From NCBI GenBank assembly GCA_033391075.1, contig JAWPMV010000004.1:62001-126000 (forward strand): a stretch of 64,000 nt of DNA, written 5' to 3'. This stretch comes from Bacteroidia bacterium (lineage in GTDB: Bacteria > Bacteroidota > Bacteroidia > J057). Positions 1 through 64,000 of the stretch are shown here, piece after piece (within the stretch, counting starts at the first letter, position 1; every line of letters starts with the position of its first letter). Made by a program: the position numbers and the translations under genes. Below the pieces are notes generated by a model. The model saw nothing but the letters and a program-made list of their open reading frames with translations, was not told the DNA's origin and did not search any database.

Positions 1-246
1 GGGCATCATATGAAGTTTTAATTCATCCAATGCAGGATTGGAAAGGTGAAAATCAATATCTGTGTTTTGAGCATATGATTCCAGCCAAAGGATTTCGCCT
101 TTTTCCTGATTTGCAAAAGCCTCATACTGTAAGCAATTTCCTTCTGTGGCTTTAACAATTTGAATCATTTCTGCAGCTGAACTTGAAAACTCCGCCAGCT
201 TTCCTTCCCTGATTTTTATTTTTAAAAAAGCTCTGAATATGTCCAT
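1..246 (-). CDS. Antibiotic biosynthesis monooxygenase (ABM)-like protein, 3' part missing
   Basis: An open frame reads leftward from an ATG at 246 to the window edge, 82 codons without a stop. It begins MDIFRAFLKIKIREGK, continues with a helix containing AEMIQIVKATEGNCLQYEAF and then a strand with ILWLESYAQN. This is the usual layout of small ABM/quinol monooxygenase-like ferredoxin-fold proteins (about 95-110 aa): a first strand ending in a Gly-Lys turn, a helix, then 'GCLxYE' and 'E.Y.....HL'. The HLSNPALDELK stretch corresponds to the helix that normally follows. Such proteins act in the cytosol as cofactor-free oxygenases or as small-molecule binding proteins; the substrate cannot be told from sequence. 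The C-terminal residues lie outside the window. It is divergent from the acyl-CoA ligase, with a spacer of nearly 200 nt. Confidence 0.6.
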   Translation of the reverse strand, partial: MDIFRAFLKIKIREGKLAEFSSSAAEMIQIVKATEGNCLQYEAFANQEKGEILWLESYAQNTDIDFHLSNPALDELKLHMMP

Positions 247-438
247 AATTCTATTGAATAAATATGATGTGATTATTTCGCAGTACTTCATCAATAAAAT
301 CAGGGAATAAGAAATAAGGTAGAAGCGTTTTCCGAATGAAGAAAAACCTTTCCGAACGCAAGCTTTACTTTCCCAAGGAAATTCTTGCCCCTTCCACAAA
401 TAGCTCCTAACTTAAATGCAAACGGATCATTTAAGACT

Positions 439-2139
439 ATGAAGAAACTCAGCTACGCTTGCGGAACCAGTGAGAAGCCCCTACTCGGAATCACCATCGG
501 TGATATGTTTGACCAAACAGCCGCCAAATATCCCAACAATGAAGCCTTGATTGTCAGGCACCAAAATATTCGATATACCTACGCTCAGATGAAAGAGAAG
601 GTAGATGAATGTGCACGTGCGCTTTTGGCCTTAGGGATCAAAAAAGGAGATAGGGTAGGAGTTTGGGCTCCCAATCGTGTTGAATGGACCCTTACTCAAT
701 TTGCTACTTCCAAAATCGGGGCGATTCAGGTTAATATAAATCCCAGCTATCGCTTGCATGAACTGGAGTATGCCCTTAATCAATCAGGCTGCACCGCTAT
801 CGTAGCTGCTGATCAGTTCAAAACTTCTTTGTACACTGAAATGCTCTATGAATTGGCCCCGGAATTGCGAAGCTGCAAGCCAGGTAAATTAGAGGCTAAA
901 CGTGTACCGGATTTAAAGACCGTAATTAGTCTGAGGACTGAACCTACAGAGGGGATGTACACCTGGGCCGAACTCCTGAGCCATGCAGACCAGGTTTCAC
1001 AAGCAGAAGTCGAAGCTATTCAGGCGACGCTTACTTTCGACGAAGCCATCAACATCCAGTACACAAGCGGTACGACTGGCTATCCCAAAGGAGCTACTTT
1101 GAGCCATCACAATATCCTCAATAACGGATATATCGTCTGTGATATCATGAAGTTTACCGATCAGGATCGCCTGATTATTCCCATACCCCTGTATCATTGT
1201 TTTGGAATGGTCATGGGAAATCTGGGCTGTGTAGCTTTTGGTGCAACGATGATCTATCCCAGTGAAGGCTTCGAACCAGAAGAAGTACTCAAAGCGGTTG
1301 AGGAAGAAAAGGCGACGGCCCTGTATGGAGTCCCGACTATGTTTATCGCTGAGCTGGAGCACCCCAATTTTGATCAATACGATTATTCGAGTCTGAGAAC
1401 GGGAATCATGGCAGGTTCCCCCTGCCCGGTAGAGGTGATGAAAAAAGTCAATAGCCTGATGAATATGTCTGAGGTGGAAATTGCCTATGGGATGACCGAG
1501 ACAAGTCCTGTGAGTACGCAAACCCTGCATAATGATCCTATAGAGAAACGGGTAAGTACGGTAGGACGCGTGGTTCCTCATACGGAGGTGAAAATTGTTG
1601 ATCCGGAAACAGGTGCAGTAGTTCCAGTAGGCGAAAGCGGGGAACTTTGTACCCGGGGCTATTGTGTGATGCTGGGATACTGGAATGATGAAGAAAGAAC
1701 CCGAAGCGCTATCGACTCGGCTCGTTGGATGCATACAGGCGATCTGGCAACCATGGACGAAGAAGGTTATTTCAATATTGTGGGAAGGATCAAGGATATG
1801 GTGATCAGAGGGGGCGAAAATGTCTATCCAAGAGAAATTGAAGAATTTTTATACAGCCATCCTAAAATCAGTGATGTACAGGTCATCGGAGTTCCCGACA
1901 AAAAATATGGAGAGGAAATTATGGCCTGGGTCAAATTGAAAGAAGGAGAGAACATGGATCCAGAGGAGATCAAAGCATATTGTAAAGGAGAAATCGCCCA
2001 TTTCAAAATTCCCCGCTACGTCAAGTTTACCGATGATTTCCCTATGACGGTTACGGGTAAGATTCGCAAAGTTGAAATGCGTGAGGTCAGTATTAAAGAG
2101 CTTGGTCTTGAGGCTGCTGATTCTGTTGAGACTGCATAA
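439..2139 (+). CDS. Acyl-CoA synthetase (AMP-binding enzyme, ACSF2-like fatty-acid CoA ligase)
   Basis: This adenylate-forming enzyme of 566 aa activates a carboxylic acid, probably a medium- or long-chain fatty acid, with ATP and transfers it to CoA in the cytosol. The ATP-binding P-loop signature is present ([11 protein letters not shown]), as are the A5 motif YGMTETSP, the A7 motif TGDLA, the hinge [16 protein letters not shown] with ReIEeFL, and the catalytic lysine near the C-terminus in TVTGKIRK. The length is normal for the family and all core motifs are intact. The longest frame starts at a TTG at 385, but family members usually begin close to a short 'MKKLSY..G.s..PLLG' segment, so the ATG at 439 is preferred. 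The gene stands alone. I do not see beta-oxidation genes nearby, so its pathway (degradation, lipid recycling or polyketide supply) is open. Confidence 0.9.
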
Positions 2140-2159
2140 TTTTCTGGATTTATTGTTTA

Positions 2160-2425
2160 ATGGCTTTTTTCCACCTTTTTAGAAAAGGTGGAGCCAAAAT
2201 CGCAGAGCCCAAAGCCAGCCGCACTTGCCGCCCCGTCTCCCGATGGGCTCTGCAGGGCCAGCGCAGGGGGGAAAGGTATTTGGGTATTTGTGTGTTGGGG
2301 TGTTAGCGGTAGTTATTATAGGAATTCACCTACCCCCGTCCCTACCCACTACCCAAGCGCGATGGGCCAGGCTGCTGAATCTGGGTGCGGGGGCTGGACT
2401 GCGTGATGGCTTTGCAGCAGCTTGA
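2160..2425. repeat. GC-rich, hairpin-laden intergenic island
   Basis: The 454-nt spacer between the acyl-CoA ligase and the sigma factor holds a block clearly richer in GC than its flanks. It opens with a perfect 10-bp hairpin, TCCACCTTTT/AAAAGGTGGA with loop TAG, at 2170-2192. That hairpin could serve as the terminator of the upstream gene. A second perfect 10-bp inverted repeat, GCAGAGCCCA at 2202-2211 and TGGGCTCTGC at 2244-2253, follows, and C-rich and G-rich tracts around 2330-2345 and 2385-2400 could pair over a longer distance. Short frames inside have no recognisable protein features. It resembles an interspersed genomic repeat or a structured RNA rather than a gene. The part from 2426 to 2593 is AT-rich and shows nothing clear. 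Confidence 0.5.
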
Positions 2426-2593
2426 TTTTTGCTTCTATTCATCTAAGGAAAAGAAGAAAGAGAAATTAACCACCTTTCAATTTCTCTCAAAAAATAGCCA
2501 GGAAAGGGAAAAAATAAGCCTTCTAAAAAATAATTTTAAATTTTTTTCAAAAGCTTTAGCACATTCACACTTCTCGCCCGTCTTTACTAATAG

Positions 2594-3154
2594 ATGGAAG
2601 AATCGGCAAAGCATTCGAGGAAGGGTTTAGAGGATCTCATAGCCCATGAGAGTAAGCGCCTATTGGCCTTTATCAGGCAAGGAGTGGCTGAAGAGGATGC
2701 GGAAGACCTTCTACAGGATGTACTGTATCAACTTACGTCAACCGGAACAGATAGTATCGAACATCTGAGTGCCTGGTTATATACAGTAGCCAGAAACCGA
2801 ATTACAGATTTGTATCGGAAACGCAAGCCCCTTTCTTTTTCCCAAATAGAAAAGGAACGACAGGATGAATCTGATGTGCTGTATCTGGCGGATATTCTGC
2901 CGGATATAAAGAGCGGTCCTGAAGAAGAATTGTTGAGGAAAACCATCATGGAGACCCTGGAAGAGTCTATCGAAGACTTACCCACTGATCAAAGACAAGT
3001 TTTTATCCTTCACGAATTTGAAGGCAAAAGTTTTAAAGAAATCTCAGAAGATACAGGAGTTGAGGTACCCACTTTGCTTTCGCGCAAGCGCTATGCGGTA
3101 CAGAAACTTCGAATCCGCTTGAGAAATTTATACATGGAATTGATTACAAATTAA
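2594..3154 (+). CDS. ECF-type RNA polymerase sigma factor
   Basis: At 186 aa this is a typical extracytoplasmic-function sigma-70 protein. Region 2 is visible at about residues 14-85, with the EEDAEDLLQDVLYQL helix and the AWLYTVARNRITDLYRKRK segment that melts and reads the -10 element. Region 4 is at about 125-180, with LPTDQRQVFILHEFEG and a helix-turn-helix FKEISEDTGVEVPTLLSRKRYA that reads the -35 element. The sequence 'GVEVPTLLSRKRYAVQKLR' is the recognition helix. It directs a small regulon, usually in answer to an envelope signal. No conventional zinc-binding or transmembrane FecR-like anti-sigma gene follows; instead a small basic/acidic membrane protein begins 12 nt downstream and is the only local candidate partner. 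Confidence 0.9.
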   Translation: MEESAKHSRKGLEDLIAHESKRLLAFIRQGVAEEDAEDLLQDVLYQLTSTGTDSIEHLSAWLYTVARNRITDLYRKRKPLSFSQIEKERQDESDVLYLADILPDIKSGPEEELLRKTIMETLEESIEDLPTDQRQVFILHEFEGKSFKEISEDTGVEVPTLLSRKRYAVQKLRIRLRNLYMELITN

Positions 3155-3166
3155 TTGATAAGAAAT

Positions 3167-3574
3167 ATGTGTTTTAGCAAGAGACATCACGGAAAGAATT
3201 TTGAGGGCCATAGATATAGGAGAAAGGGACCGGGAAGCATCATTGGCTTCATCGTGAGAGCATTTATCCTGAAATTTCTCTGGAATATGTTGATTCCGAG
3301 TTTATTCGGAGGACCGGTTATCGGGTTTTTCCATGCCCTGGGATTGTTGTTGCTCGGGAAAGTGATTACCGGAGGTCCTGGATTCCGTGGACGCGGACCC
3401 AGAGGAAAAAGTCGCGAGTGGAAGCGGAAGATGAAAGAGAAAATGGAAAATATGACTCCTGAGGAAAGACGCGAATTTAAGGATAAGATGCTGGGTTGGG
3501 AGGTGAATGTGATTGAAGTGGAAGACGAGGATACGGAAGATGAGGACTCGGATAAAGGAAAAAAGAAGAAGTAA
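3167..3574 (+). CDS. Small membrane protein of unknown function downstream of ECF sigma factor
   Basis: This 135-aa protein has three clear zones. The N-terminal 25 residues are strongly basic (MCFSKRHHGKNF, then YRRKGPGS). The middle, about residues 27-70, is hydrophobic and carries two likely membrane segments (SIIGFIVRAFILKFLW and GFFHALGLLLLGKVI). The C-terminal half is a charged helix (KRKMKEKMENMTPEERREFKDKM) ending in a run of Asp/Glu and then lysines. The ATG at 3167 is chosen over a TTG at 3155. The gene starts 12 nt after the sigma factor stop, so the two are almost certainly co-transcribed. A role in tuning the sigma factor is possible but rests only on position; no known anti-sigma motif is visible. 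Confidence 0.6.
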   Translation: MCFSKRHHGKNFEGHRYRRKGPGSIIGFIVRAFILKFLWNMLIPSLFGGPVIGFFHALGLLLLGKVITGGPGFRGRGPRGKSREWKRKMKEKMENMTPEERREFKDKMLGWEVNVIEVEDEDTEDEDSDKGKKKK

Positions 3575-3582
3575 GCCCAAGA

Positions 3583-3599
3583 CCTGGTTTAGAACCAGG
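3583..3599. terminator. Short convergent-gene hairpin
   Basis: A perfect 7-bp inverted repeat, CCTGGTT tag AACCAGG, sits between the convergent genes ending at 3574 and 3589 and overlaps the stop of the minus-strand gene. It could terminate both transcripts, but there is no T-run on either side, so it is a weak terminator at best. Confidence 0.4.
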
Positions 3600-5058
3600 C
3601 GTGACTTAGCGTAATGTACAGTTGATGCCCGAGATTGCTTCTCGTAAAGAGCGCATCTAAAAAGCCTGGACTTCCGTCAAAAGGACTCCTTTCCGCAAAA
3701 GAATATAGCTGACTTCTGTACGTAATCCTTAAACGAGTTTGGGGCGAAATGTAGTAATAAGCATTTAGCCCTAAATTTGTTTCCAGGGAACTAAAATCTT
3801 CAAAGGGACTAGGTTGAGTATTGAAGCTTCTTATAAATCTGCTCTGGTAAAATTCAGAGCCGAATCTCCCCTCGAAATAGGTCCGTGTGTTGGGGTAGAA
3901 GCTGAGCGTATAGTAAGCCGATGCCTTAATAAAAGGTTTATCATCCCAGGCGCTGATATTTTCTGTGATTTCCAAGCCATTTTGTAGATTCAAATAATCT
4001 GAAGATTCCCTGCCTATTCCAATCTCTGTTTTAATTTGAAATACTTCCTGCCAGGATTCTGATAAAGGTTTTTCATGGAAAAAATCCATATATAATGCAG
4101 GTTGAAAGCTGTAGTTTTCTCGTATTTCTTCGGTTTGCGAGCTATCTGTGCCCGGACTGATAGAAATGTTTGTATTCTGATTTTTATTAAGGCGATATCG
4201 TATGTGTGGATTTACGCCCAGGCTGAATCTGCTTCCTGCTCTTCTCCGAGGCTGATTTCCAAAACTCCAGATATCCTGGACAATAGTAAAGTAACCTATG
4301 CTTTCCTCTTCAATAATCCCCCTTTCAGTCAAAAAGGCATGTATTTGCTCCAGTTCCCAAATTTTCTGCAAACGAAAGTCAAAATAACGTCTGTTTTTCA
4401 ATTCTGATATATGTGCAGCAAATGCAAGGATATCTTCTTCGCTTAATTCTCTGGCGAGGTATTGATTTTTCTCCAAAGCCTGAAGAATAAATAAGCCATG
4501 GCGCGCATCATCCACCCACTCAATTCTGCCTTTTCCAATCACCAGCGGCATGTTTATAGAAAGCCGGTTGTCAGCTCTACGATTGTCTAAGGTTCTAAGT
4601 TCATTCATCCGGAAATCCCGCACGAACTGATTTTGAGAGTTATTTACGTATTGCAAATTCAGGCGATAGCCGATAAAGGTCTGCTTGTCTGAATACTTTA
4701 GATGACTGGAACTAAAACCCAGGTTCCCATTAAATTCGTTTCTTTTTGATTCACCGATATCAGAGGCCGCTAAATACCGGTAAGGCCTCATTCCCAAATA
4801 AATGTTATGATATTTCTGAGCAGCAGCTGAATTATGAAAGGACTGATAAGCAAGATTAAAGTCTCCCCCGAAAGAGGAACCATTATTTGGACTGCTAAAG
4901 GTGGTATATTGGGTCCCTCCTAAATGGAAACTTAGGTCGAGGCTCTGACGGTTCAAAGTAGGACGAGCATATTTTGAAAGGTCAAAAATGGGAATCTGTG
5001 CTGACAGATCAGCAAGGCATATTAAGGAAATGACCAGAATTAGAGTGGTAGTTTTCAT
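3589..5058 (-). CDS. Secreted, probably outer-membrane beta-barrel protein of unknown function
   Basis: The 489-aa product begins with a clear Sec signal peptide (MKTTTLILVISLICLADLSAQ, cut after SAQ). The rest alternates polar and aromatic residues in the way of amphipathic strands, for example YHNIYLGMRPYRYL, RTYFEGRFGSEFYQSRF and TRLRITYRSQLYSF, and it ends in an aromatic residue (SHAWF), which is usual for outer-membrane barrels. A central helical stretch (about 195-245, ELSEEDILAFAAHISEL) may be a periplasmic or plug segment. I do not recognise the family. It is divergent from the pxp operon and convergent with the membrane protein beside the sigma factor. Confidence 0.65.
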   Translation of the reverse strand: MKTTTLILVISLICLADLSAQIPIFDLSKYARPTLNRQSLDLSFHLGGTQYTTFSSPNNGSSFGGDFNLAYQSFHNSAAAQKYHNIYLGMRPYRYLAASDIGESKRNEFNGNLGFSSSHLKYSDKQTFIGYRLNLQYVNNSQNQFVRDFRMNELRTLDNRRADNRLSINMPLVIGKGRIEWVDDARHGLFILQALEKNQYLARELSEEDILAFAAHISELKNRRYFDFRLQKIWELEQIHAFLTERGIIEEESIGYFTIVQDIWSFGNQPRRRAGSRFSLGVNPHIRYRLNKNQNTNISISPGTDSSQTEEIRENYSFQPALYMDFFHEKPLSESWQEVFQIKTEIGIGRESSDYLNLQNGLEITENISAWDDKPFIKASAYYTLSFYPNTRTYFEGRFGSEFYQSRFIRSFNTQPSPFEDFSSLETNLGLNAYYYISPQTRLRITYRSQLYSFAERSPFDGSPGFLDALFTRSNLGHQLYITLSHAWF

Positions 5059-5131
5059 GGGATTGTAGTTTTCTATATATAAAAATAGGCTAGTACTTTT
5101 GAAAGTGCCAGCCTTTAGTGAAAAGGTTGTA

Positions 5132-5163
5132 AAGATTGTTTAGGGAAGGCAATCTTGTTTTTT
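5132..5163 (+). terminator. Terminator-like hairpin in the pxpA leader (possible attenuator)
   Basis: AAGATTG (5132-5138) pairs with CAATCTT (5150-5156), extended inward by two G-T pairs, and is followed by GTTTTTT. On the plus strand this is the shape of an intrinsic terminator, yet no plus-strand gene ends here: the next gene is pxpA, starting at 5211. A sequence matching the Bacteroidota -7 element TAnnTTTG (TACTTTTG, 5094-5101) lies just upstream, although no good -33 element is seen at the proper distance. Leader attenuation is therefore possible. Confidence 0.35.
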
Positions 5164-5210
5164 ATGTTTTATTTTGCCTGCTAACTTCTAATTTGTTTTG
5201 GATAAATAGC

Positions 5211-5969
5211 ATGAAACAGATCGACATCAATTGCGACATGGGCGAAAGCTTTGGGAACTTTCGGGTAGGAAATGATGAAGCCGTTTTCCCCTATATCACC
5301 TCCGCCAATATAGCTTGTGGCTTTCATGGAGGCGATCCGGTCCATATGGAAAAAACCATTCTCAATGCCTTGAAATATGGAGTAAAAATCGGGGCTCATC
5401 CAGGATATCCGGATTTAGCGGGTTTCGGAAGAAGGACCATGGACTTGAAAGCAGAGGAATTGACAGCCATTATCAAATACCAGGTTTCGGCAATCAAGGG
5501 TATGGCGGAAAGCCTGGGAGGCAAACTTTCCTATGTGAAACCTCATGGTGCCTTGTACAATAAAGCTTCAAATAGCGAACAAGAGACCCGGGCAATTATA
5601 AAAGGAATTCGTGCGATTGATCCGGAATTGATTTTTATGGGGCTTGCAGGCAGTATTATGGAGGAAATTGCGAAATCAGAAGGAATTCCTTTTGCAGCAG
5701 AAGCTTTTGCAGATAGACGATATGAACCTACAGGCCGGCTGATGTCCAGAACGAAAGAAGGTTCAGTACTCGGAGATGCAGAAGTCGCTTCAGATCAGGT
5801 GCTTTCCATAGCCAGGGATCATAGACTCACTGCCTCCAATGGAGCGGTTTTGGAAGTTCATGCCCAAAGCGTCTGTATTCATGGAGATAATCCGGCAGCT
5901 GTCGATATTCTCAAATCCATAGATCGAAAATTACAAGCAAATGGGATCTCCAAACAAAGTTTCTCATGA
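5211..5969 (+). CDS. pxpA: 5-oxoprolinase subunit A (LamB/YcsF family)
   Basis: A 252-aa protein of the LamB/YcsF family, the catalytic A subunit of the bacterial PxpABC enzyme that opens 5-oxoproline to glutamate using ATP. The family opening DINCDMGESFG is present at residues 4-14, followed by SANIACGFHGGDP (about 32-44), GAHPGYPD (about 63-70), VKPHGALYN (about 111-119), and the C-terminal EVHAQSVCIHGDNP (about 224-237). These include the conserved Asp and His residues of the predicted active site. The frame is open further upstream to a TTG at 5136, but the family starts right at MKQIDINCD, so 5211 is used. It overlaps pxpB by 4 nt (ATGA), which suggests translational coupling. 5-Oxoproline forms spontaneously from glutamine and from damaged protein N-termini, so this is a housekeeping recycling enzyme. 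Confidence 0.93.
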   Translation: MKQIDINCDMGESFGNFRVGNDEAVFPYITSANIACGFHGGDPVHMEKTILNALKYGVKIGAHPGYPDLAGFGRRTMDLKAEELTAIIKYQVSAIKGMAESLGGKLSYVKPHGALYNKASNSEQETRAIIKGIRAIDPELIFMGLAGSIMEEIAKSEGIPFAAEAFADRRYEPTGRLMSRTKEGSVLGDAEVASDQVLSIARDHRLTASNGAVLEVHAQSVCIHGDNPAAVDILKSIDRKLQANGISKQSFS

Positions 5970-6685
5970 TCAAAGATATCCAGACATATGGAGACCGTGC
6001 ATTATTGATAAACTTTGAGCAAAAGATAGATGCCAAGGTCAATGAGGAGGTAATAGCCTTAAATGAATGGATACTGGATCAGGACATAAGGGGCTTGAAA
6101 TATACCGTTCCTGCTTATTGCTCTCTTACCCTGGCTTATGAACCCTCTTTGCTGCAGCAAGAGGAATTAATGGAAAGAATTTCTGCTTTCGCCCGACATA
6201 AGAATAGAGACAAAAATGAGAGTGGAAGATTGCTGCATATTCCCGTTTGCTATGAAGAAGCATTTGCTGTGGATAGGAAGGAAGTCCTTTTACAAACAGG
6301 ACTAAGCTGGGAAGAAGTATTGAAACTTCATACTCAAACACGATTTCGCGTATATATGCTGGGTTTTTTACCAGGATTCACCTATATGGGAAAACTTCCG
6401 GAAGCACTGTTTTGCCAAAGAAGAAAAGAACCTCGACTACGTGTACCCAAATGCTCTGTAGGACTGGCAGGCTTTCAAACCGGAATTTATCCCAGTATCG
6501 CTCCGGGAGGTTGGCAGTTAATTGGAAAGACCCCCCTGGAAATATTTGATGCGAGTCGTCCTGATCCCTTTCTCTTTCATGCTGGAGACGAACTCCATTT
6601 TCAGCAGATTGATCTGGCTGAATTTGAGGAAATGGAAAAAAAGGTAGAAGCAAAAAGTTTTGACTACGAAAGTTTGATTCAATGA
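5966..6685 (+). CDS. pxpB: 5-oxoprolinase subunit B (KipI-like)
   Basis: The 239-aa product is the allophanate hydrolase subunit 1/KipI-type B subunit. It has an N-terminal alpha/beta part with GDRALLINFEQ, the strand HIPVCY near residue 90, and the family's cyclophilin-like core: MLGFLPGFTYMG (about 131-142), RVPKCSVGLAGFQTGIYP (about 160-177) and APGGWQLIGKTP (about 181-192). Together with PxpC it forms the kinase-like part that phosphorylates 5-oxoproline so that PxpA can hydrolyse it. In Bacillus the homologous KipI also inhibits the sporulation kinase KinA, which has no bearing here. The gene is linked on both sides by 4-nt ATGA overlaps, so the three subunits should be made in step. Confidence 0.92.
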   Translation: MIKDIQTYGDRALLINFEQKIDAKVNEEVIALNEWILDQDIRGLKYTVPAYCSLTLAYEPSLLQQEELMERISAFARHKNRDKNESGRLLHIPVCYEEAFAVDRKEVLLQTGLSWEEVLKLHTQTRFRVYMLGFLPGFTYMGKLPEALFCQRRKEPRLRVPKCSVGLAGFQTGIYPSIAPGGWQLIGKTPLEIFDASRPDPFLFHAGDELHFQQIDLAEFEEMEKKVEAKSFDYESLIQ

Positions 6686-7605
6686 TTCACTTTCACATAA
6701 AAAAATCAGGACTGCAGACTTTGGTGCAGGATGGAGGGAGAACAGGCTTTCAAGCCTATGGGGTTCCACTTTCCGGGCCGATGGACTGGTTTTCTGCCCA
6801 ACTAGCTAATCGCATCCTTGATTTGCCAGATGATCATCCCGTTTTAGAACTTACCCTCATTGGACCTCGGATAGAAATAGAAGGAGCGTGTCAAATTTGC
6901 CTTACAGGAGCGAATCTTTCCCCAAAACTCAATGGAGAGCCAATGGAGATGTATCGAGGCATAGATATTAAGTCAGGCTCTGTGCTGAGCTTTGGGAGAC
7001 CTCTAAGGGCTTGCAGGGCATATTTAGGAATCAGAGGAAGCTGGAAAGATGAAAAGTGGCTGGGTAGTAGAAGCTCTTTTGTTTCTTCTGTGGAAAACTC
7101 CTTTAATTTCGGCGTATTAAATAATACCAGTGTTATGGGTCTTGCTCCCCTACCTCGCATAAATCCGAAAGTCTTTCCAATAGAAAGGCTTAAACCCCAG
7201 GAATCACCCTTCTCAATTCGAGTCCTTGCAGGGCCAGAATTCGAAAGATTTTCACATAGAAACATTGCCGATTTTTTTAGTCGGAATTTCGTCCTGAGCA
7301 ATAACTCCAATAGAATGGGTTATAGACTTGAATCCAGCCTGCCCAGCTATCATCCTGAGCAGGAATTGATTTCTTCAGGAATAGTTCCGGGAAGCATTCA
7401 AATCAGCAATTCGGGCCAACCCATTATCCTTATGGCAGAAGCTCAAACTTCAGGGGGCTACAACCGAATCGCCAATGTCATCTATGCAGATATGCCCGCA
7501 TTGGCTCAGGCCAAACCCGGCGATCACATCAGATTTGAGTTGGTACAGCTGGAAGAAGCCCGGCAAGCGGAAAAAGAATTGCGAGAATTGCTGGAGCTTA
7601 TCTAA
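6682..7605 (+). CDS. pxpC: 5-oxoprolinase subunit C (KipA-like, biotin-dependent carboxyltransferase family)
   Basis: At 307 aa this is the allophanate hydrolase subunit 2/KipA-type C subunit. Typical features are the opening GLQTLVQDGGRTGFQAYGV followed by SGPMDWFSAQLANRIL, the ELTLIGPRIEIEG strand, LTGANLSP, GYRLES, and the C-terminal stretch with SSGIVPGSIQI and PIILMAEAQTSGGYNRIA. It pairs with PxpB in the ATP-using half of 5-oxoprolinase. It is the last gene of the operon. Its 3' end overlaps the 3' end of the opposing TPR lipoprotein gene by 8 nt, with no room for a separate terminator, so antisense read-through between the two is likely. Confidence 0.92.
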   Translation: MIHFHIKKSGLQTLVQDGGRTGFQAYGVPLSGPMDWFSAQLANRILDLPDDHPVLELTLIGPRIEIEGACQICLTGANLSPKLNGEPMEMYRGIDIKSGSVLSFGRPLRACRAYLGIRGSWKDEKWLGSRSSFVSSVENSFNFGVLNNTSVMGLAPLPRINPKVFPIERLKPQESPFSIRVLAGPEFERFSHRNIADFFSRNFVLSNNSNRMGYRLESSLPSYHPEQELISSGIVPGSIQISNSGQPIILMAEAQTSGGYNRIANVIYADMPALAQAKPGDHIRFELVQLEEARQAEKELRELLELI

Positions 7606-8542
7606 AATGTGTAGCGATGTCCTTTTCGGCTGCAATGTAGCCAAAGGAACTCCAACTTTTCCCTGCCAGAATTTTTTCAAAAACGGCTTTCGCTTTCTCT
7701 TTTTCACCAGTATAAAAATGCCAGTTTCCAATGGCATAGTTGATCGCATCAGCACCCGAACCGGGAGCTTCGGCTTTCTCCTGCAATTCCTCCAAACTTA
7801 ATTCTCCTTTGTAAAAAAGATCAATATCGTGGTAGTTGAAATTTTCGATGATTTCCAGACTATCATGAATGGATTCCATATAGGCATTGGCTCCGGCTTC
7901 GTCGCCCATGCGCCTTGAGATCATATAAAGCCAGTTTGAGGCTGAAACCACATTATCCGGATTGCTGGAAGTTGCCAGGCATTTTTTATAGGCTTCCAGG
8001 GCTTGAGGGAATTCATGTTTGAGGTAATGAGCCAGGCCCAAATGGTAGTAGATATTTCCATGCAGGGTACTCACCGGGATATTGAGGGCATTGGGCATTC
8101 CATCTGGTTCGACTTCATTTTCTTTTCCTTCTCTTAGCTGGGCGGCTTTTTGAAAGTCGGCAATGGCCTCATCAAACTTACGAATCGAGATATATCGATG
8201 TCCTCTGTGTCGGTAAAAACGAGCATCTTCCGGAAACTTTTTGATTGCATCACTATAGACCTTGATCGCTTCATCGTATTTCCCCTGATACGCAATAAAA
8301 CGAGCATACCATACCATAAGATCGGCATCTTCCGGATTGGCTTCAAAATTGGCTTTGTGCGTTTCAAATTTTTCGAGCAAAGCATCGGAAGCTTCTGCTG
8401 CATAAAGGGCCTCTCCCAAAAGAGAAGTTGCGGCTGCTTGCTGTGTAGGAGCAGAACTCTCAGATTCGACTTTTTTTCCTTGTTGACAGGAAAAAAGGAA
8501 TAAGAGGAATAAAAAGGAAGTAGTCAGGTGTATTGTTTTCAT
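7598..8542 (-). CDS. TPR-repeat lipoprotein
   Basis: The 314-aa product starts with a lipoprotein signal peptide ending in a lipobox (LLFLFSCQQGKK), so it should be anchored to a membrane facing the periplasm. After a short Ser/Ala/Gln-rich linker it is built of tetratricopeptide repeats, for instance NPEDADLMVWYARFIAYQG, YDEAIKVYSDAIKKFPEDA, FYRHRGHRYISI, and a later one around GNIYYHLGLAHYLKHEFPQ with ALEAYKKCLA. TPR stacks bind partner proteins. The C-terminus has another repeat-like segment ending in AEKDIATHF. No enzymatic domain is visible. It overlaps pxpC tail to tail. A Bacteroidota-type promoter can be fitted just upstream. Confidence 0.85.
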   Translation of the reverse strand: MKTIHLTTSFLFLLFLFSCQQGKKVESESSAPTQQAAATSLLGEALYAAEASDALLEKFETHKANFEANPEDADLMVWYARFIAYQGKYDEAIKVYSDAIKKFPEDARFYRHRGHRYISIRKFDEAIADFQKAAQLREGKENEVEPDGMPNALNIPVSTLHGNIYYHLGLAHYLKHEFPQALEAYKKCLATSSNPDNVVSASNWLYMISRRMGDEAGANAYMESIHDSLEIIENFNYHDIDLFYKGELSLEELQEKAEAPGSGADAINYAIGNWHFYTGEKEKAKAVFEKILAGKSWSSFGYIAAEKDIATHFR

Positions 8543-8560
8543 ATAGCAAGGATTGAGAAC

Positions 8561-8590
8561 TAAAGATACGGACTTAATCTATTTGCCCAA
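8561..8590 (-). promoter_or_regulatory. Candidate Bacteroidota housekeeping promoter for the TPR lipoprotein
   Basis: Read on the minus strand there is TTG (8590-8588), a 19-nt spacer, and TATCTTTA (8568-8561). This is one mismatch from the known Bacteroidota -7 consensus TAnnTTTG with a -33 TTG at the expected distance. The start codon lies 18 nt downstream of the -7 element, giving a very short leader. Confidence 0.45.
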
Positions 8591-8692
8591 TAAAAAGCGA
8601 AACTCATAGATTGTTTTTTCATACAGAAAACTCGCTCAATAACTTGCCTTAATTGTATTCCTATTCTAACGTTTATCACCTAAAGCAATAAC

Positions 8693-11600
8693 ATGAAAGT
8701 CAGAAAACTACTATTACTGATGATCGCCGTCATATTGTGTCTTCCCGCCCTGGCACAAAAGAAAGACGGATCTCCCATGAATAATGGGACCTTTGCAGGG
8801 CTTAAATTGAGAAATATTGGGCCTGCATTCACTTCCGGTAGAATCGCCGATATCGCGATACACCCTGACAATAATAATGTATGGTTTGTAGCAGTAGGTT
8901 CCGGTGGTGTCTGGAAAACTATGAATTCCGGAGTTACCTGGAAGCCTATCTTCGATAATCAATCTGTTTATTCTACCGGTTGTATCACCATTGATCCGAG
9001 CAATCCGCACACGATTTGGTTGGGTACAGGTGAAAATGTCGGAGGACGCCATGTGGGATTTGGAGATGGAGTTTACAAGAGTACTGATGGAGGAAAGAGC
9101 TGGAAACATATGGGGCTCAAAAGCTCAGAGCACATTTCTAAAATCATTGTACATCCGGAAAATTCAGAGGTAATCTGGGTTGCTGCTCAGGGACCATTGT
9201 GGAAATCCGGAGGCGAAAGAGGATTGTACAAAAGTACAGATGGAGGAAAAAACTGGAACAAAGTTCTGGGCGATGATGTCTGGACAGGAGTTACAGACAT
9301 TGTAGCTGATCCCCGCGATCCGGATTGGATGTATGCAGCTACCTGGGACAGACACAGAACCGTTGCTGCCTATATGGGCGGAGGACCTGGTTCTGGTATC
9401 CATAGAAGTACGGATGGAGGAGAGACCTGGACCGAATTGAAAAAAGGAATTCCCGGATCTAATTTGGGTAAAATTGGACTGGCCATTTCTCCCCAGAAAC
9501 CGGACATCGTATATGCCGCTATAGAAACGGACAGAACCAAAGGAGGAGTTTATCGCTCCACAGATAGAGGAGCTTCCTGGGAAAAGCGTTCGAATACAGT
9601 TTCCGGAGCAACAGGACCTCACTATTATCAGGAACTCTATGCTTCTCCCCACGAATTTGACAAACTCTATCTGATGGATGTTCGCATCCAGGTTTCAGAT
9701 GATGGAGGTAAAACCTTCAACCGTCTGCCTGAGCGTCAGAAACACTCAGATAATCACGCCATCGCTTTCCGCATGGATGATCCCAATTATCTGCTGGTAG
9801 GAACCGATGCAGGTATATATGAAAGTTTTGACAATGCCGATAACTGGCGTTTCATTGACAATCTGCCGATTACGCAATACTATAAACTGGCGGTCGATGA
9901 TGCCAAGCCTTTTTACAACATCTATGCTGGAACCCAGGATAATGGTTCCCATGGAGGACCTTCACGGACAGACAATCGCCACGGCATCCGAAATGCAGAC
10001 TGGTGGATTACGCTGGGAGCTGATGGGCACCAATCAGCCATTGAGCCCGGAAATCCCAATATAACCTATGCGGAAACACAGCAGGGAGGATTGCATAGAA
10101 TTGATCAGATTACGGGAGAGCAGGTCTACATTCAGCCCCAACCGGGAGAGGGTGAAGACTTTGAACGTTTTAACTGGGATGCTCCTATTTTGGTGAGCCC
10201 GCATTCTCCTTCTACCATCTATTTTGCTTCCTCAAGAGTTTGGAAGTCGACGGATCGTGGAGATAGCTGGGAAGCCATTTCTGAGGACTTAACCAGAGAT
10301 CAGGAAAGGATCACCCTGCCAATCATGGGTAAAATTCAAAGCTGGGATAATCCCTGGGATGTAAATGCGATGTCCAATTACAATACCATTACTTCCCTGG
10401 CTGAATCCCCAAAAGTAGCAGGATTGATTTATGCAGGTACGGATGATGGAATCATTCAGGTAACGGAAGATGGAGGAAAGAATTGGAGGAAAATAGAAAC
10501 CAACTCCTTGCCTGATGTACCGGCTACAGCCTTTGTAAATGATATCCGTGCGGACCTTTTTGACGCAAATACAGTATATGTGGCTTTAGACAATCACAAA
10601 TACGGAGACTTTAAGCCATATTTATTAAAGAGTACTAATAGAGGAAAAAGCTGGGAGTCTATCAGCGCCAATATCCCGGATAAGCATTTGGTATGGCGCA
10701 TGGTTCAGGATCATGTAAAAAAAGACCTCTTATTTGCCGCGACTGAATTTGGGATCTTCTTTAGCCTGAATGGAGGAGAAAAGTGGATGAAATTGAAAGG
10801 AGGCGTACCTACGATTTCCTTTAGAGATATCACCATCCAAAGAAGAGAGAATGACCTGGTAGCTGCTTCCTTTGGCAGAGGATTTTTTATTCTTGATGAT
10901 ATCAGTCCATTACGCGAAATAACGGAAGACAAACTGGATTCAGAGGCTTTATTGATGGCTGGAAGGGATGCTCTTTGGTATGCTCCTCGTAGCCGCGTAA
11001 ATGCTATGGGAGCCGGATATTATGTAGCTCCTAATCCTGAGTTTGGTGCGGTCTTTACCTATTACCTGAAAGATAATTTTAACACCATAAAAGGAGATCG
11101 TAAGAAAAAGGAAAGAGAATTGGCTAAAGAAGGCAAGGATATTCCTTTCCCTGGATGGGATGCATTGGAAGCCGAGCGTAGAGAAGATAAGCCTTCAGTG
11201 ATGCTGACAATCAGAGATGATAAAAACAGGATTGTAAGACGTATCAATGCTCCTGCACGTAAAGGCTTGCATAGAGTAGCCTGGGATTTGCGATATGCTT
11301 CTAAGAATGCCATTCGTCCCAACGCAGCTAGAAGAGGCGGCGGCGGCGGCCGCCGAGGAGGATTTGGGGGTTGGATGGCTATGCCGGGATCTTATACTGC
11401 AACTTTATCCAAAGTAGTCGATGGGGAAGTAAGTCAGATTGCCGGTCCCGTGGACTTCAAAGTAGTGCCGTTGAGAGAAAAAGCTGCTTTGAAAGCGATT
11501 GCAGATAAAGACAGAACTTCTTTCCAAAAGCAAATGGAATCCCTTCAGCAATCCATTTCCACTGCTTCTTATATGCTCAACAATAGTATGGGCAGAGTAG

Positions 11601-11971
11601 ACGCTATGCAGACAGCACTTTCCCGTACTGATAAGGAAGACAATGCGCTGGTAGCTAGTGTTCATGCTATGCAAACGCAATTGGAAGATATCAATACTGA
11701 GATGAATGGGAATGAATCGAAAGGAGAGATTGGCGAAAGAACCAATCCAACGATTCGCTCACGGATGTTTGTAGGCTTCCGTGGTCTTATGACCACTTAT
11801 GGACCTACACCCAACCATAGAAAGAGCATAGAGGTCGCGACGGCTGAAATGAAAGAGCTGATGCCTAAACTGGAAAAGATATTTGAAGAAGACTTGCCAG
11901 CATTGGAAAAGGCCTTGATGAAAGCGGGTGCTCCCTGGATAGAGGGAACTGCAATGCCGAAGAATGAATAA
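8693..11971 (+). CDS. Secreted sortilin/VPS10-like BNR beta-propeller protein
   Basis: This 1092-aa protein has a Sec signal peptide (MKVRKLLLLMIAVILCLPALAQ) and a large beta-propeller made of BNR/Asp-box repeats: GGVWKTMNSGVTW, GVYKSTDGGKSW, GLYKSTDGGKNW, GIHRSTDGGETW, GVYRSTDRGASW, VSDDGGKTF and more up to about residue 750. This is the family often named 'VPS10 domain-containing' or 'glycosyl hydrolase' in Bacteroidota; enzymatic activity has generally not been shown. The C-terminal third (about 760-1090) holds an Ig-like strand region (PSVMLTIRDDKNRIVRRI, then GLHRVAWDLRY) and a helical tail (SFQKQMESLQQSI). At about residues 879-893 there is an Arg/Gly-rich run encoded by a GC-rich CGG/GGC stretch (around 11332-11365). 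No T9SS tail is seen. It stands alone and is closed by a strong terminator. Confidence 0.87.
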   Translation: MKVRKLLLLMIAVILCLPALAQKKDGSPMNNGTFAGLKLRNIGPAFTSGRIADIAIHPDNNNVWFVAVGSGGVWKTMNSGVTWKPIFDNQSVYSTGCITIDPSNPHTIWLGTGENVGGRHVGFGDGVYKSTDGGKSWKHMGLKSSEHISKIIVHPENSEVIWVAAQGPLWKSGGERGLYKSTDGGKNWNKVLGDDVWTGVTDIVADPRDPDWMYAATWDRHRTVAAYMGGGPGSGIHRSTDGGETWTELKKGIPGSNLGKIGLAISPQKPDIVYAAIETDRTKGGVYRSTDRGASWEKRSNTVSGATGPHYYQELYASPHEFDKLYLMDVRIQVSDDGGKTFNRLPERQKHSDNHAIAFRMDDPNYLLVGTDAGIYESFDNADNWRFIDNLPITQYYKLAVDDAKPFYNIYAGTQDNGSHGGPSRTDNRHGIRNADWWITLGADGHQSAIEPGNPNITYAETQQGGLHRIDQITGEQVYIQPQPGEGEDFERFNWDAPILVSPHSPSTIYFASSRVWKSTDRGDSWEAISEDLTRDQERITLPIMGKIQSWDNPWDVNAMSNYNTITSLAESPKVAGLIYAGTDDGIIQVTEDGGKNWRKIETNSLPDVPATAFVNDIRADLFDANTVYVALDNHKYGDFKPYLLKSTNRGKSWESISANIPDKHLVWRMVQDHVKKDLLFAATEFGIFFSLNGGEKWMKLKGGVPTISFRDITIQRRENDLVAASFGRGFFILDDISPLREITEDKLDSEALLMAGRDALWYAPRSRVNAMGAGYYVAPNPEFGAVFTYYLKDNFNTIKGDRKKKERELAKEGKDIPFPGWDALEAERREDKPSVMLTIRDDKNRIVRRINAPARKGLHRVAWDLRYASKNAIRPNAARRGGGGGRRGGFGGWMAMPGSYTATLSKVVDGEVSQIAGPVDFKVVPLREKAALKAIADKDRTSFQKQMESLQQSISTASYMLNNSMGRVDAMQTALSRTDKEDNALVASVHAMQTQLEDINTEMNGNESKGEIGERTNPTIRSRMFVGFRGLMTTYGPTPNHRKSIEVATAEMKELMPKLEKIFEEDLPALEKALMKAGAPWIEGTAMPKNE

Positions 11972-12001
11972 GTTAGAGTAAATACACGCCAGATAAATAG
12001 C

Positions 12002-12035
12002 AAGGGCGCTGAGTAATCAGCGCCCTTTATTGTTT
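12002..12035 (+). terminator. Intrinsic terminator after the BNR propeller gene
   Basis: A perfect 11-bp stem, AAGGGCGCTGA (12002-12012) and TCAGCGCCCTT (12017-12027) with loop GTAA, is followed by TATTGTTTG. It lies 30 nt after the stop codon of the propeller gene. Confidence 0.85.
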
Positions 12036-12243
12036 GTGTTATTCATGATTTTGCTAAAAGTCCTTTTTTGGTGTAAGTATTCTTAGATTAAGAGACCGCG
12101 TTTAAATGGTATGAAGGAATCTATCAAGTGGGGTGTTTATGCTAGATAGATCTTTGGGTATTTATGAGCAAATTGAGGTTCTGCTGTAGAGATATTGATT
12201 TCCTTATAAAGATACTTCAAATTAATGCGTCCTGAAGGGAAGA

Positions 12244-12306
12244 CTTGGTAGCTGTGCAGCCTTTATTGGGAGCTGTGTCGATTTTCCTTGTAGCTGTGTC
12301 AAGGAA
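12244..12306. repeat. Three AGCTGTG direct repeats at exactly 21-bp spacing
   Basis: AGCTGTG occurs at 12250, 12271 and 12292, each preceded by a TTG-containing stretch (TTGGT, TTGGG, TTGT). The period is exactly 21 bp. The array lies in the 341-nt convergent spacer between the propeller gene and the LytTR regulator, 6-60 nt beyond the 3' end of the latter. LytTR-domain regulators bind direct repeats on a 21-22 bp period, so this could be a binding array, although it is not in an obvious promoter. Apart from this array and the terminator the spacer shows nothing recognisable. Confidence 0.5.
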
Positions 12307-12312
12307 GTAAAT

Positions 12313-13050
12313 CTATCTCATAGATAGTTTTTCAATCTGTTTCAGGAATAAATCCTTACGACGACTAGCGACTGAAATGATGACTCCATTTTTTAGTTCA
12401 ACTTCTCCTCCTCTTCCTTTCGTATAGGTCTCTACATAATTGAGATTTACAATATAACTTTCATGGATACGGCAAAAATCAGGCTCAGGCAATACTTCCT
12501 GATAAGAGCTTAGGGACTTACTTACCACAATGGGAGCTTTATTTAGGACATGGCAAAGGGTATACACATTGCTGGACTCCAGGTAGATGATGTCATTGAG
12601 CTCAATGAAATGAATGCGTCCATTTTCCGGGAAGGCAATCTTATTTCTCTTCTGGGGAGAATTTACCCGGGGAATCAGGGGAGAGTCTGGCTTAGACTTT
12701 CGGGTTTCAAATCTCCGCAGGGCTTCCTGCAGTTCTTCCTCCGAATAGGGTTTTACCAGATAGTGGATGGGATTGAATCGGAAAGATTTGAGGGCAAAGT
12801 TGGGATGTGCGGTTACAAAAACGAGTTCAAAATCCTGGTAACTGCTTTGGTTCAACACATCAAAACCGTAGCCGTGTCCCAAATCTATATCGAGAAAAAG
12901 GAGACTGGGCTTCTCTTTTTCCAATAGTTTTACCCCACTTTCCACAGTCATTGCATGCGAAATCACGGAGCTGGGAATACCCATCTTCAACAACATCTGC
13001 GTTAGAAGTTGAATATTGAGTTGTTTATCGTCTATAATAGAGATTTTCAT
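12313..13050 (-). CDS. LytTR-family response regulator (pair 1)
   Basis: The 245-aa protein has an N-terminal receiver domain (about 1-118) with acidic residues in SIIDD, the phosphorylated Asp in PSLLFLDIDLGHGYG, the Thr/Ser in VFVTAHPN and the Lys in YLVKPYSEEE. The C-terminal LytTR DNA-binding domain (about 140-240) shows IHFIELNDIIYLESSNVYT, VVSKSLSSYQEVLP, FCRIHESYIVNLNYVETY and the GGEVELKNGVIISVASRRKD strands. It follows its kinase with a 21-nt gap on the same strand, so the two form an operon. The kinase detects a signal, phosphorylates the Asp, and LytTR binds direct repeats on DNA. The 21-bp repeats just past its 3' end are candidates for its site. Confidence 0.92.
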   Translation of the reverse strand: MKISIIDDKQLNIQLLTQMLLKMGIPSSVISHAMTVESGVKLLEKEKPSLLFLDIDLGHGYGFDVLNQSSYQDFELVFVTAHPNFALKSFRFNPIHYLVKPYSEEELQEALRRFETRKSKPDSPLIPRVNSPQKRNKIAFPENGRIHFIELNDIIYLESSNVYTLCHVLNKAPIVVSKSLSSYQEVLPEPDFCRIHESYIVNLNYVETYTKGRGGEVELKNGVIISVASRRKDLFLKQIEKLSMR

Positions 13051-13071
13051 CCGTGTGTTTCTCGCTTGTGC

Positions 13072-16000
13072 TTATGATTCTTCTTTTTGTGTATTGCTTA
13101 ATCCCTGAAATGAGCGGAATAATGAGTTATCAATTTCTGGCAGATATTTGATTTTGGGGAACATGAAATTAACACAGGTTCCAGCTGCTTTTCCCTGATT
13201 TTGGAGATCTTTGATTTCCATTTTCATGTTCAGGCCATAAAGATTGTTCAGTACAGAAATTCGCTCATAAATATTTTTGATGCCGACCTGTGTGCGAGAC
13301 TTATGGGTGATGGATTGTTTTTTCAGTTCTTCTGCATACTTTCTCCCAACTCCATCGTCTTCAATGATCACCTTCAGGAAGTCTCCCTGGTTTTTGAAAT
13401 TCACATTCAGATTTCCAAATCCTCGCGGACTGATCCCGTGGCGAATTGCGTTTTCCAGAATGGGCTGGATTAACATAGGAGGTACCTGGAGGTCATAGGC
13501 CATGAGTTCAGGATCCATATCGATGTATATCTTCAATTGGTCCCCAAACTGCAATTGTTCCAGCTCCAGGTAATTTTGTACCAATTCCATTTCCTCCAGC
13601 AGCGTAATAAAGCTGTATTGAGCATTTTCCAGTACGCCTCTTAACAAACCTGCAAATTTATTGAGGTACTTATCTGCTTCTTTCGACTTTTTATTCTTAA
13701 CAAGGAATGAAATCGAATTCATTGCGTTGAAAATAAAATGAGGGCTCATCTGACTTTGAAGCGCCTGGTATTTCAGTTCGGTAATGATTCTTTGTCTGCG
13801 ATCCTGTCGGTCCTTCCACCTCATTGCAGAAAATACCACGAATCCTACAAGGAGGGCTAACAGAATTCCCATAAGAGTTCTGAAAATGAGGGTTTGGGTA
13901 AAATGAGGAATGATGCTAAAGCTCAGCTTCTGGACCTGGGTGTTTTCTGGAGAAAGATCAGCATTTGCCCGGCTAGCATATACTTCAAAGGTATAGTTCC
14001 CAGCTTTTAGATTGGTATAAGATATGTTCAGGTTTTCGGTTTGCTGCCAATCATCTGACTGCCCAATGAGCCGATAATTGAAAAGGATTTTTTCTTCTTT
14101 CTGGAAGGAAATCGCATCAAGATTAATGATGGGATTGTTTTGCAGATGGTTCAATTCTATGCCTCCCTTTGTCTCAAATACTGAGTCCCTGCTTTGGATG
14201 CTGTTTATGTGTACGGGAATATGAGGCAGTTTATTATGTTGGAGGTTTCCCGGGTCTATCATATAGAGGCCCTCTGAAGTACCCAGAAAGACTTTGTTGT
14301 TAAATTTTACAATCCTGCCATCCGAAAGGACGGGAAGGCCCTGTTTTTTCCCCAAGGAAGCAAGTCGTTTATATTTTTGTGTCTTTGGATTAAAGCCAAA
14401 TTTATCAACGCCTCCGAATCCTGAGATCCAGATGCTTTTTTCATCTTCCAGATAGCTGCAAAAGAAGTTTTTGCTGGCTGTAAGATCCTCTCCCTTTTTA
14501 AGTACCTGAATATCTTCACCCATGACAATGACTATCCCTCCTGCATAGGTAAGGTAGATATGATCATTAAATCCTATGTTTATATCTTCGAAATACCGGA
14601 GTCCCGGAACCTCGCTGAAGTCCGGAAGTAGCTCTTTGGCTGGCTTTATCTTCCCATCTTCAAAGATGTGTGGGCCTTCGCTACCTACAATCCAGAGCCG
14701 ATCCTGGGAGTCCAGAGAAAGCGCATAAATACTTTGTTTAAGTTCGTCTTTGCTGACTTCAGTCGTAACCTTTTTATCCTTTATGTTAAATTTAAATAAG
14801 CCCCTTTGGGTTGATACCCAAATGTTTCCTTTGGAATCACGGACCATGATATTATAATACTCTCGGGCGAAATAGCGGCCTTTTACTATCTCCATAAGGC
14901 CCAGATTTTTATCGGAGAAGAAATATTGATTTCCCGTGAGTACCCGATCCTCGAGAGATAGCAGACTAAAGGCAGAATTTACGGTAGGAACCTCTATATT
15001 TTCTAACTCATAATCTTTGTCCAGAATACTGAGGCTTCCGTCATTGCTGCAAAACCAAAGGTAATCATCCCCAACAGCGATTTCCTCGATTTGATTTTTT
15101 CGATTGAAAGAGGGCCAGTATAATTTTTCCAAATCATTGCTCGAAAATTTGATTACCCCACCACCGACTGTACTGTACCAAATATTGGATTCGGAATCTT
15201 CAATAATGCTGGTAATATGGTACTGGGGAAGCTTATCCATTTTCTCCAGTTTGGAGAAGTCTGCTTCAGGAGCCTTCCATAGTCCATTCAGGGTACCAAA
15301 CCAGAGGTTGTTGTTGTTGTCCTGATTCAGGCAGGTAATATTTGAATCGAAGGGATTTTTGGCGTAATAGTAAATCGAGTCACGATCAAAGTGCATGATT
15401 TCGTGCACAGTTGTAGCCAAATAGGTCCCATCATGAAGTTGAATAAATTTGGAAATGGGATAATCGATTAATCTATCTGAAAAGGGGATGTTCCGGAGTA
15501 TCTGTTTCTCAATATTTAAAACAGATTTGAAGGATCTGCCTGTATAAATAAATTGCCCTCCAGGAAGCTGATATACAAAACCATTGGCTGCTATACGAAA
15601 GGCCGATTCTTCTTTGCTCAGATCGACCATTTCTACACTATCCGCCCCAATTTTGAAGACTTGCTCATATCGGGGCTCAGATAGCCTCTTTCCCGGGCTA
15701 GCCAGGGTGGATTTGTTATCAGCGGAATACCAAATATTGCCTTCACTGTCTTCGGCTATCTCATGCACAAAGGTTCTTTTCAATGAACTGAAAATCTTAT
15801 CTGCATGTTCACGAGGAATGCCTACACCATTTTCATCCAACTGGGCAACGGCTCCCATTGCGCAGAGCCAGAATCTCCCTTGAGAATCTTCCCATAGTCG
15901 ATTTGCAAAGCCTCCAAAATGTACTTCTTTGAAATTCCGGCCATTATATTTCAAGGCAGATCCGTCACCAACAAACCAAATATATCCTTTGCTGTCCTGC

Positions 16001-16176
16001 ATGATATAGTTGATGCTATTGGATTGCAATCCATCTTCTACTGTGTACTGCTTGTACACGGTAGATATCTCCTGACCGTAAGAAGAGAGTTGTAAAGCTC
16101 CGAGCAAGAGGAGTAAAAACCCAGTAAGGCGCATGTATAGTGGTATTAGCCTAATGTAGCTGATCTTGTGTTTCAC
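13072..16176 (-). CDS. Propeller-sensor histidine kinase (Reg_prop/Y_Y_Y, LytS-type transmitter)
   Basis: The 1034-aa sensor has a large periplasmic part made of two-component regulator propeller repeats (such as YTVEDGLQSNSINYIMQDSK, then GYIWFVGD; NIWYSADN; NLWFGTLNGLW; NIWYSTVGGGVIKF; NIWVSTQRGLFKF). A Y_Y_Y Ig-like domain (about 690-760, FNYRLIGQSDDWQ and LKAGNYTFEVYA) follows, then a single TM helix (about 775-797, LMGILLALLVGFVVFSAM). The transmitter is LytS-like: phospho-acceptor His in QSQMSPHFIFNAMNSI and an ATP-binding part with ILENAIRHG and DDGVGRKYAEEL. The longest frame starts at GTG 16176, preceded by AGGGA at a fair distance. An ATG at 16134 would give a tidier signal peptide (MRLTGFLLLLLGALQLSSYG) and is an equally good start. 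Propeller sensors of this type often detect sugars in Bacteroidota, but no glycan genes adjoin it. Confidence 0.92.
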   Translation of the reverse strand: MKHKISYIRLIPLYMRLTGFLLLLLGALQLSSYGQEISTVYKQYTVEDGLQSNSINYIMQDSKGYIWFVGDGSALKYNGRNFKEVHFGGFANRLWEDSQGRFWLCAMGAVAQLDENGVGIPREHADKIFSSLKRTFVHEIAEDSEGNIWYSADNKSTLASPGKRLSEPRYEQVFKIGADSVEMVDLSKEESAFRIAANGFVYQLPGGQFIYTGRSFKSVLNIEKQILRNIPFSDRLIDYPISKFIQLHDGTYLATTVHEIMHFDRDSIYYYAKNPFDSNITCLNQDNNNNLWFGTLNGLWKAPEADFSKLEKMDKLPQYHITSIIEDSESNIWYSTVGGGVIKFSSNDLEKLYWPSFNRKNQIEEIAVGDDYLWFCSNDGSLSILDKDYELENIEVPTVNSAFSLLSLEDRVLTGNQYFFSDKNLGLMEIVKGRYFAREYYNIMVRDSKGNIWVSTQRGLFKFNIKDKKVTTEVSKDELKQSIYALSLDSQDRLWIVGSEGPHIFEDGKIKPAKELLPDFSEVPGLRYFEDINIGFNDHIYLTYAGGIVIVMGEDIQVLKKGEDLTASKNFFCSYLEDEKSIWISGFGGVDKFGFNPKTQKYKRLASLGKKQGLPVLSDGRIVKFNNKVFLGTSEGLYMIDPGNLQHNKLPHIPVHINSIQSRDSVFETKGGIELNHLQNNPIINLDAISFQKEEKILFNYRLIGQSDDWQQTENLNISYTNLKAGNYTFEVYASRANADLSPENTQVQKLSFSIIPHFTQTLIFRTLMGILLALLVGFVVFSAMRWKDRQDRRQRIITELKYQALQSQMSPHFIFNAMNSISFLVKNKKSKEADKYLNKFAGLLRGVLENAQYSFITLLEEMELVQNYLELEQLQFGDQLKIYIDMDPELMAYDLQVPPMLIQPILENAIRHGISPRGFGNLNVNFKNQGDFLKVIIEDDGVGRKYAEELKKQSITHKSRTQVGIKNIYERISVLNNLYGLNMKMEIKDLQNQGKAAGTCVNFMFPKIKYLPEIDNSLFRSFQGLSNTQKEES

Positions 16177-16486
16177 GCTTGTATTTTCCCTATAAATTGC
16201 AACGCAGTATGCTTAGGAAAAAGGTATAACAAAATAGCTATATTTTATTTGAATACCAATTCAGCCAATTCTACTCAGACTTAGTTTTTTCCTTGTTTTC
16301 TCCCCTTCTTTTTCGTCAAAAAAGAGTAGAAAAATTCTCGATTTGAACGTGCAATTCCCGCAATGGGAAAAGATGATGGAAAATGAAAAATCATAAAATA
16401 CTGGTAGTCAGATTGTTATGATTGATCTTTTCCGAAGGTATAACTCTTGCCAAAATAGAGTAGCTCAATTGCTTAAATAAATATTG
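16177..16486. other. Divergent spacer, no gene
   Basis: This AT-rich 310-nt stretch separates the propeller kinase from the divergent small exported protein. It contains two copies of GGTATAAC (16223 and 16436) and two close copies of CCAATTC (16256 and 16265). No coding frame, RNA or convincing operator was seen. Confidence 0.4.
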
Positions 16487-17023
16487 ATGAAATACCCCAA
16501 TTCACAAAATCAGCACAAAGCGGGAATCCTCATGTGGATCATACTGGGAATCTCCTGCATTAACCTTGGCTTTCTCCCTGGGATCCATAAGAGCCCGGAG
16601 ACAAAGAACGTAGCACGAGCTCTTTATTATGACTTAGACAAGCACAAGAGCCTCGCCTGGAAATTGGAAACAACTTTTGATCCATATAGAGGTGGGAACT
16701 CTTTGCGAACCAGCTCGAAAAATTCAGTGCAACTTCAAATAGAGCTTAATGGAAAGTTTAGAGAAGTGAGATCTGATAAGATTTTGACAGGTAGATGGAA
16801 ACTTGATGTTGATAAAGAAAGCTTGAAACTAAAAGTCGAACGAATAAACGGCAGACGTATGGGACCCGAAGAACCTATTCGCCAGTTTTCCCTTATTTCT
16901 TATAACAAGGAATACCTGGTTCTCGGAAAAGCGGGAAGACATGGACAGGTAGAAATGAAATTTAAATCCCTGTACGGCAAACCGACCAAAAGGGCAGAGG
17001 TACAAGACCTGCTTCTGTTTTAA
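16487..17023 (+). CDS. Small exported protein of unknown function
   Basis: The 178-aa product has one hydrophobic N-terminal segment (about residues 14-32, GILMWIILGISCINLGFL), which may be an uncleaved anchor or a signal peptide with a late cut. The remainder is beta-rich: LAWKLETTFDPYRGG, SVQLQIELNGKFREV, DKILTGRWKLDVDKESLKL, then FSLISYNKEYLVLGK. The order 'G.W.ld.....L.l' and a final strand with EMKFKSLY is like small lipocalin-type proteins of Bacteroidota, but I cannot assign a family. The ATG at 16487 directly follows a TTG and is the better start. A strong terminator lies 30 nt downstream. Confidence 0.6.
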   Translation: MKYPNSQNQHKAGILMWIILGISCINLGFLPGIHKSPETKNVARALYYDLDKHKSLAWKLETTFDPYRGGNSLRTSSKNSVQLQIELNGKFREVRSDKILTGRWKLDVDKESLKLKVERINGRRMGPEEPIRQFSLISYNKEYLVLGKAGRHGQVEMKFKSLYGKPTKRAEVQDLLLF

Positions 17024-17054
17024 AGAAATCTAATAGCCCTTAGCTTTTTGTACG

Positions 17055-17091
17055 AAAGGTAAGCCTGGAACAGCTTACCTTTTCTTTTTTT
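17055..17091 (+). terminator. Intrinsic terminator
   Basis: A 10-bp stem, AAAGGTAAGC (17055-17064) and GCTTACCTTT (17073-17082) with an 8-nt loop, is followed by TCTTTTTTT. It ends the plus-strand gene at 17023 and abuts the stop of the opposing endonuclease gene. Confidence 0.85.
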
Positions 17092-18037
17092 AAAAAACCA
17101 GATTAGAAATTTTGGGAGGGCCTGCTGAAAGACTTCGGGTATTTACCGTTTCCAAAATCAGTTTGCGTGGTCTGTCATCATGAAAAAGTTCCCAGGCATT
17201 GGGAAAGCGCATCCCTGACAATTCTTCTATAAAGGTAACATTTACCTGATAGGTATCAGCTTCTTCAAAATCTGCAAAAAGACTTCCTTCATCTGCTTCG
17301 AGGCCTCTACTTCGGGTCTTTTTTACGATCCCATGCTTTTTCAATAAGCCATCCTGCCCTACGAGAAAGCCCAATCTGAAAAGTTCTTTTTTCTTTCCAA
17401 AGTAAATAACTTTCCAGAATAAGGTGGGGATCTGGATTTTTTCTCCTTTTACCGGAGAAACGAATTCTGGGTCACTATCTTTAAAGATTGGTCCGGTAAA
17501 GGTATTTATCTTCAGACCGTGCTCTATGGTTTCTTCATGGAGAATATAGTCTTCTATTTCTCTCCATATAGCACGATTGACATCCTTGTGTTGAGGAACA
17601 GCATTGGTATAGAAAAAAGTTGAAGCTGCTGCTCTCTTAGCCAGGCTACGATTTCGACCCCATTGGACATCCTCACGTTTGGTCATGTGCCCTTTGTCAA
17701 AATCACTTTTGGGAGCACTATATAGTTCCTGTCCCCATTGATGTTTTCTGTCTATTCGGGGATCTTTATACCACTTATCACCTTTATTGTCGAAGATATC
17801 TGCTCTTCTTAGTTTGACAAATGATTTACCATTCATATTGGCAGCTGTAAGCAGGGGTAGTTTCCGTTCGGCATGTTGAATAACCGAATAGTGAACATAC
17901 TTCAGTACATTAGTCTTACTTCTGGAAACAGGTGCCACTTTAGATTGAAGTTCCGGTGGCAGGTCAGGTAAAGGAACGGGTGTGGGGGAGGACAGAAAAT
18001 CTGCCTTATATCCCTGGGCATTTTTTAGGACTTCCAT
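17090..18037 (-). CDS. DNA/RNA non-specific endonuclease (beta-beta-alpha metal family)
   Basis: The 315-aa protein carries the Endonuclease_NS core: the active-site motif is FDKGHMTKRED (DKGH at 114-117, with the general-base His117; the usual form is DRGH), followed by the metal-binding Asn in NAVPQHKDVNRAIW (Asn154). The enzyme cuts DNA and RNA without sequence preference using Mg2+. The N-terminal 95 residues include a Pro-rich stretch (SPTPVPLPDLPPEL) and KYVHYSVIQHAERKLP, the usual first strand. Unlike most family members it has no signal peptide or TM segment, so it should stay in the cytosol or leave by a route not read from the N-terminus. No small inhibitor gene lies beside it. It is convergent with the gene ending at 17023. 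Confidence 0.85.
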   Translation of the reverse strand: MEVLKNAQGYKADFLSSPTPVPLPDLPPELQSKVAPVSRSKTNVLKYVHYSVIQHAERKLPLLTAANMNGKSFVKLRRADIFDNKGDKWYKDPRIDRKHQWGQELYSAPKSDFDKGHMTKREDVQWGRNRSLAKRAAASTFFYTNAVPQHKDVNRAIWREIEDYILHEETIEHGLKINTFTGPIFKDSDPEFVSPVKGEKIQIPTLFWKVIYFGKKKELFRLGFLVGQDGLLKKHGIVKKTRSRGLEADEGSLFADFEEADTYQVNVTFIEELSGMRFPNAWELFHDDRPRKLILETVNTRSLSAGPPKISNLVF

Positions 18038-18135
18038 GCGAGATAGTTTTGTGTCGTCTTTGCTGTATCTTTAAATATAACGTATTATTTGTTGAATGTA
18101 CAGTCAGCATTGGAAGATGAGTCTATTTAATAAAC

Positions 18136-18771
18136 TCATTGATGGATATGTTGGAGGAAATTGATGGCTTTTGTTTTGATTTTATCATAGGCTTCCAGCT
18201 CAAGATCTTCTTTATTCACCAAAGAGCCGCCTAAACCCAGTGCGACCGCTCCCAGAGAAATCCATTCTTTAGCATTATCTATATTCACTCCTCCAGTTGG
18301 CATAAGCGGGATTTGACTGAGGGGCCCCTTGACTGCTTTGAAGTAGCCAATACCCATAGCATTTGCGGGGAACACTTTGATTACATCTGCACCTGCTTCC
18401 CAGGCCATCAAAATCTCAGTAGGAGTCATGGCGCCCATAAAAACAGGGATTCCATGTTCATGGGCAGTTTCGATGATCTCTTCTTTGAAAATGGGCGTGA
18501 CAATGAATTGTGCACCCGATTTAGCAGCATTGGCAGTATCCTTGCTACTAATTACAGTGCCGGCCCCTATGAGGGTATTTGCTGGAGAGTTTTTTCTCAA
18601 ATGCTTTATATGATCCAAAGCGTTTGCCGAATTAAGGGTAATCTCCAATACCTCAATGCCGGCCTCCATGATCGCCTTAGCCGTAGGTAAAACCTTTTGG
18701 CTTTCTGAGATTCTCAGAATTGCCATAAGTTTATGGGTGAATATTTTATCAAGAATTTCCGTTCTTGTCAT
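18136..18771 (-). CDS. KDPG/KHG-family aldolase (bifunctional 2-keto-3-deoxy sugar-acid aldolase)
   Basis: At 211 aa this is a normal class I KDPG/KDPGal aldolase. The catalytic Glu is in VLEIT (Glu43), the substrate-loop GAGTV is at 69-73, the Schiff-base Lys is in DVIKVFPA (Lys132), and the phosphate-binding PTGGV is close to residue 158. It cleaves 2-keto-3-deoxy-6-phospho-gluconate or -galactonate to pyruvate and glyceraldehyde 3-phosphate. The divergent neighbour 87 nt away is a 2-keto-3-deoxygalactonokinase, which argues for the galactonate (De Ley-Doudoroff) branch. I leave the symbol blank because eda and dgoA cannot be told apart from sequence alone. Confidence 0.9.
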   Translation of the reverse strand: MTRTEILDKIFTHKLMAILRISESQKVLPTAKAIMEAGIEVLEITLNSANALDHIKHLRKNSPANTLIGAGTVISSKDTANAAKSGAQFIVTPIFKEEIIETAHEHGIPVFMGAMTPTEILMAWEAGADVIKVFPANAMGIGYFKAVKGPLSQIPLMPTGGVNIDNAKEWISLGAVALGLGGSLVNKEDLELEAYDKIKTKAINFLQHIHQ

Positions 18772-18837
18772 AAAAGAATAATTTCACTTTGCCTTTTTCT
18801 GTATTTATTGAGCTAAAATTTGGGAATCATTCTCCCA

Positions 18838-18854
18838 GATCAAAATTATTGATC
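18838..18854. promoter_or_regulatory. Palindromic operator candidate between aldolase and kinase genes
   Basis: GATCAAaattaTTGATC is a perfect 6-5-6 inverted repeat ending 4 nt before the kinase start codon. A second, weaker inverted repeat, TGGGAatcattcTCCCA, lies just upstream (about 18822-18838). Either could bind a regulator shared by the divergent genes. No regulator gene is adjacent. Confidence 0.4.
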
Positions 18855-18858
18855 GTAA

Positions 18859-19824
18859 ATGTATCAGTATAATGTGCTTATGAGTTGCGACTGGGGTACT
18901 TCTTCCTTTCGCCTACGCCTTGTCGAGACAGAAACAGCTGAAATCCTGTACGAAATCCATTCTAATGAGGGGATTAAGAGCAGTTTTGCCAAATTCTCAT
19001 CTGAAATCGGAAAGTACGATGAGATCGAAAAGATGTATAAACGCTTTCTGATGGATAAAATCAGGCTTTTGGAGCGAAAATCCGGAGCTACCCTGATGCA
19101 TGTCCCAATTATTTTCTCTGGTATGGCCAGTTCGTCCATAGGCATACGCGAACTTCCCTATGGAGAACTTCCTTTTCGATTTGATCGGGTGAGCTTACCC
19201 TATGAATGGATGCAGGCTGAAGAATTTTTCCCCTATAATATTTTGTTAATATCTGGCTTGAAAAAAGAAGGGGATGTCATGCGAGGAGAGGAAACACAAC
19301 TCATCGGCCTTTCAAAAGTCAGAGATATCAATAATAGCCTTATCCTGATGCCTGGAACCCATTCCAAGCATATGTTAATCGGCACAAATGAACTGCTGGA
19401 TTTCAAAACTTATATGACCGGTGAGTTTTTCGAACTTATCAGTAGGCATTCTATTCTGAGCCACTCGATCGAACTTCCGGAGGATCATCATGATTACCTG
19501 GCTTTTAGACATGGAGTAAAAGAAGGGGCTGAAGGAAATCTACTGAATCGTTTGTTCCGTGTACGGACCAATAGCTTATTTGAAAAATTAAATAAGAAAG
19601 CAAATTACTATTATTTGAGTGGACTGATTATTGGCTCCGAACTAAAAGAAGTCGAGGCTTTGCGGCCAGAACGAATCTTTTTGTGTGGAGAGGGAGTGAT
19701 TAAAAAATTATATAAAGAGGCCCTTTCCAAGCTGGGATATGCCGATCAGCTAGAGATCGTAGATGGAGATGGATTGAACCTTAGTGTTCAGGGGCACTTG
19801 CAAATTTTGTATCACTTGCAATGA
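18859..19824 (+). CDS. dgoK: 2-dehydro-3-deoxygalactonokinase (DgoK family)
   Basis: The 321-aa sugar-acid kinase begins with the ASKHA phosphate-binding motif SCDWGTSSFRLRL (residues 9-21). It also shows the family strings VPIIFSGMASSSIG (about 83-96), ELPYGELPF, MRGEETQLIG (about 141-150), LMPGTHSKHM (about 163-172) and YMTGEFFELISRHS (about 184-197), and a C-terminal LSGLIIGSELKE plus IFLCGEGVI. It phosphorylates 2-keto-3-deoxy-galactonate at C6, making the substrate of the divergent aldolase. The enzymes that would make the substrate (galactose dehydrogenase, galactonate dehydratase) are not in the window. Its 3' end overlaps the opposing kinase gene by 13 nt. Confidence 0.87.
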   Translation: MYQYNVLMSCDWGTSSFRLRLVETETAEILYEIHSNEGIKSSFAKFSSEIGKYDEIEKMYKRFLMDKIRLLERKSGATLMHVPIIFSGMASSSIGIRELPYGELPFRFDRVSLPYEWMQAEEFFPYNILLISGLKKEGDVMRGEETQLIGLSKVRDINNSLILMPGTHSKHMLIGTNELLDFKTYMTGEFFELISRHSILSHSIELPEDHHDYLAFRHGVKEGAEGNLLNRLFRVRTNSLFEKLNKKANYYYLSGLIIGSELKEVEALRPERIFLCGEGVIKKLYKEALSKLGYADQLEIVDGDGLNLSVQGHLQILYHLQ

Positions 19825-22163
19825 TTCATGGGCAGGCATATGGTAAATACAGCTCCTTTGCCTATTTCCCCTTTTGCACTAATATTTCCTTCATGTCGCA
19901 GGAGGATTTGCTGAACATTTGCGAGTCCAACTCCTGAACCTGTATATTTTTGTCCCGTATGGAGGCGCTCAAAGAAGTTGAACAATCTGTCCGCTTCCTT
20001 CATGTCGAATCCTACGCCATTATCCTGAAAATGTACGAAAACTTTATTAGGCTCTTCTTCTGCCCATATCTTGATTATGGGAGGATCAGAATCCTGACTA
20101 TATTTTATGGCGTTTGATATGAGGTTGTCCATCATGCTATACATCATGGATTTGTCTGCATAGACTTTGGGCAGCCGAGAAATTTCCCACTGGATATGGG
20201 GAAAGCTTCTTTTGGGTGCAATGCTTTTTCTGGAATTACGCAAGACTTTGTTGAGATCGACCCATGATCTTTGGAGGCTAACTTTTCGGGTCCATGCATA
20301 TTCGAGTAGATCCCGTGTCATAAGGTCAATTCTTTCTGAAGCAGAAATGATCCCTTGCAGATAGGAAATACCTTCTGTAGATAATTTATCTTTCGCTTCT
20401 TCCATCAACCACTCACTGAAGCCCTCTATATGAGCCAGGGGTGTCCGTAGGTCATGCGTTACGGAATAAATCCATTGTTCAAGTTCGTCTTGGGTTTTGA
20501 TGAGTTCGTTCAACGTATTGATTTCCAGGGTAACGTCTTTTGTTGTTCCCATCAATTTTGTCCCCTGATCCCAATTTGTATAGGTACTGCGCAACCATTT
20601 TGAATGCCCATCAGGTAAATGTATCTGGTAGTCCAAACTTTGGGATTCTTTCAGGTCCTTACTTTTACTGGCGACCGCCTGAATTTTAGCCAAATCATCG
20701 CTAGAAAGCCGCGAAATGATTTGCTGATATAATTCATCTGGATTTTTTGAAAACTCCTCCAACTCATACAGCTTTGGCAAGCCCGGCGAAGGTGTAAGTT
20801 TCTTAGACTCCAGATCAAAAATCCAGGAGGAACTTTTAGAAACCCGTTCTCCCTCTAACATGAGGAGTCTTTGTTGTTCAAAGGCTTTATTTATTCTCTT
20901 GACTTCCTGATCCTTGAATACTTGTTCGCTGATGTTTTCGATGATGGCTATTACCTCAATTTCCTTTTCTCCCGTAAGTAACATCCGAGATATAGTCATC
21001 TTAACATAAATGATCTCTCCATTTTTGTGGATGTATCGTTTAACAAAGTCTGCAGATGTCTTTTCTCCGGAAACTACCTCCTTAAATAAACCCAAATTGC
21101 TATTTACATCATCTTCATGGGTGAATTTTTTGAATGCTTGACCCTGTATTTCAGGAATTTCGTAACCGATTATTTGTGAGTAGGCTGGATTTGTAAACTG
21201 AATGATTCCTTCTGTCGAACACAGGCATATTCCCATAGGGGCATTTTGTGCAAGGGTCTGGAATCTTTTGAGGCTTTGGACTTGCCTGTCTTCATAGATG
21301 GAACGCTCCAACTCAAAGGCGACATGACGGGAAAAATGAATGAGGGTCGTTTCCGGAATCCAGTCCAACTCCATTTCTTCTTCTCCAAACATCACTAAGT
21401 GTCCGATGATCTCTTCTGCTGAATCGAAAAGAGGAAGGCCATAATAGCTATGCAGGATTTTGTCCTGTAGGAAAGTGTCTTTGGGAAAGAGGGTTTGAAT
21501 ATTCCGAGGGAAAAAGACAGGAGCCCTGTGTTCAAAAATGAGTTCACAGGGGGTATCCTCAAGTTTGTAGGAACTTTCTCTGAGGTGATCTTTGGCCCAA
21601 AATGCTTTTGCCAGGATATTCTCTTCTTCTCGCTGGTATTCTCCGATGATCACATAGGGAATGGGTAAAGCCTCTGCTATACCTTTTGCCAGCCTTTCAA
21701 AGATATTTCCGCTGAACTCTTCTTTCTGGGTGATGTTCAACAGATTGAGAAATTGATGGAGGAGATCATTCTCGGATACACTACTCAAGGCGAGGATTGC
21801 GGCACTGTCAGACTGCTTATCTTCCCGTAAATCTTTAATAAGACTGAATTTAACCCGAACTCTTTTTCCATCTTTCTTCATGAGATCCCATTGAAAGATC
21901 TGTTTTTCCAGGAGTCCGGCAGCCTGTTGATCTAACCATTGATGAAGTTGAAATTCTTTTCCTGGCGGGATAAAATAAGAAAGATTGAGGCCCAACAATT
22001 CCTCAGGCTCAAAATTCAAAATGTCGCAAAAATCAGGATTTAGATCACGAATAACTCCTTTCCTGTCGAGTTCCACAATTCCATAAAGATTGCGGTCCAA
22101 AAATCTTGTGGATTGATTCTTTCCTCTTATCTCCCCTGCATATGTGATCACATGGTTGTCCAT
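19812..22163 (-). CDS. Multi-PAS/GAF sensor histidine kinase (orphan)
   Basis: The 783-aa protein has no signal peptide or TM helix and should be cytosolic. In order: a PAS domain (about 22-130, GIVELDRKGVIRDLNPDF then LLGLNLSYFIPP), a GAF-like domain (about 140-290), a second PAS (about 300-420, APMGICLCSTEGIIQFTNPA and YIHKNGEIIYVKM), a third PAS with PAC (about 435-560, LDYQIHLPDGHSKWL), then a HisKA dimerisation domain with the phospho-acceptor His in YSVTHDLRTPLAHIEGF (about 570-640). The HATPase domain ends the protein with NLISNAIKYS, DNGVGFDMKEADRLF, and GSGVGLANVQQIL. No response regulator adjoins it. This is a phytochrome-like or redox-like soluble sensor architecture, but no chromophore-binding Cys motif is evident. 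Confidence 0.9.
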   Translation of the reverse strand: MDNHVITYAGEIRGKNQSTRFLDRNLYGIVELDRKGVIRDLNPDFCDILNFEPEELLGLNLSYFIPPGKEFQLHQWLDQQAAGLLEKQIFQWDLMKKDGKRVRVKFSLIKDLREDKQSDSAAILALSSVSENDLLHQFLNLLNITQKEEFSGNIFERLAKGIAEALPIPYVIIGEYQREEENILAKAFWAKDHLRESSYKLEDTPCELIFEHRAPVFFPRNIQTLFPKDTFLQDKILHSYYGLPLFDSAEEIIGHLVMFGEEEMELDWIPETTLIHFSRHVAFELERSIYEDRQVQSLKRFQTLAQNAPMGICLCSTEGIIQFTNPAYSQIIGYEIPEIQGQAFKKFTHEDDVNSNLGLFKEVVSGEKTSADFVKRYIHKNGEIIYVKMTISRMLLTGEKEIEVIAIIENISEQVFKDQEVKRINKAFEQQRLLMLEGERVSKSSSWIFDLESKKLTPSPGLPKLYELEEFSKNPDELYQQIISRLSSDDLAKIQAVASKSKDLKESQSLDYQIHLPDGHSKWLRSTYTNWDQGTKLMGTTKDVTLEINTLNELIKTQDELEQWIYSVTHDLRTPLAHIEGFSEWLMEEAKDKLSTEGISYLQGIISASERIDLMTRDLLEYAWTRKVSLQRSWVDLNKVLRNSRKSIAPKRSFPHIQWEISRLPKVYADKSMMYSMMDNLISNAIKYSQDSDPPIIKIWAEEEPNKVFVHFQDNGVGFDMKEADRLFNFFERLHTGQKYTGSGVGLANVQQILLRHEGNISAKGEIGKGAVFTICLPMNHCK

Positions 22164-22493
22164 CTTCTATGGCTAATTTGGCCAAAAGCAAGTTGGGAAA
22201 ATCGGCGCAGGAATCGCAGGATATTTTCAGGGATAACTAACGCAGAAAAATCTTGCTCTGGAAGTTGGTGAAATTTGGTGAACTGTTTAAAACAAGCCTT
22301 AGTTTGGATTATTGGCTCAAATTAAATCCCTGATAAAGAGAAAATTAAGTTGGTTTTGAGAATTTTTTACAAGGGAGTGATGACAAGAAGCAAGGACTTT
22401 CGATGTTTTAGTAAGTCCCGGGTATACATCTTGATTGACATGGAGAATGGATGAAATCTAACAATGCTATTGCAGCCTTAGTGAAACCCCCTT
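22164..22493. other. Divergent spacer, no gene
   Basis: This 330-nt AT-rich stretch lies between the multi-PAS kinase and the small basic secreted protein. The only structure noted is a pair of TTGGTGAA copies at 22265 and 22275, one helical turn apart. No RNA gene or coding frame is supported. Confidence 0.4.
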
Positions 22494-22763
22494 ATGAAAT
22501 ACATGCTTCTATGCTTTCTTCTACTTGTTTGTCAGGCTCCTCTTCGTGGCCAGGGCAACCAGCACAAGTTTGAAAAGCAATGCCTTCTCTCCCAGGATCC
22601 AGTTAAAGGGAAAAAGAGTAAACCAGCAGCCAAGACTTGTAAGCCTGTCAAGCCTTTAGCAAAAAACAAATCCAAAACTTCCAGAAAGACTAGCCGCAAA
22701 AGAGGAAATATGGGGAATAGTGGTGGAAGGGGTAATATGTACTTTGCCAGAAATAATCCTTAA
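22494..22763 (+). CDS. Small, very basic secreted protein
   Basis: The 89-aa product has a clean signal peptide (MKYMLLCFLLLVCQAPLRGQ). The mature part of about 70 residues is extremely rich in Lys, Arg and Ser (GKKSKPAAKTCKPVKP, KTSRKTSRKRGN) and ends in a Gly/Asn-rich tail (MGNSGGRGNMYFARNNP). It has two cysteines in the mature chain. No family is recognised. The charge would allow binding to nucleic acid, polyanionic glycans or the membrane, but nothing proves it. Its stop codon overlaps the stop of the opposing TPR-kinase gene. Confidence 0.55.
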   Translation: MKYMLLCFLLLVCQAPLRGQGNQHKFEKQCLLSQDPVKGKKSKPAAKTCKPVKPLAKNKSKTSRKTSRKRGNMGNSGGRGNMYFARNNP

Positions 22764-24586
22764 TCAATACGAGGAATCTCCATAAAGAATTTTGTACCCT
22801 TGCCAGGAGCGCTTTCTATGTTCCACTTCCCTTCGATATTTTCCAGGCGTGAAGTGATGTTTCGGATTCCATAGCCATTGGTCATTTGGTCTATATCAAA
22901 CCCTTTCCCATCATCGCTAACGGTAATGAGAATATGTTGTGCCTCTTCCGAAATACTGATCCATCCATGATCTGCATCCGCATGCTTAAGGATGTTGTTG
23001 ATCATTTCGAAAATAATATTGTAAATGGGGTAGGTGAGTGAACCAAAATCAAAATCAGGTCCCGTATTAACAACCAATTGAAATTTGACCTTATTATTTT
23101 GCTTTAGCTGCGTCAAAAGACTTTCCAAAGCCGAGATGAGTCCGAGGGTTTCTACCTTCTCAGGCATAAGGTTGTGAGAAATGAGACGTACATCCCCGTA
23201 GACATCATTGACCAGCTCAAGGGTTTTATTCAAAATCCTCTGCGCTTTTTCATCAACAGAAGGATTGATAGCTTCCAGTTGCCAGCGAATCGCAGCAATT
23301 TTGGTATTGAGATTGTCGTGAAGCTCTACAGCCATTCGCTTCCGTTCGAGATTCTGACCTCTTAATTGAGCCAGCAGGATTTCCTGGTTCTTTTTCTTAA
23401 GCTCTTTATTCTTTTTCCGCAGACTAAAATTCAGCCAACTGATAAATCCAATCAAAATACCTCCGATGATGGCCAGCCACATGAGGTAGTCGCGGCTTTG
23501 TTGTAGATTCTTATTTTGCAGGCGGTAAATTTCTTCTTCCTTTTCTTTACTCTCATACTTTGCCTCAAGTTCTGCAAAACGCGCTGTAGCCTCCTCTTTT
23601 TTCATGCTGTCCTGAGCCGCAATGTATTTTTCATAATAATGCAGCGCCTCTTCATATTTACCTAAAGATTTATAGGTCGAATAGAGATGATTGTCGGCCC
23701 TTGCGATGAATTCTATCCAGCCAGCTGCTTCTACATATTCATAGGCCTTTAATTTAAGTTCCAGGGCTTCCTCAAAATTCCCTCCATCTTCATACACTTC
23801 GGCTTTGTCAACGTAGAGCGCATAGATCACTCCATAGTTTTGCCATTTTTCTGCTTCCTCCAGAGATTTTTTAAAATAGCTTTCAGATTCTTTTAGCCTG
23901 CCCAATCTTCGGTACACATTGGCCAGTCCCAGATAATTATCAGCTTTGAAATAACCTTGCCAGCCCCATTCTTCCAGCACCTGATCTGTGAGTTGATAAT
24001 AATAGAGGGCGGAGTCAAATTTTTCCTGACGAAAGGCACTATAGTAATAGTAGTCTCCAAAAAAATTGAGGGTCAGGATCTGGTTTTTTCTATGGTCTGC
24101 CAGTTTTGCATACTTATAGCCTTCTTTCAAGCTTTTGAAAGCCTGTTCATGCAGTTGAGTATTGAGGAGGATAAAGCCGGAACCAATCAGGGCCGTAGAT
24201 AAATCCTGGTAGTCGGGCCCGCTTTCTCTCAGGATTTCTATGGCTGAATTATAGTATTGCAAGCCTTGATCCATATCGCCATCCAGTTCGAAGAAGCGAG
24301 CTTGTACCCTTTGTAGAATGCCCTGAGCTTTGGGCCAGTCAGAAGCCTTACACAAAGTTGTCAGGCTATCAATCAATGCTTCGAGATTATTCTCTCGATC
24401 ATTGATTTTATAGATAGCATAAGCCGCATAATTTCTGATGGAAACACTGTCTCGCTCCTGAGGATCTGCTATCTGGAGTTCTGCCTGAAATTTGCGGAAC
24501 AGAGAATCTGCATTTTGCCCCTTTAGTTGGAGGCTGCCAGTGATTCCCAGAAGGATAATCAACAAATATGCTTTTCTAATACTCAA
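22760..24586 (-). CDS. TPR-sensor histidine kinase (HisKA_3, NarX/LiaS type)
   Basis: The 608-aa kinase starts with a signal peptide (MSIRKAYLLIILLGITGSLQLKG) and a periplasmic stack of TPR repeats (about 60-345), such as YQDLSTALIGSGFILLNTQ, ADNYLGLANVYRRLG and EALELKLKAYEYV. A coiled-coil (EATARFAELEAKYESKEKEEE) leads to one TM helix (about 368-390, YLMWLAIIGGILIGFISWL). The HisKA_3 dimerisation domain carries the phospho-acceptor in RMAVELHDNLNTKIAA, and the HATPase has NNILKHADA, SDDGKGFDI and GYGIRNITSR. Its partner is the NarL-type regulator directly upstream, overlapped by 4 nt. It is the last gene of the six-gene operon that begins with the FHA-protease at 30283. Confidence 0.9.
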   Translation of the reverse strand: MSIRKAYLLIILLGITGSLQLKGQNADSLFRKFQAELQIADPQERDSVSIRNYAAYAIYKINDRENNLEALIDSLTTLCKASDWPKAQGILQRVQARFFELDGDMDQGLQYYNSAIEILRESGPDYQDLSTALIGSGFILLNTQLHEQAFKSLKEGYKYAKLADHRKNQILTLNFFGDYYYYSAFRQEKFDSALYYYQLTDQVLEEWGWQGYFKADNYLGLANVYRRLGRLKESESYFKKSLEEAEKWQNYGVIYALYVDKAEVYEDGGNFEEALELKLKAYEYVEAAGWIEFIARADNHLYSTYKSLGKYEEALHYYEKYIAAQDSMKKEEATARFAELEAKYESKEKEEEIYRLQNKNLQQSRDYLMWLAIIGGILIGFISWLNFSLRKKNKELKKKNQEILLAQLRGQNLERKRMAVELHDNLNTKIAAIRWQLEAINPSVDEKAQRILNKTLELVNDVYGDVRLISHNLMPEKVETLGLISALESLLTQLKQNNKVKFQLVVNTGPDFDFGSLTYPIYNIIFEMINNILKHADADHGWISISEEAQHILITVSDDGKGFDIDQMTNGYGIRNITSRLENIEGKWNIESAPGKGTKFFMEIPRID

Positions 24587-25221
24587 ACCAGCTTGTATTT
24601 CAGCGCAAATTTAACGAGGCCGATGGAATTCCTTACATCCAGCTTTTTGAAAATATTATGTCGATGGGTTTCAACCGTCCCCAAACTGATAAATAGCTTT
24701 TCTGCAATCTCAGAAGAAGAATGCTCCTGAACAATCAATTTGATGATTTCAATCTCTCGCTTTGTCAGATGTTTGAGTTTATCTGCCTGATCCGCATCGG
24801 GATTTGCTGTAAGCAGAGATTTCATGACTTCCTGACTGAAATGCAACTGTCCCGCTGCTACTGTTCTTATTGCTTCTTCCAGCTCTTTTCGGTCTGCTTT
24901 CTTCATAACATAACCCGAAATCCCTGCTTTGAAGGCATCCTGAATCCGGTCGCCCTGGTCGTTTACAGTTAGCATCAGGATTTTCATATCCGGAAACTTC
25001 TCTTTCACCTGAAAACTCAATTCAATCCCACTGATATAGGGCATCGTCAGGTCTGTTATCAAAACGTCCACCTCCAGTAGTTCAAGCGCTTCCAGAACCT
25101 TTCGGCTGTCATTGATTGTTTTGATAACCTCTATTCCTTCCATCAGGTCAAAGAGCAATTCCAGGCTATCGAGGATGATCTGGTGATCATCAACCAAAAG
25201 GACTCGAATAGGCTTTGACAT
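24583..25221 (-). CDS. NarL/FixJ-family response regulator
   Basis: The 212-aa protein has a receiver domain (about 1-120) with VLLVDDHQII, the phosphorylated Asp in VDVLITDLTMPYISG, and GYVMKKADRKELEEAI. The C-terminal LuxR-type helix-turn-helix (about 145-208) reads LTKREIEIIKLIVQ, SSSEIAEKLFISLGTVETH and NIFKKLDVRNSIGLVK. It is the cognate regulator of the TPR-kinase encoded next on the same strand, with an ATGA overlap. It lies 11 nt downstream of the outer-membrane barrel gene, so its transcription is probably tied to the Ser/Thr kinase module upstream. Confidence 0.93.
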   Translation of the reverse strand: MSKPIRVLLVDDHQIILDSLELLFDLMEGIEVIKTINDSRKVLEALELLEVDVLITDLTMPYISGIELSFQVKEKFPDMKILMLTVNDQGDRIQDAFKAGISGYVMKKADRKELEEAIRTVAAGQLHFSQEVMKSLLTANPDADQADKLKHLTKREIEIIKLIVQEHSSSEIAEKLFISLGTVETHRHNIFKKLDVRNSIGLVKFALKYKLV

Positions 25222-25232
25222 ATAAAGCGATC

Positions 25233-25865
25233 TTAGTGAAAGAAATAAGTCAAACCAATATGGAGGCTGGTAATGGTAAAGTCAAGCTTTTCGTCCAAAT
25301 TGTTTACCTCTGTACCAGAAAGGGAGGCTGTACTAAAATTGCCAAATGCAATTTTTCCATTGGCATTGATGCTCAGGTTTTCTGTGAAGAAGAAATGAAG
25401 CCCTCCTCCTGCACTGAATCCAACTCCACTGCTTTCCAGACGGAAGACATTTATTCCATCAAAGGTAATCGGATCGATATTGAGGGCATGTACGCTCAAT
25501 GCGACTTCGAGGAAGGGACGTACTCTCCTCAGTGTAGCTCCAAAATTGTAGCGTCCCCCGATTTCCAGATTGCCCAGGAAGTAGCTATCCCAATCAAATT
25601 CCTGACGGAATCCCAGGCTACTAAAAGCGAGCATGAGTTCAATATTCTGATTGATGCCGTAAGCAGCTTTTAAGCCAATCCCGTATCCAGCGGGTTCCAG
25701 GTCGTCCAATTCTCCGAAAAAGACACTTTCTGAGTTCCAGCTTCCATAGACCCCATTGAGATTGAGGGAGAAGCCTTTGGTATTTGAACGGATATCCTGT
25801 GCGGATACTTTCCCCAAAAATAAAAGGAGGACAAAAAGACTGCTTATATATTTCAAGTTTTGCAT
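25233..25865 (-). CDS. Outer-membrane beta-barrel protein (OprF/OmpX-like porin fold)
   Basis: The 210-aa product has a signal peptide (MQNLKYISSLFVLLLFLGKVSAQ) and about eight amphipathic strands, such as KGFSLNLNGVYGSW, YGIGLKAAYGINQNIELML, NLEIGGRYNFGA, FLEVALSVHALN, GVGFSAGGGLHFFF, LSINANGKIAFG and TITSLHIGLTYFFH. The C-terminal aromatic residue fits outer-membrane insertion. This is the 'outer membrane beta-barrel' fold common in Bacteroidota; ligand unknown. It sits 5 nt downstream of the Ser/Thr kinase gene and 11 nt upstream of the response regulator, inside one operon, so it may be a surface component or an output of the signalling module. Confidence 0.75.
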   Translation of the reverse strand: MQNLKYISSLFVLLLFLGKVSAQDIRSNTKGFSLNLNGVYGSWNSESVFFGELDDLEPAGYGIGLKAAYGINQNIELMLAFSSLGFRQEFDWDSYFLGNLEIGGRYNFGATLRRVRPFLEVALSVHALNIDPITFDGINVFRLESSGVGFSAGGGLHFFFTENLSINANGKIAFGNFSTASLSGTEVNNLDEKLDFTITSLHIGLTYFFH

Positions 25866-25870
25866 GATTT

Positions 25871-27706
25871 CTAATAGTTAAGGATGATATTCGTTGATTT
25901 TAGTTTGATCTTATTGATTCTTTGACCTCGATTAAAGCTTACTACTGTTTTGGACAGATTGCTGTACTCGGGATAACTGATCGCCAACCATCTGCCATTG
26001 CTGGCCTGTACCGAATGAAGCTGGATAGCGAGGAAGGCTTTTTTCTTGCCTTCAGAACGTCTGAGTTTTTTGATCTCTGCCCTTACTCTGGCACCTTTAG
26101 GAATGATCAGATGATCCCCTTGATAGATAGGGCTGATGGTTTGCAGGTAAACGGTTTGGCCGCTTGAATGTGTTTCCGTAGAAACTGTTTCTGCAAAACT
26201 GGCTGCCAGGTACATATCCGGTATGCGGACTTTAACGGAGCCTTTGTATTTACTTTCTTTGACTATCGGTTTGCTTTCCTGTTCTCGGGCTACCGGAGGC
26301 TTTGGCTCTTCTTCAATCCGTTCTTCACGGACTGTTTTTTGAATCGGTTTCTTTTCCTCTTTTTCTACGATTCTGTCGGGACTCTTCTCAACCTGGGTTG
26401 TACTTGTTTTTTTAGTCTCGGAGCCTGATTTGTTTTCGTTGCTTTTGTTGCTTTCTTTTTCTCGCGAGTCTTTCCTCAGGCTCCTTTGCCCATTTCCCGA
26501 TTTTGTTTCCTCCTTTTCCTTTGGAGCCGAATCAAACTTTTCGATAAACTCAATCTCCTGAGGACTTGCTTGCTGGGGAAGTACCGTATTTGAGCCCAGC
26601 AGTCTCGAATCATTTTCATTGCCCTCCTGAACCAACTCTCGTTTATCTTCTACTGATCTTTGTCGGGGATCTATGGGATCTGTTCCCTGATCATCGCCAC
26701 CAAATAATCCCATGATGAGAATGAACAGACAAAGAAGAGCTGCACCCGCCAGTATTCTCAGGTCAATGTCGAAAGGTAATTTTGTGTCTTTCAGCTTTGA
26801 AAAAGAGAAATTCCGAACAGGTAAGGTAACAGGAATTGCGGGGCTCTTTCTACTTTCTTTCTTCTCGATTCTTTGACTTAGAAGACGGGTATCGATCTTG
26901 GCATTTCTGTGGATGCTTTCCAGCTCTCTAACAGCTTCGTCCGTACTTTGATAACGTTTCCCTGCCTGCTTATGAGTGAGCTTCTTTATAATCTGGACGA
27001 GCTTTCGATTATGTCCCTGAAGGTTGAAAGTGGGACTCTTGTGAGCAATATTGTACATCAGGGCTGCTTCGCTATCTCCCGCATACAGGCTCTTTCCTGA
27101 TAGCATCTCGTAAAGCATGACACCTACTGCATAGAGATCCGAACTCTTTGAGGGTGCTCCGCCGGTTACCAGTTCGGGAGCGAGGTATTCGAGGGTTCCG
27201 ATGACGCTATTTTGTCGGGTCATCCGCTCAGTATTTTCCAATCGAGCGATCCCAAAGTCCATCAGTTTGACAAATCCGCGTTGAGTGATCATGATATTCC
27301 CTGGCTTGAGGTCTCTATGCATGATTCCCAAATCGTGTGCTGCGCCTAATCCTTCGAGGACCTGGATACAGATTTTGACCGCTTCTTCTTCCGGAATTTC
27401 TCCCTGAAGTTTAAGAACATCATCCAGGGCTTTTCCTTCCACGAATTCCATGACGATGAAGTGAGAATGATCTACTTCCCGGAAATTGAAAAGGGTTGCA
27501 ACATTGGGATGAGAGATTCTGGCGGAAAGATGTGCCTCATTCTGAAATCTTTTGAATGAATCAGGATTATTCACCAGAAAAGGATGCAGCATTTTGATGG
27601 CTACTGTACGCTTCAAGTGTAGGTCAGTAGCTTTATATACAGTGCCCATTCCCCCTTCACCAATGCGTTCATTGATATGGAAATTGGACAATTTGCGGCC
27701 AATCAT
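25871..27706 (-). CDS. Hanks-type Ser/Thr protein kinase with C-terminal extracytoplasmic domain
   Basis: The 611-aa kinase has a complete eukaryote-like catalytic domain (about 8-265): glycine loop GEGGMGTVYKA, ATP-binding Lys38 in VAIKML, catalytic loop HRDLKPGNIM (Asp132), DFG at 150-152, and GTLEYLAPELV. One TM helix follows (about 318-338, AGAALLCLFILIMGLFGG), then a long Glu/Lys/Ser-rich linker (about 345-490). The C-terminal 120 residues form a beta-rich domain (SGQTVYLQTISPIYQ, HLIIPKGARVRAEIKKL, AFLAIQLHSVQ) that resembles VirB10/TrbI-like C-terminal domains in pattern ('IPKGa.v.a.i'). The kinase should sit in the inner membrane with this domain outside. It overlaps the PP2C gene by 4 nt, giving a kinase/phosphatase pair. 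Confidence 0.92.
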   Translation of the reverse strand: MIGRKLSNFHINERIGEGGMGTVYKATDLHLKRTVAIKMLHPFLVNNPDSFKRFQNEAHLSARISHPNVATLFNFREVDHSHFIVMEFVEGKALDDVLKLQGEIPEEEAVKICIQVLEGLGAAHDLGIMHRDLKPGNIMITQRGFVKLMDFGIARLENTERMTRQNSVIGTLEYLAPELVTGGAPSKSSDLYAVGVMLYEMLSGKSLYAGDSEAALMYNIAHKSPTFNLQGHNRKLVQIIKKLTHKQAGKRYQSTDEAVRELESIHRNAKIDTRLLSQRIEKKESRKSPAIPVTLPVRNFSFSKLKDTKLPFDIDLRILAGAALLCLFILIMGLFGGDDQGTDPIDPRQRSVEDKRELVQEGNENDSRLLGSNTVLPQQASPQEIEFIEKFDSAPKEKEETKSGNGQRSLRKDSREKESNKSNENKSGSETKKTSTTQVEKSPDRIVEKEEKKPIQKTVREERIEEEPKPPVAREQESKPIVKESKYKGSVKVRIPDMYLAASFAETVSTETHSSGQTVYLQTISPIYQGDHLIIPKGARVRAEIKKLRRSEGKKKAFLAIQLHSVQASNGRWLAISYPEYSNLSKTVVSFNRGQRINKIKLKSTNIILNY

Positions 27707-28563
27707 GATAGTTTTATTTTTTGAGTTTCCTTATTAGAAAGCTCTGGATTAGGATAAAAGGTCTCGGCAATCAAGACGGAGATATTGTCATGTCCTCCGC
27801 GTTTCTTTGCCAGGTCAATGAGTTTGTCTGCGACTACGCTTAGTTTTTCATTTTTCAGAAATTGAAGCATCTCCTCATCCTTGATGTACTCGTATAGGCC
27901 ATCGCTACAGATCAGCAGTTTATCACCTTCTTCAAATTTTTGCTTTTGTAATTGGTAGTCCGCTTGGAGTTTGGCTGAAGTTCCCATAGCCTGGGTGATG
28001 ACATTCCTTTGTGGGTGACTCAGACTTTCTTCATAGGTGATCTTTCCTTTGTTGAGCAAATGCTGGACATAGGTATGATCATTGGAAAGCTGTATCAATT
28101 TTTCTCCTTTCAGAATATAGGCCCGGCTGTCTCCTACATGTGCCAGATAAATCTGGTCTCTGAGTAAAACAACTGCTGTGCAGGTGGTTCCCATGCCTTT
28201 GAGTTGGGGCCTGCGAGAAGCCTTCTGAAAAATGGCTTTGTTGGCTTTGTCAAAAGCTCTTTTGAGCGCATCCAGTACTTCGAAATGCGTGTCGAAGTAA
28301 TTTCTGGTGATGATTTCACTCGCCATTTTGGAGGCAATCTCTCCGCTGCTATGACCGCCCATTCCGTCGGCAACCAATGCCAGACAACCGTGGCTGGCTC
28401 TGATCTTTTTGTCGAAAGGTCTGATGAATACCAGGTGGTCTTCATTGTTGTCGCGAACTGAGCCCACATCGGTGGCCGCTACTGCTCTGTAGTCGATCTC
28501 AACCAGGCCACTTTGTGGTACTTCAGCGAGTCGTTTCTTTTTTCTCCGGAAAAGGAAAGTCAT
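27703..28563 (-). CDS. PP2C-type Ser/Thr protein phosphatase
   Basis: The 286-aa cytosolic phosphatase has the PPM metal-binding motifs: VGSVRDNNEDHLVF (about 34-47), LVADGMGGHSSGEIAS (about 63-78), AHVGDSRAYIL (about 140-150), LLICSDGLYEYI (about 216-227) and GGHDNISVLI (about 257-266). These supply the Asp residues that hold two Mn2+/Mg2+ ions. It removes phosphates placed by the Hanks kinase encoded next, with which its gene overlaps by ATGA. The N-terminus is a short basic stretch (FRRKKKRLAEV). The FHA-protease gene ends 40 nt upstream, so all three are co-transcribed. Confidence 0.93.
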   Translation of the reverse strand: MTFLFRRKKKRLAEVPQSGLVEIDYRAVAATDVGSVRDNNEDHLVFIRPFDKKIRASHGCLALVADGMGGHSSGEIASKMASEIITRNYFDTHFEVLDALKRAFDKANKAIFQKASRRPQLKGMGTTCTAVVLLRDQIYLAHVGDSRAYILKGEKLIQLSNDHTYVQHLLNKGKITYEESLSHPQRNVITQAMGTSAKLQADYQLQKQKFEEGDKLLICSDGLYEYIKDEEMLQFLKNEKLSVVADKLIDLAKKRGGHDNISVLIAETFYPNPELSNKETQKIKLS

Positions 28564-28603
28564 AGCTTTGGGAGTGAAGATTGCAATGGAAGTGATAAGA
28601 GAA

Positions 28604-30283
28604 TTATTGGATCACAGGATTCAGGTGCATGAGGTCCAGACCGTATTTGATCGGTATAGCGAAGGTGATTCTGGCGCCTTCCTGAGAAGTTGTTGAGGCT
28701 GCGAAAATCGCGATCACTTTTCCATCTTTGTCAAATACAGGGCCTCCGCTATTTCCAGATCCGGTTTCACTGGCTGTAAGCTGGTAGTATTCTCCCATAG
28801 GACTGTAGTAGGCATTCAGTTCAGCATTGTTGACCATATTTGATCCGCGAATGATTTTGCCAATGGTTCCATCTGTGATGGTCGGATCAGGAACGATCTT
28901 CACTTCTGAGCTTGCGCGACCAAACTCACGGGTAGCTCTTCCATACACTACTGAAGGAGAAATACCAGGATATCCCATAACAGCGATCTTTTGTCCCTGT
29001 GCTACTTCATAGCCATCTTCTTTCAATTCAACAGGATTGAAACTGGCAGTATGGTCTATTTTAAGCATAGCGACATCATGATTCGGACTGGATTGAACAA
29101 AACGTGCATTGATGCGAGAATCCGTTTTAGCGAAGGTGACGTTCATGTAGGTCCGTTGTCCGTCAAGAATTTTTCCGGAGATAGGCTCACGTCCAAAGAA
29201 TTTGGTTTCAGAAGGAATCCAGCGAGAAGGAGCATTTACAGTACCCGTGATTTTCCATTCACCATTTACAAACTGATAGAGCATTCCCTGAGCAGCTTCT
29301 GGCGGAAAGGAATATGGATATTTCCAGGGCTCGGCGATGTGTTTATTTGTCAGGATATATCCATCCTCATCTACTATAAAACCGGTTCCAGATAACTGAG
29401 ACATTGCAATAGGTGCTCCTTCTTCAACATCTTTTCTTAATCCTAAAAGAGGTTCGATGACTCCTTGTTCCATTTCAATGTAGAGAGGCATGAGGTACTC
29501 TTTGCCTGTTTTGGGATCTTTTTGTCTTGTGTATTGATGGTAGATATCGTCTCCGGTAGGAGCATGAATTAGTTTGAAGCCAAATTCGATGAAAACTACT
29601 TTCTCTGTGTTTTCTCTCGCAATTACTTCAGGTGAAAATTGGGTTGGAATAGGAGGAAGGTCCTGTTGAACGACAATGGTATCTTTTCCGACTGGGCCGT
29701 TATTCGCAGGTAGCAATTTGTCTTTGAATGTGTAACCTAGAGTAGTCGCAACGAGCAGAACTGCTGCGATAACAGAAATCAGGGTTTTTTGGGAACGTTT
29801 TCTTTCTGTAACAATCGCTCTTTCGAAGGTTTCTTTTCCTATACCATCTTTTGCAGGTTCTACCTGAGCTTCGAGATTGTATTCCATAGTAGCATCTGCT
29901 GCAGGGATATTGATGAGTTGGGTTGCAGCGCTGTCGCTCATTCTTGGATTCAAGTCAAATTGAAAGCGAGGTCCTTTTGCTCCCAAAGAGACTTCATCTC
30001 CTGGATTCAGGTTTTGGCTTCCATTTACCTTTTGTCCGTTTACATAGGTGCCATTGAGGCTGTTATTGTCGGTGATAACAAAACTACCGAAACTCTCTCC
30101 TTTAGTGATGTTTCCATGTTCGCGGCTTACCGCATTATCTTCTTGTGAATCGAATTGTAGATCATTCTGCGTAGCGCGTCCGAAGCTAATTGTATCGTTA
30201 GCCTGGTAATCAAATTCCTCTATCTGGTTAGCTTTGCCACCGTTGAGGTGTTTGATGATGATGTGTCTTATCTCTTTATTCAT
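28604..30283 (-). CDS. FHA-domain membrane protein with trypsin-like (HtrA-type) serine protease
   Basis: The 559-aa protein joins a phosphothreonine-reading FHA domain (about 20-110; ISFGRA, NAVSREHGNI, DNNSLNGTYVNG) to a single TM helix (about 168-185, LISVIAAVLLVATTLGYTF) and a periplasmic trypsin-like protease domain (about 295-550). The catalytic triad is intact: His315 in TNKHIAE, Asp403 in NHDVAMLKID, and Ser512 in GSGNSGGPVF. No PDZ domain is seen. The topology places the FHA in the cytosol, where it could bind phosphoproteins made by the Hanks kinase, and the protease outside. This suggests inside-out control of proteolysis. It is the first gene of the six-gene operon; its own upstream region holds a 20-bp palindrome about 120 nt away. 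Confidence 0.9.
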   Translation of the reverse strand: MNKEIRHIIIKHLNGGKANQIEEFDYQANDTISFGRATQNDLQFDSQEDNAVSREHGNITKGESFGSFVITDNNSLNGTYVNGQKVNGSQNLNPGDEVSLGAKGPRFQFDLNPRMSDSAATQLINIPAADATMEYNLEAQVEPAKDGIGKETFERAIVTERKRSQKTLISVIAAVLLVATTLGYTFKDKLLPANNGPVGKDTIVVQQDLPPIPTQFSPEVIARENTEKVVFIEFGFKLIHAPTGDDIYHQYTRQKDPKTGKEYLMPLYIEMEQGVIEPLLGLRKDVEEGAPIAMSQLSGTGFIVDEDGYILTNKHIAEPWKYPYSFPPEAAQGMLYQFVNGEWKITGTVNAPSRWIPSETKFFGREPISGKILDGQRTYMNVTFAKTDSRINARFVQSSPNHDVAMLKIDHTASFNPVELKEDGYEVAQGQKIAVMGYPGISPSVVYGRATREFGRASSEVKIVPDPTITDGTIGKIIRGSNMVNNAELNAYYSPMGEYYQLTASETGSGNSGGPVFDKDGKVIAIFAASTTSQEGARITFAIPIKYGLDLMHLNPVIQ

Positions 30284-30401
30284 GACTTTGAATGTTAATG
30301 TTAAGTGAGTGTTCTTAGCAACATCACAAAGTTGAAGAGAAGGACTGCCGAAATAAATCCATGCTTCCCTATGAAAGGCTTTCGGGAGGCCTGTATTTTT
30401 T

Positions 30402-30421
30402 TCTATAGGTTTACCTATAGA
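30402..30421. promoter_or_regulatory. 20-bp palindrome in the divergent spacer
   Basis: TCTATAGGTttACCTATAGA is a perfect 9-2-9 inverted repeat in the 346-nt spacer between the Ser/Thr kinase operon (starting at 30283, minus) and the TonB receptor operon (starting at 30630, plus). It has the size and symmetry of a dimeric repressor or activator site. The rest of the spacer shows no gene or RNA; a GGC/GCC stem near 30375-30392 followed by a T-run is too weak to call. Confidence 0.45.
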
Positions 30422-30629
30422 GGTTTGCCCTGGAGCCTTATTTTGAGAGCCTATGAGGACTTATGATTCAATGAAAGCTTAAAGCAGGGACTATGCATAG
30501 GATATTCATGCGTTTACCGAAAAAGCAGGAGAAGGCACATATTTTAGGATTTTGATATCCAAATAGCTTCGTATTTTGTTATGATTTCGTTAGTACTGAT
30601 GAACCTGCTACCCAAATTTCAATGCGCTC

Positions 30630-31367
30630 ATGAAACTACGCTGCTTTTTCCTCTCTCTGATTTACCTATTTGCTTGCTTTTTCACCCAGGCTCAAGGCCT
30701 GAAAGAGGAGGTGCTCCAGGTCCAAAAACAAGAAATCGCTGATATGTATGAGTCAGAGTTTGGGGACATTCGGGACCTTATCAGTGGTCGTGAGCATCAA
30801 GCGATTTTTCACTTTACCCTTGGCCACCCTTTCTGGCAACAAAAAGCCTGGTTTCTGGGAGATTTGAGAACAGACCTTCATTATTATTCCGGTCTGACTA
30901 TGCGATATGATGTGTACCGGGATTTATTGTTATATCTCCCGGATTCAATTTCAGTAGACTATATGGCCGTAAATCAGGACCAGGTGGAATACTTCAGCCT
31001 GAATGGGACACATTTTTTTCATTTAGGTATAGGTGAGGAAAAAGCGGCCATGGATGAATTGGAAATGGAGAAAGGATATTATCAACTCCTCTATAAAGGC
31101 AGCTTGCTTATGTACCTCAAAAACCGGAAGGAGTTGAAAGGGAAAAGTGGGGATCCCCGAAATCATAGTGAATTTTATGACCGTTTCAGCAGGTATTTAT
31201 ATCTGGATGGAAAATTTTATTTGATAAAAAAACGAAAACATTTGTTGAGGGCTTTGCCCAAGCACAAAACCGAAATGAAAGCCTACCTTAGAAAGAACCA
31301 TATAAATCTTAAAAAACTTTCTGATGCAGGCTATGCACGCTTATTCAGCTACTACGACTCTTTATGA
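30630..31367 (+). CDS. Secreted protein of unknown function, first gene of the TonB receptor operon
   Basis: The 245-aa product has a Sec signal peptide (MKLRCFFLSLIYLFACFFTQAQ). The mature part starts with a Glu/Gln-rich helix (GLKEEVLQVQKQEIADMY) and then mixed strands: HQAIFHFTLGHPFWQ, GLTMRYDVYRDLLLYL, VEYFSLNGTHFFHLG, then a Tyr/Lys-rich region (GYYQLLYKGSLLMYLKNRK) and a basic C-terminal helix. The signature GLTMRYDVYRDLLL plus FYLIKKRKHLLRAL resembles the pattern of small Bacteroidota proteins encoded beside STN-domain receptors. I do not know a function. It overlaps the TonB receptor start by 4 nt, so a related role at the outer membrane is likely. Confidence 0.65.
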   Translation: MKLRCFFLSLIYLFACFFTQAQGLKEEVLQVQKQEIADMYESEFGDIRDLISGREHQAIFHFTLGHPFWQQKAWFLGDLRTDLHYYSGLTMRYDVYRDLLLYLPDSISVDYMAVNQDQVEYFSLNGTHFFHLGIGEEKAAMDELEMEKGYYQLLYKGSLLMYLKNRKELKGKSGDPRNHSEFYDRFSRYLYLDGKFYLIKKRKHLLRALPKHKTEMKAYLRKNHINLKKLSDAGYARLFSYYDSL

Positions 31368-34141
31368 AACAGCTTTACTGCATCAGTATTTGTCTACTCT
31401 TCTTGCTGACTGGCAAGATAGGGAGGCTGGCTGCCCAGGAGACTGAGATTATGATTCACAAGAATTATAACCAGCGAGATTTTAAGGAATTTGTTCAGGA
31501 AGTAGAAAGCGAGCGAAAGCTCAAATTCTTTTACCTGGATAGCTGGGTGGATAGTCTGCAAATTATCCAGAGAACAAGTCCTCAAAGTCTCCGCGAGATT
31601 TTATCTGCCAGCCTCGCATCCCGCCAACTAAGTTTTGTCATAGATGATAAGCGGCGAATCATCCTTTCCCTTTCGCCCATCAGAAAGGAGCTCAAAACTC
31701 AAAGTGTACGAGCCCGGCGTATGCAGGTGCCTGAAGGTAGCAAAGACCTCATTGCATATTCTCAACTATTAGCAGTCAAACCGGACCTTTCTAATGAAGA
31801 AATAGTGCGGGTATATGATATCGGAAGTTCAGATGTCAATAAAGAGGAAGCGACAATTGTCGGCTATGTGAAGGATGAGGATACAGGAGAACCCATTATT
31901 GGAGCTACTGTTTTCGTTGCAGATTTGAAGCTGGGAGTGAATACCGATCAATACGGCTATTATTCCCTGACATTGCCCACGGGAAATCATATGCTTACTT
32001 ACAGGAGCTATGGTAAAGAAGAAAAAGAGCAGGAAGTAAACCTTTTTGATGATGGAAAACTGGATATGGAGATGGAGGATGCGATTCGTCAATTGGATGT
32101 GGTTTTGATTGAGGCAGAAAGGGATGAAAATGTAGAAAGTTCCCAAATGGGCTTGACTACGCTCGGTATAAACGCCTTGAAACAAATGCCAACCTTTATG
32201 GGAGAGATTGATGTGATCAAGTCTGCCATATTATTGCCCGGTGTACAGACCGTAGGGGAGGGGGCATCAGGTTTCAATGTTCGGGGAGGTAGTACAGGCC
32301 AAAATCTGATACTCATCAATCAGGCACCTATTTTCAATTCCTCCCATCTATTTGGCTTTTTCTCTGTATTCAATCCGGACATCATCAAAAATTTTGACCT
32401 TTATAAAAGTGGTATCCCCGCCAGATATGGAGGAAGGATTGCTTCTGTTCTGGATATATCGATGAAAGATGGCAATAAGAAAGAATTTGTCGCTTCCGGA
32501 GGGGTAAGTCCTGTTACTTCTCGCCTGACTGTTGAAGGGCCGCTTAAAATGCAGAATAGTTCCTACATCATAGGTGCAAGAAGTACCTACTCCAATTGGA
32601 TTCTGCAAGAACTGGAAGAGCTTTCTTTCAGAAATAGTAAAGCCTTTTTTGGTGATCTTAATGCAAAGGTAAATTTGGAACTTAGCCGGAAGGATCGTCT
32701 GGATATCGCCGGCTATTTTAGTCAGGATAATTTTACGCTCAACCAGGATACTGCCTATTCCTATAATAACCTCAATGGTTCCATCAATTGGAAACATCTC
32801 TTCAACAATAAGTTGTACGCGGTTACGTCCGGAATTTTTAGCCGATACAGATTCAATGTAAAATCCGAGTCCAGCCTGGAGAATGCTTTTAAGCTCAATT
32901 ACCAAATTCTCTACAATGAGCTGAAAACAGATTTCACCTATATCCCGGAGCCCAACCATCAGTTTCGCATGGGGGCAAATGCGATTTATTATCAGCTCAA
33001 TCCCGGTACCCAAATTCCCCTAAATCCGGAGTCTTTGATTCGTAATCAAACCCTCGAACAGGAACAGGCCGTGGAATCCAGCATCTATTTTAGTGATGAA
33101 TGGGATGTGAATCCTCGCTTGAAATTATATGGCGGAATCAGGCTTTCGGGCTATGCACTTCTCGGCCCCAATTCCGTAAACCTCTATCGCCCCGGACAGC
33201 CATTACAACCAGAAAACATCATTGATAGTACGCAGTATGGGTCTGGAAGTATCGTTAAGTTTTATGGAGGACCTGAAATCAGACTTTCGGCCAGATATTC
33301 TTTAGATGAAAAAAGTTCTGTTAAGCTGAGTTTCAATCGCCTGCGCCAATACCTGCATATGCTTTCCAACACTACCTCAATTTCTCCCACAGATAGCTGG
33401 AAATTGAGTGATCCCTATATCAGGCCTCAGGTAGGAGATCAGCTGTCTTTAGGTTTTTACCGAAACTTCCGCCAAAACAGCATAGAAAGCTCAGTGGAAT
33501 TGTATGTGAAAAATATCGGGGACATGATCGAATTTAAGAATGGCGCACAGCTATTGTTAAATCCGGAAATAGAAACAGATGTGATCAATGCAAGAGGAAG
33601 AGCTTATGGAGTAGAGTTCTTGCTACGGAAAGATCGGGGAAAACTCAATGGATGGATCAGTTATACTTATTCACGGGTTTTTTCCGAAATCAACGGGCAA
33701 TTTCCGGATGAAATCATCAATGGCGGGGAACGTTTTCCAGCCAATTTTGATAAACCTCATGATATTTCTTTTGTAGGGAATTATAAATTTTCTCGCCGTC
33801 TCAGCATATCCAGTAATTTCGCCTACAGTACAGGAAGACCTATTACGTATCCTGTCTCCCAATTCCGTTTTGGCAATACGACCCGACTCAATTATTCTTT
33901 GAGAAATCAGTTTCGCATTCCGGATTATTATCGCTGGGATTTCTCGATCAATCTCGAAGGAAACCACCGGAATACGAAGTTCGCTCATACTTCCTGGTCC
34001 CTTTCATTCTTCAATATTCTGGGCCGCAAAAATGTCTACTCCATCTATTTCGTAAGTACTCCGACAGGCGTACAGGGATACAAACTATCCATATTCGGCC
34101 GCCCAATCACAACCCTAACTTTCAACTTCAAGATCCTATGA
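31364..34141 (+). CDS. TonB-dependent outer-membrane receptor with STN and carboxypeptidase-regulatory-like domains
   Basis: The 925-aa receptor has a signal peptide (about 1-24), a secretin/TonB short N-terminal (STN) domain (about 28-100, FVQEVESERKLKFFYLDSW and REILSASLASRQLSFVI), and a CarboxypepD_reg-like beta-sandwich (about 163-235, GYVKDEDTGEPIIGATVFV). The plug (about 255-370) contains LPGVQTVGEGASGFNVRGGS, LILINQAPIFNSSHLFGFF, and ARYGGRIASVLDISM. The rest is a 22-strand-type barrel ending in an aromatic-rich strand (RPITTLTFNFKIL). An STN domain often talks to a periplasmic anti-sigma factor, but no FecR/ECF pair is next to it. It is coupled by 4-nt overlaps to the genes on both sides. 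A DUF4249 lipoprotein follows, a common partner. The transported ligand is unknown. Confidence 0.92.
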   Translation: MKQLYCISICLLFLLTGKIGRLAAQETEIMIHKNYNQRDFKEFVQEVESERKLKFFYLDSWVDSLQIIQRTSPQSLREILSASLASRQLSFVIDDKRRIILSLSPIRKELKTQSVRARRMQVPEGSKDLIAYSQLLAVKPDLSNEEIVRVYDIGSSDVNKEEATIVGYVKDEDTGEPIIGATVFVADLKLGVNTDQYGYYSLTLPTGNHMLTYRSYGKEEKEQEVNLFDDGKLDMEMEDAIRQLDVVLIEAERDENVESSQMGLTTLGINALKQMPTFMGEIDVIKSAILLPGVQTVGEGASGFNVRGGSTGQNLILINQAPIFNSSHLFGFFSVFNPDIIKNFDLYKSGIPARYGGRIASVLDISMKDGNKKEFVASGGVSPVTSRLTVEGPLKMQNSSYIIGARSTYSNWILQELEELSFRNSKAFFGDLNAKVNLELSRKDRLDIAGYFSQDNFTLNQDTAYSYNNLNGSINWKHLFNNKLYAVTSGIFSRYRFNVKSESSLENAFKLNYQILYNELKTDFTYIPEPNHQFRMGANAIYYQLNPGTQIPLNPESLIRNQTLEQEQAVESSIYFSDEWDVNPRLKLYGGIRLSGYALLGPNSVNLYRPGQPLQPENIIDSTQYGSGSIVKFYGGPEIRLSARYSLDEKSSVKLSFNRLRQYLHMLSNTTSISPTDSWKLSDPYIRPQVGDQLSLGFYRNFRQNSIESSVELYVKNIGDMIEFKNGAQLLLNPEIETDVINARGRAYGVEFLLRKDRGKLNGWISYTYSRVFSEINGQFPDEIINGGERFPANFDKPHDISFVGNYKFSRRLSISSNFAYSTGRPITYPVSQFRFGNTTRLNYSLRNQFRIPDYYRWDFSINLEGNHRNTKFAHTSWSLSFFNILGRKNVYSIYFVSTPTGVQGYKLSIFGRPITTLTFNFKIL

Positions 34142-35301
34142 TTAGAGTTCTTTATATATCTCTTCTGTTGTTCTTCCTGCTGGGAGCTTCTTGTATAGAA
34201 GAATTTCAACCGGTGATTCCCGGTGCGGATAATCTTATTGTGGTTGAAGGAAACATACTCGAAGGGACTGCTGGAGCAAAAATAGCCCTTTCCCGATCTT
34301 TTGATTTTGGGCAGAATCGAGTACAGAGAATTTTGGATGCGGAAGTTGTTATTCGCGATGATCAGGGAAATTTCAGTACGCTCAACATGACCGATCCCGG
34401 AATTTATGAATCTGATACTACTGAACTGGTCGGCGTGCCGGGTCGTTCCTATCAACTATATGTGAAAATTCCTCCTGCTATCGAATTGGAATCTGAATGG
34501 GAACTCTTACGACCTAGTGCAAATCTTGAAAATGTGCGGGTTGAGTGGGAGCAAAAAGAAGATGATATTGGCCCTACTGAAGGTGTCCAACTTTATGTGG
34601 ATACAGATGCAGAGAATGGAGCCGCCAGCCATTTTCGCTGGGAATATGAAGAAACCTGGATTTTCAGGGTGCCATATCCTGCAACAGGTGTTTGGAATAC
34701 CCAAACCAATATCCCGGAACCTTTTCCCAATTCCTTCCGACCACAAACATGCTGGAAGACCCAGATTTCCTCAGATGTATTTATCGGTTCTACAGAAGGA
34801 TTGGTGGGACAAAGAATTGCAGATGTGCCCGTTCGGTTTATCTCAATTCGGGGAAATGAGTTGAGGCTGCGCTACAGCATTTTGGTAAAACAATATAGCA
34901 TTGGACCTGATACACATGAATTTTGGCGGCGATTGAAAAATGTAACCGAAGACCTGGGTACCCTTTTCGACCCGATCCCGACAGAAATCAAGGGAAATGT
35001 AAAATACCTGAATAGAGATATAGAAGTACTGGGGTATTTCAGTGCAGATGGCTATCAGGAAAAACGGATATTTATCGATCGGGCAGATTTGCCTATGGCA
35101 CCTATTCGGACGGGTTTTGAAGAATGTCGGCTGGATACAGTTGATCGCTTTGATGTAAATAGCGAGATCATAACCGGGAATGTATATGTAGAGGATATTT
35201 ATGGCCCTTTTGGTAGTTTGATAGGATTCGGAGTAACCCAGGCCAGATGTGCCGATTGTCGTCTAAGTGGAAGTATTGAAAGACCTGATTTTTGGGATTA
35301 A
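34138..35301 (+). CDS. DUF4249-family lipoprotein
   Basis: The 387-aa product has a lipoprotein signal (LLLFFLLGASCIEEF, Cys at about residue 20). It then shows the DUF4249 pattern: NLIVVEGNILEG, AKIALSRSFDFGQ, ILDAEVVIRDDQGNFSTL, YQLYVKIP, HFRWEYEETWIFRVPY, CWKTQISSDVFIGST, and the Cys-containing end ARCADCRLSG followed by PDFW. These lipoproteins are almost always encoded right after a TonB-dependent receptor, as here (ATGA overlap), and are assumed to sit on the outer membrane and help bind or pass the ligand. The next gene starts 1 nt after its stop. Function is not established for any member I know of. Confidence 0.88.
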   Translation: MIRVLYISLLLFFLLGASCIEEFQPVIPGADNLIVVEGNILEGTAGAKIALSRSFDFGQNRVQRILDAEVVIRDDQGNFSTLNMTDPGIYESDTTELVGVPGRSYQLYVKIPPAIELESEWELLRPSANLENVRVEWEQKEDDIGPTEGVQLYVDTDAENGAASHFRWEYEETWIFRVPYPATGVWNTQTNIPEPFPNSFRPQTCWKTQISSDVFIGSTEGLVGQRIADVPVRFISIRGNELRLRYSILVKQYSIGPDTHEFWRRLKNVTEDLGTLFDPIPTEIKGNVKYLNRDIEVLGYFSADGYQEKRIFIDRADLPMAPIRTGFEECRLDTVDRFDVNSEIITGNVYVEDIYGPFGSLIGFGVTQARCADCRLSGSIERPDFWD

Positions 35302-35302
35302 G

Positions 35303-37552
35303 ATGAAAAAGTTATTAAGCAAAGGAATACTACTGCTGGGGATTTTTAGTCTGAATCTCCCTATACACCTCTTTGCACAAGAGGGAATACAGGAACAGAT
35401 CAAACTCCATCTCAACAAAGATCTTTTTGTTGCCGGGGAGATGATTTGGGGGAAAGCCTATATCCAGGATGCCCTATTTGAGAAACCTTCTCAATTGAGC
35501 AAGTATGTCTACCTCGAACTTTGGGATGCACAAGGAAGTCTCATCAAACAGAATAAGGTACTTGCTGAAGGAGGTTCGGGTGGATTTAGCATGCGTATTT
35601 CCTCTCAGCAATCCAGTGGAAATTATGAACTTAGAGCCTATACCAAATGGATGGCCAATGAAAGCTCAGCGAACTTTGCTAGAAAGCTTATCAGAATTTA
35701 CCAGCCGACAGAGGCCTTGCCCTTAGCATCTTCAGATGATGATAGACTCAGGCGAAACAGCTTACTTCAAATTTTTCCGGAAGGGGGCCAACTGATTCAT
35801 GATTTAGAAAGCCGAATTGCGATACGTCTTACTGATGACCATGGAAAACCTAAGTCTGCGGTAGGTCGAGTAGAAATAGGAGATGGAAGTGTTGTCGCAG
35901 CTTTTCAGACAGATGAAAAGGGGCTGGCGACTTTTAATTTGCGCCCTGATTCTGCTCAACAATATGGCATACGTATTCTGGAAAATGCTGATAGTAGCAA
36001 ATTGTATTCGATGGCTAACATCCAGGCCGTCGGTGTGAATATGCAGCTGCTTTCCCGAAATGCAATGCAACTGGCTTTGGAGATAAAAACCCGGGGAGTT
36101 GATGGACCCTTATTTCTGAGTGTAAATAAAGGGTTGTATGAAATGCAAAAAATCCCGCTCAGTTTGTCTGAGGGCTTAGCAAATACCCTGGTGAATTTAA
36201 TAGATTATCCTTCCGGGAAATGGTTGTTGAAGGTAGTAGATGAAAAGGGCAAACAACTCGCCTGGAGGTATATTTGGAGGGGGGAAAAAGAGGAGATGAA
36301 ACTGGACCTCAAGCTTTCCAAACAGGCAGCAGCTACTCGTGAGAAAATGGTCCTGGATATTTTAAGCACAGATGCCAGTGGAAATCCGACTTATACAGAC
36401 CTTGCGATAAGTGTGAGAAGAAAGTCTCCGGAAAGCAGGCAGCCTCAGAGAGACTTGACCAATGATATGGAGATGATGACGCAGGCTGCGCCTCTTGCGG
36501 GTAGGACTAGAGGAAAAAGGCTTTATCCGGAAATGTACGGGCTTACCATTAGCGGAAGGGTAAAGGCCCTTAGAAGCCGTGATTTGAGTTCTGCCCGACT
36601 GATCTTTTCTCTGCCTGGCAAGAATGCCTATATGCGGACCATGAAAACCAATGAAAGAGGTCGCTTTAACCTGGTTTTGGAAAACATATATGGAGTTAGA
36701 GAGATTGGTATGTTGGCGGTAGATAAGGAAGGAACTCCCCTTAATATAGAATTGGACGAAGTCTATTTCGGCGAAACTCCTTTTCCGGCTCCCTTAAACC
36801 TTCGTTTTACTGAGGAGGAACTGGCCTATTTGGAAAAGGAAGCTTTTTACCAACAAGTGTATAAGGCATATCAGGATACCTTGAATGAAAGTATCGTGGG
36901 CATAAGTCCTTCTTTTCAAACTTTCTTCCATCCGCCGGATCGGGAATATATTCTGGATGAATATACTCGCTTTGATACAGAGGAAACCTTTAATGAAATT
37001 GTTTATAGCGTCGGCCTGAGGAAGAAAAAAGGAAATTACTTTTTCAAAGTCTATAATAAAATCAGTGGAACCCTTATGAATGAGACTCCTTTGGTTCTTT
37101 TTGATGGTATTCCGCTAAATAATGTAAATGCCCTTTTGGAAATCAATTCCAAACTAATAGAGAAGATTGAGGTTTTAACTTCTCTTTATTATCAGGATAA
37201 TTTTCCGATTCATGGGATAGTCAATGTGGTCAGCTTCAAAGGGGATGCTTCATCCCTGGATCTTCCCGCTGCCTATTTGCGCAAACCTTTTACCTTTCTC
37301 AGTCCGGAACGCATCTTTCATAAACTGGATCATGAGGCGGATCAGGAGAAATATCAGCGGATACCTGATTATAGGACAAATTTATTATGGGAACCCAAGC
37401 TCATCAGCAAAGCAGATGGAACTGCAAGCCTGGAATTCTATACCTCTGATCTGGTGGGTGAATTTGAAGTCATCGTGAGCGCTACCAATCTCAATGGAGA
37501 AATGGGAAGGAAAAGTCTTACATTTATAGTAGAGGAATCTCCCAAGCCCTAA
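35303..37552 (+). CDS. Macroglobulin (MG2)-like secreted protein with a TonB-plug-like segment
   Basis: The 749-aa protein begins with a signal peptide (MKKLLSKGILLLGIFSLNLPIHLFAQ). An alpha-2-macroglobulin MG2-like domain follows (about 30-130: LHLNKDLFVAGEMIWGKAY, YVYLELWDAQGSLI, GNYELRAYTKWM), then further Ig-like strands (LLQIFPEGGQLIHDLESRI, GRVEIGDGSVVAAF). At about 568-645 there is a stretch like a receptor plug (LVLFDGIPLNNVNALLEI, KIEVLTSLYY, GIVNVVSFKGD), and the end returns to an Ig-like pattern (SLEFYTSDLVGEFEVIV). There is no CGEQ thioester motif and no barrel. ATG at 35303 is used rather than an upstream frame start inside DUF4249. It is cotranscribed with the receptor and DUF4249 and may help load or trap a protein ligand at the surface. 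Confidence 0.75.
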   Translation: MKKLLSKGILLLGIFSLNLPIHLFAQEGIQEQIKLHLNKDLFVAGEMIWGKAYIQDALFEKPSQLSKYVYLELWDAQGSLIKQNKVLAEGGSGGFSMRISSQQSSGNYELRAYTKWMANESSANFARKLIRIYQPTEALPLASSDDDRLRRNSLLQIFPEGGQLIHDLESRIAIRLTDDHGKPKSAVGRVEIGDGSVVAAFQTDEKGLATFNLRPDSAQQYGIRILENADSSKLYSMANIQAVGVNMQLLSRNAMQLALEIKTRGVDGPLFLSVNKGLYEMQKIPLSLSEGLANTLVNLIDYPSGKWLLKVVDEKGKQLAWRYIWRGEKEEMKLDLKLSKQAAATREKMVLDILSTDASGNPTYTDLAISVRRKSPESRQPQRDLTNDMEMMTQAAPLAGRTRGKRLYPEMYGLTISGRVKALRSRDLSSARLIFSLPGKNAYMRTMKTNERGRFNLVLENIYGVREIGMLAVDKEGTPLNIELDEVYFGETPFPAPLNLRFTEEELAYLEKEAFYQQVYKAYQDTLNESIVGISPSFQTFFHPPDREYILDEYTRFDTEETFNEIVYSVGLRKKKGNYFFKVYNKISGTLMNETPLVLFDGIPLNNVNALLEINSKLIEKIEVLTSLYYQDNFPIHGIVNVVSFKGDASSLDLPAAYLRKPFTFLSPERIFHKLDHEADQEKYQRIPDYRTNLLWEPKLISKADGTASLEFYTSDLVGEFEVIVSATNLNGEMGRKSLTFIVEESPKP

Positions 37553-37562
37553 TTTTGCTCCT

Positions 37563-37907
37563 ATGTTAAGACTAGTTCCTATTCTCTTCGTCCTTTTTGG
37601 AGCCATCCTGACAGCTTTGATCGCGATGTCTCTTACCCGCTTTTTTGTTGAAAGTAGTGGACTGGCTGGCTCTGCCTCTGTCCTGATTTGGGGGATCTTG
37701 GGACTGATCGGAGGCGGGATCGGAAGCTTTATACTTAAAAACCGTTTGAGCCAAAGTCAGCTAAATATGAGCACCCTGGTTTTCGGTCTGGCTATTTCTG
37801 CCTTTATTTTCTGGATTTATATCCGGATTCAGCAAAATAAAACAACTGAACCAATCCCTCCTCTTCCGCCAACGGAAGTTCCCAATACAGAAGATGAGCG
37901 AGTTTAA
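37563..37907 (+). CDS. Small integral membrane protein
   Basis: The 114-aa product has three likely TM helices: about 4-25 (LVPILFVLFGAILTALIAMSL), 38-58 (ASVLIWGILGLIGGGIGSFIL) and 70-88 (STLVFGLAISAFIFWIYI), then a Pro/Glu-rich tail (TTEPIPPLPPTEVPNTEDE). It has no recognised family. It begins 10 nt after the macroglobulin-like gene and is probably the last gene of that operon. Its stop overlaps the 3' end of the opposing LytTR regulator by 4 nt. Confidence 0.6.
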   Translation: MLRLVPILFVLFGAILTALIAMSLTRFFVESSGLAGSASVLIWGILGLIGGGIGSFILKNRLSQSQLNMSTLVFGLAISAFIFWIYIRIQQNKTTEPIPPLPPTEVPNTEDERV

Positions 37908-38611
37908 GAATTACTTTTCTTCATGGCTTCCCCTATGCTAGCTTTAAAAGCTCGCCCTATAGGCAGTAGCTTCTCTCCAATCTCCACATCCTGAGAGGAA
38001 TACGCCCTGATTTTATTTTTAGCCACCACATAGGATTTATGAATTCGTAAAAAATGGGATTGTGGAAGCATTTTATGGAAGTTTCCAATAGATGATTTAA
38101 ACAGGAGATTTCGATCCTGAAGTACGATTTTTACATAATCCTTTACTCCTTTCACATACAGAATTTCATCCAGCATCACCTTTTGGGTTTTTCGATCTAT
38201 TCTTAGCAGAATATGTTCTTCTGTCTGATTCTGTGAAGTTGAGCTAGTCGGAGAAAATTGATCCAGGAATCGATCGATGGCCTTGATAAACCTTTCAAAA
38301 GAAATCGGTTTGAGTAAATAATCCAGGACATTGAGTTCGAAACCCTCAACTGCATAATCTCGATAAGCGGTAGTAAGAATTATTTGAGCATTATGCTCCG
38401 TAGATCGTAGCAATTGCAGCCCATTCAATTCAGGCATCTCTATATCCAGAAAAATGAGGGTGGGTTTAAGCTCCTTTATCTCAGCATAGGCTTTGATAGA
38501 ATCCGTTTGCTTACCTGCAATCTCAAATTGTGGCAGTCGCTTAAGGTATTCTTCAATAACCTTAATTGCGAGGGGCTCATCGTCTAGGATATAACAGGAA
38601 TAGGTCTTCAT
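37904..38611 (-). CDS. LytTR-family response regulator (pair 2)
   Basis: The 235-aa regulator has a receiver domain with YILDDEPLAIKV, phosphorylated Asp in PTLIFLDIEMPELNG, LTTAYRDYAVEGF and YLLKPISFERF. The LytTR DNA-binding domain (about 130-232) shows KVMLDEILYVKGVKDYVKI, LLFKSSIGNFHKMLPQ, FLRIHKSYVVAKNKI and LPIGRAFKASIGEAM. It overlaps the kinase gene upstream by 4 nt. Inside the 40-72 nt before the kinase start there are two similar 12-mers spaced 21 bp, a possible autoregulatory site. Confidence 0.93.
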   Translation of the reverse strand: MKTYSCYILDDEPLAIKVIEEYLKRLPQFEIAGKQTDSIKAYAEIKELKPTLIFLDIEMPELNGLQLLRSTEHNAQIILTTAYRDYAVEGFELNVLDYLLKPISFERFIKAIDRFLDQFSPTSSTSQNQTEEHILLRIDRKTQKVMLDEILYVKGVKDYVKIVLQDRNLLFKSSIGNFHKMLPQSHFLRIHKSYVVAKNKIRAYSSQDVEIGEKLLPIGRAFKASIGEAMKKSNS

Positions 38612-39654
38612 CCGAGGTGTAAAGATAGTTCACTTCTATAGAGATCTTCCCGCTCAAGGATGAGGAGTTGATGTTTGCCGGGATACAGTAAATGTAGCCG
38701 CTGCCGCACATTTTCCAGTCCGAGGCCTCCCGGGCTCTTTTTTGCTTGAGGATATTGCTTTTTACTGTTCTCAACGACCAGCCAAAGCTTTTCATCCTGT
38801 TTAAGGGATATATTCACTCGAAAAATCCCATCTTTCCCTTTGCCCCCATGCTTAAAACAATTCTCAATAAAAGGAAGCAGCAAAAGGGGGCTGATACTAA
38901 GGAATTCATTTTTAATCTGAATATCAACTTCCAGAAACAGATCCTCTCCATAGCGAAGTTTTTCCAGTTCGAGATAGTTTTCCAAAAGCTGCACTTCTTT
39001 TCCCAATTGTACCTCTTCCTTATTTACCCGGTAAACAAAATAGTCCAGCAATTCTGTAAGTTTCAAAATGCTCTGGGCTGTTTTTTCCGAGCGGCTCAAA
39101 GCCAGGCTATAGATATTGTTAAGGGTGTTGAAAAGAAAATGGGGATGCAATTGGGATTTGAGCAATTGAACCTCTGCTTCTGCTTTCGCCCGAATCAGAT
39201 TTTCCTTTTGAGTTTGACTCTTTTTCCAATCTGCTATAATGCCCAGGCAGACCGCCAAAGCAATTACCGCATAATCCCTCACCAGGTTTTTCAAAACTTT
39301 GGTCGCGGGTAAGTTGATGTATTGATCGTGTTCTAAATAGTTGATCCATTCTGCCCATCTGATCCGCAGAAAAAACAAAGCAATAGCCAATATCAAGAGA
39401 CTAAGGAAGAAGAGCTGGTTTTTCCCCTGCTTAAGAAAACGAGGAATCAGAATGTATAAAATAAAATAAGCCGAAAGCATCAGAAGGGGAAGATTCAGGA
39501 AGGTGTATTTGAGCAAACTTCCATAATCTTCTGTTCGAAGATGAGGGAGTTGTGTCAGATACTCAGCCAGAAAATAGATGCTCCAGAAGGCTATATGTAA
39601 AAACAGCTCCCGAAGAGATATCTGCTTATTTGGGGCTATTTGGCTATGACTCAT
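38608..39654 (-). CDS. LytS-type sensor histidine kinase (pair 2)
   Basis: The 348-aa kinase has four N-terminal TM helices (about 18-40, 50-72, 82-100 and 120-140, such as LLMLSAYFILYILIPRFL and LFFLSLLILAIALFFLRI) and no large outside domain, so it senses within or at the membrane. The transmitter carries the phospho-acceptor in LKSQLHPHFLFNTLNNIYSL (His at about 170), with ATP-binding motifs LLPFIENCFKHG and SPGGLGLENVRQRL. It is the typical partner of LytTR regulators in Bacteroidota. Signal unknown. Confidence 0.93.
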   Translation of the reverse strand: MSHSQIAPNKQISLRELFLHIAFWSIYFLAEYLTQLPHLRTEDYGSLLKYTFLNLPLLMLSAYFILYILIPRFLKQGKNQLFFLSLLILAIALFFLRIRWAEWINYLEHDQYINLPATKVLKNLVRDYAVIALAVCLGIIADWKKSQTQKENLIRAKAEAEVQLLKSQLHPHFLFNTLNNIYSLALSRSEKTAQSILKLTELLDYFVYRVNKEEVQLGKEVQLLENYLELEKLRYGEDLFLEVDIQIKNEFLSISPLLLLPFIENCFKHGGKGKDGIFRVNISLKQDEKLWLVVENSKKQYPQAKKSPGGLGLENVRQRLHLLYPGKHQLLILEREDLYRSELSLHLG

Positions 39655-39693
39655 TTCTCAAGATGGAGAATTTAGGGGAAGAAAGTGAAAATT

Positions 39694-39726
39694 GTAGATG
39701 AACGACCTTAAAGCGTAGACGTATGA
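39694..39726. repeat. Imperfect 12-bp direct repeat, 21-bp period, upstream of LytTR pair 2
   Basis: GTAGATGAACGA (39694) and GTAGACGTATGA (39715) match at 9 of 12 positions and start exactly 21 bp apart. They lie 40-72 nt upstream of the pair 2 kinase start. LytTR proteins bind such direct repeats on a 21-22 bp period. The match is modest, so chance is not excluded. Confidence 0.35.
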
Positions 39727-39851
39727 AGCTGGCTGATGTTTTTGCTCTCTTTTCTTCCATTTGTCTACAAAGTCTCAATGATGCTCTACTTTCTCATTTT
39801 GCTTATGACTTCCTCTCTAGTTTTAGGAAAAACCATTTAACTCATTCCATT

Positions 39852-40256
39852 ATGAAAAAGAAAATCAGCATGCTCTGCATGAATCTCGGCCTAAGCCTTG
39901 CTTTCATTATCCTTACAGGAGGAAACCTTAGTCTGGCAAATCCTTCTATTGAAAAAACAGGGGGAGCTTATTTGACATTGGCGGGAAAATTTGGTGGAAA
40001 TATCAGCCAGGCCGAATTGAAAGCTGAATGTAAACTGGGCATTGAGGGTTGCGCGAAAGGATCGAAGATCTTCCAGTATAGCCTTTATATCCATGATAAG
40101 GTTTACAAAGGGAATTCGCATAGCCTGAGTGATGAGGCAATTGCGCATTTGAAAAAATTGGAGAAAGGGGAAGAATTTTACTTTAAACGGATCCGGGCAA
40201 AACTTCCTGAAGGGAATAATGTAGACGTATTTGCGCGGACCTTTACCGTTGTATAA
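39852..40256 (+). CDS. Small secreted protein of unknown function
   Basis: The 134-aa product has a signal peptide (MKKKISMLCMNLGLSLAFII to SLA). The mature chain of about 105 residues holds two Cys (CKLGIEGC) and a strand-rich core (AYLTLAGKFGG, IFQYSLYIHDKVYKG, FYFKRIRAKLP, VDVFARTFTVV). The frame is open up to an ATG at 39723, but that would bury the signal peptide behind 43 residues, so 39852 is preferred. No family is recognised. A strong terminator follows after 21 nt, so it is a single-gene transcript, divergent from LytTR pair 2. Confidence 0.6.
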   Translation: MKKKISMLCMNLGLSLAFIILTGGNLSLANPSIEKTGGAYLTLAGKFGGNISQAELKAECKLGIEGCAKGSKIFQYSLYIHDKVYKGNSHSLSDEAIAHLKKLEKGEEFYFKRIRAKLPEGNNVDVFARTFTVV

Positions 40257-40277
40257 AAACGAGCCTATATACGATTG

Positions 40278-40306
40278 AGCACTCCTGAGAAGAGGAGTGC
40301 TTTTTA
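40278..40306 (+). terminator. Intrinsic terminator
   Basis: AGCACTCCT (40278-40286) pairs with AGGAGTGCT (40293-40301) across a 6-nt loop and is followed by TTTTAAAT. It ends the small secreted protein gene. Confidence 0.85.
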
Positions 40307-40347
40307 AATTTCCTTTCTTTAACTTTCCATTCAAGAAAGGAGACAAA

Positions 40348-41646
40348 ATGACAAGAGCCATCTTTGAGATAAAGGGCATCGATATACAGGTGAGGAAAAT
40401 GGGAAGCGGCTATCCTTTGATACTCTTTCATGACTCTCCACGCTCTTCGCGCATGATGTTGGGACTGGCGGAAGAATTGAAGGACTATTTCACCCTGATA
40501 ATGCCCGATACACCGGGTTGTGGTCTTTCAGATGTCGTCCCGCATACGCCCCATACCATGGCAGCCTTGATTCCTTATTTCAAAGAGCTGTTTTTGCAGA
40601 TGGGGCTTAAGAAATTTGGCTTGTATGGCATCGGAACGGGTGCACAGATTGCCATTCGATACAGCCTCATTCATCCCGAACAGGTCGAACACTTGTTTCT
40701 GGATGATGCCATCCATTTGACCGATAAGCAATTCGAAAAGATTAAGAAATCCTACTTCCCGGACCTTAGCCCCAGCTATGATGGTAAACACCTCATGGAA
40801 ACCTGGACTTTTATTCGGGATATGCATCGATACTTTCCCTGGTTCATGCGAGAGAAGAAAAATCGGATCGAATTGAAAGAGGATAAAGACTACTACGGGG
40901 ATTATTTCCTGGATATGCTGGATTCGGGTAGGTATTATAAACATGTTTACTCTGCAGCCTATAATCATGCTCATCTTCGAAATGTAGAGGCTTTGAAAGT
41001 CAAAACCAGTCTGTTTTTTGATGAAGGAAGCCGAGTATATAGTCTGATCAAACAGTTGGTGGATTTCAAGACCATAGATAATGTTGAAATCATAGACATC
41101 CCAGACTCAGAGAAGGAGCGTTCTGAGATTATCCGCTATGTGTTCAGGAGCAATCTGCCTCAAGTTGAAGGGGATAAAGCTTATTTCCCTCCCTTCATTC
41201 TTCATCGAGGACAGAGTTTTATCCAGATAAACTCTCACAACATCCATATGTGGGTAGAGCCAGGGGATGACAAAATGCCCCTTCTGCTTCTCCCTAATCC
41301 CGGAGAGTCTGGCTATATCTGGAAGGAGCATATGAAAAAATTTAGCGAAGGCAGAACTTGTGTTTTGATAAGCTTGCCGGGGCAGGGGGAATCAGATTAT
41401 TGGGAAGGATGTCGAGAAGAAGATGAAATTGATGAACTCTGTCATGGATTAATGAAACAACTGGGATTTAGTTCATTTGAGATCATGCATCCAGGTGAGC
41501 CAATTCCCTTTTTCCCAATTGATCCCGTAGATGAATATGGAGCCTATAGCATGAAAGCCTGGACCCAATTTAGAGAGATTGCGGGAGATGATCCCGATCC
41601 GCAACGTTTGCAAATCATTCTGCGGGAACGCTTGAAGTATGTATAA
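40348..41646 (+). CDS. Tandem alpha/beta-hydrolase-fold protein, apparently catalytically dead
   Basis: The 432-aa protein starts at ATG 40348 behind a strong Shine-Dalgarno (AAAGGAG), rare in this phylum. The first unit (about 1-270) is a full alpha/beta-hydrolase fold: VRKMGSGYPLILFHDS, FTLIMPDTPGCGLSD and the nucleophile-elbow region FGLYGIGTGAQIAIRYSL. The elbow reads GIGTG (94-98), so Gly96 stands where Ser (esterases) or Asp (dehalogenases, epoxide hydrolases) should be. A second partial unit (about 290-385) repeats the start of the fold: FIQINSHNIHMWVEPG, LLLLPNPGESGYIW, TCVLISLPGQGESDYW, LMKQLGFSSFEIMHPGE, again without an elbow nucleophile. I therefore read it as a pseudoenzyme or binding protein. 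No signal peptide; cytosolic. Confidence 0.8.
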   Translation: MTRAIFEIKGIDIQVRKMGSGYPLILFHDSPRSSRMMLGLAEELKDYFTLIMPDTPGCGLSDVVPHTPHTMAALIPYFKELFLQMGLKKFGLYGIGTGAQIAIRYSLIHPEQVEHLFLDDAIHLTDKQFEKIKKSYFPDLSPSYDGKHLMETWTFIRDMHRYFPWFMREKKNRIELKEDKDYYGDYFLDMLDSGRYYKHVYSAAYNHAHLRNVEALKVKTSLFFDEGSRVYSLIKQLVDFKTIDNVEIIDIPDSEKERSEIIRYVFRSNLPQVEGDKAYFPPFILHRGQSFIQINSHNIHMWVEPGDDKMPLLLLPNPGESGYIWKEHMKKFSEGRTCVLISLPGQGESDYWEGCREEDEIDELCHGLMKQLGFSSFEIMHPGEPIPFFPIDPVDEYGAYSMKAWTQFREIAGDDPDPQRLQIILRERLKYV

Positions 41647-41703
41647 CCCATTCCCTACAAGCCTGTTTTGCTAAAAAAGGAAACGACCTGCAAGCCAGAC
41701 CTT

Positions 41704-41762
41704 AGGTCATCTCGAAGCTCGGCGCGCAGGAGCCTATCTGTGACCCCGCCTCGCGATGACAC
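41704..41762. repeat. REP-like inverted-repeat element
   Basis: In the 186-nt spacer, GTCATCTCGA (41706-41715) is mirrored by TCGCGATGAC (41751-41760) with one mismatch, and GGTCA/TGACC (41705-41709, 41741-41745) nests inside. The centre is GC-rich (CTCGGCGCGCAGG). The block looks like the interspersed hairpin repeats found in many Bacteroidota genomes. Confidence 0.4.
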
Positions 41763-41832
41763 GATAAGTTAATGGCCTGCAGCGTACTCCATTTTTCATT
41801 AGGTCAAGGGAGTGTGGGAATGAGGCCGTGGG

Positions 41833-42519
41833 TCACCGTAGCCGTTTCCAAAACGCCTCTTGATATTTCGCACCAATTGGTATCAAATCTTCTGCGATTC
41901 GAATGCGATTTTTTTCCACAAACTCAATCTTATCCATAGAAACCAGAAAGGATTTATGAACCCGCATAAAATGCTGTGAAGGTAAATGAGTCTCAAAGGA
42001 TTTCATATTCTCCAGGGTCATGATCCGTCCTTCGCGTGTATGTATAGCTACATAGTCTCCCATGCCTTTCAGAAAGAGAATATCTTCCAGGTTTACCTTT
42101 TGATGACGATACTCGGTTTTAACAAAAATATAGGGAGGCAGAGCAGCATCTACTATGGTAGTTGATTGATGTAGCTCTCGATAACGCTCGATAGATTGGA
42201 GGAAGCGTTGCAAATTGATAGGTTTTACCAAATAGTCCAGAGCCTTTAGTTCAAAACCTTCTACGGCATAATCGGGATAGGCAGTAGTAAAAATGATAGA
42301 GACCTTATCGCCTAATAATTTTGCCAATTGAACCCCATTCAACTCAGGCATTTGGATGTCGAGAAAGATCAGATCAACATCTTCTTCCTGTAAAAAGCTC
42401 CAGGCCTCAAAAGGATTGCTGAAATAAGCTTTCAATTCCAAATCTTCAACCTTTTCAACATAGGAAGAAATCAGTTTCCCTGCCAAAGGTTCATCATCGA
42501 TTACTAGGGTTCTGATCAT
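41833..42519 (-). CDS. LytTR-family response regulator (pair 3)
   Basis: The 228-aa regulator has a receiver (TLVIDDEPLAGKLI, VDLIFLDIQMPELNGVQLA with the phospho-Asp, FTTAYPDYAVEGFELKALDY then LVKPINLQRF) and a LytTR domain (about 120-226: YRHQKVNLEDILFLKGMGDY, IMTLENMKSFETHLPS, FMRVHKSFLVSMDKIEFVE). It overlaps its kinase gene by 4 nt. It is close in sequence to the pair 2 regulator, so the two pairs probably come from a duplication. A perfect 11-bp direct repeat with 21-bp period lies in the promoter region of this operon. Confidence 0.93.
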   Translation of the reverse strand: MIRTLVIDDEPLAGKLISSYVEKVEDLELKAYFSNPFEAWSFLQEEDVDLIFLDIQMPELNGVQLAKLLGDKVSIIFTTAYPDYAVEGFELKALDYLVKPINLQRFLQSIERYRELHQSTTIVDAALPPYIFVKTEYRHQKVNLEDILFLKGMGDYVAIHTREGRIMTLENMKSFETHLPSQHFMRVHKSFLVSMDKIEFVEKNRIRIAEDLIPIGAKYQEAFWKRLR

Positions 42520-43544
42520 GGCTGGATTTCGATTACTACCTGAAAATTATATTCATTTTCCCGAATCTCGAATAGGGCTTTGTCTCCATAAATCAAATCC
42601 AGGCGCTTTCTTATATTTTCCAGACCGATGCCTCCTACTTCATCTTTGAGCTGTTTGCCTTTTTGATTTTCCACATAGATGCGGAGTTTTTGTTCCTCTG
42701 AGCTTATGGCCAGCCTTAAAGGATGATCCGGATCTCGGAGATTTCCATGTTTAACAGCATTTTCGATTAACGGCATTAGGATAAATTGAGGGATCTCATG
42801 TTCCATAACATCCGCCTCTATGTTTTTTTCTATAGCTAGGGGATAATCATATCGTAAGGAACTCAAGTGCAGAAATTTTTCTACGTAATTCATCTCTTCG
42901 CGTATGCTGACTTTCTCCCGATTTTCATAGAGAGAATACTTGAGCATGTCCGAAAGGGTATCCAGGGCATCAAGAGACCTCTCGGATTTATGAAAAACGA
43001 GAGAATATATGTTGTTGAGAGAATTGAGGAGAAAGTGAGGGTTGATTTGCGAACGAAGCAGAGAAAGCTGCATTTTCTGATTGGCGATGCTCAGGTTTTT
43101 CTCCTGCCTTTCTTTATAAAAACTGAAGGTAATCAAGTAAAATATGGCACCGAAACTCACGAAGCGAAAGGCGAAATAAAGGTTGTCCCTTCCATATCTC
43201 AAAAAGCTTATCCCTCGAGGGTAATTGGTAAAGCCGAAGAAATAATCAAATAGTACTTCCTGGATCAAATAGCGAATACCAATGGGGATAAGCAGACTGG
43301 AAGTCAATAAGAGTAGAATGATGCCCCATTTCTTTTTCGGGAAAAAGTAGTACAAACTGGCATATGCGGCTAAACAATAGAGGAAAAAAGAAAAAAGGGA
43401 GGCAAAGGTGTGTAAAACATCTTGCAATCCCTGGTCATAATTGAGGACATCTGTCTTGCCAAACATCATCAACTGCCGCAGTGGATCACCTACAAAGTAG
43501 TAGAGAAGAAAGAACAGGCTAAGGCCCTTTAAGTTAAATTTCAT
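42516..43544 (-). CDS. LytS-type sensor histidine kinase (pair 3)
   Basis: The 342-aa kinase has four likely TM helices in its first 160 residues (GLSLFFLLYYFVGDPL, FASLFSFFLYCLAAYASLYYF, WGIILLLLTSSLLIPIGI and FVSFGAIFYLITFSFY). The transmitter has LRSQINPHFLLNSLNNIYSL (phospho-His), LMPLIENAVKHGNL and GGIGLENIRKRLDL. The frame is open to an ATG at 43622, but the ATG at 43544 has a good Shine-Dalgarno (AGGAAG, 3 nt away) and sits right before the first TM helix. The longer frame would also cover the 21-bp-spaced repeats. I therefore use 43544. Confidence 0.9.
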   Translation of the reverse strand: MKFNLKGLSLFFLLYYFVGDPLRQLMMFGKTDVLNYDQGLQDVLHTFASLFSFFLYCLAAYASLYYFFPKKKWGIILLLLTSSLLIPIGIRYLIQEVLFDYFFGFTNYPRGISFLRYGRDNLYFAFRFVSFGAIFYLITFSFYKERQEKNLSIANQKMQLSLLRSQINPHFLLNSLNNIYSLVFHKSERSLDALDTLSDMLKYSLYENREKVSIREEMNYVEKFLHLSSLRYDYPLAIEKNIEADVMEHEIPQFILMPLIENAVKHGNLRDPDHPLRLAISSEEQKLRIYVENQKGKQLKDEVGGIGLENIRKRLDLIYGDKALFEIRENEYNFQVVIEIQP

Positions 43545-43599
43545 GTCTTCCTGATATTGTGCCGAAAGATGAAGATAATTTACACTTTTTGAGAGTGGG

Positions 43600-43631
43600 A
43601 TCGGTAAACAGGGAAATTTCATCGGTAAACA
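43600..43631. repeat. Perfect 11-bp direct repeat with 21-bp period (LytTR site candidate)
   Basis: ATCGGTAAACA occurs at 43600-43610 and again at 43621-43631, exactly 21 bp apart. Read toward the pair 3 kinase it is TGTTTACCGAT, 56-87 nt upstream of the kinase start. A partial inverted half-site (TTCACCGAC) lies near 43655. LytTR proteins bind 9-bp direct repeats separated by 12-13 bp, the same period. Confidence 0.6.
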
Positions 43632-43753
43632 TGATTAAATGTTAAATAGCTCTATTCACCGACATGATTTTCTCCTATAACGATTACTTTTTTTTAAGGA
43701 GAAAGATCGCTGTACCTATGTATCAGTCGCACATTTAAAAACATTTAATCATG
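43630..43753. repeat. 14-bp inverted repeat flanking the divergent promoter region
   Basis: CATGATTAAATGTT (43630-43643) is the exact inverse of AACATTTAATCATG (43740-43753). The right arm contains the start codon of the DUF5694-like gene, and the left arm abuts the second 21-bp-period repeat. A regulator or an mRNA-level fold could use it. Confidence 0.45.
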
Positions 43754-44620
43754 AAATATTCTGTAATCACTATCCTCCTTTTGTTTTTTATTGAAAGCTT
43801 TGGTCAAAACGATCCGATTTTATTCGATCCTGATCAAATCCTGGTACAAGCCGAAGACAAAACGCCAGAAGTCCTGCTGGTTGGGAGCTTTCATTTTGCC
43901 TACTATGGCCTGGATGCTCATAAAACCAAAGAAGAAGACAAGGTCAATGTCCTTTCTCCCGAACGTCAGGCAGAAATGAAAAAGCTGGTTGACTATATCG
44001 CCCAGTTCAAGCCTAATAAAATTGCAGTAGAAGGAGGCCGAAATTCTGGTTACATCATTCGCCGCTATGAAAAATACCTGAAAAAGCCCCATAAAAACCG
44101 GGCAAATGAAATTGATCAGATCGCTTTTCCCCTTATGAAGCAGTTTGGATTGGATACGCTCTATGGGGTTAACTCCTACGGCCTTTCCAGAGATCTGTAT
44201 CGCCATCCGGATTCTGCTGTACTGGTACCCTTGATGGACAGTATTTATAAGGACTGGGATTTTAGCAACAATAATGAAATGTCAAAACGCTACAGCATGC
44301 TTTATGATAAAGATGATGAATTGGCCCTAAACAACAATTTGCTGGATTATTTCAAGCACATGAATGCTGATAAAATCATAGATAGAGATTGGGGCGCTTA
44401 TCTGGTCGGAGATTTTAGAAACGGGAGCTATGAAGGAGCAGATGCCCTGGCCATGCATTGGTATTCCCGCAACCTACGCATCATGCGCAATATCCAGAAT
44501 ATCACAGAACCCGGAGACCGCATACTGATTATTTTCGGAGCAGGACATATGAGTATTTTGAAATACCTCTTTCAGTGCAGCCCTGAATATAAGCTCATAA
44601 AATTCAATGACTTGCCATGA
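43751..44620 (+). CDS. DUF5694 (TraB/GumN-like fold) secreted protein
   Basis: The 289-aa product has a signal peptide (MKYSVITILLLFFIESFGQ). The mature part begins PEVLLVGSFHFAYYGLDA, typical of DUF5694, whose fold relates to the TraB/GumN/TIKI hydrolase group. It continues VLSPERQAEMKKLVDYIAQF, KIAVEGGRNSGYI with the conserved Glu, and ends with ADALAMHWYSRNLRIM, RNIQNI and RILIIFGAGHMSILKYLF. The early GSFHF and late GAGHM motifs are the likely metal-binding or catalytic His/Glu sites of that superfamily. It may be a secreted hydrolase; activity is not established. It is divergent from LytTR pair 3 and shares its repeat-rich promoter region, so that regulator may control it. Confidence 0.7.
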   Translation: MKYSVITILLLFFIESFGQNDPILFDPDQILVQAEDKTPEVLLVGSFHFAYYGLDAHKTKEEDKVNVLSPERQAEMKKLVDYIAQFKPNKIAVEGGRNSGYIIRRYEKYLKKPHKNRANEIDQIAFPLMKQFGLDTLYGVNSYGLSRDLYRHPDSAVLVPLMDSIYKDWDFSNNNEMSKRYSMLYDKDDELALNNNLLDYFKHMNADKIIDRDWGAYLVGDFRNGSYEGADALAMHWYSRNLRIMRNIQNITEPGDRILIIFGAGHMSILKYLFQCSPEYKLIKFNDLP

Positions 44621-44806
44621 GGCACATTGCATAATCCTAAACAATGGAATCGGCTCTGTAAAAGGGGTCGATCTTTTTTGTTATTCTGAGTAAAAGAAAT
44701 GCCAGGATTTTTCATTCAAGTTCAAGTGCAAATTTCCGGTTCAATTATCGTCCTCTTTGAGTTTGTCCTTGATACTTGCGCCTGAACTTTTATTCACAGC
44801 AATCAA

Positions 44807-44840
44807 TCTGATAAGTCTTATCAGATAAATTAATTTATCT
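44807..44840. promoter_or_regulatory. Two overlapping palindromes upstream of the second ECF sigma gene
   Basis: TCTGATAAGtCTTATCAGA (44807-44825) is a perfect 9-1-9 inverted repeat. It overlaps by 3 nt a perfect 18-bp palindrome, AGATAAATTAATTTATCT (44823-44840). Together they form four GATAA/TTATC half-sites, 72-105 nt before the sigma start codon. The rest of the 291-nt spacer shows no gene. Confidence 0.6.
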
Positions 44841-44911
44841 CCCCCTGTAACCTTTTGCCCGGACATGTGACTATCTTTCCGTAAACAGCACGAAACCTTA
44901 GCCAGCTACGC

Positions 44912-45460
44912 ATGGATCAAGAAAAACAAACAGCTTTTATGGAGGCCTACAATCCCTGCCACGATGCCTTTATCCGATATTGCTCGGCATTGGCATATGG
45001 CAAAATGGAATTGGATGATTTTGTACAGGAAATTCTGCTTTCAGCCTATAAGCATTTCGATAAGATCAGAAAGAAGGATCAATTTCTTCACTACCTCATC
45101 CGTGCTGCACGTTTTTATGCGATCAATAGAGGAAGGAAAAAGAAGTTTGAAATGGCACTTCATGATCAACATGCTGAAAAGTTGAGAAGTCATGGAGTTG
45201 AGCCGGAAATGTTGCTGGATATTCAATTGATGTACCGCATGCTGGATCAATTACCGACCAAGCAGAAAGAGGCCATCATCCTCTTTGAAATCAGTGGCTT
45301 TAGCATGAAAGAGATTGCCAGGATTCAGCATAGTAGTCCGGGAGCTGTAAAGACAAAGATTAGCCGGGGAAGGAAAAAACTAGGCAAAATGATGGAAGAC
45401 AGAAGTCATACCCATTCCCTTAGCAGCATTTTAGGAACCATTCAAATGCTATGTATATGA
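44912..45460 (+). CDS. ECF-type RNA polymerase sigma factor
   Basis: The 182-aa protein has sigma region 2 at about 8-80 (HDAFIRYCSAL, DDFVQEILLSAYKHF, FLHYLIRAARFYAINR) and region 4 at about 108-165 (LDQLPTKQKEAIILFEISG, FSMKEIARIQHSSPGAVKTKISRGRKK-type recognition helix). It is divergent in region 2 from standard ECFs but keeps the core. The next gene overlaps it and encodes a single-TM protein with a long extracytoplasmic part, in the place where an anti-sigma factor normally is. Two overlapping palindromes lie in its promoter region. Confidence 0.88.
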   Translation: MDQEKQTAFMEAYNPCHDAFIRYCSALAYGKMELDDFVQEILLSAYKHFDKIRKKDQFLHYLIRAARFYAINRGRKKKFEMALHDQHAEKLRSHGVEPEMLLDIQLMYRMLDQLPTKQKEAIILFEISGFSMKEIARIQHSSPGAVKTKISRGRKKLGKMMEDRSHTHSLSSILGTIQMLCI

Positions 45461-46821
45461 GCGCGCAGGAAAAACAAAGCAGAATCTTTAGCTATCTGCA
45501 AGAAGCCGAACTGGAGATAAGTAGGGATGAAGTCAAGCAATTGATTGACAAACTTCCTCACCTCCCCCTGCCCAAAGGTGGGCACCCCTTGAGCATAAGT
45601 ATTGGACTTAACCTTAATTCTATAATCATGAATAGCATGTTATTTATCAGTATTCTGAGTGGCCTGATTTATTTCAGCCAGGCAGAAGACAAAACAAGTA
45701 TGATTGTTGATGCGGTAGCAGTAGAAGAAGCTGCTCCTGCTAAAGAAGAACCCTATCGGGAAATTGATACCCGTGGGATCGAGAGTTTTGAAGCATTGGA
45801 CCTGGATAAGGAAAATCTGGCCGAACCAAATGAAACGGAACTTCCCGAAATTGAAGCAGTCGAATCTCTGAAAGAAAACACAATTCCTAAGCAACAGGAA
45901 GAAGAGCCCCAAAGTACAAATGAAGGAGTCGCGGATGTTTCGGCTAGTAAAACTCCAATACCTGAGTCTAAAGCTTCGCAGCTTTTGAAAGAAGAGGCAG
46001 CAGAGCATGTACAGGTGTCAGAAAGAATGAGACGATCGTTTAGGGGAACTACCTACTACAACCACAATTCTCCTGTTAAAATCAGTGAAGCGGACATCAA
46101 GATTCTGAAAAAAGACCTTCTCCGACAGTTGAAGTCAGACGGCTTTGCAAAAGGCAAGAAATTAAAGCTAGCGATCCAATGCCTTCCAAACGGTCTGCGG
46201 ATCAATACAGAGCTCCTTACAAAAGAACAAGCTGCACCCTATGAGGCTTTCCTGCAGCAATATGCTATCCCTACAGCCACCGAAAGACAGATTCGTCTGA
46301 TTGAGAAGTTCATTCTGATCGGCGACTTCGACAAAGATGGAGACATGCTGCGGGGGACTTTGCAGGGGAGTGGAAATATCGTCCTGGACAATCTTGATCC
46401 TATTGAAGAATACTATCCCCTATTTTCGGATAAAAAAGAAAATGAGTTGACGCTGGACGAGGGGCCATGCAAAGAGCCCTTGGATGTTGATGATGATATT
46501 ACCCAGCTCAAGCAGAAATTGAAAAGAATGTTACGATCGGACGATCTCTTTAGTTCACGCAATGATGAAACCCGCATTTGGTTCCCAAAAGAAGGTATAG
46601 CCGTGAATGAGAAACTTATTCCTGAATCTGAAAGAGGAGATTACCTCGAATTGCTGCGCGAATATGGAGTAAGGCCTTGTGCTGCCCGCATCATCCAGAT
46701 TACGTCTCATTATGTGGCAGTAGGAGATATGGTAGACGGGAGGTTTAAAGGCCGGATCCACGGCAGCTTTGACCTCAATGATCTAAACAATATTAAATTG
46801 AAGGAGTCCATCCTGGACTAA
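45457..46821 (+). CDS. Single-TM anti-sigma-like protein with a duplicated domain of unknown function
   Basis: The 454-aa protein (456 if started at ATG 45451) overlaps the sigma stop by ATGA. A short cytosolic helix region (about 5-45, IFSYLQEAELEISRDEVKQL) precedes one TM helix (about 57-77, SIIMNSMLFISILSGLIYF), then a Glu-rich disordered linker (about 85-210). Two copies of a domain of about 100 residues follow (numbering from 45451): 214-316 and 350-447. Both read 'LK..L.r.L.SD', then 'GlriN..Ll' or 'GIAVNEKLI', 'Y...L..Y.v', and 'VGD...G...G.i.Gs..l..L'. This looks like a membrane anti-sigma factor with a periplasmic sensing part, but lacks a known FecR or zinc anti-sigma motif. Confidence 0.7.
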   Translation: MSAQEKQSRIFSYLQEAELEISRDEVKQLIDKLPHLPLPKGGHPLSISIGLNLNSIIMNSMLFISILSGLIYFSQAEDKTSMIVDAVAVEEAAPAKEEPYREIDTRGIESFEALDLDKENLAEPNETELPEIEAVESLKENTIPKQQEEEPQSTNEGVADVSASKTPIPESKASQLLKEEAAEHVQVSERMRRSFRGTTYYNHNSPVKISEADIKILKKDLLRQLKSDGFAKGKKLKLAIQCLPNGLRINTELLTKEQAAPYEAFLQQYAIPTATERQIRLIEKFILIGDFDKDGDMLRGTLQGSGNIVLDNLDPIEEYYPLFSDKKENELTLDEGPCKEPLDVDDDITQLKQKLKRMLRSDDLFSSRNDETRIWFPKEGIAVNEKLIPESERGDYLELLREYGVRPCAARIIQITSHYVAVGDMVDGRFKGRIHGSFDLNDLNNIKLKESILD

Positions 46822-46863
46822 CCTATAAAATCAGTCAAACCTTTAGCCTCAATTAAAATTTCC

Positions 46864-48393
46864 ATGTACTTATTTATCAATCGGATAAGCTTCTTATCCC
46901 TCCTCATCTTTGTTCCTTTTTTTAGCCATTCTCAAGACTTCTCTTTGGAAGATGAGAAATTCGAATCCAAAAGTATCGCTCCGGCTCGCAGCCATAGCTA
47001 CTGGATTGAATTATCTGCTGAGGAGCTGCTTATGGTGAGATTTGAGCAGGAAGGAAGTGATATCGCTATACGGGTGCTTGATCCTTCTGGCGAACTGATT
47101 GATGAATTTGATGGGAATAATGGAGCTCAAGGACCAGAACTGGTCATCATAGATCCCCAGAAATCGGGCAGATATAGCCTGATCGCACAGCCGCTGGAAG
47201 AACAAAAAAAGCCCGGCAATTATCGGGTGAAAATTGATAGACGCCTGAAAAAAGGGACAGGTATCGGAGAGGAGCTCGATCAGCTCATTCAATATTGGGC
47301 AGATCAGGGCTACCTCCCCGGTTTTGCTACGGTTGTACTCAGCAAAGATGAAGTCCTTTTTCAGAAAGCCTATGGATATGCAGAGTTGAAGGATAAAAAA
47401 CCCTATACCCTTCAGAGTATTCAAAATATTGGTTCGGTCTCCAAAACCCTGATTGGCCTTGCCTTAATGAAAGCAGTGGAAGAGGGTAAACTGAAACTGG
47501 ATGATGAGGTAAATCAATACCTGCCTTTCGAACTAAGAAATCCCTATCATCCAGACAAAGCCATACGCATTGCTCAGCTTGCTAATCACACCTCTAGCAT
47601 AGCTGAAATGGAGGCCTACGAAAGATCCTATGTGCTCAAAGAACCTTTCAGTTACCAGAAAGGAGAGATTGGCAGGGGTGAATTTAAGGAAATGGAATTT
47701 TATGCCCGGAATCAGGAAATGGAGATGGGGGATTTTTTGAAGGAAATTCTTTCAAAAGGTGGCAAGTATTATAAAAAGAAAAATTACCGCAAAGATGCAC
47801 CTGGAGAGACCTATTCCTATAGCAATGCAGGAGCTACCCTGGCTGCTTATATTCTGGAGCGTGTTTATGAAATGCCATATCATGAATTGACACGAAAACT
47901 GGTCTTGGAGAAATTGGAGATGCATGCTTCGGATTGGTCTTTCGATAGGGTAGAAGGGGGAAAACTCAGTGATCTCCACTTCAACAATCAGCAAGTAATT
48001 CCCAAATATTCTCTAATCACCTATCCTGATGGAGGATTGCTTTCCAATGCAAAAGATTTGATAAGCTATCTACAAGCCCTGATGAAAGGCTACTATGGAG
48101 AATCTGATTTTCTATCCACAGCTTCCTTTCAGGAAATCATGCGGCCTCATCTAAATCCTGGTCAGAGTCCTCGTAAGAATCGGAATTATGGCATTTTCTG
48201 GGAGTTTTGGGGAAATGATATGGGGCATAATGGAGGTGATCCCGGTGCGGTATGTTTCATCCGCTTTAACAAGGAAACGGGCATAGGACGAATTATCCTC
48301 ACCAATATCATTCCTCGTAGCCCAATGGCGGGTAAGAGCTTCTCAACAATTTGGAAATATTTAGATGTTTATGGAGAAAAATTATCTCCATAG
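46864..48393 (+). CDS. Secreted serine hydrolase of the beta-lactamase/class C fold (PBP-like)
   Basis: The 509-aa product has a signal peptide (about 1-24) and an N-terminal beta-sandwich (about 30-125, YWIELSAEELLMVRFEQEG, GRYSLIAQPL) like pre-peptidase C-terminal domains. The beta-lactamase-fold serine hydrolase domain runs from about 135 to 500. The active-site motifs are SVSK (Ser191 and Lys194), YSN (319-321, in TYSYSNAGA), and HNGG near residue 455 in the place of the KTG/HxG box. Such enzymes are D-Ala-D-Ala peptidases, esterases or peptide hydrolases; resistance to beta-lactams is not implied. Its 3' end overlaps the opposing caspase gene by 12 nt. Confidence 0.87.
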   Translation: MYLFINRISFLSLLIFVPFFSHSQDFSLEDEKFESKSIAPARSHSYWIELSAEELLMVRFEQEGSDIAIRVLDPSGELIDEFDGNNGAQGPELVIIDPQKSGRYSLIAQPLEEQKKPGNYRVKIDRRLKKGTGIGEELDQLIQYWADQGYLPGFATVVLSKDEVLFQKAYGYAELKDKKPYTLQSIQNIGSVSKTLIGLALMKAVEEGKLKLDDEVNQYLPFELRNPYHPDKAIRIAQLANHTSSIAEMEAYERSYVLKEPFSYQKGEIGRGEFKEMEFYARNQEMEMGDFLKEILSKGGKYYKKKNYRKDAPGETYSYSNAGATLAAYILERVYEMPYHELTRKLVLEKLEMHASDWSFDRVEGGKLSDLHFNNQQVIPKYSLITYPDGGLLSNAKDLISYLQALMKGYYGESDFLSTASFQEIMRPHLNPGQSPRKNRNYGIFWEFWGNDMGHNGGDPGAVCFIRFNKETGIGRIILTNIIPRSPMAGKSFSTIWKYLDVYGEKLSP

Positions 48394-50238
48394 GGAGATT
48401 GCTGTAGAGCCATACATATTGGCTACTGTTCCTTGCATCTGTCGCCCATTAGCAGAAATGGACAATTGAGCATTGGCGGTGACGCCATTTGGGTATTGAA
48501 CCGTCAGTGTCAACTGATAGCCATTTAATACGCCTTGTCCTTGAGACATGACTACCCCATATCCGTTAAATCCCCGGAAATAGACATTATTTCCTTGTTG
48601 GGTTAGTTGGTATAAACCTCCGTCATTTCCCCGCCAATTGCCTGCGAGATTTAACTGCTTTGAATAAAGACCCTGAGGATTGGTGTTCTGAGGAGGAATA
48701 TTTTTTTTCTGAGCTTCAGCATAGCCTTCGACAAAACCGGAAACTAAGTCTGTCCAGAAATTCCCCGAACCCTTTTTCTCATTGCTTTGGGTACTGGGAG
48801 TATTTTTTTGCTGCTCTGCTTTCTTTCGTGCTTCTTCTTCCTTTCTTTTCTGCGCAGCTTCATCAGATTTTCTTTTTTGCTCGGCTCTCTGCCTTTCTTC
48901 TGCTTCTCTTTGCCTCCGCTTGTTTTCTTCCTCTTTCCGCTTGGCTTCCAGATCGGCTAAACGTTTACGCTCTTTTCTGGCTTTCTTTTCATCTTCTATT
49001 CTTCGAATTTCTTCACGGGCAATACCTGCATGTGGGCCCTGAGGAAAATTTTGGAGATAAAACGTATAGGTCTCAATCGTATGACCATCCTGAGCGGATT
49101 GCCAGGCTTCTCTTTCCTGATCTCCATAGGCTTTCATGGTCTGGATTTCCTGCTCGGCTTTCAGTTTATACCTTCCTTCAGGATATTTGATCAGATAGCT
49201 GCGGTATTGAGAAATGGAATATGCCTTTTTACATCTGTTCCAAAAATCTTCCTCTTCAGAATGTCCCTGTTTCTCCAGGGCGATCTCAGCATATTTGCCG
49301 CTGGGATATACCGCGAGATAATCATCATAGGCGATAGCCGTGTTTTTTAAACTGGCAATGGCCCAGGCTGCTTCTTCGGTATGCTTTCCATTGGGATAGG
49401 TATGTATGAAAATGCGATAGGCATCTGGTTTATGTGCTTTTTTAGCCCTTTTCCAATCGTAAGCCTCATCGAGTTTTGGGCGAAAGATAAATTCTCCTCC
49501 CTGATCTCCGACATCTTGCAAAGCCCGACCGATAGGAGTTTGTTTAGAATTATAGGAAGTAGCTGTGACTACCTTATTGATCAAACTGGAAGCACTGATC
49601 CCCTCACCCGAGTATCTTTCCAAAGCCGAAAGCAATTGTTCTGCAAAAGGACTATTGCCCTCCGGACTCCCATCAGAAACTACTTCATTTCGACCTGAAG
49701 CGAATAGCCAGCGAGAAGGATCTCTTTCCAATCTTTCACTTACACTACTTCTATCTCCGCCAACAAATACCGATCCCGAATAACAGGAATCTACTATCAG
49801 GAAGGTATGATGGGATTTGATGGCCCGAATGATGGTGATGAGTTTATTGTAGGAGAAATATTCGTCTTCTTCTTCCAGCTTTGCATCAACCGGAATCCAG
49901 TGCCCTTCATCAAATACTTCATCATAATGTCCATGCCCGGAAAAATACACCAGCAAATTATCATCTACGGTAATTTTTTTCGCTAAATCCCTGAATACAT
50001 TGATCATATTCTTCCGCGTAGCTTCAGCATCGAAAAGTCCGCTCACATGCTCCTCTTTGAATTGAAAACGTTTCGTCATCAATTCGATAAAGGCAGCTGC
50101 GTCCTTAACTGCATTTTTCAATTTCGGGCAATGCAGGTAATTGTCAATACCTATAGCAAGGAGGTAATTCTTTCCGTTTTTCCTGCTTTCATGAAAAACT
50201 TCCTCGAATTTCAGCGCGCGATCTTGTTCTTCAGGCAT
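48382..50238 (-). CDS. Caspase-like (peptidase C14) protein with YPxG repeats and coiled coil
   Basis: The 618-aa protein has an N-terminal caspase-like p20 domain (about 20-200) with the His/Cys dyad intact: His102 in YFSGHGHYD and Cys152 in IVDSCYSGS. Residues about 235-385 form four repeats (YRIFIHTYPNGKHTEEA, YDDYLAVYPSGKYAEIA, YRSYLIKYPEGRYKLKA, YTFYLQNFPQGPHAGIA). Next comes a highly charged coiled coil (about 390-475, Lys/Glu/Arg/Ala-rich) and a C-terminal beta domain (about 530-618, YQLTQQGNNVYFRGFNGYG). No signal peptide is seen, so it is cytosolic. Prokaryotic members cleave after Arg/Lys and may act in stress or programmed death; the substrate is unknown. Confidence 0.87.
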   Translation of the reverse strand: MPEEQDRALKFEEVFHESRKNGKNYLLAIGIDNYLHCPKLKNAVKDAAAFIELMTKRFQFKEEHVSGLFDAEATRKNMINVFRDLAKKITVDDNLLVYFSGHGHYDEVFDEGHWIPVDAKLEEEDEYFSYNKLITIIRAIKSHHTFLIVDSCYSGSVFVGGDRSSVSERLERDPSRWLFASGRNEVVSDGSPEGNSPFAEQLLSALERYSGEGISASSLINKVVTATSYNSKQTPIGRALQDVGDQGGEFIFRPKLDEAYDWKRAKKAHKPDAYRIFIHTYPNGKHTEEAAWAIASLKNTAIAYDDYLAVYPSGKYAEIALEKQGHSEEEDFWNRCKKAYSISQYRSYLIKYPEGRYKLKAEQEIQTMKAYGDQEREAWQSAQDGHTIETYTFYLQNFPQGPHAGIAREEIRRIEDEKKARKERKRLADLEAKRKEEENKRRQREAEERQRAEQKRKSDEAAQKRKEEEARKKAEQQKNTPSTQSNEKKGSGNFWTDLVSGFVEGYAEAQKKNIPPQNTNPQGLYSKQLNLAGNWRGNDGGLYQLTQQGNNVYFRGFNGYGVVMSQGQGVLNGYQLTLTVQYPNGVTANAQLSISANGRQMQGTVANMYGSTAISLWR

Positions 50239-50422
50239 GGGCTGCGTTATTCAGGGTCTTGAAATGATCAGGGAAGAAAAACAAGTTATTGATATATTTT
50301 GGAATTATCAACGAAAGGAAGGAAAGCCGACGAGGCTAATCCCTTCCTTATCAATTGATTGAATCCTTATTCTATTCTGTATGCTTTTACTTATAACGAT
50401 TAGGGGGACAAATTTACACCCC

Positions 50423-51721
50423 TTAGATCGTATAAGGTTTCCGCATTTTTTTCTTCCGTAATTTATTGGCTTCCCCATCATTAAATTTCTCCTTGGCAGG
50501 ATCCCATTTGAGAGGTCTTCCAAGGTGATAGGCAATATTAGCCGCACAGCAGATACTGGAAGTTCTGTGGCCCGTTTCCACATTACAGATGGGGTCTTTG
50601 CGAGATTTCATTGCATCCAGCCAATCCTGGGTATGATCTCCTCCTGTATCATACAAACGGGTTTCGCCTGCTTTGATTTCTGCCGAAACCAAATTTGCAG
50701 GATTGGAATCAAGAAACTTTCGGCTTACATCTATGCTGCCCTTACTTCCGATAAAGCGAACGGCCCATCCTCTGCCAAAATCTTCATGATACATTTCGAC
50801 TCCATTTGCATAGACCATTTTTAGGCCTCGGGTCGCTCCTTTTTCACTCGGAGGAATGAACTCCATAGGACCACTTTCATCCATCCCCAATCCCCACTGA
50901 GCAATGTCAAACATATGGGCCCCCCAGTCAGAAATAATCCCTCCTCCGTACTCCCTGAATAGACGCCAATCCGGCCAGAAATCAGTTTTGATTTGAGGAG
51001 GTGCTAATCTATGATTGTAATTGCCGACCGGACTAGGTCCGCACCAATTATCCCAATTGAAATCTGTCGGGATATCTTCAGCCTCCAGATTATAAGCAAT
51101 CGCGGGATCACCTACATTCACCAATACTTTCTGGACTTCTCCTATATATCCATTTCTAACCAGTTCGCAGGCATGTCTGAAATTTCGTCCCGATCTTTGT
51201 TGGCTTCCCGTTTGAAGAATCCGATTGTATTTTTCTGTGGCCTTTACCATGTCTCTTCCTTCTTTTATGGTATGGGCCAAAGGTTTTTCACAATACACGT
51301 CCTTGCCTTTTTTCATGGCATGAATCGCATGGATAGAATGCCAATGATCCGGACTTGCCACAACCACACCATCTATATCCTCCCTTTCCAGCATCTCCTC
51401 ATAGTTTAGGTATGCAGCAACACTCTCATACTCATTTTTTCCTCGGGAAGTTGCATAAGCATTATGGAGGATGTTCTGATATTCTTTGATTTTGTGGGGG
51501 AAAAGGTCGGATGCTGCGACCATCTGGGCATTGGGGTTTTTTGCATAAGTTCTGGCAATGCCCGGACTCTTTTTCCCACAGCCAATGAGGGCGATATTGA
51601 TCTTGTCGCTGGGGGCTACATAGCCTTTCCCCAAGACATAGCGAGGGACTATACTAAGGCTGGCCCCAGCAATCAAGCTCTTCTTGAGAAATGATCTTCT
51701 GGATTTCGAGATAGCTTTCAT
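50423..51721 (-). CDS. Gfo/Idh/MocA-family oxidoreductase with Tat signal (1)
   Basis: The 432-aa product begins with a Tat signal peptide (SRRSFLKKSLIAGASLSIV). The Rossmann fold starts with INIALIGCGKKSPG (NAD(P) binding), followed by VVASPDHWHSIHAIHAM and DVYCEKPLAHTIKEGRDMV (the conserved EKP Lys), then the C-terminal substrate domain with the active-site region GGGIISDWGAHMFDIAQWG. Such enzymes oxidise or epimerise sugars or polyols with tightly bound NAD(P); Tat export lets them fold with the cofactor before crossing the membrane. The longer frame to 51766 starts 15 residues earlier; the ATG at 51721 matches the Tat pattern better. A GH92 glycosidase gene ends 126 nt upstream on the same strand. 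Confidence 0.9.
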   Translation of the reverse strand: MKAISKSRRSFLKKSLIAGASLSIVPRYVLGKGYVAPSDKINIALIGCGKKSPGIARTYAKNPNAQMVAASDLFPHKIKEYQNILHNAYATSRGKNEYESVAAYLNYEEMLEREDIDGVVVASPDHWHSIHAIHAMKKGKDVYCEKPLAHTIKEGRDMVKATEKYNRILQTGSQQRSGRNFRHACELVRNGYIGEVQKVLVNVGDPAIAYNLEAEDIPTDFNWDNWCGPSPVGNYNHRLAPPQIKTDFWPDWRLFREYGGGIISDWGAHMFDIAQWGLGMDESGPMEFIPPSEKGATRGLKMVYANGVEMYHEDFGRGWAVRFIGSKGSIDVSRKFLDSNPANLVSAEIKAGETRLYDTGGDHTQDWLDAMKSRKDPICNVETGHRTSSICCAANIAYHLGRPLKWDPAKEKFNDGEANKLRKKKMRKPYTI

Positions 51722-51847
51722 TTGTAGTAGTATTTTTGAGAGGTTGATGAAATTAAATATACTCAATTCCCTCGAAAGCTAATGGATCAGCTTTACCCGG
51801 CTTCCTCAAAAATAGGTGTTTTCATTTAAGCAACCTTTCCGCTTAGC

Positions 51848-54259
51848 TTAGTTGTCTATTTTTGGTGGTAAAGCCTCCAGACTTGAGCCCCATTGGGTAT
51901 TGGGTTCTGCTCCCATATCAAGTTTCAGGGAACCTCCCTTGACCAGGTCTTTGTGGTAGAACCAGGGCTTATCCAGAACTTCTCCATTCAGATTAGCTGA
52001 TTGGATATAGCGGTTTTGGGAAGAAGAATTTTTGGCTTCAATGACGAATTCGGCACCTGAATAGTATTCAGGATCGAGTTTTATCCTGATTTCCTCAAAT
52101 ATGGGACTGCCAATGTCATAATAAGGCTCCTGAGAAGCTCCCCCTTTCATAGAAAAGATTCCAATTTTCATGAGGACAGCTAATGCCCCCATCAATCCCT
52201 GATCTTCATCACCCGAATATCCTGCTTCAGGAGAAATTCCGGAATATACCTTTTCGACTACCTCTCTACTCCAGTATTGAGTGAGGTAAGGATTGCCGGA
52301 ATAGTTGAAAATGAATGCGGTTTGCATGCTGGGCTGATTGCCATAATTGATGTATACCCTACGGTTTTGCTTGGTCTCTTCTTCTGTTTCTCCCTTTTTT
52401 GAGACGAAATCATGTCTGGCAGCTTTGAGAAAAGAAGATTGCAAGGCTTCATTGAAAAACTTTTGCCCTCCCATCAAATCAACCAGACTATGCAGATCAT
52501 GGGGAACAAACCAACTAAACTGCGCAGCATTTCCTTCGACAAAACCATTATCGTATCTGAGGACATCTACATTTTCTTCCCATTTATCATCGATGTTTTT
52601 CACCCAAACCCATCCGAGCGTTTGCTTGTAGACATTTCGGTAGTTCTGGCCTCTCTCAGCAAATATTTTCGCATCTGAGTCCTTTCCCAGTGCTTTGGCC
52701 ATTTCCGAGAGCGTCCAATCCTGGTAAGCATATTCGAGGGTTTGTCCTGTGCCATCTTCATGATAGCCTTTTTGGGGAGTAGGCAGAGGATGGGGAATGT
52801 ATCCTCGGTCGAGGTAGAAATCGAGTCCCCCTCCGATGAAAGTCTCATGTTCATAGCCAGATTTAGCCATGATTCCTCCGGGCATATGATTTTTCTTCAT
52901 GCCCTCATAAGCCAGCTCCGCATCAAAGCCTCTGATTCCCTTCATATACGCACTTACGATAAAAGGGGTAGAAGAGGCTCCGGTCATGACATAAGTATAA
53001 TTTCCTCCAGAAGGTCCTCTAGGAATCAGGCCGCCATCCTTGTACATCAGCAACATGGAATTGACAAATTCCTCACTGACTTTTGGATAAACCAGGTGCC
53101 AGAGGGTATTAAGGGTCCATTGGGCGCCCCAGAAACTATCAGAATTGTAATGATTGAATAAGGGTTTGCCAGCTTCATCCAAAGGAATTTGAGCGGTTCT
53201 CTTTTTCGGACCTGTCATATCCGTATACTTCCCATCGATATCACTGATGATTCTTCTTCCCTGTAGTGCATGCCAAAGGTCTGTATAAAACCTCCTTTGT
53301 TCTTCTTCACTTCCTCCTTTGACCTCTATTTTACTCAGCCATTCATTCCATACAGTTCTGGAATCCGCTACGACCTGGTCAAAATCCCAGGCTGGCAATT
53401 CGGACTCCAGATTTTTTCGTGCCTGACTTTCGCTGACATAGGAAATCCCTACTTTCATCAATCTCTGTTCATCTTCCTCCGTTTTGAAACTCACATAAGC
53501 GCCTGTATTGGCTCCTTCAACTTCTTCTATAGCATTTAGTAGTTCACCATCTTTCCATCCTCCGAAGCTGTCAAAAGCTTTATCAAACTGGATGACATAA
53601 TACACATAAGTTGCCTTGGGCCTTCTGCGTGTAGGGGCCATGAGGGCATAACCCTCTATTTCCGTATCGCTGAGCTTTTTTGCATAGCCACTTTCTGTAT
53701 CAGAAGGGCCTAAAAAGGTGGAAAAATCTATATGGATATGAGATTGATCGGATTTTGGGAAAGTATATCGGTGAAAGCCTGCCCTTGTGGTAGCAGTTAG
53801 CTCTGCATTGATTCCATAGCTTTCCAGGAAAATCTGATGATATCCAGCTTTTACTTCCTCCTTATCATGTGAGTAGGTAGACCCATAAGCATCAGCACCT
53901 AAATGCCCTTTGAATGTGCCCTTTGTCGGGAGAACCGGAATGCCGGACAATTGCCAGGCGTGGATGTGGCTGAAACTTCTGATTGTATCCTGATTATAGC
54001 GATAGCCAGAATTCCAGGCTCCATTGATCACCATATCAGGAGAAAGGTTGACCATCCCAAAAGGACGAGTCGCAGAATTAAAAAAGAACCAACGGGAATT
54101 GGCGGCATCTACAAGAGGTTCTACCAGATCAACTGGATCTAATTCCTCAAAATTTGTAGATGTTTGGGTTTGCTCTTCCGTTTTTGGTTCCTCACAGGCC
54201 TGTGGCAGAATCAGGAAGCTCAGACTCAGAAAAATATAGATAATGTGTTGGGCTCGCAT
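51848..54259 (-). CDS. GH92-family alpha-mannosidase-type glycoside hydrolase, lipoprotein
   Basis: The 803-aa product has a lipoprotein signal (MRAQHIIYIF to LPQAC). The N-terminal beta-sandwich starts with DLVEPLVDAANSRWFFF and GMVNLSPDMV. The (alpha/alpha)6 catalytic part has YTDLWHALQGRRIISD, SFWGAQWTLNTLWHLVYP, YKDGGLIPRG, SAYMKGIRGFDAELAYEGM and GQTLEYAYQDWTLSEMAK. Near the end come MQTAFIFNYSGNPYLTQYW and GYSGDEDQGLMGALAV. This is the GH92 pattern: Ca2+-dependent exo-mannosidases for N-glycan and yeast-mannan trimming. The TTG at 54271 is disfavoured. There is no SusC/SusD pair around it, so it may act on imported or periplasmic glycans. Confidence 0.9.
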   Translation of the reverse strand: MRAQHIIYIFLSLSFLILPQACEEPKTEEQTQTSTNFEELDPVDLVEPLVDAANSRWFFFNSATRPFGMVNLSPDMVINGAWNSGYRYNQDTIRSFSHIHAWQLSGIPVLPTKGTFKGHLGADAYGSTYSHDKEEVKAGYHQIFLESYGINAELTATTRAGFHRYTFPKSDQSHIHIDFSTFLGPSDTESGYAKKLSDTEIEGYALMAPTRRRPKATYVYYVIQFDKAFDSFGGWKDGELLNAIEEVEGANTGAYVSFKTEEDEQRLMKVGISYVSESQARKNLESELPAWDFDQVVADSRTVWNEWLSKIEVKGGSEEEQRRFYTDLWHALQGRRIISDIDGKYTDMTGPKKRTAQIPLDEAGKPLFNHYNSDSFWGAQWTLNTLWHLVYPKVSEEFVNSMLLMYKDGGLIPRGPSGGNYTYVMTGASSTPFIVSAYMKGIRGFDAELAYEGMKKNHMPGGIMAKSGYEHETFIGGGLDFYLDRGYIPHPLPTPQKGYHEDGTGQTLEYAYQDWTLSEMAKALGKDSDAKIFAERGQNYRNVYKQTLGWVWVKNIDDKWEENVDVLRYDNGFVEGNAAQFSWFVPHDLHSLVDLMGGQKFFNEALQSSFLKAARHDFVSKKGETEEETKQNRRVYINYGNQPSMQTAFIFNYSGNPYLTQYWSREVVEKVYSGISPEAGYSGDEDQGLMGALAVLMKIGIFSMKGGASQEPYYDIGSPIFEEIRIKLDPEYYSGAEFVIEAKNSSSQNRYIQSANLNGEVLDKPWFYHKDLVKGGSLKLDMGAEPNTQWGSSLEALPPKIDN

Positions 54260-54381
54260 AGGTACAATCAATTTCCGCTACAAAATAAGTAATCAGACAG
54301 TATTAGCATACAATTTTATGCTCATCTCGAACTTTGCCAAACGCATGCTCGAAATTGCCTGTTACCTTAACAAGATGCGAA

Positions 54382-55401
54382 TTAAAATTTTTCTTGAAAC
54401 TTTTCAATTTTCTCTTTTGAGAGGTTTTTGCCTTCATTTATCAGGATTCTAAAACGAAAGACCTCAGAAGCTCCTGAAGCTAGTCGGAAATTCAGTTGTT
54501 CTTTCCCTTTAGAGAAAACGGCCTGCCCTAAAGGATTCGCAGAAAAAAGACCATAGCCTCTCGCGTGCCAGTAAGTCGGATAAGCAGGATTTTCAGGATG
54601 GTCCAGGATAATAATTTCTACTGATTCGCCCTCCAGTTCTCCAGCTAATTTCATCCATTTGGCACGCGTTCCCCAAACTTCTCCCCCCCTAATTCCTTCG
54701 CTGCTTTCATAGTTCCCATTGGCTTCTACAGAACTTTGACCTTTCTCTTTGGGAATTTGTCCATCTTTATCGGCAAAAAGTCCGGGCTTATCTGAAGGGA
54801 GTTCCAATTCTCTTCTTAGCCTGATGGCAAACATGCCCTCTTTGTTGTCGGTGAAACTAAGGTTTTCCTTTGCAGTCAGCTCACTTTCCCTGTCAATGAT
54901 GATGACTCCTTCCTTTTCCTGGAAATGAAAAGTCGCTTGCTCTTCAAGCAGCACTTTTCCCTCATGATCCACCCAATGAGAACGAGCAACTAATTTCCCT
55001 TTTTCTTTCCCTCCTTCTAGTTTGAGGAACTCCTGATGTCGTATTTCTCCGTACCTATGCCGTTTTTCAGGAGGACGATCTGAGGAATTGTTCCAAAAAT
55101 CCAAGCCATTTACATCGCCATAATTGAACCAGTGTCCCAGATGATGTCGATGGTCAACTCTTTCTCCCGGACGGGTATCAAGAGGAAAGCCTCGACTGAG
55201 GACTTTCCCACTCATGGTCTTTAGGGGATAGAGGACAGCCTTTTTGAGTTCATCCCGATAGAGGTATGAACTGATGTGCTGCCCATTGATCCAGATCTCA
55301 ATTTCCTGTTGGTCTTCTTTGCTTATGAAGCGAACACCTTCCTGACTCCAAACTACTTGAATACCCATTAGGAGGAGAGACAGACTTAGCAGATATTTCA
55401 T
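54382..55401 (-). CDS. DUF6807 (PmoA-like) secreted protein
   Basis: The 339-aa product has a signal peptide (MKYLLSLSLLLMGIQVVWSQ). The family signatures are present: AVLYPLKTMSGKVLSRGFPL, RVDHRHHLGHWFNYGDVNG and LDFWNNSSD, then a run of beta strands (SHWVDHEGKVLLEEQATF, SFTDNKEGMFAIRLRREL), GGEVWGTRAKWMKL and PAYPTYWHARGYGLFSANP. It is named for similarity to methane monooxygenase PmoA but has no known metal site of that enzyme and is thought to fold like a sugar-binding or epimerase beta-sandwich. The HRHHLGHW His cluster may bind a metal or substrate. It starts 6 nt after the Gfo/Idh/MocA gene, an operon arrangement commonly seen for this family in sugar loci. Confidence 0.82.
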   Translation of the reverse strand: MKYLLSLSLLLMGIQVVWSQEGVRFISKEDQQEIEIWINGQHISSYLYRDELKKAVLYPLKTMSGKVLSRGFPLDTRPGERVDHRHHLGHWFNYGDVNGLDFWNNSSDRPPEKRHRYGEIRHQEFLKLEGGKEKGKLVARSHWVDHEGKVLLEEQATFHFQEKEGVIIIDRESELTAKENLSFTDNKEGMFAIRLRRELELPSDKPGLFADKDGQIPKEKGQSSVEANGNYESSEGIRGGEVWGTRAKWMKLAGELEGESVEIIILDHPENPAYPTYWHARGYGLFSANPLGQAVFSKGKEQLNFRLASGASEVFRFRILINEGKNLSKEKIEKFQEKF

Positions 55402-55407
55402 GGCATA

Positions 55408-56766
55408 TCAATATTGAAAGACTTTCCCTCCTGCCAAGACGTCTTGATTCTTTTCATCGAAGCTCACATATTTCCCGGTTCTGAGGGCGGCCGTAGTCAT
55501 GATATTGGCGATAGAATGATTATAACCTGCTTCTACCGGAGCATTGGGGGTTTTGCGGCTTCTCACACATTCCATCCAGTTGAGCATATGCAGGGTCGTA
55601 GAATTGTCCGCGCCTGTATTGGCAGAAGTAACCACCTTTACGTCAGATTTGGTGAGGTCAAATTCCGGCAAGGCATTAGGTTTCATATCCATAGCACTTG
55701 CGTGGCGTTCCTGCAAGCTTCCATTAGGCGTTACTTTACGAGTTTTGAGATTGAGTTCGCCTCCATTGGCATAATAGATTTCTTTGGTTCCTCCTGCTGA
55801 ATTGGTGAAACGAGAGGAATAAACGACCTGAAAACCCTTGGAAGGATCATCCAGGGGGCCGTAATCAAATACTGCTGTCATCGTATCAAAATTCTTCCGA
55901 CCATCTTTCCACAAATAAATGCCACCATTTGCTGCGACACTTCGAGGATGAGCTAAGTCCGAGAACCAATGAACAGTATCGATCTGGTGAGACATCCATT
56001 GGCCGGGAATTCCGGAGGAATACGGCCAGAATAAACGATACTCAAGGTATTTACGTGGATCCCATTTCTCAAAGGGGCGATTCATCAGGTAACGCTTCCA
56101 GTCTGTATCAGACTCTCTTATTTCCCGTGTCAGCTTCGGAAGTCGCCAGCGACCGGGCTGGTTGACATTCCAGGTCATATGGACAGAAACGATGTCGCCA
56201 AATTTGCCTGACTTGATAAATTCATTGGCCGCATGATAATTGGGATTGCTTCTTCTCTGAGAACCAATTTGTACGATGATTCCGGATTCCTTTACTGCCT
56301 TTAATCCAATACGGGCATCTTCCATGGTTTCTGCAAAAGGCTTTTCGACATAAGCATCTTTTTTAGCCTCTGCTGCCTGGACCGTATGAAGGGCATGCTG
56401 AAAGTCTGCCGTAGAAATTATTACGGAATCGATTTCATTTTTTTCATACATCTCTTCATTATTCCGATACTGCTTGATTTTATCTCCGGTCAATTCTTTC
56501 ACATAGTCAGCCCCTTCCTCTCTCCTTCTTTTCCAGATATCCGAGACTCCTACAAGCTCGAAATTCATTTCCTTATTCTTTTTGAGAAAAGCCGGAATTA
56601 AGGCCCCTCTGCAACGATTGGAAAATCCTACAATCCCTACGCGCACCCTGTCATTTGAACCCAGGATTCGGCTATATGATTTTGCACTAAGTCCCATAGC
56701 AATTGCCCCTCCGCTCAGGGCCGTCTTTTTGATAAAAGACCGTCTGCTTTCTTTGTTTGTGTCCAT
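55408..56766 (-). CDS. Gfo/Idh/MocA-family oxidoreductase with Tat signal (2)
   Basis: The 452-aa product starts with a Tat signal (SRRSFIKKTALSGGAIAMG). It has the Rossmann motif VRVGIVGFSNRCRG, then VIISTADFQHALHTVQAA, DAYVEKPFAETMEDARI (EKP) and PYSSGIPGQWMSHQIDTVHW in the substrate-binding half. It shares this layout with the enzyme at 50423-51721, but the two are only distant paralogues. With the DUF6807 gene 6 nt downstream and GH92 beyond, it is part of a periplasmic sugar-conversion group. It is divergent from the propeller/cytochrome gene at 56983. Confidence 0.9.
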   Translation of the reverse strand: MDTNKESRRSFIKKTALSGGAIAMGLSAKSYSRILGSNDRVRVGIVGFSNRCRGALIPAFLKKNKEMNFELVGVSDIWKRRREEGADYVKELTGDKIKQYRNNEEMYEKNEIDSVIISTADFQHALHTVQAAEAKKDAYVEKPFAETMEDARIGLKAVKESGIIVQIGSQRRSNPNYHAANEFIKSGKFGDIVSVHMTWNVNQPGRWRLPKLTREIRESDTDWKRYLMNRPFEKWDPRKYLEYRLFWPYSSGIPGQWMSHQIDTVHWFSDLAHPRSVAANGGIYLWKDGRKNFDTMTAVFDYGPLDDPSKGFQVVYSSRFTNSAGGTKEIYYANGGELNLKTRKVTPNGSLQERHASAMDMKPNALPEFDLTKSDVKVVTSANTGADNSTTLHMLNWMECVRSRKTPNAPVEAGYNHSIANIMTTAALRTGKYVSFDEKNQDVLAGGKVFQY

Positions 56767-56917
56767 AATAATTTGGCTAATTGTAGTAGTAAAAATGAGT
56801 TTTGAGAAATTTCGTCCAACCTTATTTATAGGCTGGGCTTAAAATTAAATTACAGAATTTGAGGGTGTATTGAAAGGATCTTATGGTACAAATGAAAATA
56901 AGTAATCTTTGTTCCTT

Positions 56918-56943
56918 CTTAATCTGCTTTTTAGTAGATTAAG
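56918..56943. promoter_or_regulatory. Inverted repeat in the leader of the propeller/cytochrome gene
   Basis: CTTAATCTGC (56918-56927) pairs with GTAGATTAAG (56934-56943), one G-T pair, around TTTTTA. It lies 40 nt before the start codon at 56983 in the divergent spacer, with no T-run after it, so an operator or leader hairpin is more likely than a terminator. Confidence 0.35.
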
Positions 56944-56982
56944 AGGGAAAATTCTATTGAACTCACTACTTAAATTGCTCAA

Positions 56983-59616
56983 ATGAAAGTCTCTCTTTCA
57001 GCAGTTTTGATGATAGTACTCATCATCTCTGCCTGTCAACCTACTATAGAAACAACAGAATACGACAACAGTCAGGGGATCAAGATCCAGAAAGGATTTA
57101 GCATTGATACCCTTTACAGCCCCAGTGAAAACGATCAGGGTTCCTGGGTAGCTCTTGCGAAGGGTGAAAATGGCATGATGTATTCCAGTGATCAATATGG
57201 AAATCTCTATCGATTTTCTATGCCTGCTCCTGGAGTCAGACTTAAGGCCGAAGAGGTAGATAGCCTCGGCATCAATATTGGTTATGCTCATGGCTTGCTT
57301 TGGGCCTTTAATAGCCTTTATGTATCTGTAAATCGTGGATGGAACAATGAGGAAGTTGAAAATGGAAGTGGGGTATATCGACTTACTGATTCGGATGCAG
57401 ATGGAAATCTTGATAAGATCGAACAGCTATTAAAACTGGAAGGAGCGGGTGAACATGGGCCTCATAGCCTGGTCCTGAGTCCAGATGGAGAAAGTATCTA
57501 TTTCATCGCGGGAAATCATGTGTTGATACCGGATGAATTGAAAGAGAATACACGTTTGCCCAATAATTGGGGGGAAGATAATCTGGCGGAGCCTTATTTG
57601 GATGCTCGGGGCCATGCCAATGATATCCTGGCTCCCGGAGGCTGGATCGCTAATATGGATCCGTCCGGGCAAAACTGGGAATTGATCAGTGCCGGTTTCC
57701 GAAATCCCTTTGACATGGGATTCAATCAGGATGGAGAACTCTTTGCCTATGATGCCGATATGGAATGGGATATGGGAATGCCGTGGTATAGGCCTACTCG
57801 GATTTGTCATGTAACCAGCGGGAGTGAATTTGGCTGGAGAACGGGTACGGGTAAATGGCCGACCTATTATCCAGATGCTTTACCAGCAGTAGTAAATCTC
57901 AATCAGGGCTCACCTACAGGAGTAGTCATGGGACATCACCTGGCTTTTCCGGCTAAATTTTCCAATGGCCTCTTTGCCAATGACTGGAGCTTTGGAACCA
58001 TGTACTATGTAGATCTTAAACCCAATGGAAGTTCGTATACCGCAAAACGAGAAGAATTTCTATCTGGAACTCCTATGCCTCTGACGGATGCAGTTGCCGG
58101 GGAAGATGGCAATTTATATTTCGCTACAGGAGGTCGAAGACTGGAGTCTCATTTATTTAGGGTTAGTTATACCGGAGAGGGGGTAGGCGAAAGTCCGTCT
58201 ATGACTGCTGGAAAAGAAGCGGATTTAAGAGAACTAAGGAAATCTTTGGAGGCTTTTCATAATACTGAAGCTTCCAAAGAAGGCATAGAAAAAGCCTGGG
58301 CCCATCTGGATCATGAAGACCGGCATATCCGCTATGCTGCTCGCATGGTATTGGAACATCAAGCCCTGGATAGCTGGAAAGATGCGTTTTATGGGGAAAG
58401 TGGTACTGGAAAAACCATACAGGCCTCCGTAGCTCGCGTGCGTCAGGCAGAAAAGGAAGAAGCCGATGCTATTTATTCAAAACTGGCTAGCCTTGATATG
58501 AGTGCTTTGGATGAGTCTTCGAAATTAGATCTTATGCGGGTGTATGAATTAGCGTTTATTCGTCTGGGTAAACCTTCTGGAGAGCAGGCCCAAAAGTTGG
58601 CAAAAAATCTCAATAATGACTTCCCTTCTCATTCAAATGCCCTGGATAGAGAAATCGCAGAATTATTGATTGCCCTGGAAGATGAAGTGGCTGTAAAAAA
58701 ATGTATCAGTCTGTTGGAAACCCATACTGCTGCCAAGACCAATGGGCATGAAATGTTGGATACGGAAGTTACCAATCGAAGTGAAAGGTACGGTCCTAAA
58801 ATTCAGGCAATCGTAGAAAAGATGCCTCCTTCTGAAGCAATTTTTTATGGAACCCTTTTAAGTCATGCAAAAGCGGGTTGGACAAAGGAACTTCGCGAAA
58901 AATATTTCCAGTGGTTTTATGATGCTTTTAATGCAGAAGGCGGCCTGAGTTTTAAAGCTACTATGGAACATGTACGGAGTAAAGCCATGGAAAAAGTGCC
59001 TGAAGCTGATCGGGAATATTTTCAGGAGTTATCGGGGGTCTATTCCCCAACAGCTGCTATGGCAGATTTACCCCAACCAGAAGGACCGGGTAAAAACTAT
59101 ATCAATGGAGATTTCTGGCGACTGGGAGGAAAAATTCAAAATCATGAAGGAGATATAGCTGCAGGAAAGCAAATGTTTCAGGCGGCTCTTTGTGCCAGTT
59201 GTCATCGCATGAATGGTGAAGGAGGGATCAATGGGCCGGATTTGACCCAGATTCATACACGCTTTAGCCTGGGAGAAATTGCCAATGCTATAATAGCTCC
59301 CCATGATGAAATCTCCGACCAGTACGCCCATACCCTGTTTAGAATGAAAGATGGTCGCAAGCTTGCAGGCCGTATTCTTTCAGAAGAAGGAGATGTCATC
59401 AAAATTCTTCCCAATCCCTTTACCAGTGATGAAGTTGTAGAAATTGCCAAAGCTGAGGTAGAAGGCCGTGAACTTTCCCCAATTTCGCCTATGCCTCCCG
59501 GACTTCTTAATCGACTCAATGAAGATGAAGTCGTAGCCCTCATGGCTTATCTCATTTCCGGAGGAGATGAGGAGCATTATATCTATGGAGGCGATAAAGG
59601 AAGAGAAAGTGATTAA
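56983..59616 (+). CDS. PQQ-dehydrogenase-like propeller lipoprotein with C-terminal cytochrome c domain
   Basis: The 877-aa product has a lipoprotein signal (LMIVLIISACQPT). A soluble beta-propeller like PQQ-dependent sugar/membrane-bound dehydrogenases follows (about 30-400: GIKIQKGFSIDTLYSP, GLLWAFNSLYVSVNRG, GHANDILAPGGWIANMDPSG, SAGFRNPFDMGFNQDGELF). A helical HEAT-like section (about 410-700) links to a cytochrome c domain with the haem motif CASCH (737-741). Its 'RMNGEGGINGPDLTQI' and 'GRILSEEGDVIKIL' continuation is typical of 'putative haem-binding domain' proteins of Planctomycetes and Bacteroidota. It could oxidise sugars and pass electrons to the haem. PQQ dependence is not proven. 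Confidence 0.83.
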   Translation: MKVSLSAVLMIVLIISACQPTIETTEYDNSQGIKIQKGFSIDTLYSPSENDQGSWVALAKGENGMMYSSDQYGNLYRFSMPAPGVRLKAEEVDSLGINIGYAHGLLWAFNSLYVSVNRGWNNEEVENGSGVYRLTDSDADGNLDKIEQLLKLEGAGEHGPHSLVLSPDGESIYFIAGNHVLIPDELKENTRLPNNWGEDNLAEPYLDARGHANDILAPGGWIANMDPSGQNWELISAGFRNPFDMGFNQDGELFAYDADMEWDMGMPWYRPTRICHVTSGSEFGWRTGTGKWPTYYPDALPAVVNLNQGSPTGVVMGHHLAFPAKFSNGLFANDWSFGTMYYVDLKPNGSSYTAKREEFLSGTPMPLTDAVAGEDGNLYFATGGRRLESHLFRVSYTGEGVGESPSMTAGKEADLRELRKSLEAFHNTEASKEGIEKAWAHLDHEDRHIRYAARMVLEHQALDSWKDAFYGESGTGKTIQASVARVRQAEKEEADAIYSKLASLDMSALDESSKLDLMRVYELAFIRLGKPSGEQAQKLAKNLNNDFPSHSNALDREIAELLIALEDEVAVKKCISLLETHTAAKTNGHEMLDTEVTNRSERYGPKIQAIVEKMPPSEAIFYGTLLSHAKAGWTKELREKYFQWFYDAFNAEGGLSFKATMEHVRSKAMEKVPEADREYFQELSGVYSPTAAMADLPQPEGPGKNYINGDFWRLGGKIQNHEGDIAAGKQMFQAALCASCHRMNGEGGINGPDLTQIHTRFSLGEIANAIIAPHDEISDQYAHTLFRMKDGRKLAGRILSEEGDVIKILPNPFTSDEVVEIAKAEVEGRELSPISPMPPGLLNRLNEDEVVALMAYLISGGDEEHYIYGGDKGRESD

Positions 59617-59622
59617 TTGAAA

Positions 59623-59658
59623 AGTATTTGGGGCAGATAATAATCTGTCCCAAATACT
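59623..59658. terminator. Bidirectional terminator
   Basis: A 16-bp stem (59623-59638 with 59643-59658, one G-T pair, loop AATA) lies exactly between the convergent genes ending at 59616 and 59657. It is flanked by ATATTTTC on one side and by CTTTTCAA on the other, so it can stop both transcripts. Confidence 0.8.
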
Positions 59659-61201
59659 ATATTTTCACCATATTCCGGGTAATATCCCCACTGGCTTTAT
59701 TGATGTAGAAATAATAATTCCCTCCTGCCATTCTTCTGGGAAAAAAAGGAATTCTATGCTTGCCCGCTCTGAGCTTTTTGTTGAGCAGTTGATCTACAAC
59801 TTTACCCGATCCATCCAATATCCGAATCCTGACGTCTTCGGTCTCACTCTCAAAAGTGATGATGGTTGATTCGGTAAAGGGATTGGGATAATTGAAGGCC
59901 TCTTTCAATCCTTGCGTTTCGACATACTTGCCGCAGGTCACCAAAGGGAGATGTGTGTAATCCTCATATAGGAGTTCTTTGATCTCACTTTCTCCTACTT
60001 CCAGCCAATCTTCCAGAATCGAGCCATAGACCGAGCGAAAATCATACTGCATAGCTACTCCATCCATGATATCAACCTCCGCCGGAATCTCAGGACTTTC
60101 GCCCAAAATGACAGGATTGACACATTTCCCAAACAACATCAAAGGAGCCGCTGTGCCGTGATCTGTACCTCGACTACCATTAGATTTGATCCTTCTCCCG
60201 AATTCAGAAAAAGTCATGCCCAATACCCGATCTTCTATGCCCAATAATTCGAGGTCATGTTGAAATTGAGAGATTGCAGCTGATAGATTGATCAAAAGAT
60301 TGGCGTGAAAACCCTTGGCATGATCTGACTCCAGGACCTGTCCCCCATGCGTATCATATCCTCCCTGACTTACGATAAATATTTTCGTCTTTATCCCACC
60401 AGAAATGAGGCGAGCAACCGTTTTAAGTTGTTGTGAAAGGCTGTTGTTCTCCCAATAGGGTCCAAGATTGCTTCCCTGATCCGAAGCCTTTTTTATAACC
60501 TTTGAATAGGCATTGCTCTGTTCAATCGAGGTTGTGAGGAATTTCAGGTTTTGTTCATAGAGGCTATCTCCAAAATTGCCTCTATCATTGGAAGAAATAG
60601 GGGAGAGGTTCAAAGGAGAACCGACAACCATGCTAAAGTTGCCTACATAGCCCTGACAAGTATGGCTGACGCTATTGCCAATAGTAACCGCAAAAGGGTC
60701 TACATGGTCTGGATTGGGGTAATCATCCGGGAAGCCTGGAAAGCGGTTTTCAAAATACCTTCCCAACCAGCCAGAAAGTAATTTTTCCTGGGCAGAAGAA
60801 GCCGAAGTCCAGATATCCATCGAACGGAAATGAGATCGATTCTGATCGGGATAACCCACACTTTGGACAATGCCTAATTTTCCTTCCTGATGTAGGATAC
60901 TGAGATCCCCCATGACTGGATGTAATCCCGCAAAATCAGAGATTTTATGAACATTTTTCTCGGGTAGAATTACATTTTTTCTGTGCTGATATAGATTTGC
61001 ATACTGATCTAGCGGAAGTAGCATGTTTAATCCATCATTTCCACCAGTAAGCCTAACCAGTACCAATACCTTATCCGTTTCTTCCATGGCAGAGAAGATG
61101 CCAGGTCTCCCAGGCAATACTCCCAGATTGAAGCCGCTAAGCGTCAGGGGTAAACCCAGCATGGAAGCAGATAGATTTTGTATAAAATTTCTTCTTTTCA
61201 T
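59657..61201 (-). CDS. DUF1501 protein with T9SS C-terminal sorting domain
   Basis: The 514-aa product starts with a Tat-like signal (KRRNFIQNLSASMLGLPLTL). The DUF1501 core shows KVLVLVRLTGGNDGLNMLLP, GLHPVMGDLSILHQEGKL, QSVGYPDQNRSHFRSMDIW, QGGYDTHGGQ, MTFSEFGRRIKSNGSRGTDH and GTAAPLMLFG, which place it near sulfatase/alkaline-phosphatase-like folds. The last ~75 residues are a T9SS type A sorting domain (YPNPFTESTIITF, VRIRILDGSGKVVDQLL, GGNYYFYI). It would leave the cell by T9SS. It follows the DUF1800 gene by 10 nt; DUF1800/DUF1501 pairs are common and of unknown role. Confidence 0.9.
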   Translation of the reverse strand: MKRRNFIQNLSASMLGLPLTLSGFNLGVLPGRPGIFSAMEETDKVLVLVRLTGGNDGLNMLLPLDQYANLYQHRKNVILPEKNVHKISDFAGLHPVMGDLSILHQEGKLGIVQSVGYPDQNRSHFRSMDIWTSASSAQEKLLSGWLGRYFENRFPGFPDDYPNPDHVDPFAVTIGNSVSHTCQGYVGNFSMVVGSPLNLSPISSNDRGNFGDSLYEQNLKFLTTSIEQSNAYSKVIKKASDQGSNLGPYWENNSLSQQLKTVARLISGGIKTKIFIVSQGGYDTHGGQVLESDHAKGFHANLLINLSAAISQFQHDLELLGIEDRVLGMTFSEFGRRIKSNGSRGTDHGTAAPLMLFGKCVNPVILGESPEIPAEVDIMDGVAMQYDFRSVYGSILEDWLEVGESEIKELLYEDYTHLPLVTCGKYVETQGLKEAFNYPNPFTESTIITFESETEDVRIRILDGSGKVVDQLLNKKLRAGKHRIPFFPRRMAGGNYYFYINKASGDITRNMVKI

Positions 61202-61211
61202 TTGGGCTAAA

Positions 61212-62810
61212 TCAGGAAGTATGAAATTCTGGTAAACTCAACATAGCCTGAAAAAGATTTCGTAATCGGTTTTCCACAGATAAAGCGATCTCCTCATTGC
61301 TCGGCTCCTCTCTATAGGTTTCATATTCGATGGTCCACTCAAAATCCGGTAGGCCGGGAATGAGGACGTTTTTCAATTGATCAACCTGGAAATCCTTCAG
61401 CGGTCGCGGATACATGACTTCTGCCAGACTATTGATCAGGCTGGCAGCATCTGCCGGATTGTCAAACTTCTCAATATAGTTGAGCACATCAATTCGCATC
61501 AAATGGGCCCCAAAACGGAATCCATTCTGAGACAGTTTATCTGTAAATTCAGTTCGAGGCCTTAAGGTCGCCGAATTGATCCATTGCTTATAGTATTGCG
61601 GTTGCAAATAATAGGCTTCCCATCCTGCCACACTGGGAGGATAAAAATAGGACATCTGCATCAAACCCATAAAATGCGTCATGGCCCGAAAAGCCCGATA
61701 CCAGCCTTCTATATAATCCGGCATTTCCACCTCCAGGCCATTGTAAACCGAAAAGACAAAATCCATTGGGTTTTTGATGATGGCCCCATGTTGTGCAGGA
61801 TCATGGAATAATTTGCTCCGAAGCAACATGGACATTAGAGGTTTGATCTCAAAGTCATGGGCTTGAAGGAACTGAGCCATGCCCTGTATGACGGTACTTT
61901 CGATGGTGGGATTTATCTCGGAATTGATAAACCAGCGGTAAATTTTTCTACAGATAAAAGCGGCTACTTCTTCCTTTTGGAAAATCAGATCGATAAGGTT
62001 TTTATACTCATTTTCCCCTGCAGCGCTTATCTCTATATTATCGAATCTATGGGATAGCCTTTTGGTACCATTATCATGAAGTTCAGAATGAAATTCGCTA
62101 AAGACCAGATCTATGTCCACGCTAAAACGCTCTACGCCCGACCATCCTGTCAGGACTTTGGCAATGGCAATGACATCCTCCTCAGTAAATGTGGTATAAT
62201 CTCCCGGTCCCGCAAAGTCTCCCTTCCCGATGGTAAAGAGTTCCAGTAACTCTCTCGCATAATTCTCATTGGGATTATCCTTGGTATTGTCCTTTCCATT
62301 GAGATACACAAGCATGGCAGGATCAAGGGTGATCTTTTCTACCAGACTTTTAAAATTTCCCAGGGCATTTTTACGGAGAAGATTATTATAGTTATAAAGA
62401 AATTTACCATCCAGGACGACATCCCTTTCTACTGGAAAATGATTGTGCCAAAAGAGGGTCATTTTCTCACGTAAGGACAAACCTTGATTAAGCAATTGTC
62501 CCAAAATCCAGGCATCCAGGGCATTCCTTCTTTCCCGTACGCCAGAACCATCGGGAGGATAGCGGGTATCTACCCAACTTTCCCCTAAAGGAACCCAGGG
62601 ATCATCTGCATCGAGGTAATTGATAGGAGGATCTGGTAGCGGGCGATCTGCCAGGAGAAGGTCTATGCTTGCATCCATTCCCAGTGCCTCGACTTCTCTG
62701 ATTTGATCAAGGGTAGGACCGAAAATACACCTTCTTAACAAATGTGCAGCCTGGAGATTTCCCCACACACCGGTATAGGGACTTAAGACATCGCTGAGTA
62801 GCGGCTTCAT
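61212..62810 (-). CDS. DUF1800 family protein
   Basis: The 532-aa product matches DUF1800 by AAHLLRRCIFGPTLDQI at the start, LREKMTLFWHNHFPVE, DPAMLVYLNGKDNTKDNPNEN, YARELLELFTIGKGD, and TEEDVIAIAKVLTGW, then FICRKIYRWFINSEINP. It has no signal peptide that I can see, unlike many members, but the N-terminus is short. It is paired with a DUF1501 gene 10 nt downstream, the usual arrangement. The function of the pair is unknown; a role in surface-exposed enzyme assembly or phosphoester metabolism has only been guessed at. The promoter should lie in the 181-nt spacer that it shares with the divergent OPT transporter. Confidence 0.92.
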   Translation of the reverse strand: MKPLLSDVLSPYTGVWGNLQAAHLLRRCIFGPTLDQIREVEALGMDASIDLLLADRPLPDPPINYLDADDPWVPLGESWVDTRYPPDGSGVRERRNALDAWILGQLLNQGLSLREKMTLFWHNHFPVERDVVLDGKFLYNYNNLLRKNALGNFKSLVEKITLDPAMLVYLNGKDNTKDNPNENYARELLELFTIGKGDFAGPGDYTTFTEEDVIAIAKVLTGWSGVERFSVDIDLVFSEFHSELHDNGTKRLSHRFDNIEISAAGENEYKNLIDLIFQKEEVAAFICRKIYRWFINSEINPTIESTVIQGMAQFLQAHDFEIKPLMSMLLRSKLFHDPAQHGAIIKNPMDFVFSVYNGLEVEMPDYIEGWYRAFRAMTHFMGLMQMSYFYPPSVAGWEAYYLQPQYYKQWINSATLRPRTEFTDKLSQNGFRFGAHLMRIDVLNYIEKFDNPADAASLINSLAEVMYPRPLKDFQVDQLKNVLIPGLPDFEWTIEYETYREEPSNEEIALSVENRLRNLFQAMLSLPEFHTS

Positions 62811-62991
62811 AGATACATAGCGTTTTTTTTATAAAACGAAGAAGTGCGGTGTCTTGTACTCTCATTTTACAAAAAAATCCGGGGAGACCCTACAATTTTT
62901 GCAGACTTTCCCGAATGCGGTGGTTTTTACAAATTCAGAAATCAGTATCTTATGAAAAGATAAATCTTTCATTTACCAAAAACTTCTACGC

Positions 62992-64000
62992 ATGAAACCC
63001 AATGAAGGCCCTTATATCAAGGCTGATAAAAGTGTAAAAGAACTTACGTTAAGGGCTATTCTTCTCGGAGCCCTGCTTTCCATGGTCCTCTCTGCTGCCA
63101 ATGCCTATTTTGGTTTATTTGCCGGAATGACGGTTTCTGCATCCATTCCCGCGGCAGTAATTTCCATGGCTGTATTGCGCATGTTTCGCAATAGCAATAT
63201 CCTGGAAAACAACCTGGTGCAAACAGCGGCTTCAGCAGGAGAATCTGTTGCAGCAGGCGTGATTTTTACCATACCGGCTTTGGTCATTATGGGCTATTGG
63301 GATAAGTTCAATTACTTCGAGACCACCATGATTGCCCTGGCAGGTGGAGTATTGGGGGTTCTGTTTACCATTCCTTTGCGGAAAGCTTTGATTGTGAAGG
63401 AGCAATTGAAGTATCCGGAAGGGGTAGCGACTGCGGAGGTATTGAAGACGGGAGAAAAAGCGGGCAAATCGATTCGCTATCTACTAATTGGTAGTTTGAT
63501 CGGAGGTTTAATGAAATTGGGCTCTACCGCTTTTAATGGAATAGCGGGAACCTTCGAAGCTGCAACGATGATTGGGAAAAAAGGGCTGCTGTATGTCGGC
63601 ATCAATCTTTCTCCTGCTTTGGTTGCTGTAGGATATATTGTTGGATTAAACATTGCCTTTTTGGTCTTTTTGGGAGGTGCTATAAGCTGGTATTTTGCTA
63701 TTCCCATTCACCTCGCTATTTATGGAGCCCCCGAAGGAACTGCAGTAGATGTCGGTTGGGAAATCTGGAATTCTCAGATCCGATACCTGGGCGTAGGTTC
63801 TATGTTGGTCGGAGGTATTTGGGCCCTGATTAGTATCCGAGGCTCTTTAGGGATTGCCTTCAAGGCAGGAATGGAAGCTTTTCGGTCCAAAGGTGGCGGC
63901 CCCATATTGAGAACGGAGAAAGATACTCCTATGAATTGGGTCTTGATGGGGATCATCGCCATGCTGATTCCCATATTCATTATTTATGTAAATCAAATAT
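62992..64000 (+). CDS. OPT-family oligopeptide transporter, 3' part missing
   Basis: The frame from ATG 62992 stays open to the window end (336 codons), so the gene is truncated by the window. It starts with a short polar segment (MKPNEGPYIKADKSVKELTL) and then many TM helices: AILLGALLSMVLSAANAYFG, FAGMTVSASIPAAVISMAVL, ESVAAGVIFTIPALVIMGYW, ALAGGVLGVLFTIPL and more. The strings NAYFGLFAGMTVSASIP and LKYPEGVATAEVLKTGEK are diagnostic of the OPT family, which imports short peptides or metal chelates with protons. Family members have about 600-700 aa. Confidence 0.9.
   Translation, partial: MKPNEGPYIKADKSVKELTLRAILLGALLSMVLSAANAYFGLFAGMTVSASIPAAVISMAVLRMFRNSNILENNLVQTAASAGESVAAGVIFTIPALVIMGYWDKFNYFETTMIALAGGVLGVLFTIPLRKALIVKEQLKYPEGVATAEVLKTGEKAGKSIRYLLIGSLIGGLMKLGSTAFNGIAGTFEAATMIGKKGLLYVGINLSPALVAVGYIVGLNIAFLVFLGGAISWYFAIPIHLAIYGAPEGTAVDVGWEIWNSQIRYLGVGSMLVGGIWALISIRGSLGIAFKAGMEAFRSKGGGPILRTEKDTPMNWVLMGIIAMLIPIFIIYVNQI

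Follow-up and report, generated by a model that had tools for sequence, protein, structure and literature searches.

A conserved six-gene set in Bacteroidota as a candidate envelope-spanning Ser/Thr kinase system under probable two-component control

How are Ser/Thr and His/Asp signalling related when the genes for both lie side by side in one operon? The question is raised by a window of 64,000 nucleotides from a Bacteroidia bacterium (assembly GCA_033391075.1, contig JAWPMV010000004.1, positions 62,001 to 126,000), in which six consecutive minus-strand genes occupy positions 22760-30283 with gaps of exactly 40, -4, 5, 11 and -4 nt. The original prediction of this run and its spacing is borne out by the ORF coordinates and by Pfam, which recognises, in gene order, FHA and Trypsin_2, PP2C, Pkinase, OMP_b-brl, Response_reg with GerE, and TPR with HisKA_3 and HATPase_c. 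The same prediction envisaged a phosphate relay from Ser/Thr to His-Asp. The features, in the direction of transcription, are:

30403-30420, no strand assigned: palindrome CTATAGG-N4-CCTATAG (core TATAGGNNNNCCTATA, 30404-30419), predicted regulator site, 120 nt before the FHA-protease ATG
28604-30283, minus strand: FHA domain, transmembrane segment and periplasmic trypsin-like protease, 559 aa (Pfam FHA 1.6e-16, Trypsin_2 6.4e-20)
29981-30190, minus strand: FHA domain, residues 32-101 (Pfam), phosphothreonine-binding residues conserved
29921-29923, minus strand: conserved linker residue Thr121 (ATQLI), candidate target of the kinase and ligand of the FHA domain
29888-29890, minus strand: Thr132, second conserved Thr of the FHA linker (14 of 15 clusters)
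28706-29389, minus strand: trypsin-like protease domain, residues 299-526 (Pfam)
27703-28563, minus strand: PP2C Ser/Thr phosphatase of Stp1/IreP type, 286 aa (NCBIfam NF033484, 256.4 bits against a cut-off of 230)
27724-27726, minus strand: conserved Thr280 in the variable C-terminal tail of the PP2C (ETQKI), candidate FHA ligand
25871-27706, minus strand: Hanks-type kinase, transmembrane helix, linker and VirB10-like domain, 611 aa (Pkinase 2.8e-55, 188 bits)
26948-27682, minus strand: kinase domain, residues 9-253 (Pfam), with activation-loop Thr163 at 27218-27220
26699-26755, minus strand: kinase transmembrane helix, residues 318-336 (hydropathy maximum 2.66)
26234-26698, minus strand: kinase periplasmic linker, residues 337-491 (155 residues), Lys/Glu/Ser/Pro-rich
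25874-26233, minus strand: kinase periplasmic C-terminal domain, residues 492-611, VirB10/TrbI-like predicted fold (structure model)
25233-25865, minus strand: 8-stranded outer-membrane beta-barrel with signal peptide, 210 aa (OMP_b-brl 31.8 bits, cut-off 28.7)
24583-25221, minus strand: NarL/LuxR-type response regulator, 212 aa (Response_reg and GerE)
22760-24586, minus strand: histidine kinase with periplasmic TPRs (TPR, transmembrane segment, HisKA_3, HATPase_c; Pfam), 608 aa, TTG start

Conservation of the gene set

The locus was compared across a sample of 37 loci, comprising 36 retrieved via the FHA protein and the window itself. The order FHA-protease, PP2C, kinase is kept in all 37, and the barrel gene follows the kinase in 33; two loci have no barrel (L006 and L106), and the barrel is therefore not indispensable. 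All six genes stand in this order in four Saprospiraceae/Lewinella MAGs and in a genome from another family (G331), so that the same arrangement, when sought in other Bacteroidota, is found across genera and families. Because the order is kept in other genera and families with different flanking genes, it goes beyond chance. Most of the other genomes have the two-component genes linked in divergent orientation or separated by several kb, and one genome (G387) has the core with neither barrel nor two-component genes. It might have been that the barrel and two-component genes never stand beside the kinase genes elsewhere, which is not the case: the barrel family occurs solely next to the kinase (all three matches among 395 genomes of the class), and most genomes with the regulator ortholog have it linked to the module. 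In another family the ortholog is present in 27 of 28 module genomes as against three of 122 others, and in 26 of the 28 it lies within 25 kb of the module, mostly in a different arrangement; the module's regulator orthologs form nearly one clade.

The six genes are thus a real and conserved evolutionary unit, and a single transcript is not essential to the set. Consensus promoters and terminators within the operon are no more frequent than expected by chance, and no Bacteroidota -33/-7 promoter motif was found upstream of it in the window. Modules of kinase, phosphatase and FHA protein are already known; of the present gene set the open-access literature yielded no description.

The envelope module and its candidate phosphosites

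The kinase has the catalytic Lys, HRD and DFG motifs and activation-loop Thr of the Hanks family, invariant in complete homologues (K38, D132 and D150 are present in all complete kinases), and a periplasmic linker that varies from 104 to 243 residues among homologues. In a structural search with the model of its C-terminal domain (mean pLDDT 61), the top 12 matches were all of the VirB10 family, with Z scores of 5.6-7.3 over 100-111 residues, and the next unrelated match reached 3.4. Foldseek E-values are only about 0.03, Pfam TrbI (PF03743) scores a weak 16.5 bits and misses its cut-off of 35, weak TrbI matches occur in four of nine and two of 26 members, and profile-profile comparison with VirB10/TrbI gives P 0.002 at a probability of 12%; by sequence alone the domain retrieved no VirB10 match from the PDB. 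The model contains no helices that would correspond to the two-helix outer-membrane antenna of VirB10, the 120-residue domain stopping after the core. On this modelled fold, placed behind a 155-residue linker, the kinase seems to follow the layout of VirB10, a protein that reaches across both membranes and serves as a sensor of energy state (PMC4182333). The barrel, encoded with a signal peptide, is modelled with eight strands and matches NspA best (4e-9), with OmpA and OmpX also among its structural matches.

The phosphatase passes the NF033484 cut-off and keeps its metal-binding aspartates (D42, D66, D221, D259) in 37 of 37 sequences. As originally predicted, the topology of the FHA-protease, with one hydrophobic segment near residues 168-186, places the FHA domain in the cytosol and the protease in the periplasm. 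FHA residues G35, R36, H56 and N77 are intact in all 36 homologues and S53 in 35, and the protease triad H315/D403/S512 in 36 of 37; in two homologues another periplasmic domain replaces the trypsin domain. Scores against the HtrA, DegS and MarP families (58/416, 32/423 and 50.5/250 bits) all fall below the respective cut-offs.

T-x-x-hydrophobic sites recur in the linker of the FHA protein and the tail of the phosphatase, and also in the juxtamembrane segment of some kinases. Position 121 is Thr in all 15 clusters formed at 70% identity, where adjacent columns reach 33-73%, and Thr280 is conserved in 16 of 18 clusters by alignment, with one more, L086, added by eye; within residues 268-286 no other column exceeds 56%. 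By this conservation, the sites in the linker and tail are candidate FHA ligands, and it is plausible that phosphorylation gates proteolysis by the FHA-protease.

Probable coupling to the two-component system

The two-component pair comprises a NarL/FixJ regulator (REC and GerE, with REC Asp57 in 21 of 21 homologues) and a HisKA_3 histidine kinase (HisKA_3 and HATPase_c) with a transmembrane segment near residues 367-389. A literal phosphorelay from Ser/Thr to His-Asp, as originally proposed, is not supported, and is rejected on its chemistry and on the lack of candidate T-x-x-hydrophobic sites in the regulator. Phosphate is not known to pass from phospho-Thr to Asp in any system. The coupling instead looks transcriptional, to judge from sequence, and would run in the opposite direction, from the regulator to the operon.

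This reading rests on the palindrome, which occurs with at most two mismatches within 400 nt upstream of 27 of the 37 loci, at distances of 106-179 nt, as compared with at most three of 27 in Markov shuffles. Exact copies number 12 upstream and one elsewhere in 663 kb, and the window holds a single site with at most one mismatch (30403-30420). The palindrome also stands before the histidine-kinase gene, and where that gene is separated from the operon by others (L033, L090, L093, L106) a copy precedes both, a pattern that suggests control of kinase-operon transcription by the regulator. Upstream copies are absent from L034, L084 and L086, the three loci that have no two-component genes at all, and a good copy is missing at the operon despite a linked regulator in five (L027, L085, L103/L105/L107 counted as one genus, L109). 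An RNA hairpin was considered and rejected because on the operon strand many homologues would oppose C to A (TACAGG...CCTATA), a pattern that fits the half-sites TA[T/C]AGG of a protein dimer and not a stem. The regulator probably binds this predicted site.

It is quite unlikely that the palindrome serves another transcription factor and that the two-component linkage has some other cause. Such a reading would accommodate the regulator gene, which has no site of its own: of 14 module regulator loci only one shows a palindrome near the gene, and that one is the operon site. Against it, the sites occur in step with the two-component genes, one of which, the histidine-kinase gene, has a copy before it, and the module regulators have the recognition-helix motif THRHNI in common. 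Direct cross-phosphorylation, in which the Hanks kinase would tune two-component output by modifying the regulator or histidine kinase on Thr or Ser, is well known elsewhere, where eSTK substrates include CovR, VraR, WalR, RitR, DevR and others (PMC4601284, PMC12189002), and the genes adjoin here and are linked across families. However, no module-specific conserved Thr stood out in the regulator, the conserved ones seen being generic for the NarL family, and the DNA site already accounts for the linkage, leaving this explanation unlikely.

A transcript shared by two independent functions, envelope maintenance by kinase, FHA protein and protease on the one hand and an ordinary periplasmic-TPR two-component system on the other, would suit the abundance of such histidine kinases and NarL regulators (13 NarL-type paralogs in G000 and up to 26 in other genomes) and the bare core of G387. 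It is nevertheless rather improbable, given that orthology, co-occurrence and linkage survive rearrangement and that one site is common to the histidine-kinase and kinase-operon promoters. An anti-phage defence system resembling PD-T4-6 is very improbable: PADLOC models for PD-T4-6 reach E-values as low as 3.5e-85 on the kinase, but these models are themselves Hanks kinases and the similarity is limited mainly to the generic kinase domain, matches to the protease and PP2C are weak and generic, and no defence genes were recognised among ten scanned neighbours. A defence function thus has no specific support.

The reading that we favour, at a probability of roughly 0.5, is that of a Ser/Thr kinase system which spans the envelope and is controlled by a two-component pair of its own. 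A periplasmic signal would act through the TPR histidine kinase on the state of the NarL-type regulator, as expected from its family, and the regulator, bound to the palindrome 120 nt upstream, would control the operon, here including its own genes. The kinase would sit in the inner membrane, its 155-residue linker allowing the VirB10-like domain to reach the outer membrane, where it would most likely contact the co-encoded barrel; the state of the envelope, reported via the barrel and the VirB10-like domain, would then set kinase activity. The kinase could in turn phosphorylate Thr280 in the phosphatase tail and Thr121 and Thr132 in the FHA linker. The FHA domain may bind these T-x-x-hydrophobic sites; binding in cis would make it an on/off switch, binding in trans a scaffold that brings in the PP2C. 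The FHA protein carries the periplasmic trypsin-like protease at its opposite end, and control of this protease would be the output. The fullest version, a hitherto undescribed trans-envelope receptor kinase of VirB10 plan, informed of the state of the outer membrane by a dedicated 8-stranded barrel, with a phospho-switched FHA protein gating the protease and a two-component system with a conserved operator controlling the whole, is put forward tentatively, as a possibility on the doubtful side.

Little is known of the signals to which the membrane Hanks kinases of Gram-negative bacteria respond. If true, the model would describe outside-in signalling, with the outer membrane as its source and a cytoplasmic Ser/Thr kinase as its receiver, and would supply a concrete candidate: a kinase whose sensor domain has a VirB10-like predicted fold, invariably encoded with the same two partners, FHA protein and PP2C, and mostly also with a dedicated barrel. 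It would also place a conserved Ser/Thr-His/Asp link at the level of a DNA operator, a testable case of two styles of phospho-signalling wired together, and it offers precise experimental targets in Thr121, Thr132, Thr280 and the 18-bp site.

Comparison with known systems

The closest parallels are partial. In the T6SS threonine-phosphorylation pathway (PpkA/PppA/Fha1 with TagQRST), a membrane Hanks kinase, a PP2C and an FHA protein are co-encoded, with envelope components upstream of the kinase (PMC3953482). The present locus likewise encodes kinase, PP2C and FHA protein together, but its FHA protein bears a protease on the periplasmic side, its kinase terminates in a VirB10-like domain, and an outer-membrane barrel and two-component pair take the place of TagQRST; T6SS families were absent from ten scanned neighbouring proteins. 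With the PASTA kinases PknB and StkP and their phosphatases PstP and PhpP it has in common a kinase joined by a transmembrane helix to an extracytoplasmic sensor, an Stp1-type PP2C and an FHA partner. Unlike PknB/Stk1, the kinase has no PASTA repeats by Pfam (NF033483 gives 298.5 against 450 bits, from the kinase part only), and has instead a VirB10-like sensor behind a long linker; the organism, too, is one that has an outer membrane.

Similarly, VirB10/TrbI/ComB10 of type IV secretion have a cytoplasmic part, a single transmembrane helix, a long periplasmic linker and a C-terminal beta domain, whereas here the cytoplasmic part is a kinase, the domain of about 120 residues is without antenna helices, no VirB7/VirB9 partner lies nearby and the similarity is below the Pfam threshold. 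The protease resembles DegS/HtrA and MarP in being membrane-anchored and periplasmic with a trypsin fold and an intact triad, and differs in its N-terminal cytoplasmic FHA domain, in that no PDZ domain was found and in scores far below the family cut-offs. Finally, the locus joins Ser/Thr and His/Asp signalling as does eSTK-two-component cross-talk (StkP-RitR, Stk1-CovR/VraR, PknB-DevR). In those pairs the kinase phosphorylates the regulator, whereas the present case is one of gene linkage, with evidence pointing to control of the operon's transcription by the regulator.

Gene order and distribution of the module

The original prediction placed six genes in a single minus-strand operon; their positions and spacing were confirmed exactly, as was the domain assignment of each. 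The contig that carries them is 368 kb long, in a genome of 9.49 Mb assembled in five contigs. The operon and its surroundings are as follows.

13072-16176, 19812-22163 and 37904-39654: further sensory genes, in which the window is rich (a Reg_prop/His_kinase sensor, a PAS histidine kinase and a LytTR/His_kinase pair)
17090-18037: DNA/RNA non-specific endonuclease gene, adjoining the next pair
18136-19824: KDPG/KHG aldolase and 2-keto-3-deoxy-galactonokinase genes, mutually divergent
22760-30283, minus strand: operon of FHA-protease, PP2C phosphatase, Hanks kinase, outer-membrane barrel, NarL-type regulator and TPR histidine kinase
30404-30419: core of the palindrome CTATAGG-N4-CCTATAG
30630-37552, plus strand, divergent from the kinase operon: closely spaced genes for a TonB-dependent receptor-like protein, a DUF4249 protein and two proteins without a known family

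The closest named relatives of the six-gene unit are Saprospiraceae and Lewinella MAGs. A search for the same gene order elsewhere in Bacteroidota had been proposed as a check, and the full order was found in all four Saprospiraceae/Lewinella loci (L024-L027) recovered when GTDB genomes were scanned with the FHA-protease, and again, unchanged and at 37-60% identity, in a genome of a different family (G331). The genes flanking the unit in the four loci match those of the window in no case. A genome from a different genus of the window's family (G001) keeps the order without the barrel, G255 has the FHA-protease/PP2C/kinase core together with an extra kinase and the barrel, and G387 has the core alone. 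The FHA-protease is present in only 5 of 395 genomes of the class, and in 28 of 150 genomes of the family of G255. Across the 37 loci compared in total, in which the FHA gene is present by selection and the other genes are not, PP2C and kinase lie downstream of it in every case, with the barrel next after the kinase in 33; members of the barrel family were found nowhere except next to this kinase. The six-gene unit is a real, conserved and mobile-looking signalling module.

A second Hanks kinase often lies between FHA-protease and PP2C (L033:8659-9579; L084, L086-L095, L098-L103, L105-L107 and L109). It has a transmembrane segment and an extra C-terminal domain in some homologues, and is missing from the window's lineage.

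The two-component system and its probable palindromic site

The regulator and histidine kinase genes follow the barrel or kinase co-directionally in the window, its relatives and G331. Most genomes of the G255 family have the histidine kinase gene divergent from that of the FHA-protease and the regulator gene on its far side, and in G523 the pair is downstream on the opposite strand. Searched against whole genomes, the window's regulator has its best match near the module in 14 of 15 cases, and within 25 kb of it in 26 of 28 genomes of the G255 family. Of the 28 module genomes, 27 have a strong regulator ortholog (E <= 1e-66), as against 3 of the 122 other genomes (Fisher p 2.6e-25, uncorrected for shared ancestry). 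In a tree the 18 module regulators group as a single clade together with just two close paralogs, which likewise come from module genomes. The association of regulator and module is therefore old and has persisted through rearrangement, and it does not require a single transcript.

Among 27 non-redundant upstream regions one gapped palindrome, TATAGG-N4-CCTATA, stood far above shuffles (7 regions versus at most 3). Allowing up to two mismatches, 27 of the 37 loci have it in the 400 nt upstream. The three loci that lack two-component genes have no copy; L006, whose contig ends, fell outside the check. Twelve exact copies lie upstream versus one in the remainder of the 663 kb, and that one is in the promoter region of a histidine kinase gene (L033). 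The copy in the window has no mismatch and stands 120 nt ahead of the start codon. Half-sites read TA[T/C]AGG, and the spacer between them holds only A and T. Where other genes separate histidine kinase and operon (L033, L090, L093 and L106), both promoters carry the palindrome. The recognition-helix sequence THRHNI is common to the module regulators and missing from most paralogs; no palindrome was found near the paralogs. From these sequence patterns we infer that the regulator probably binds the palindrome. In L033, L090, L093 and L106 the palindrome also marks a third gene, for a membrane protein some 450 residues long, which is probably a third target of the regulator.

This membrane protein, which has the motif DEGFFxVLFDITKKHP, adjoins the module in L033 (13375-14772), L090, L092-L095, L103, L105 and L106, and in most of these loci its gene is preceded, at 37-126 nt, by a palindrome of its own.

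Candidate phosphothreonine sites and the proposed trans-envelope parts

Directly after the FHA domain all homologues carry T-[QRKE]-[LVMFI]-[IVM], with Thr121 in 15 of 15 clusters (70% identity) and a second threonine after it in 14. The otherwise variable PP2C tail retains T-x-x-[I/L/F/M] (Thr280; 16 of 18 clusters, or 17 when judged by eye). T-R-L occurs in the juxtamembrane segment of many of the kinases. Several FHA domains prefer a hydrophobic residue at +3. FHA domains bind phosphothreonine, which in some cases lies in the protein that carries the domain (PMC4601284). The FHA residues for this binding are conserved here. G648 and G684 keep the FHA part but have another periplasmic domain in place of trypsin, as would be expected with FHA as the controlling end and the enzyme in the periplasm as the output. 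In these FHA proteins (L111:10205-11899, L142:1483-3177) the replacement domain has a Cys/His pattern recalling transglutaminase-like enzymes and no Pfam match.

The kinase consists of a kinase domain, one transmembrane helix, a charged low-complexity linker of 155 residues (homologues have 104 to 243) and, last, a domain some 120 residues long. This periplasmic domain was modelled with AlphaFold2 on five sequences, at modest confidence (pLDDT 61, pTM 0.59). VirB10/ComB10 top the model's Foldseek list, and the VIA-align ranking opens with 12 entries that all belong to the VirB10 family (Z 5.6-7.3 over 100-111 residues; next 3.4). Independent sequence evidence is in weak agreement with a VirB10-like fold: TrbI is the only Pfam family recurring at E < 0.01, and profile-profile comparison gave P 0.0023 in the same register (barrel control 0.11). 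Small secreted proteins of other Bacteroidota (about 180-240 aa; L040-L047) also contain the domain. VirB10 spans inner and outer membranes and serves as an energy sensor (PMC4182333). Unlike VirB10, the kinase's domain lacks antenna helices, and so it would more likely dock at the outer membrane, for example on the neighbouring barrel, than insert into it. The barrel is modelled with eight strands, closest to NspA, OmpA and Ail.

The relay from Ser/Thr to His-Asp phosphorylation that had been proposed for the operon is unsupported. The findings are best explained by a trans-envelope device of kinase, phosphatase and FHA-protease, its operon being controlled by its own two-component system. 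The module is a new variation on the kinase/phosphatase/FHA theme, with chemistry of a known kind.
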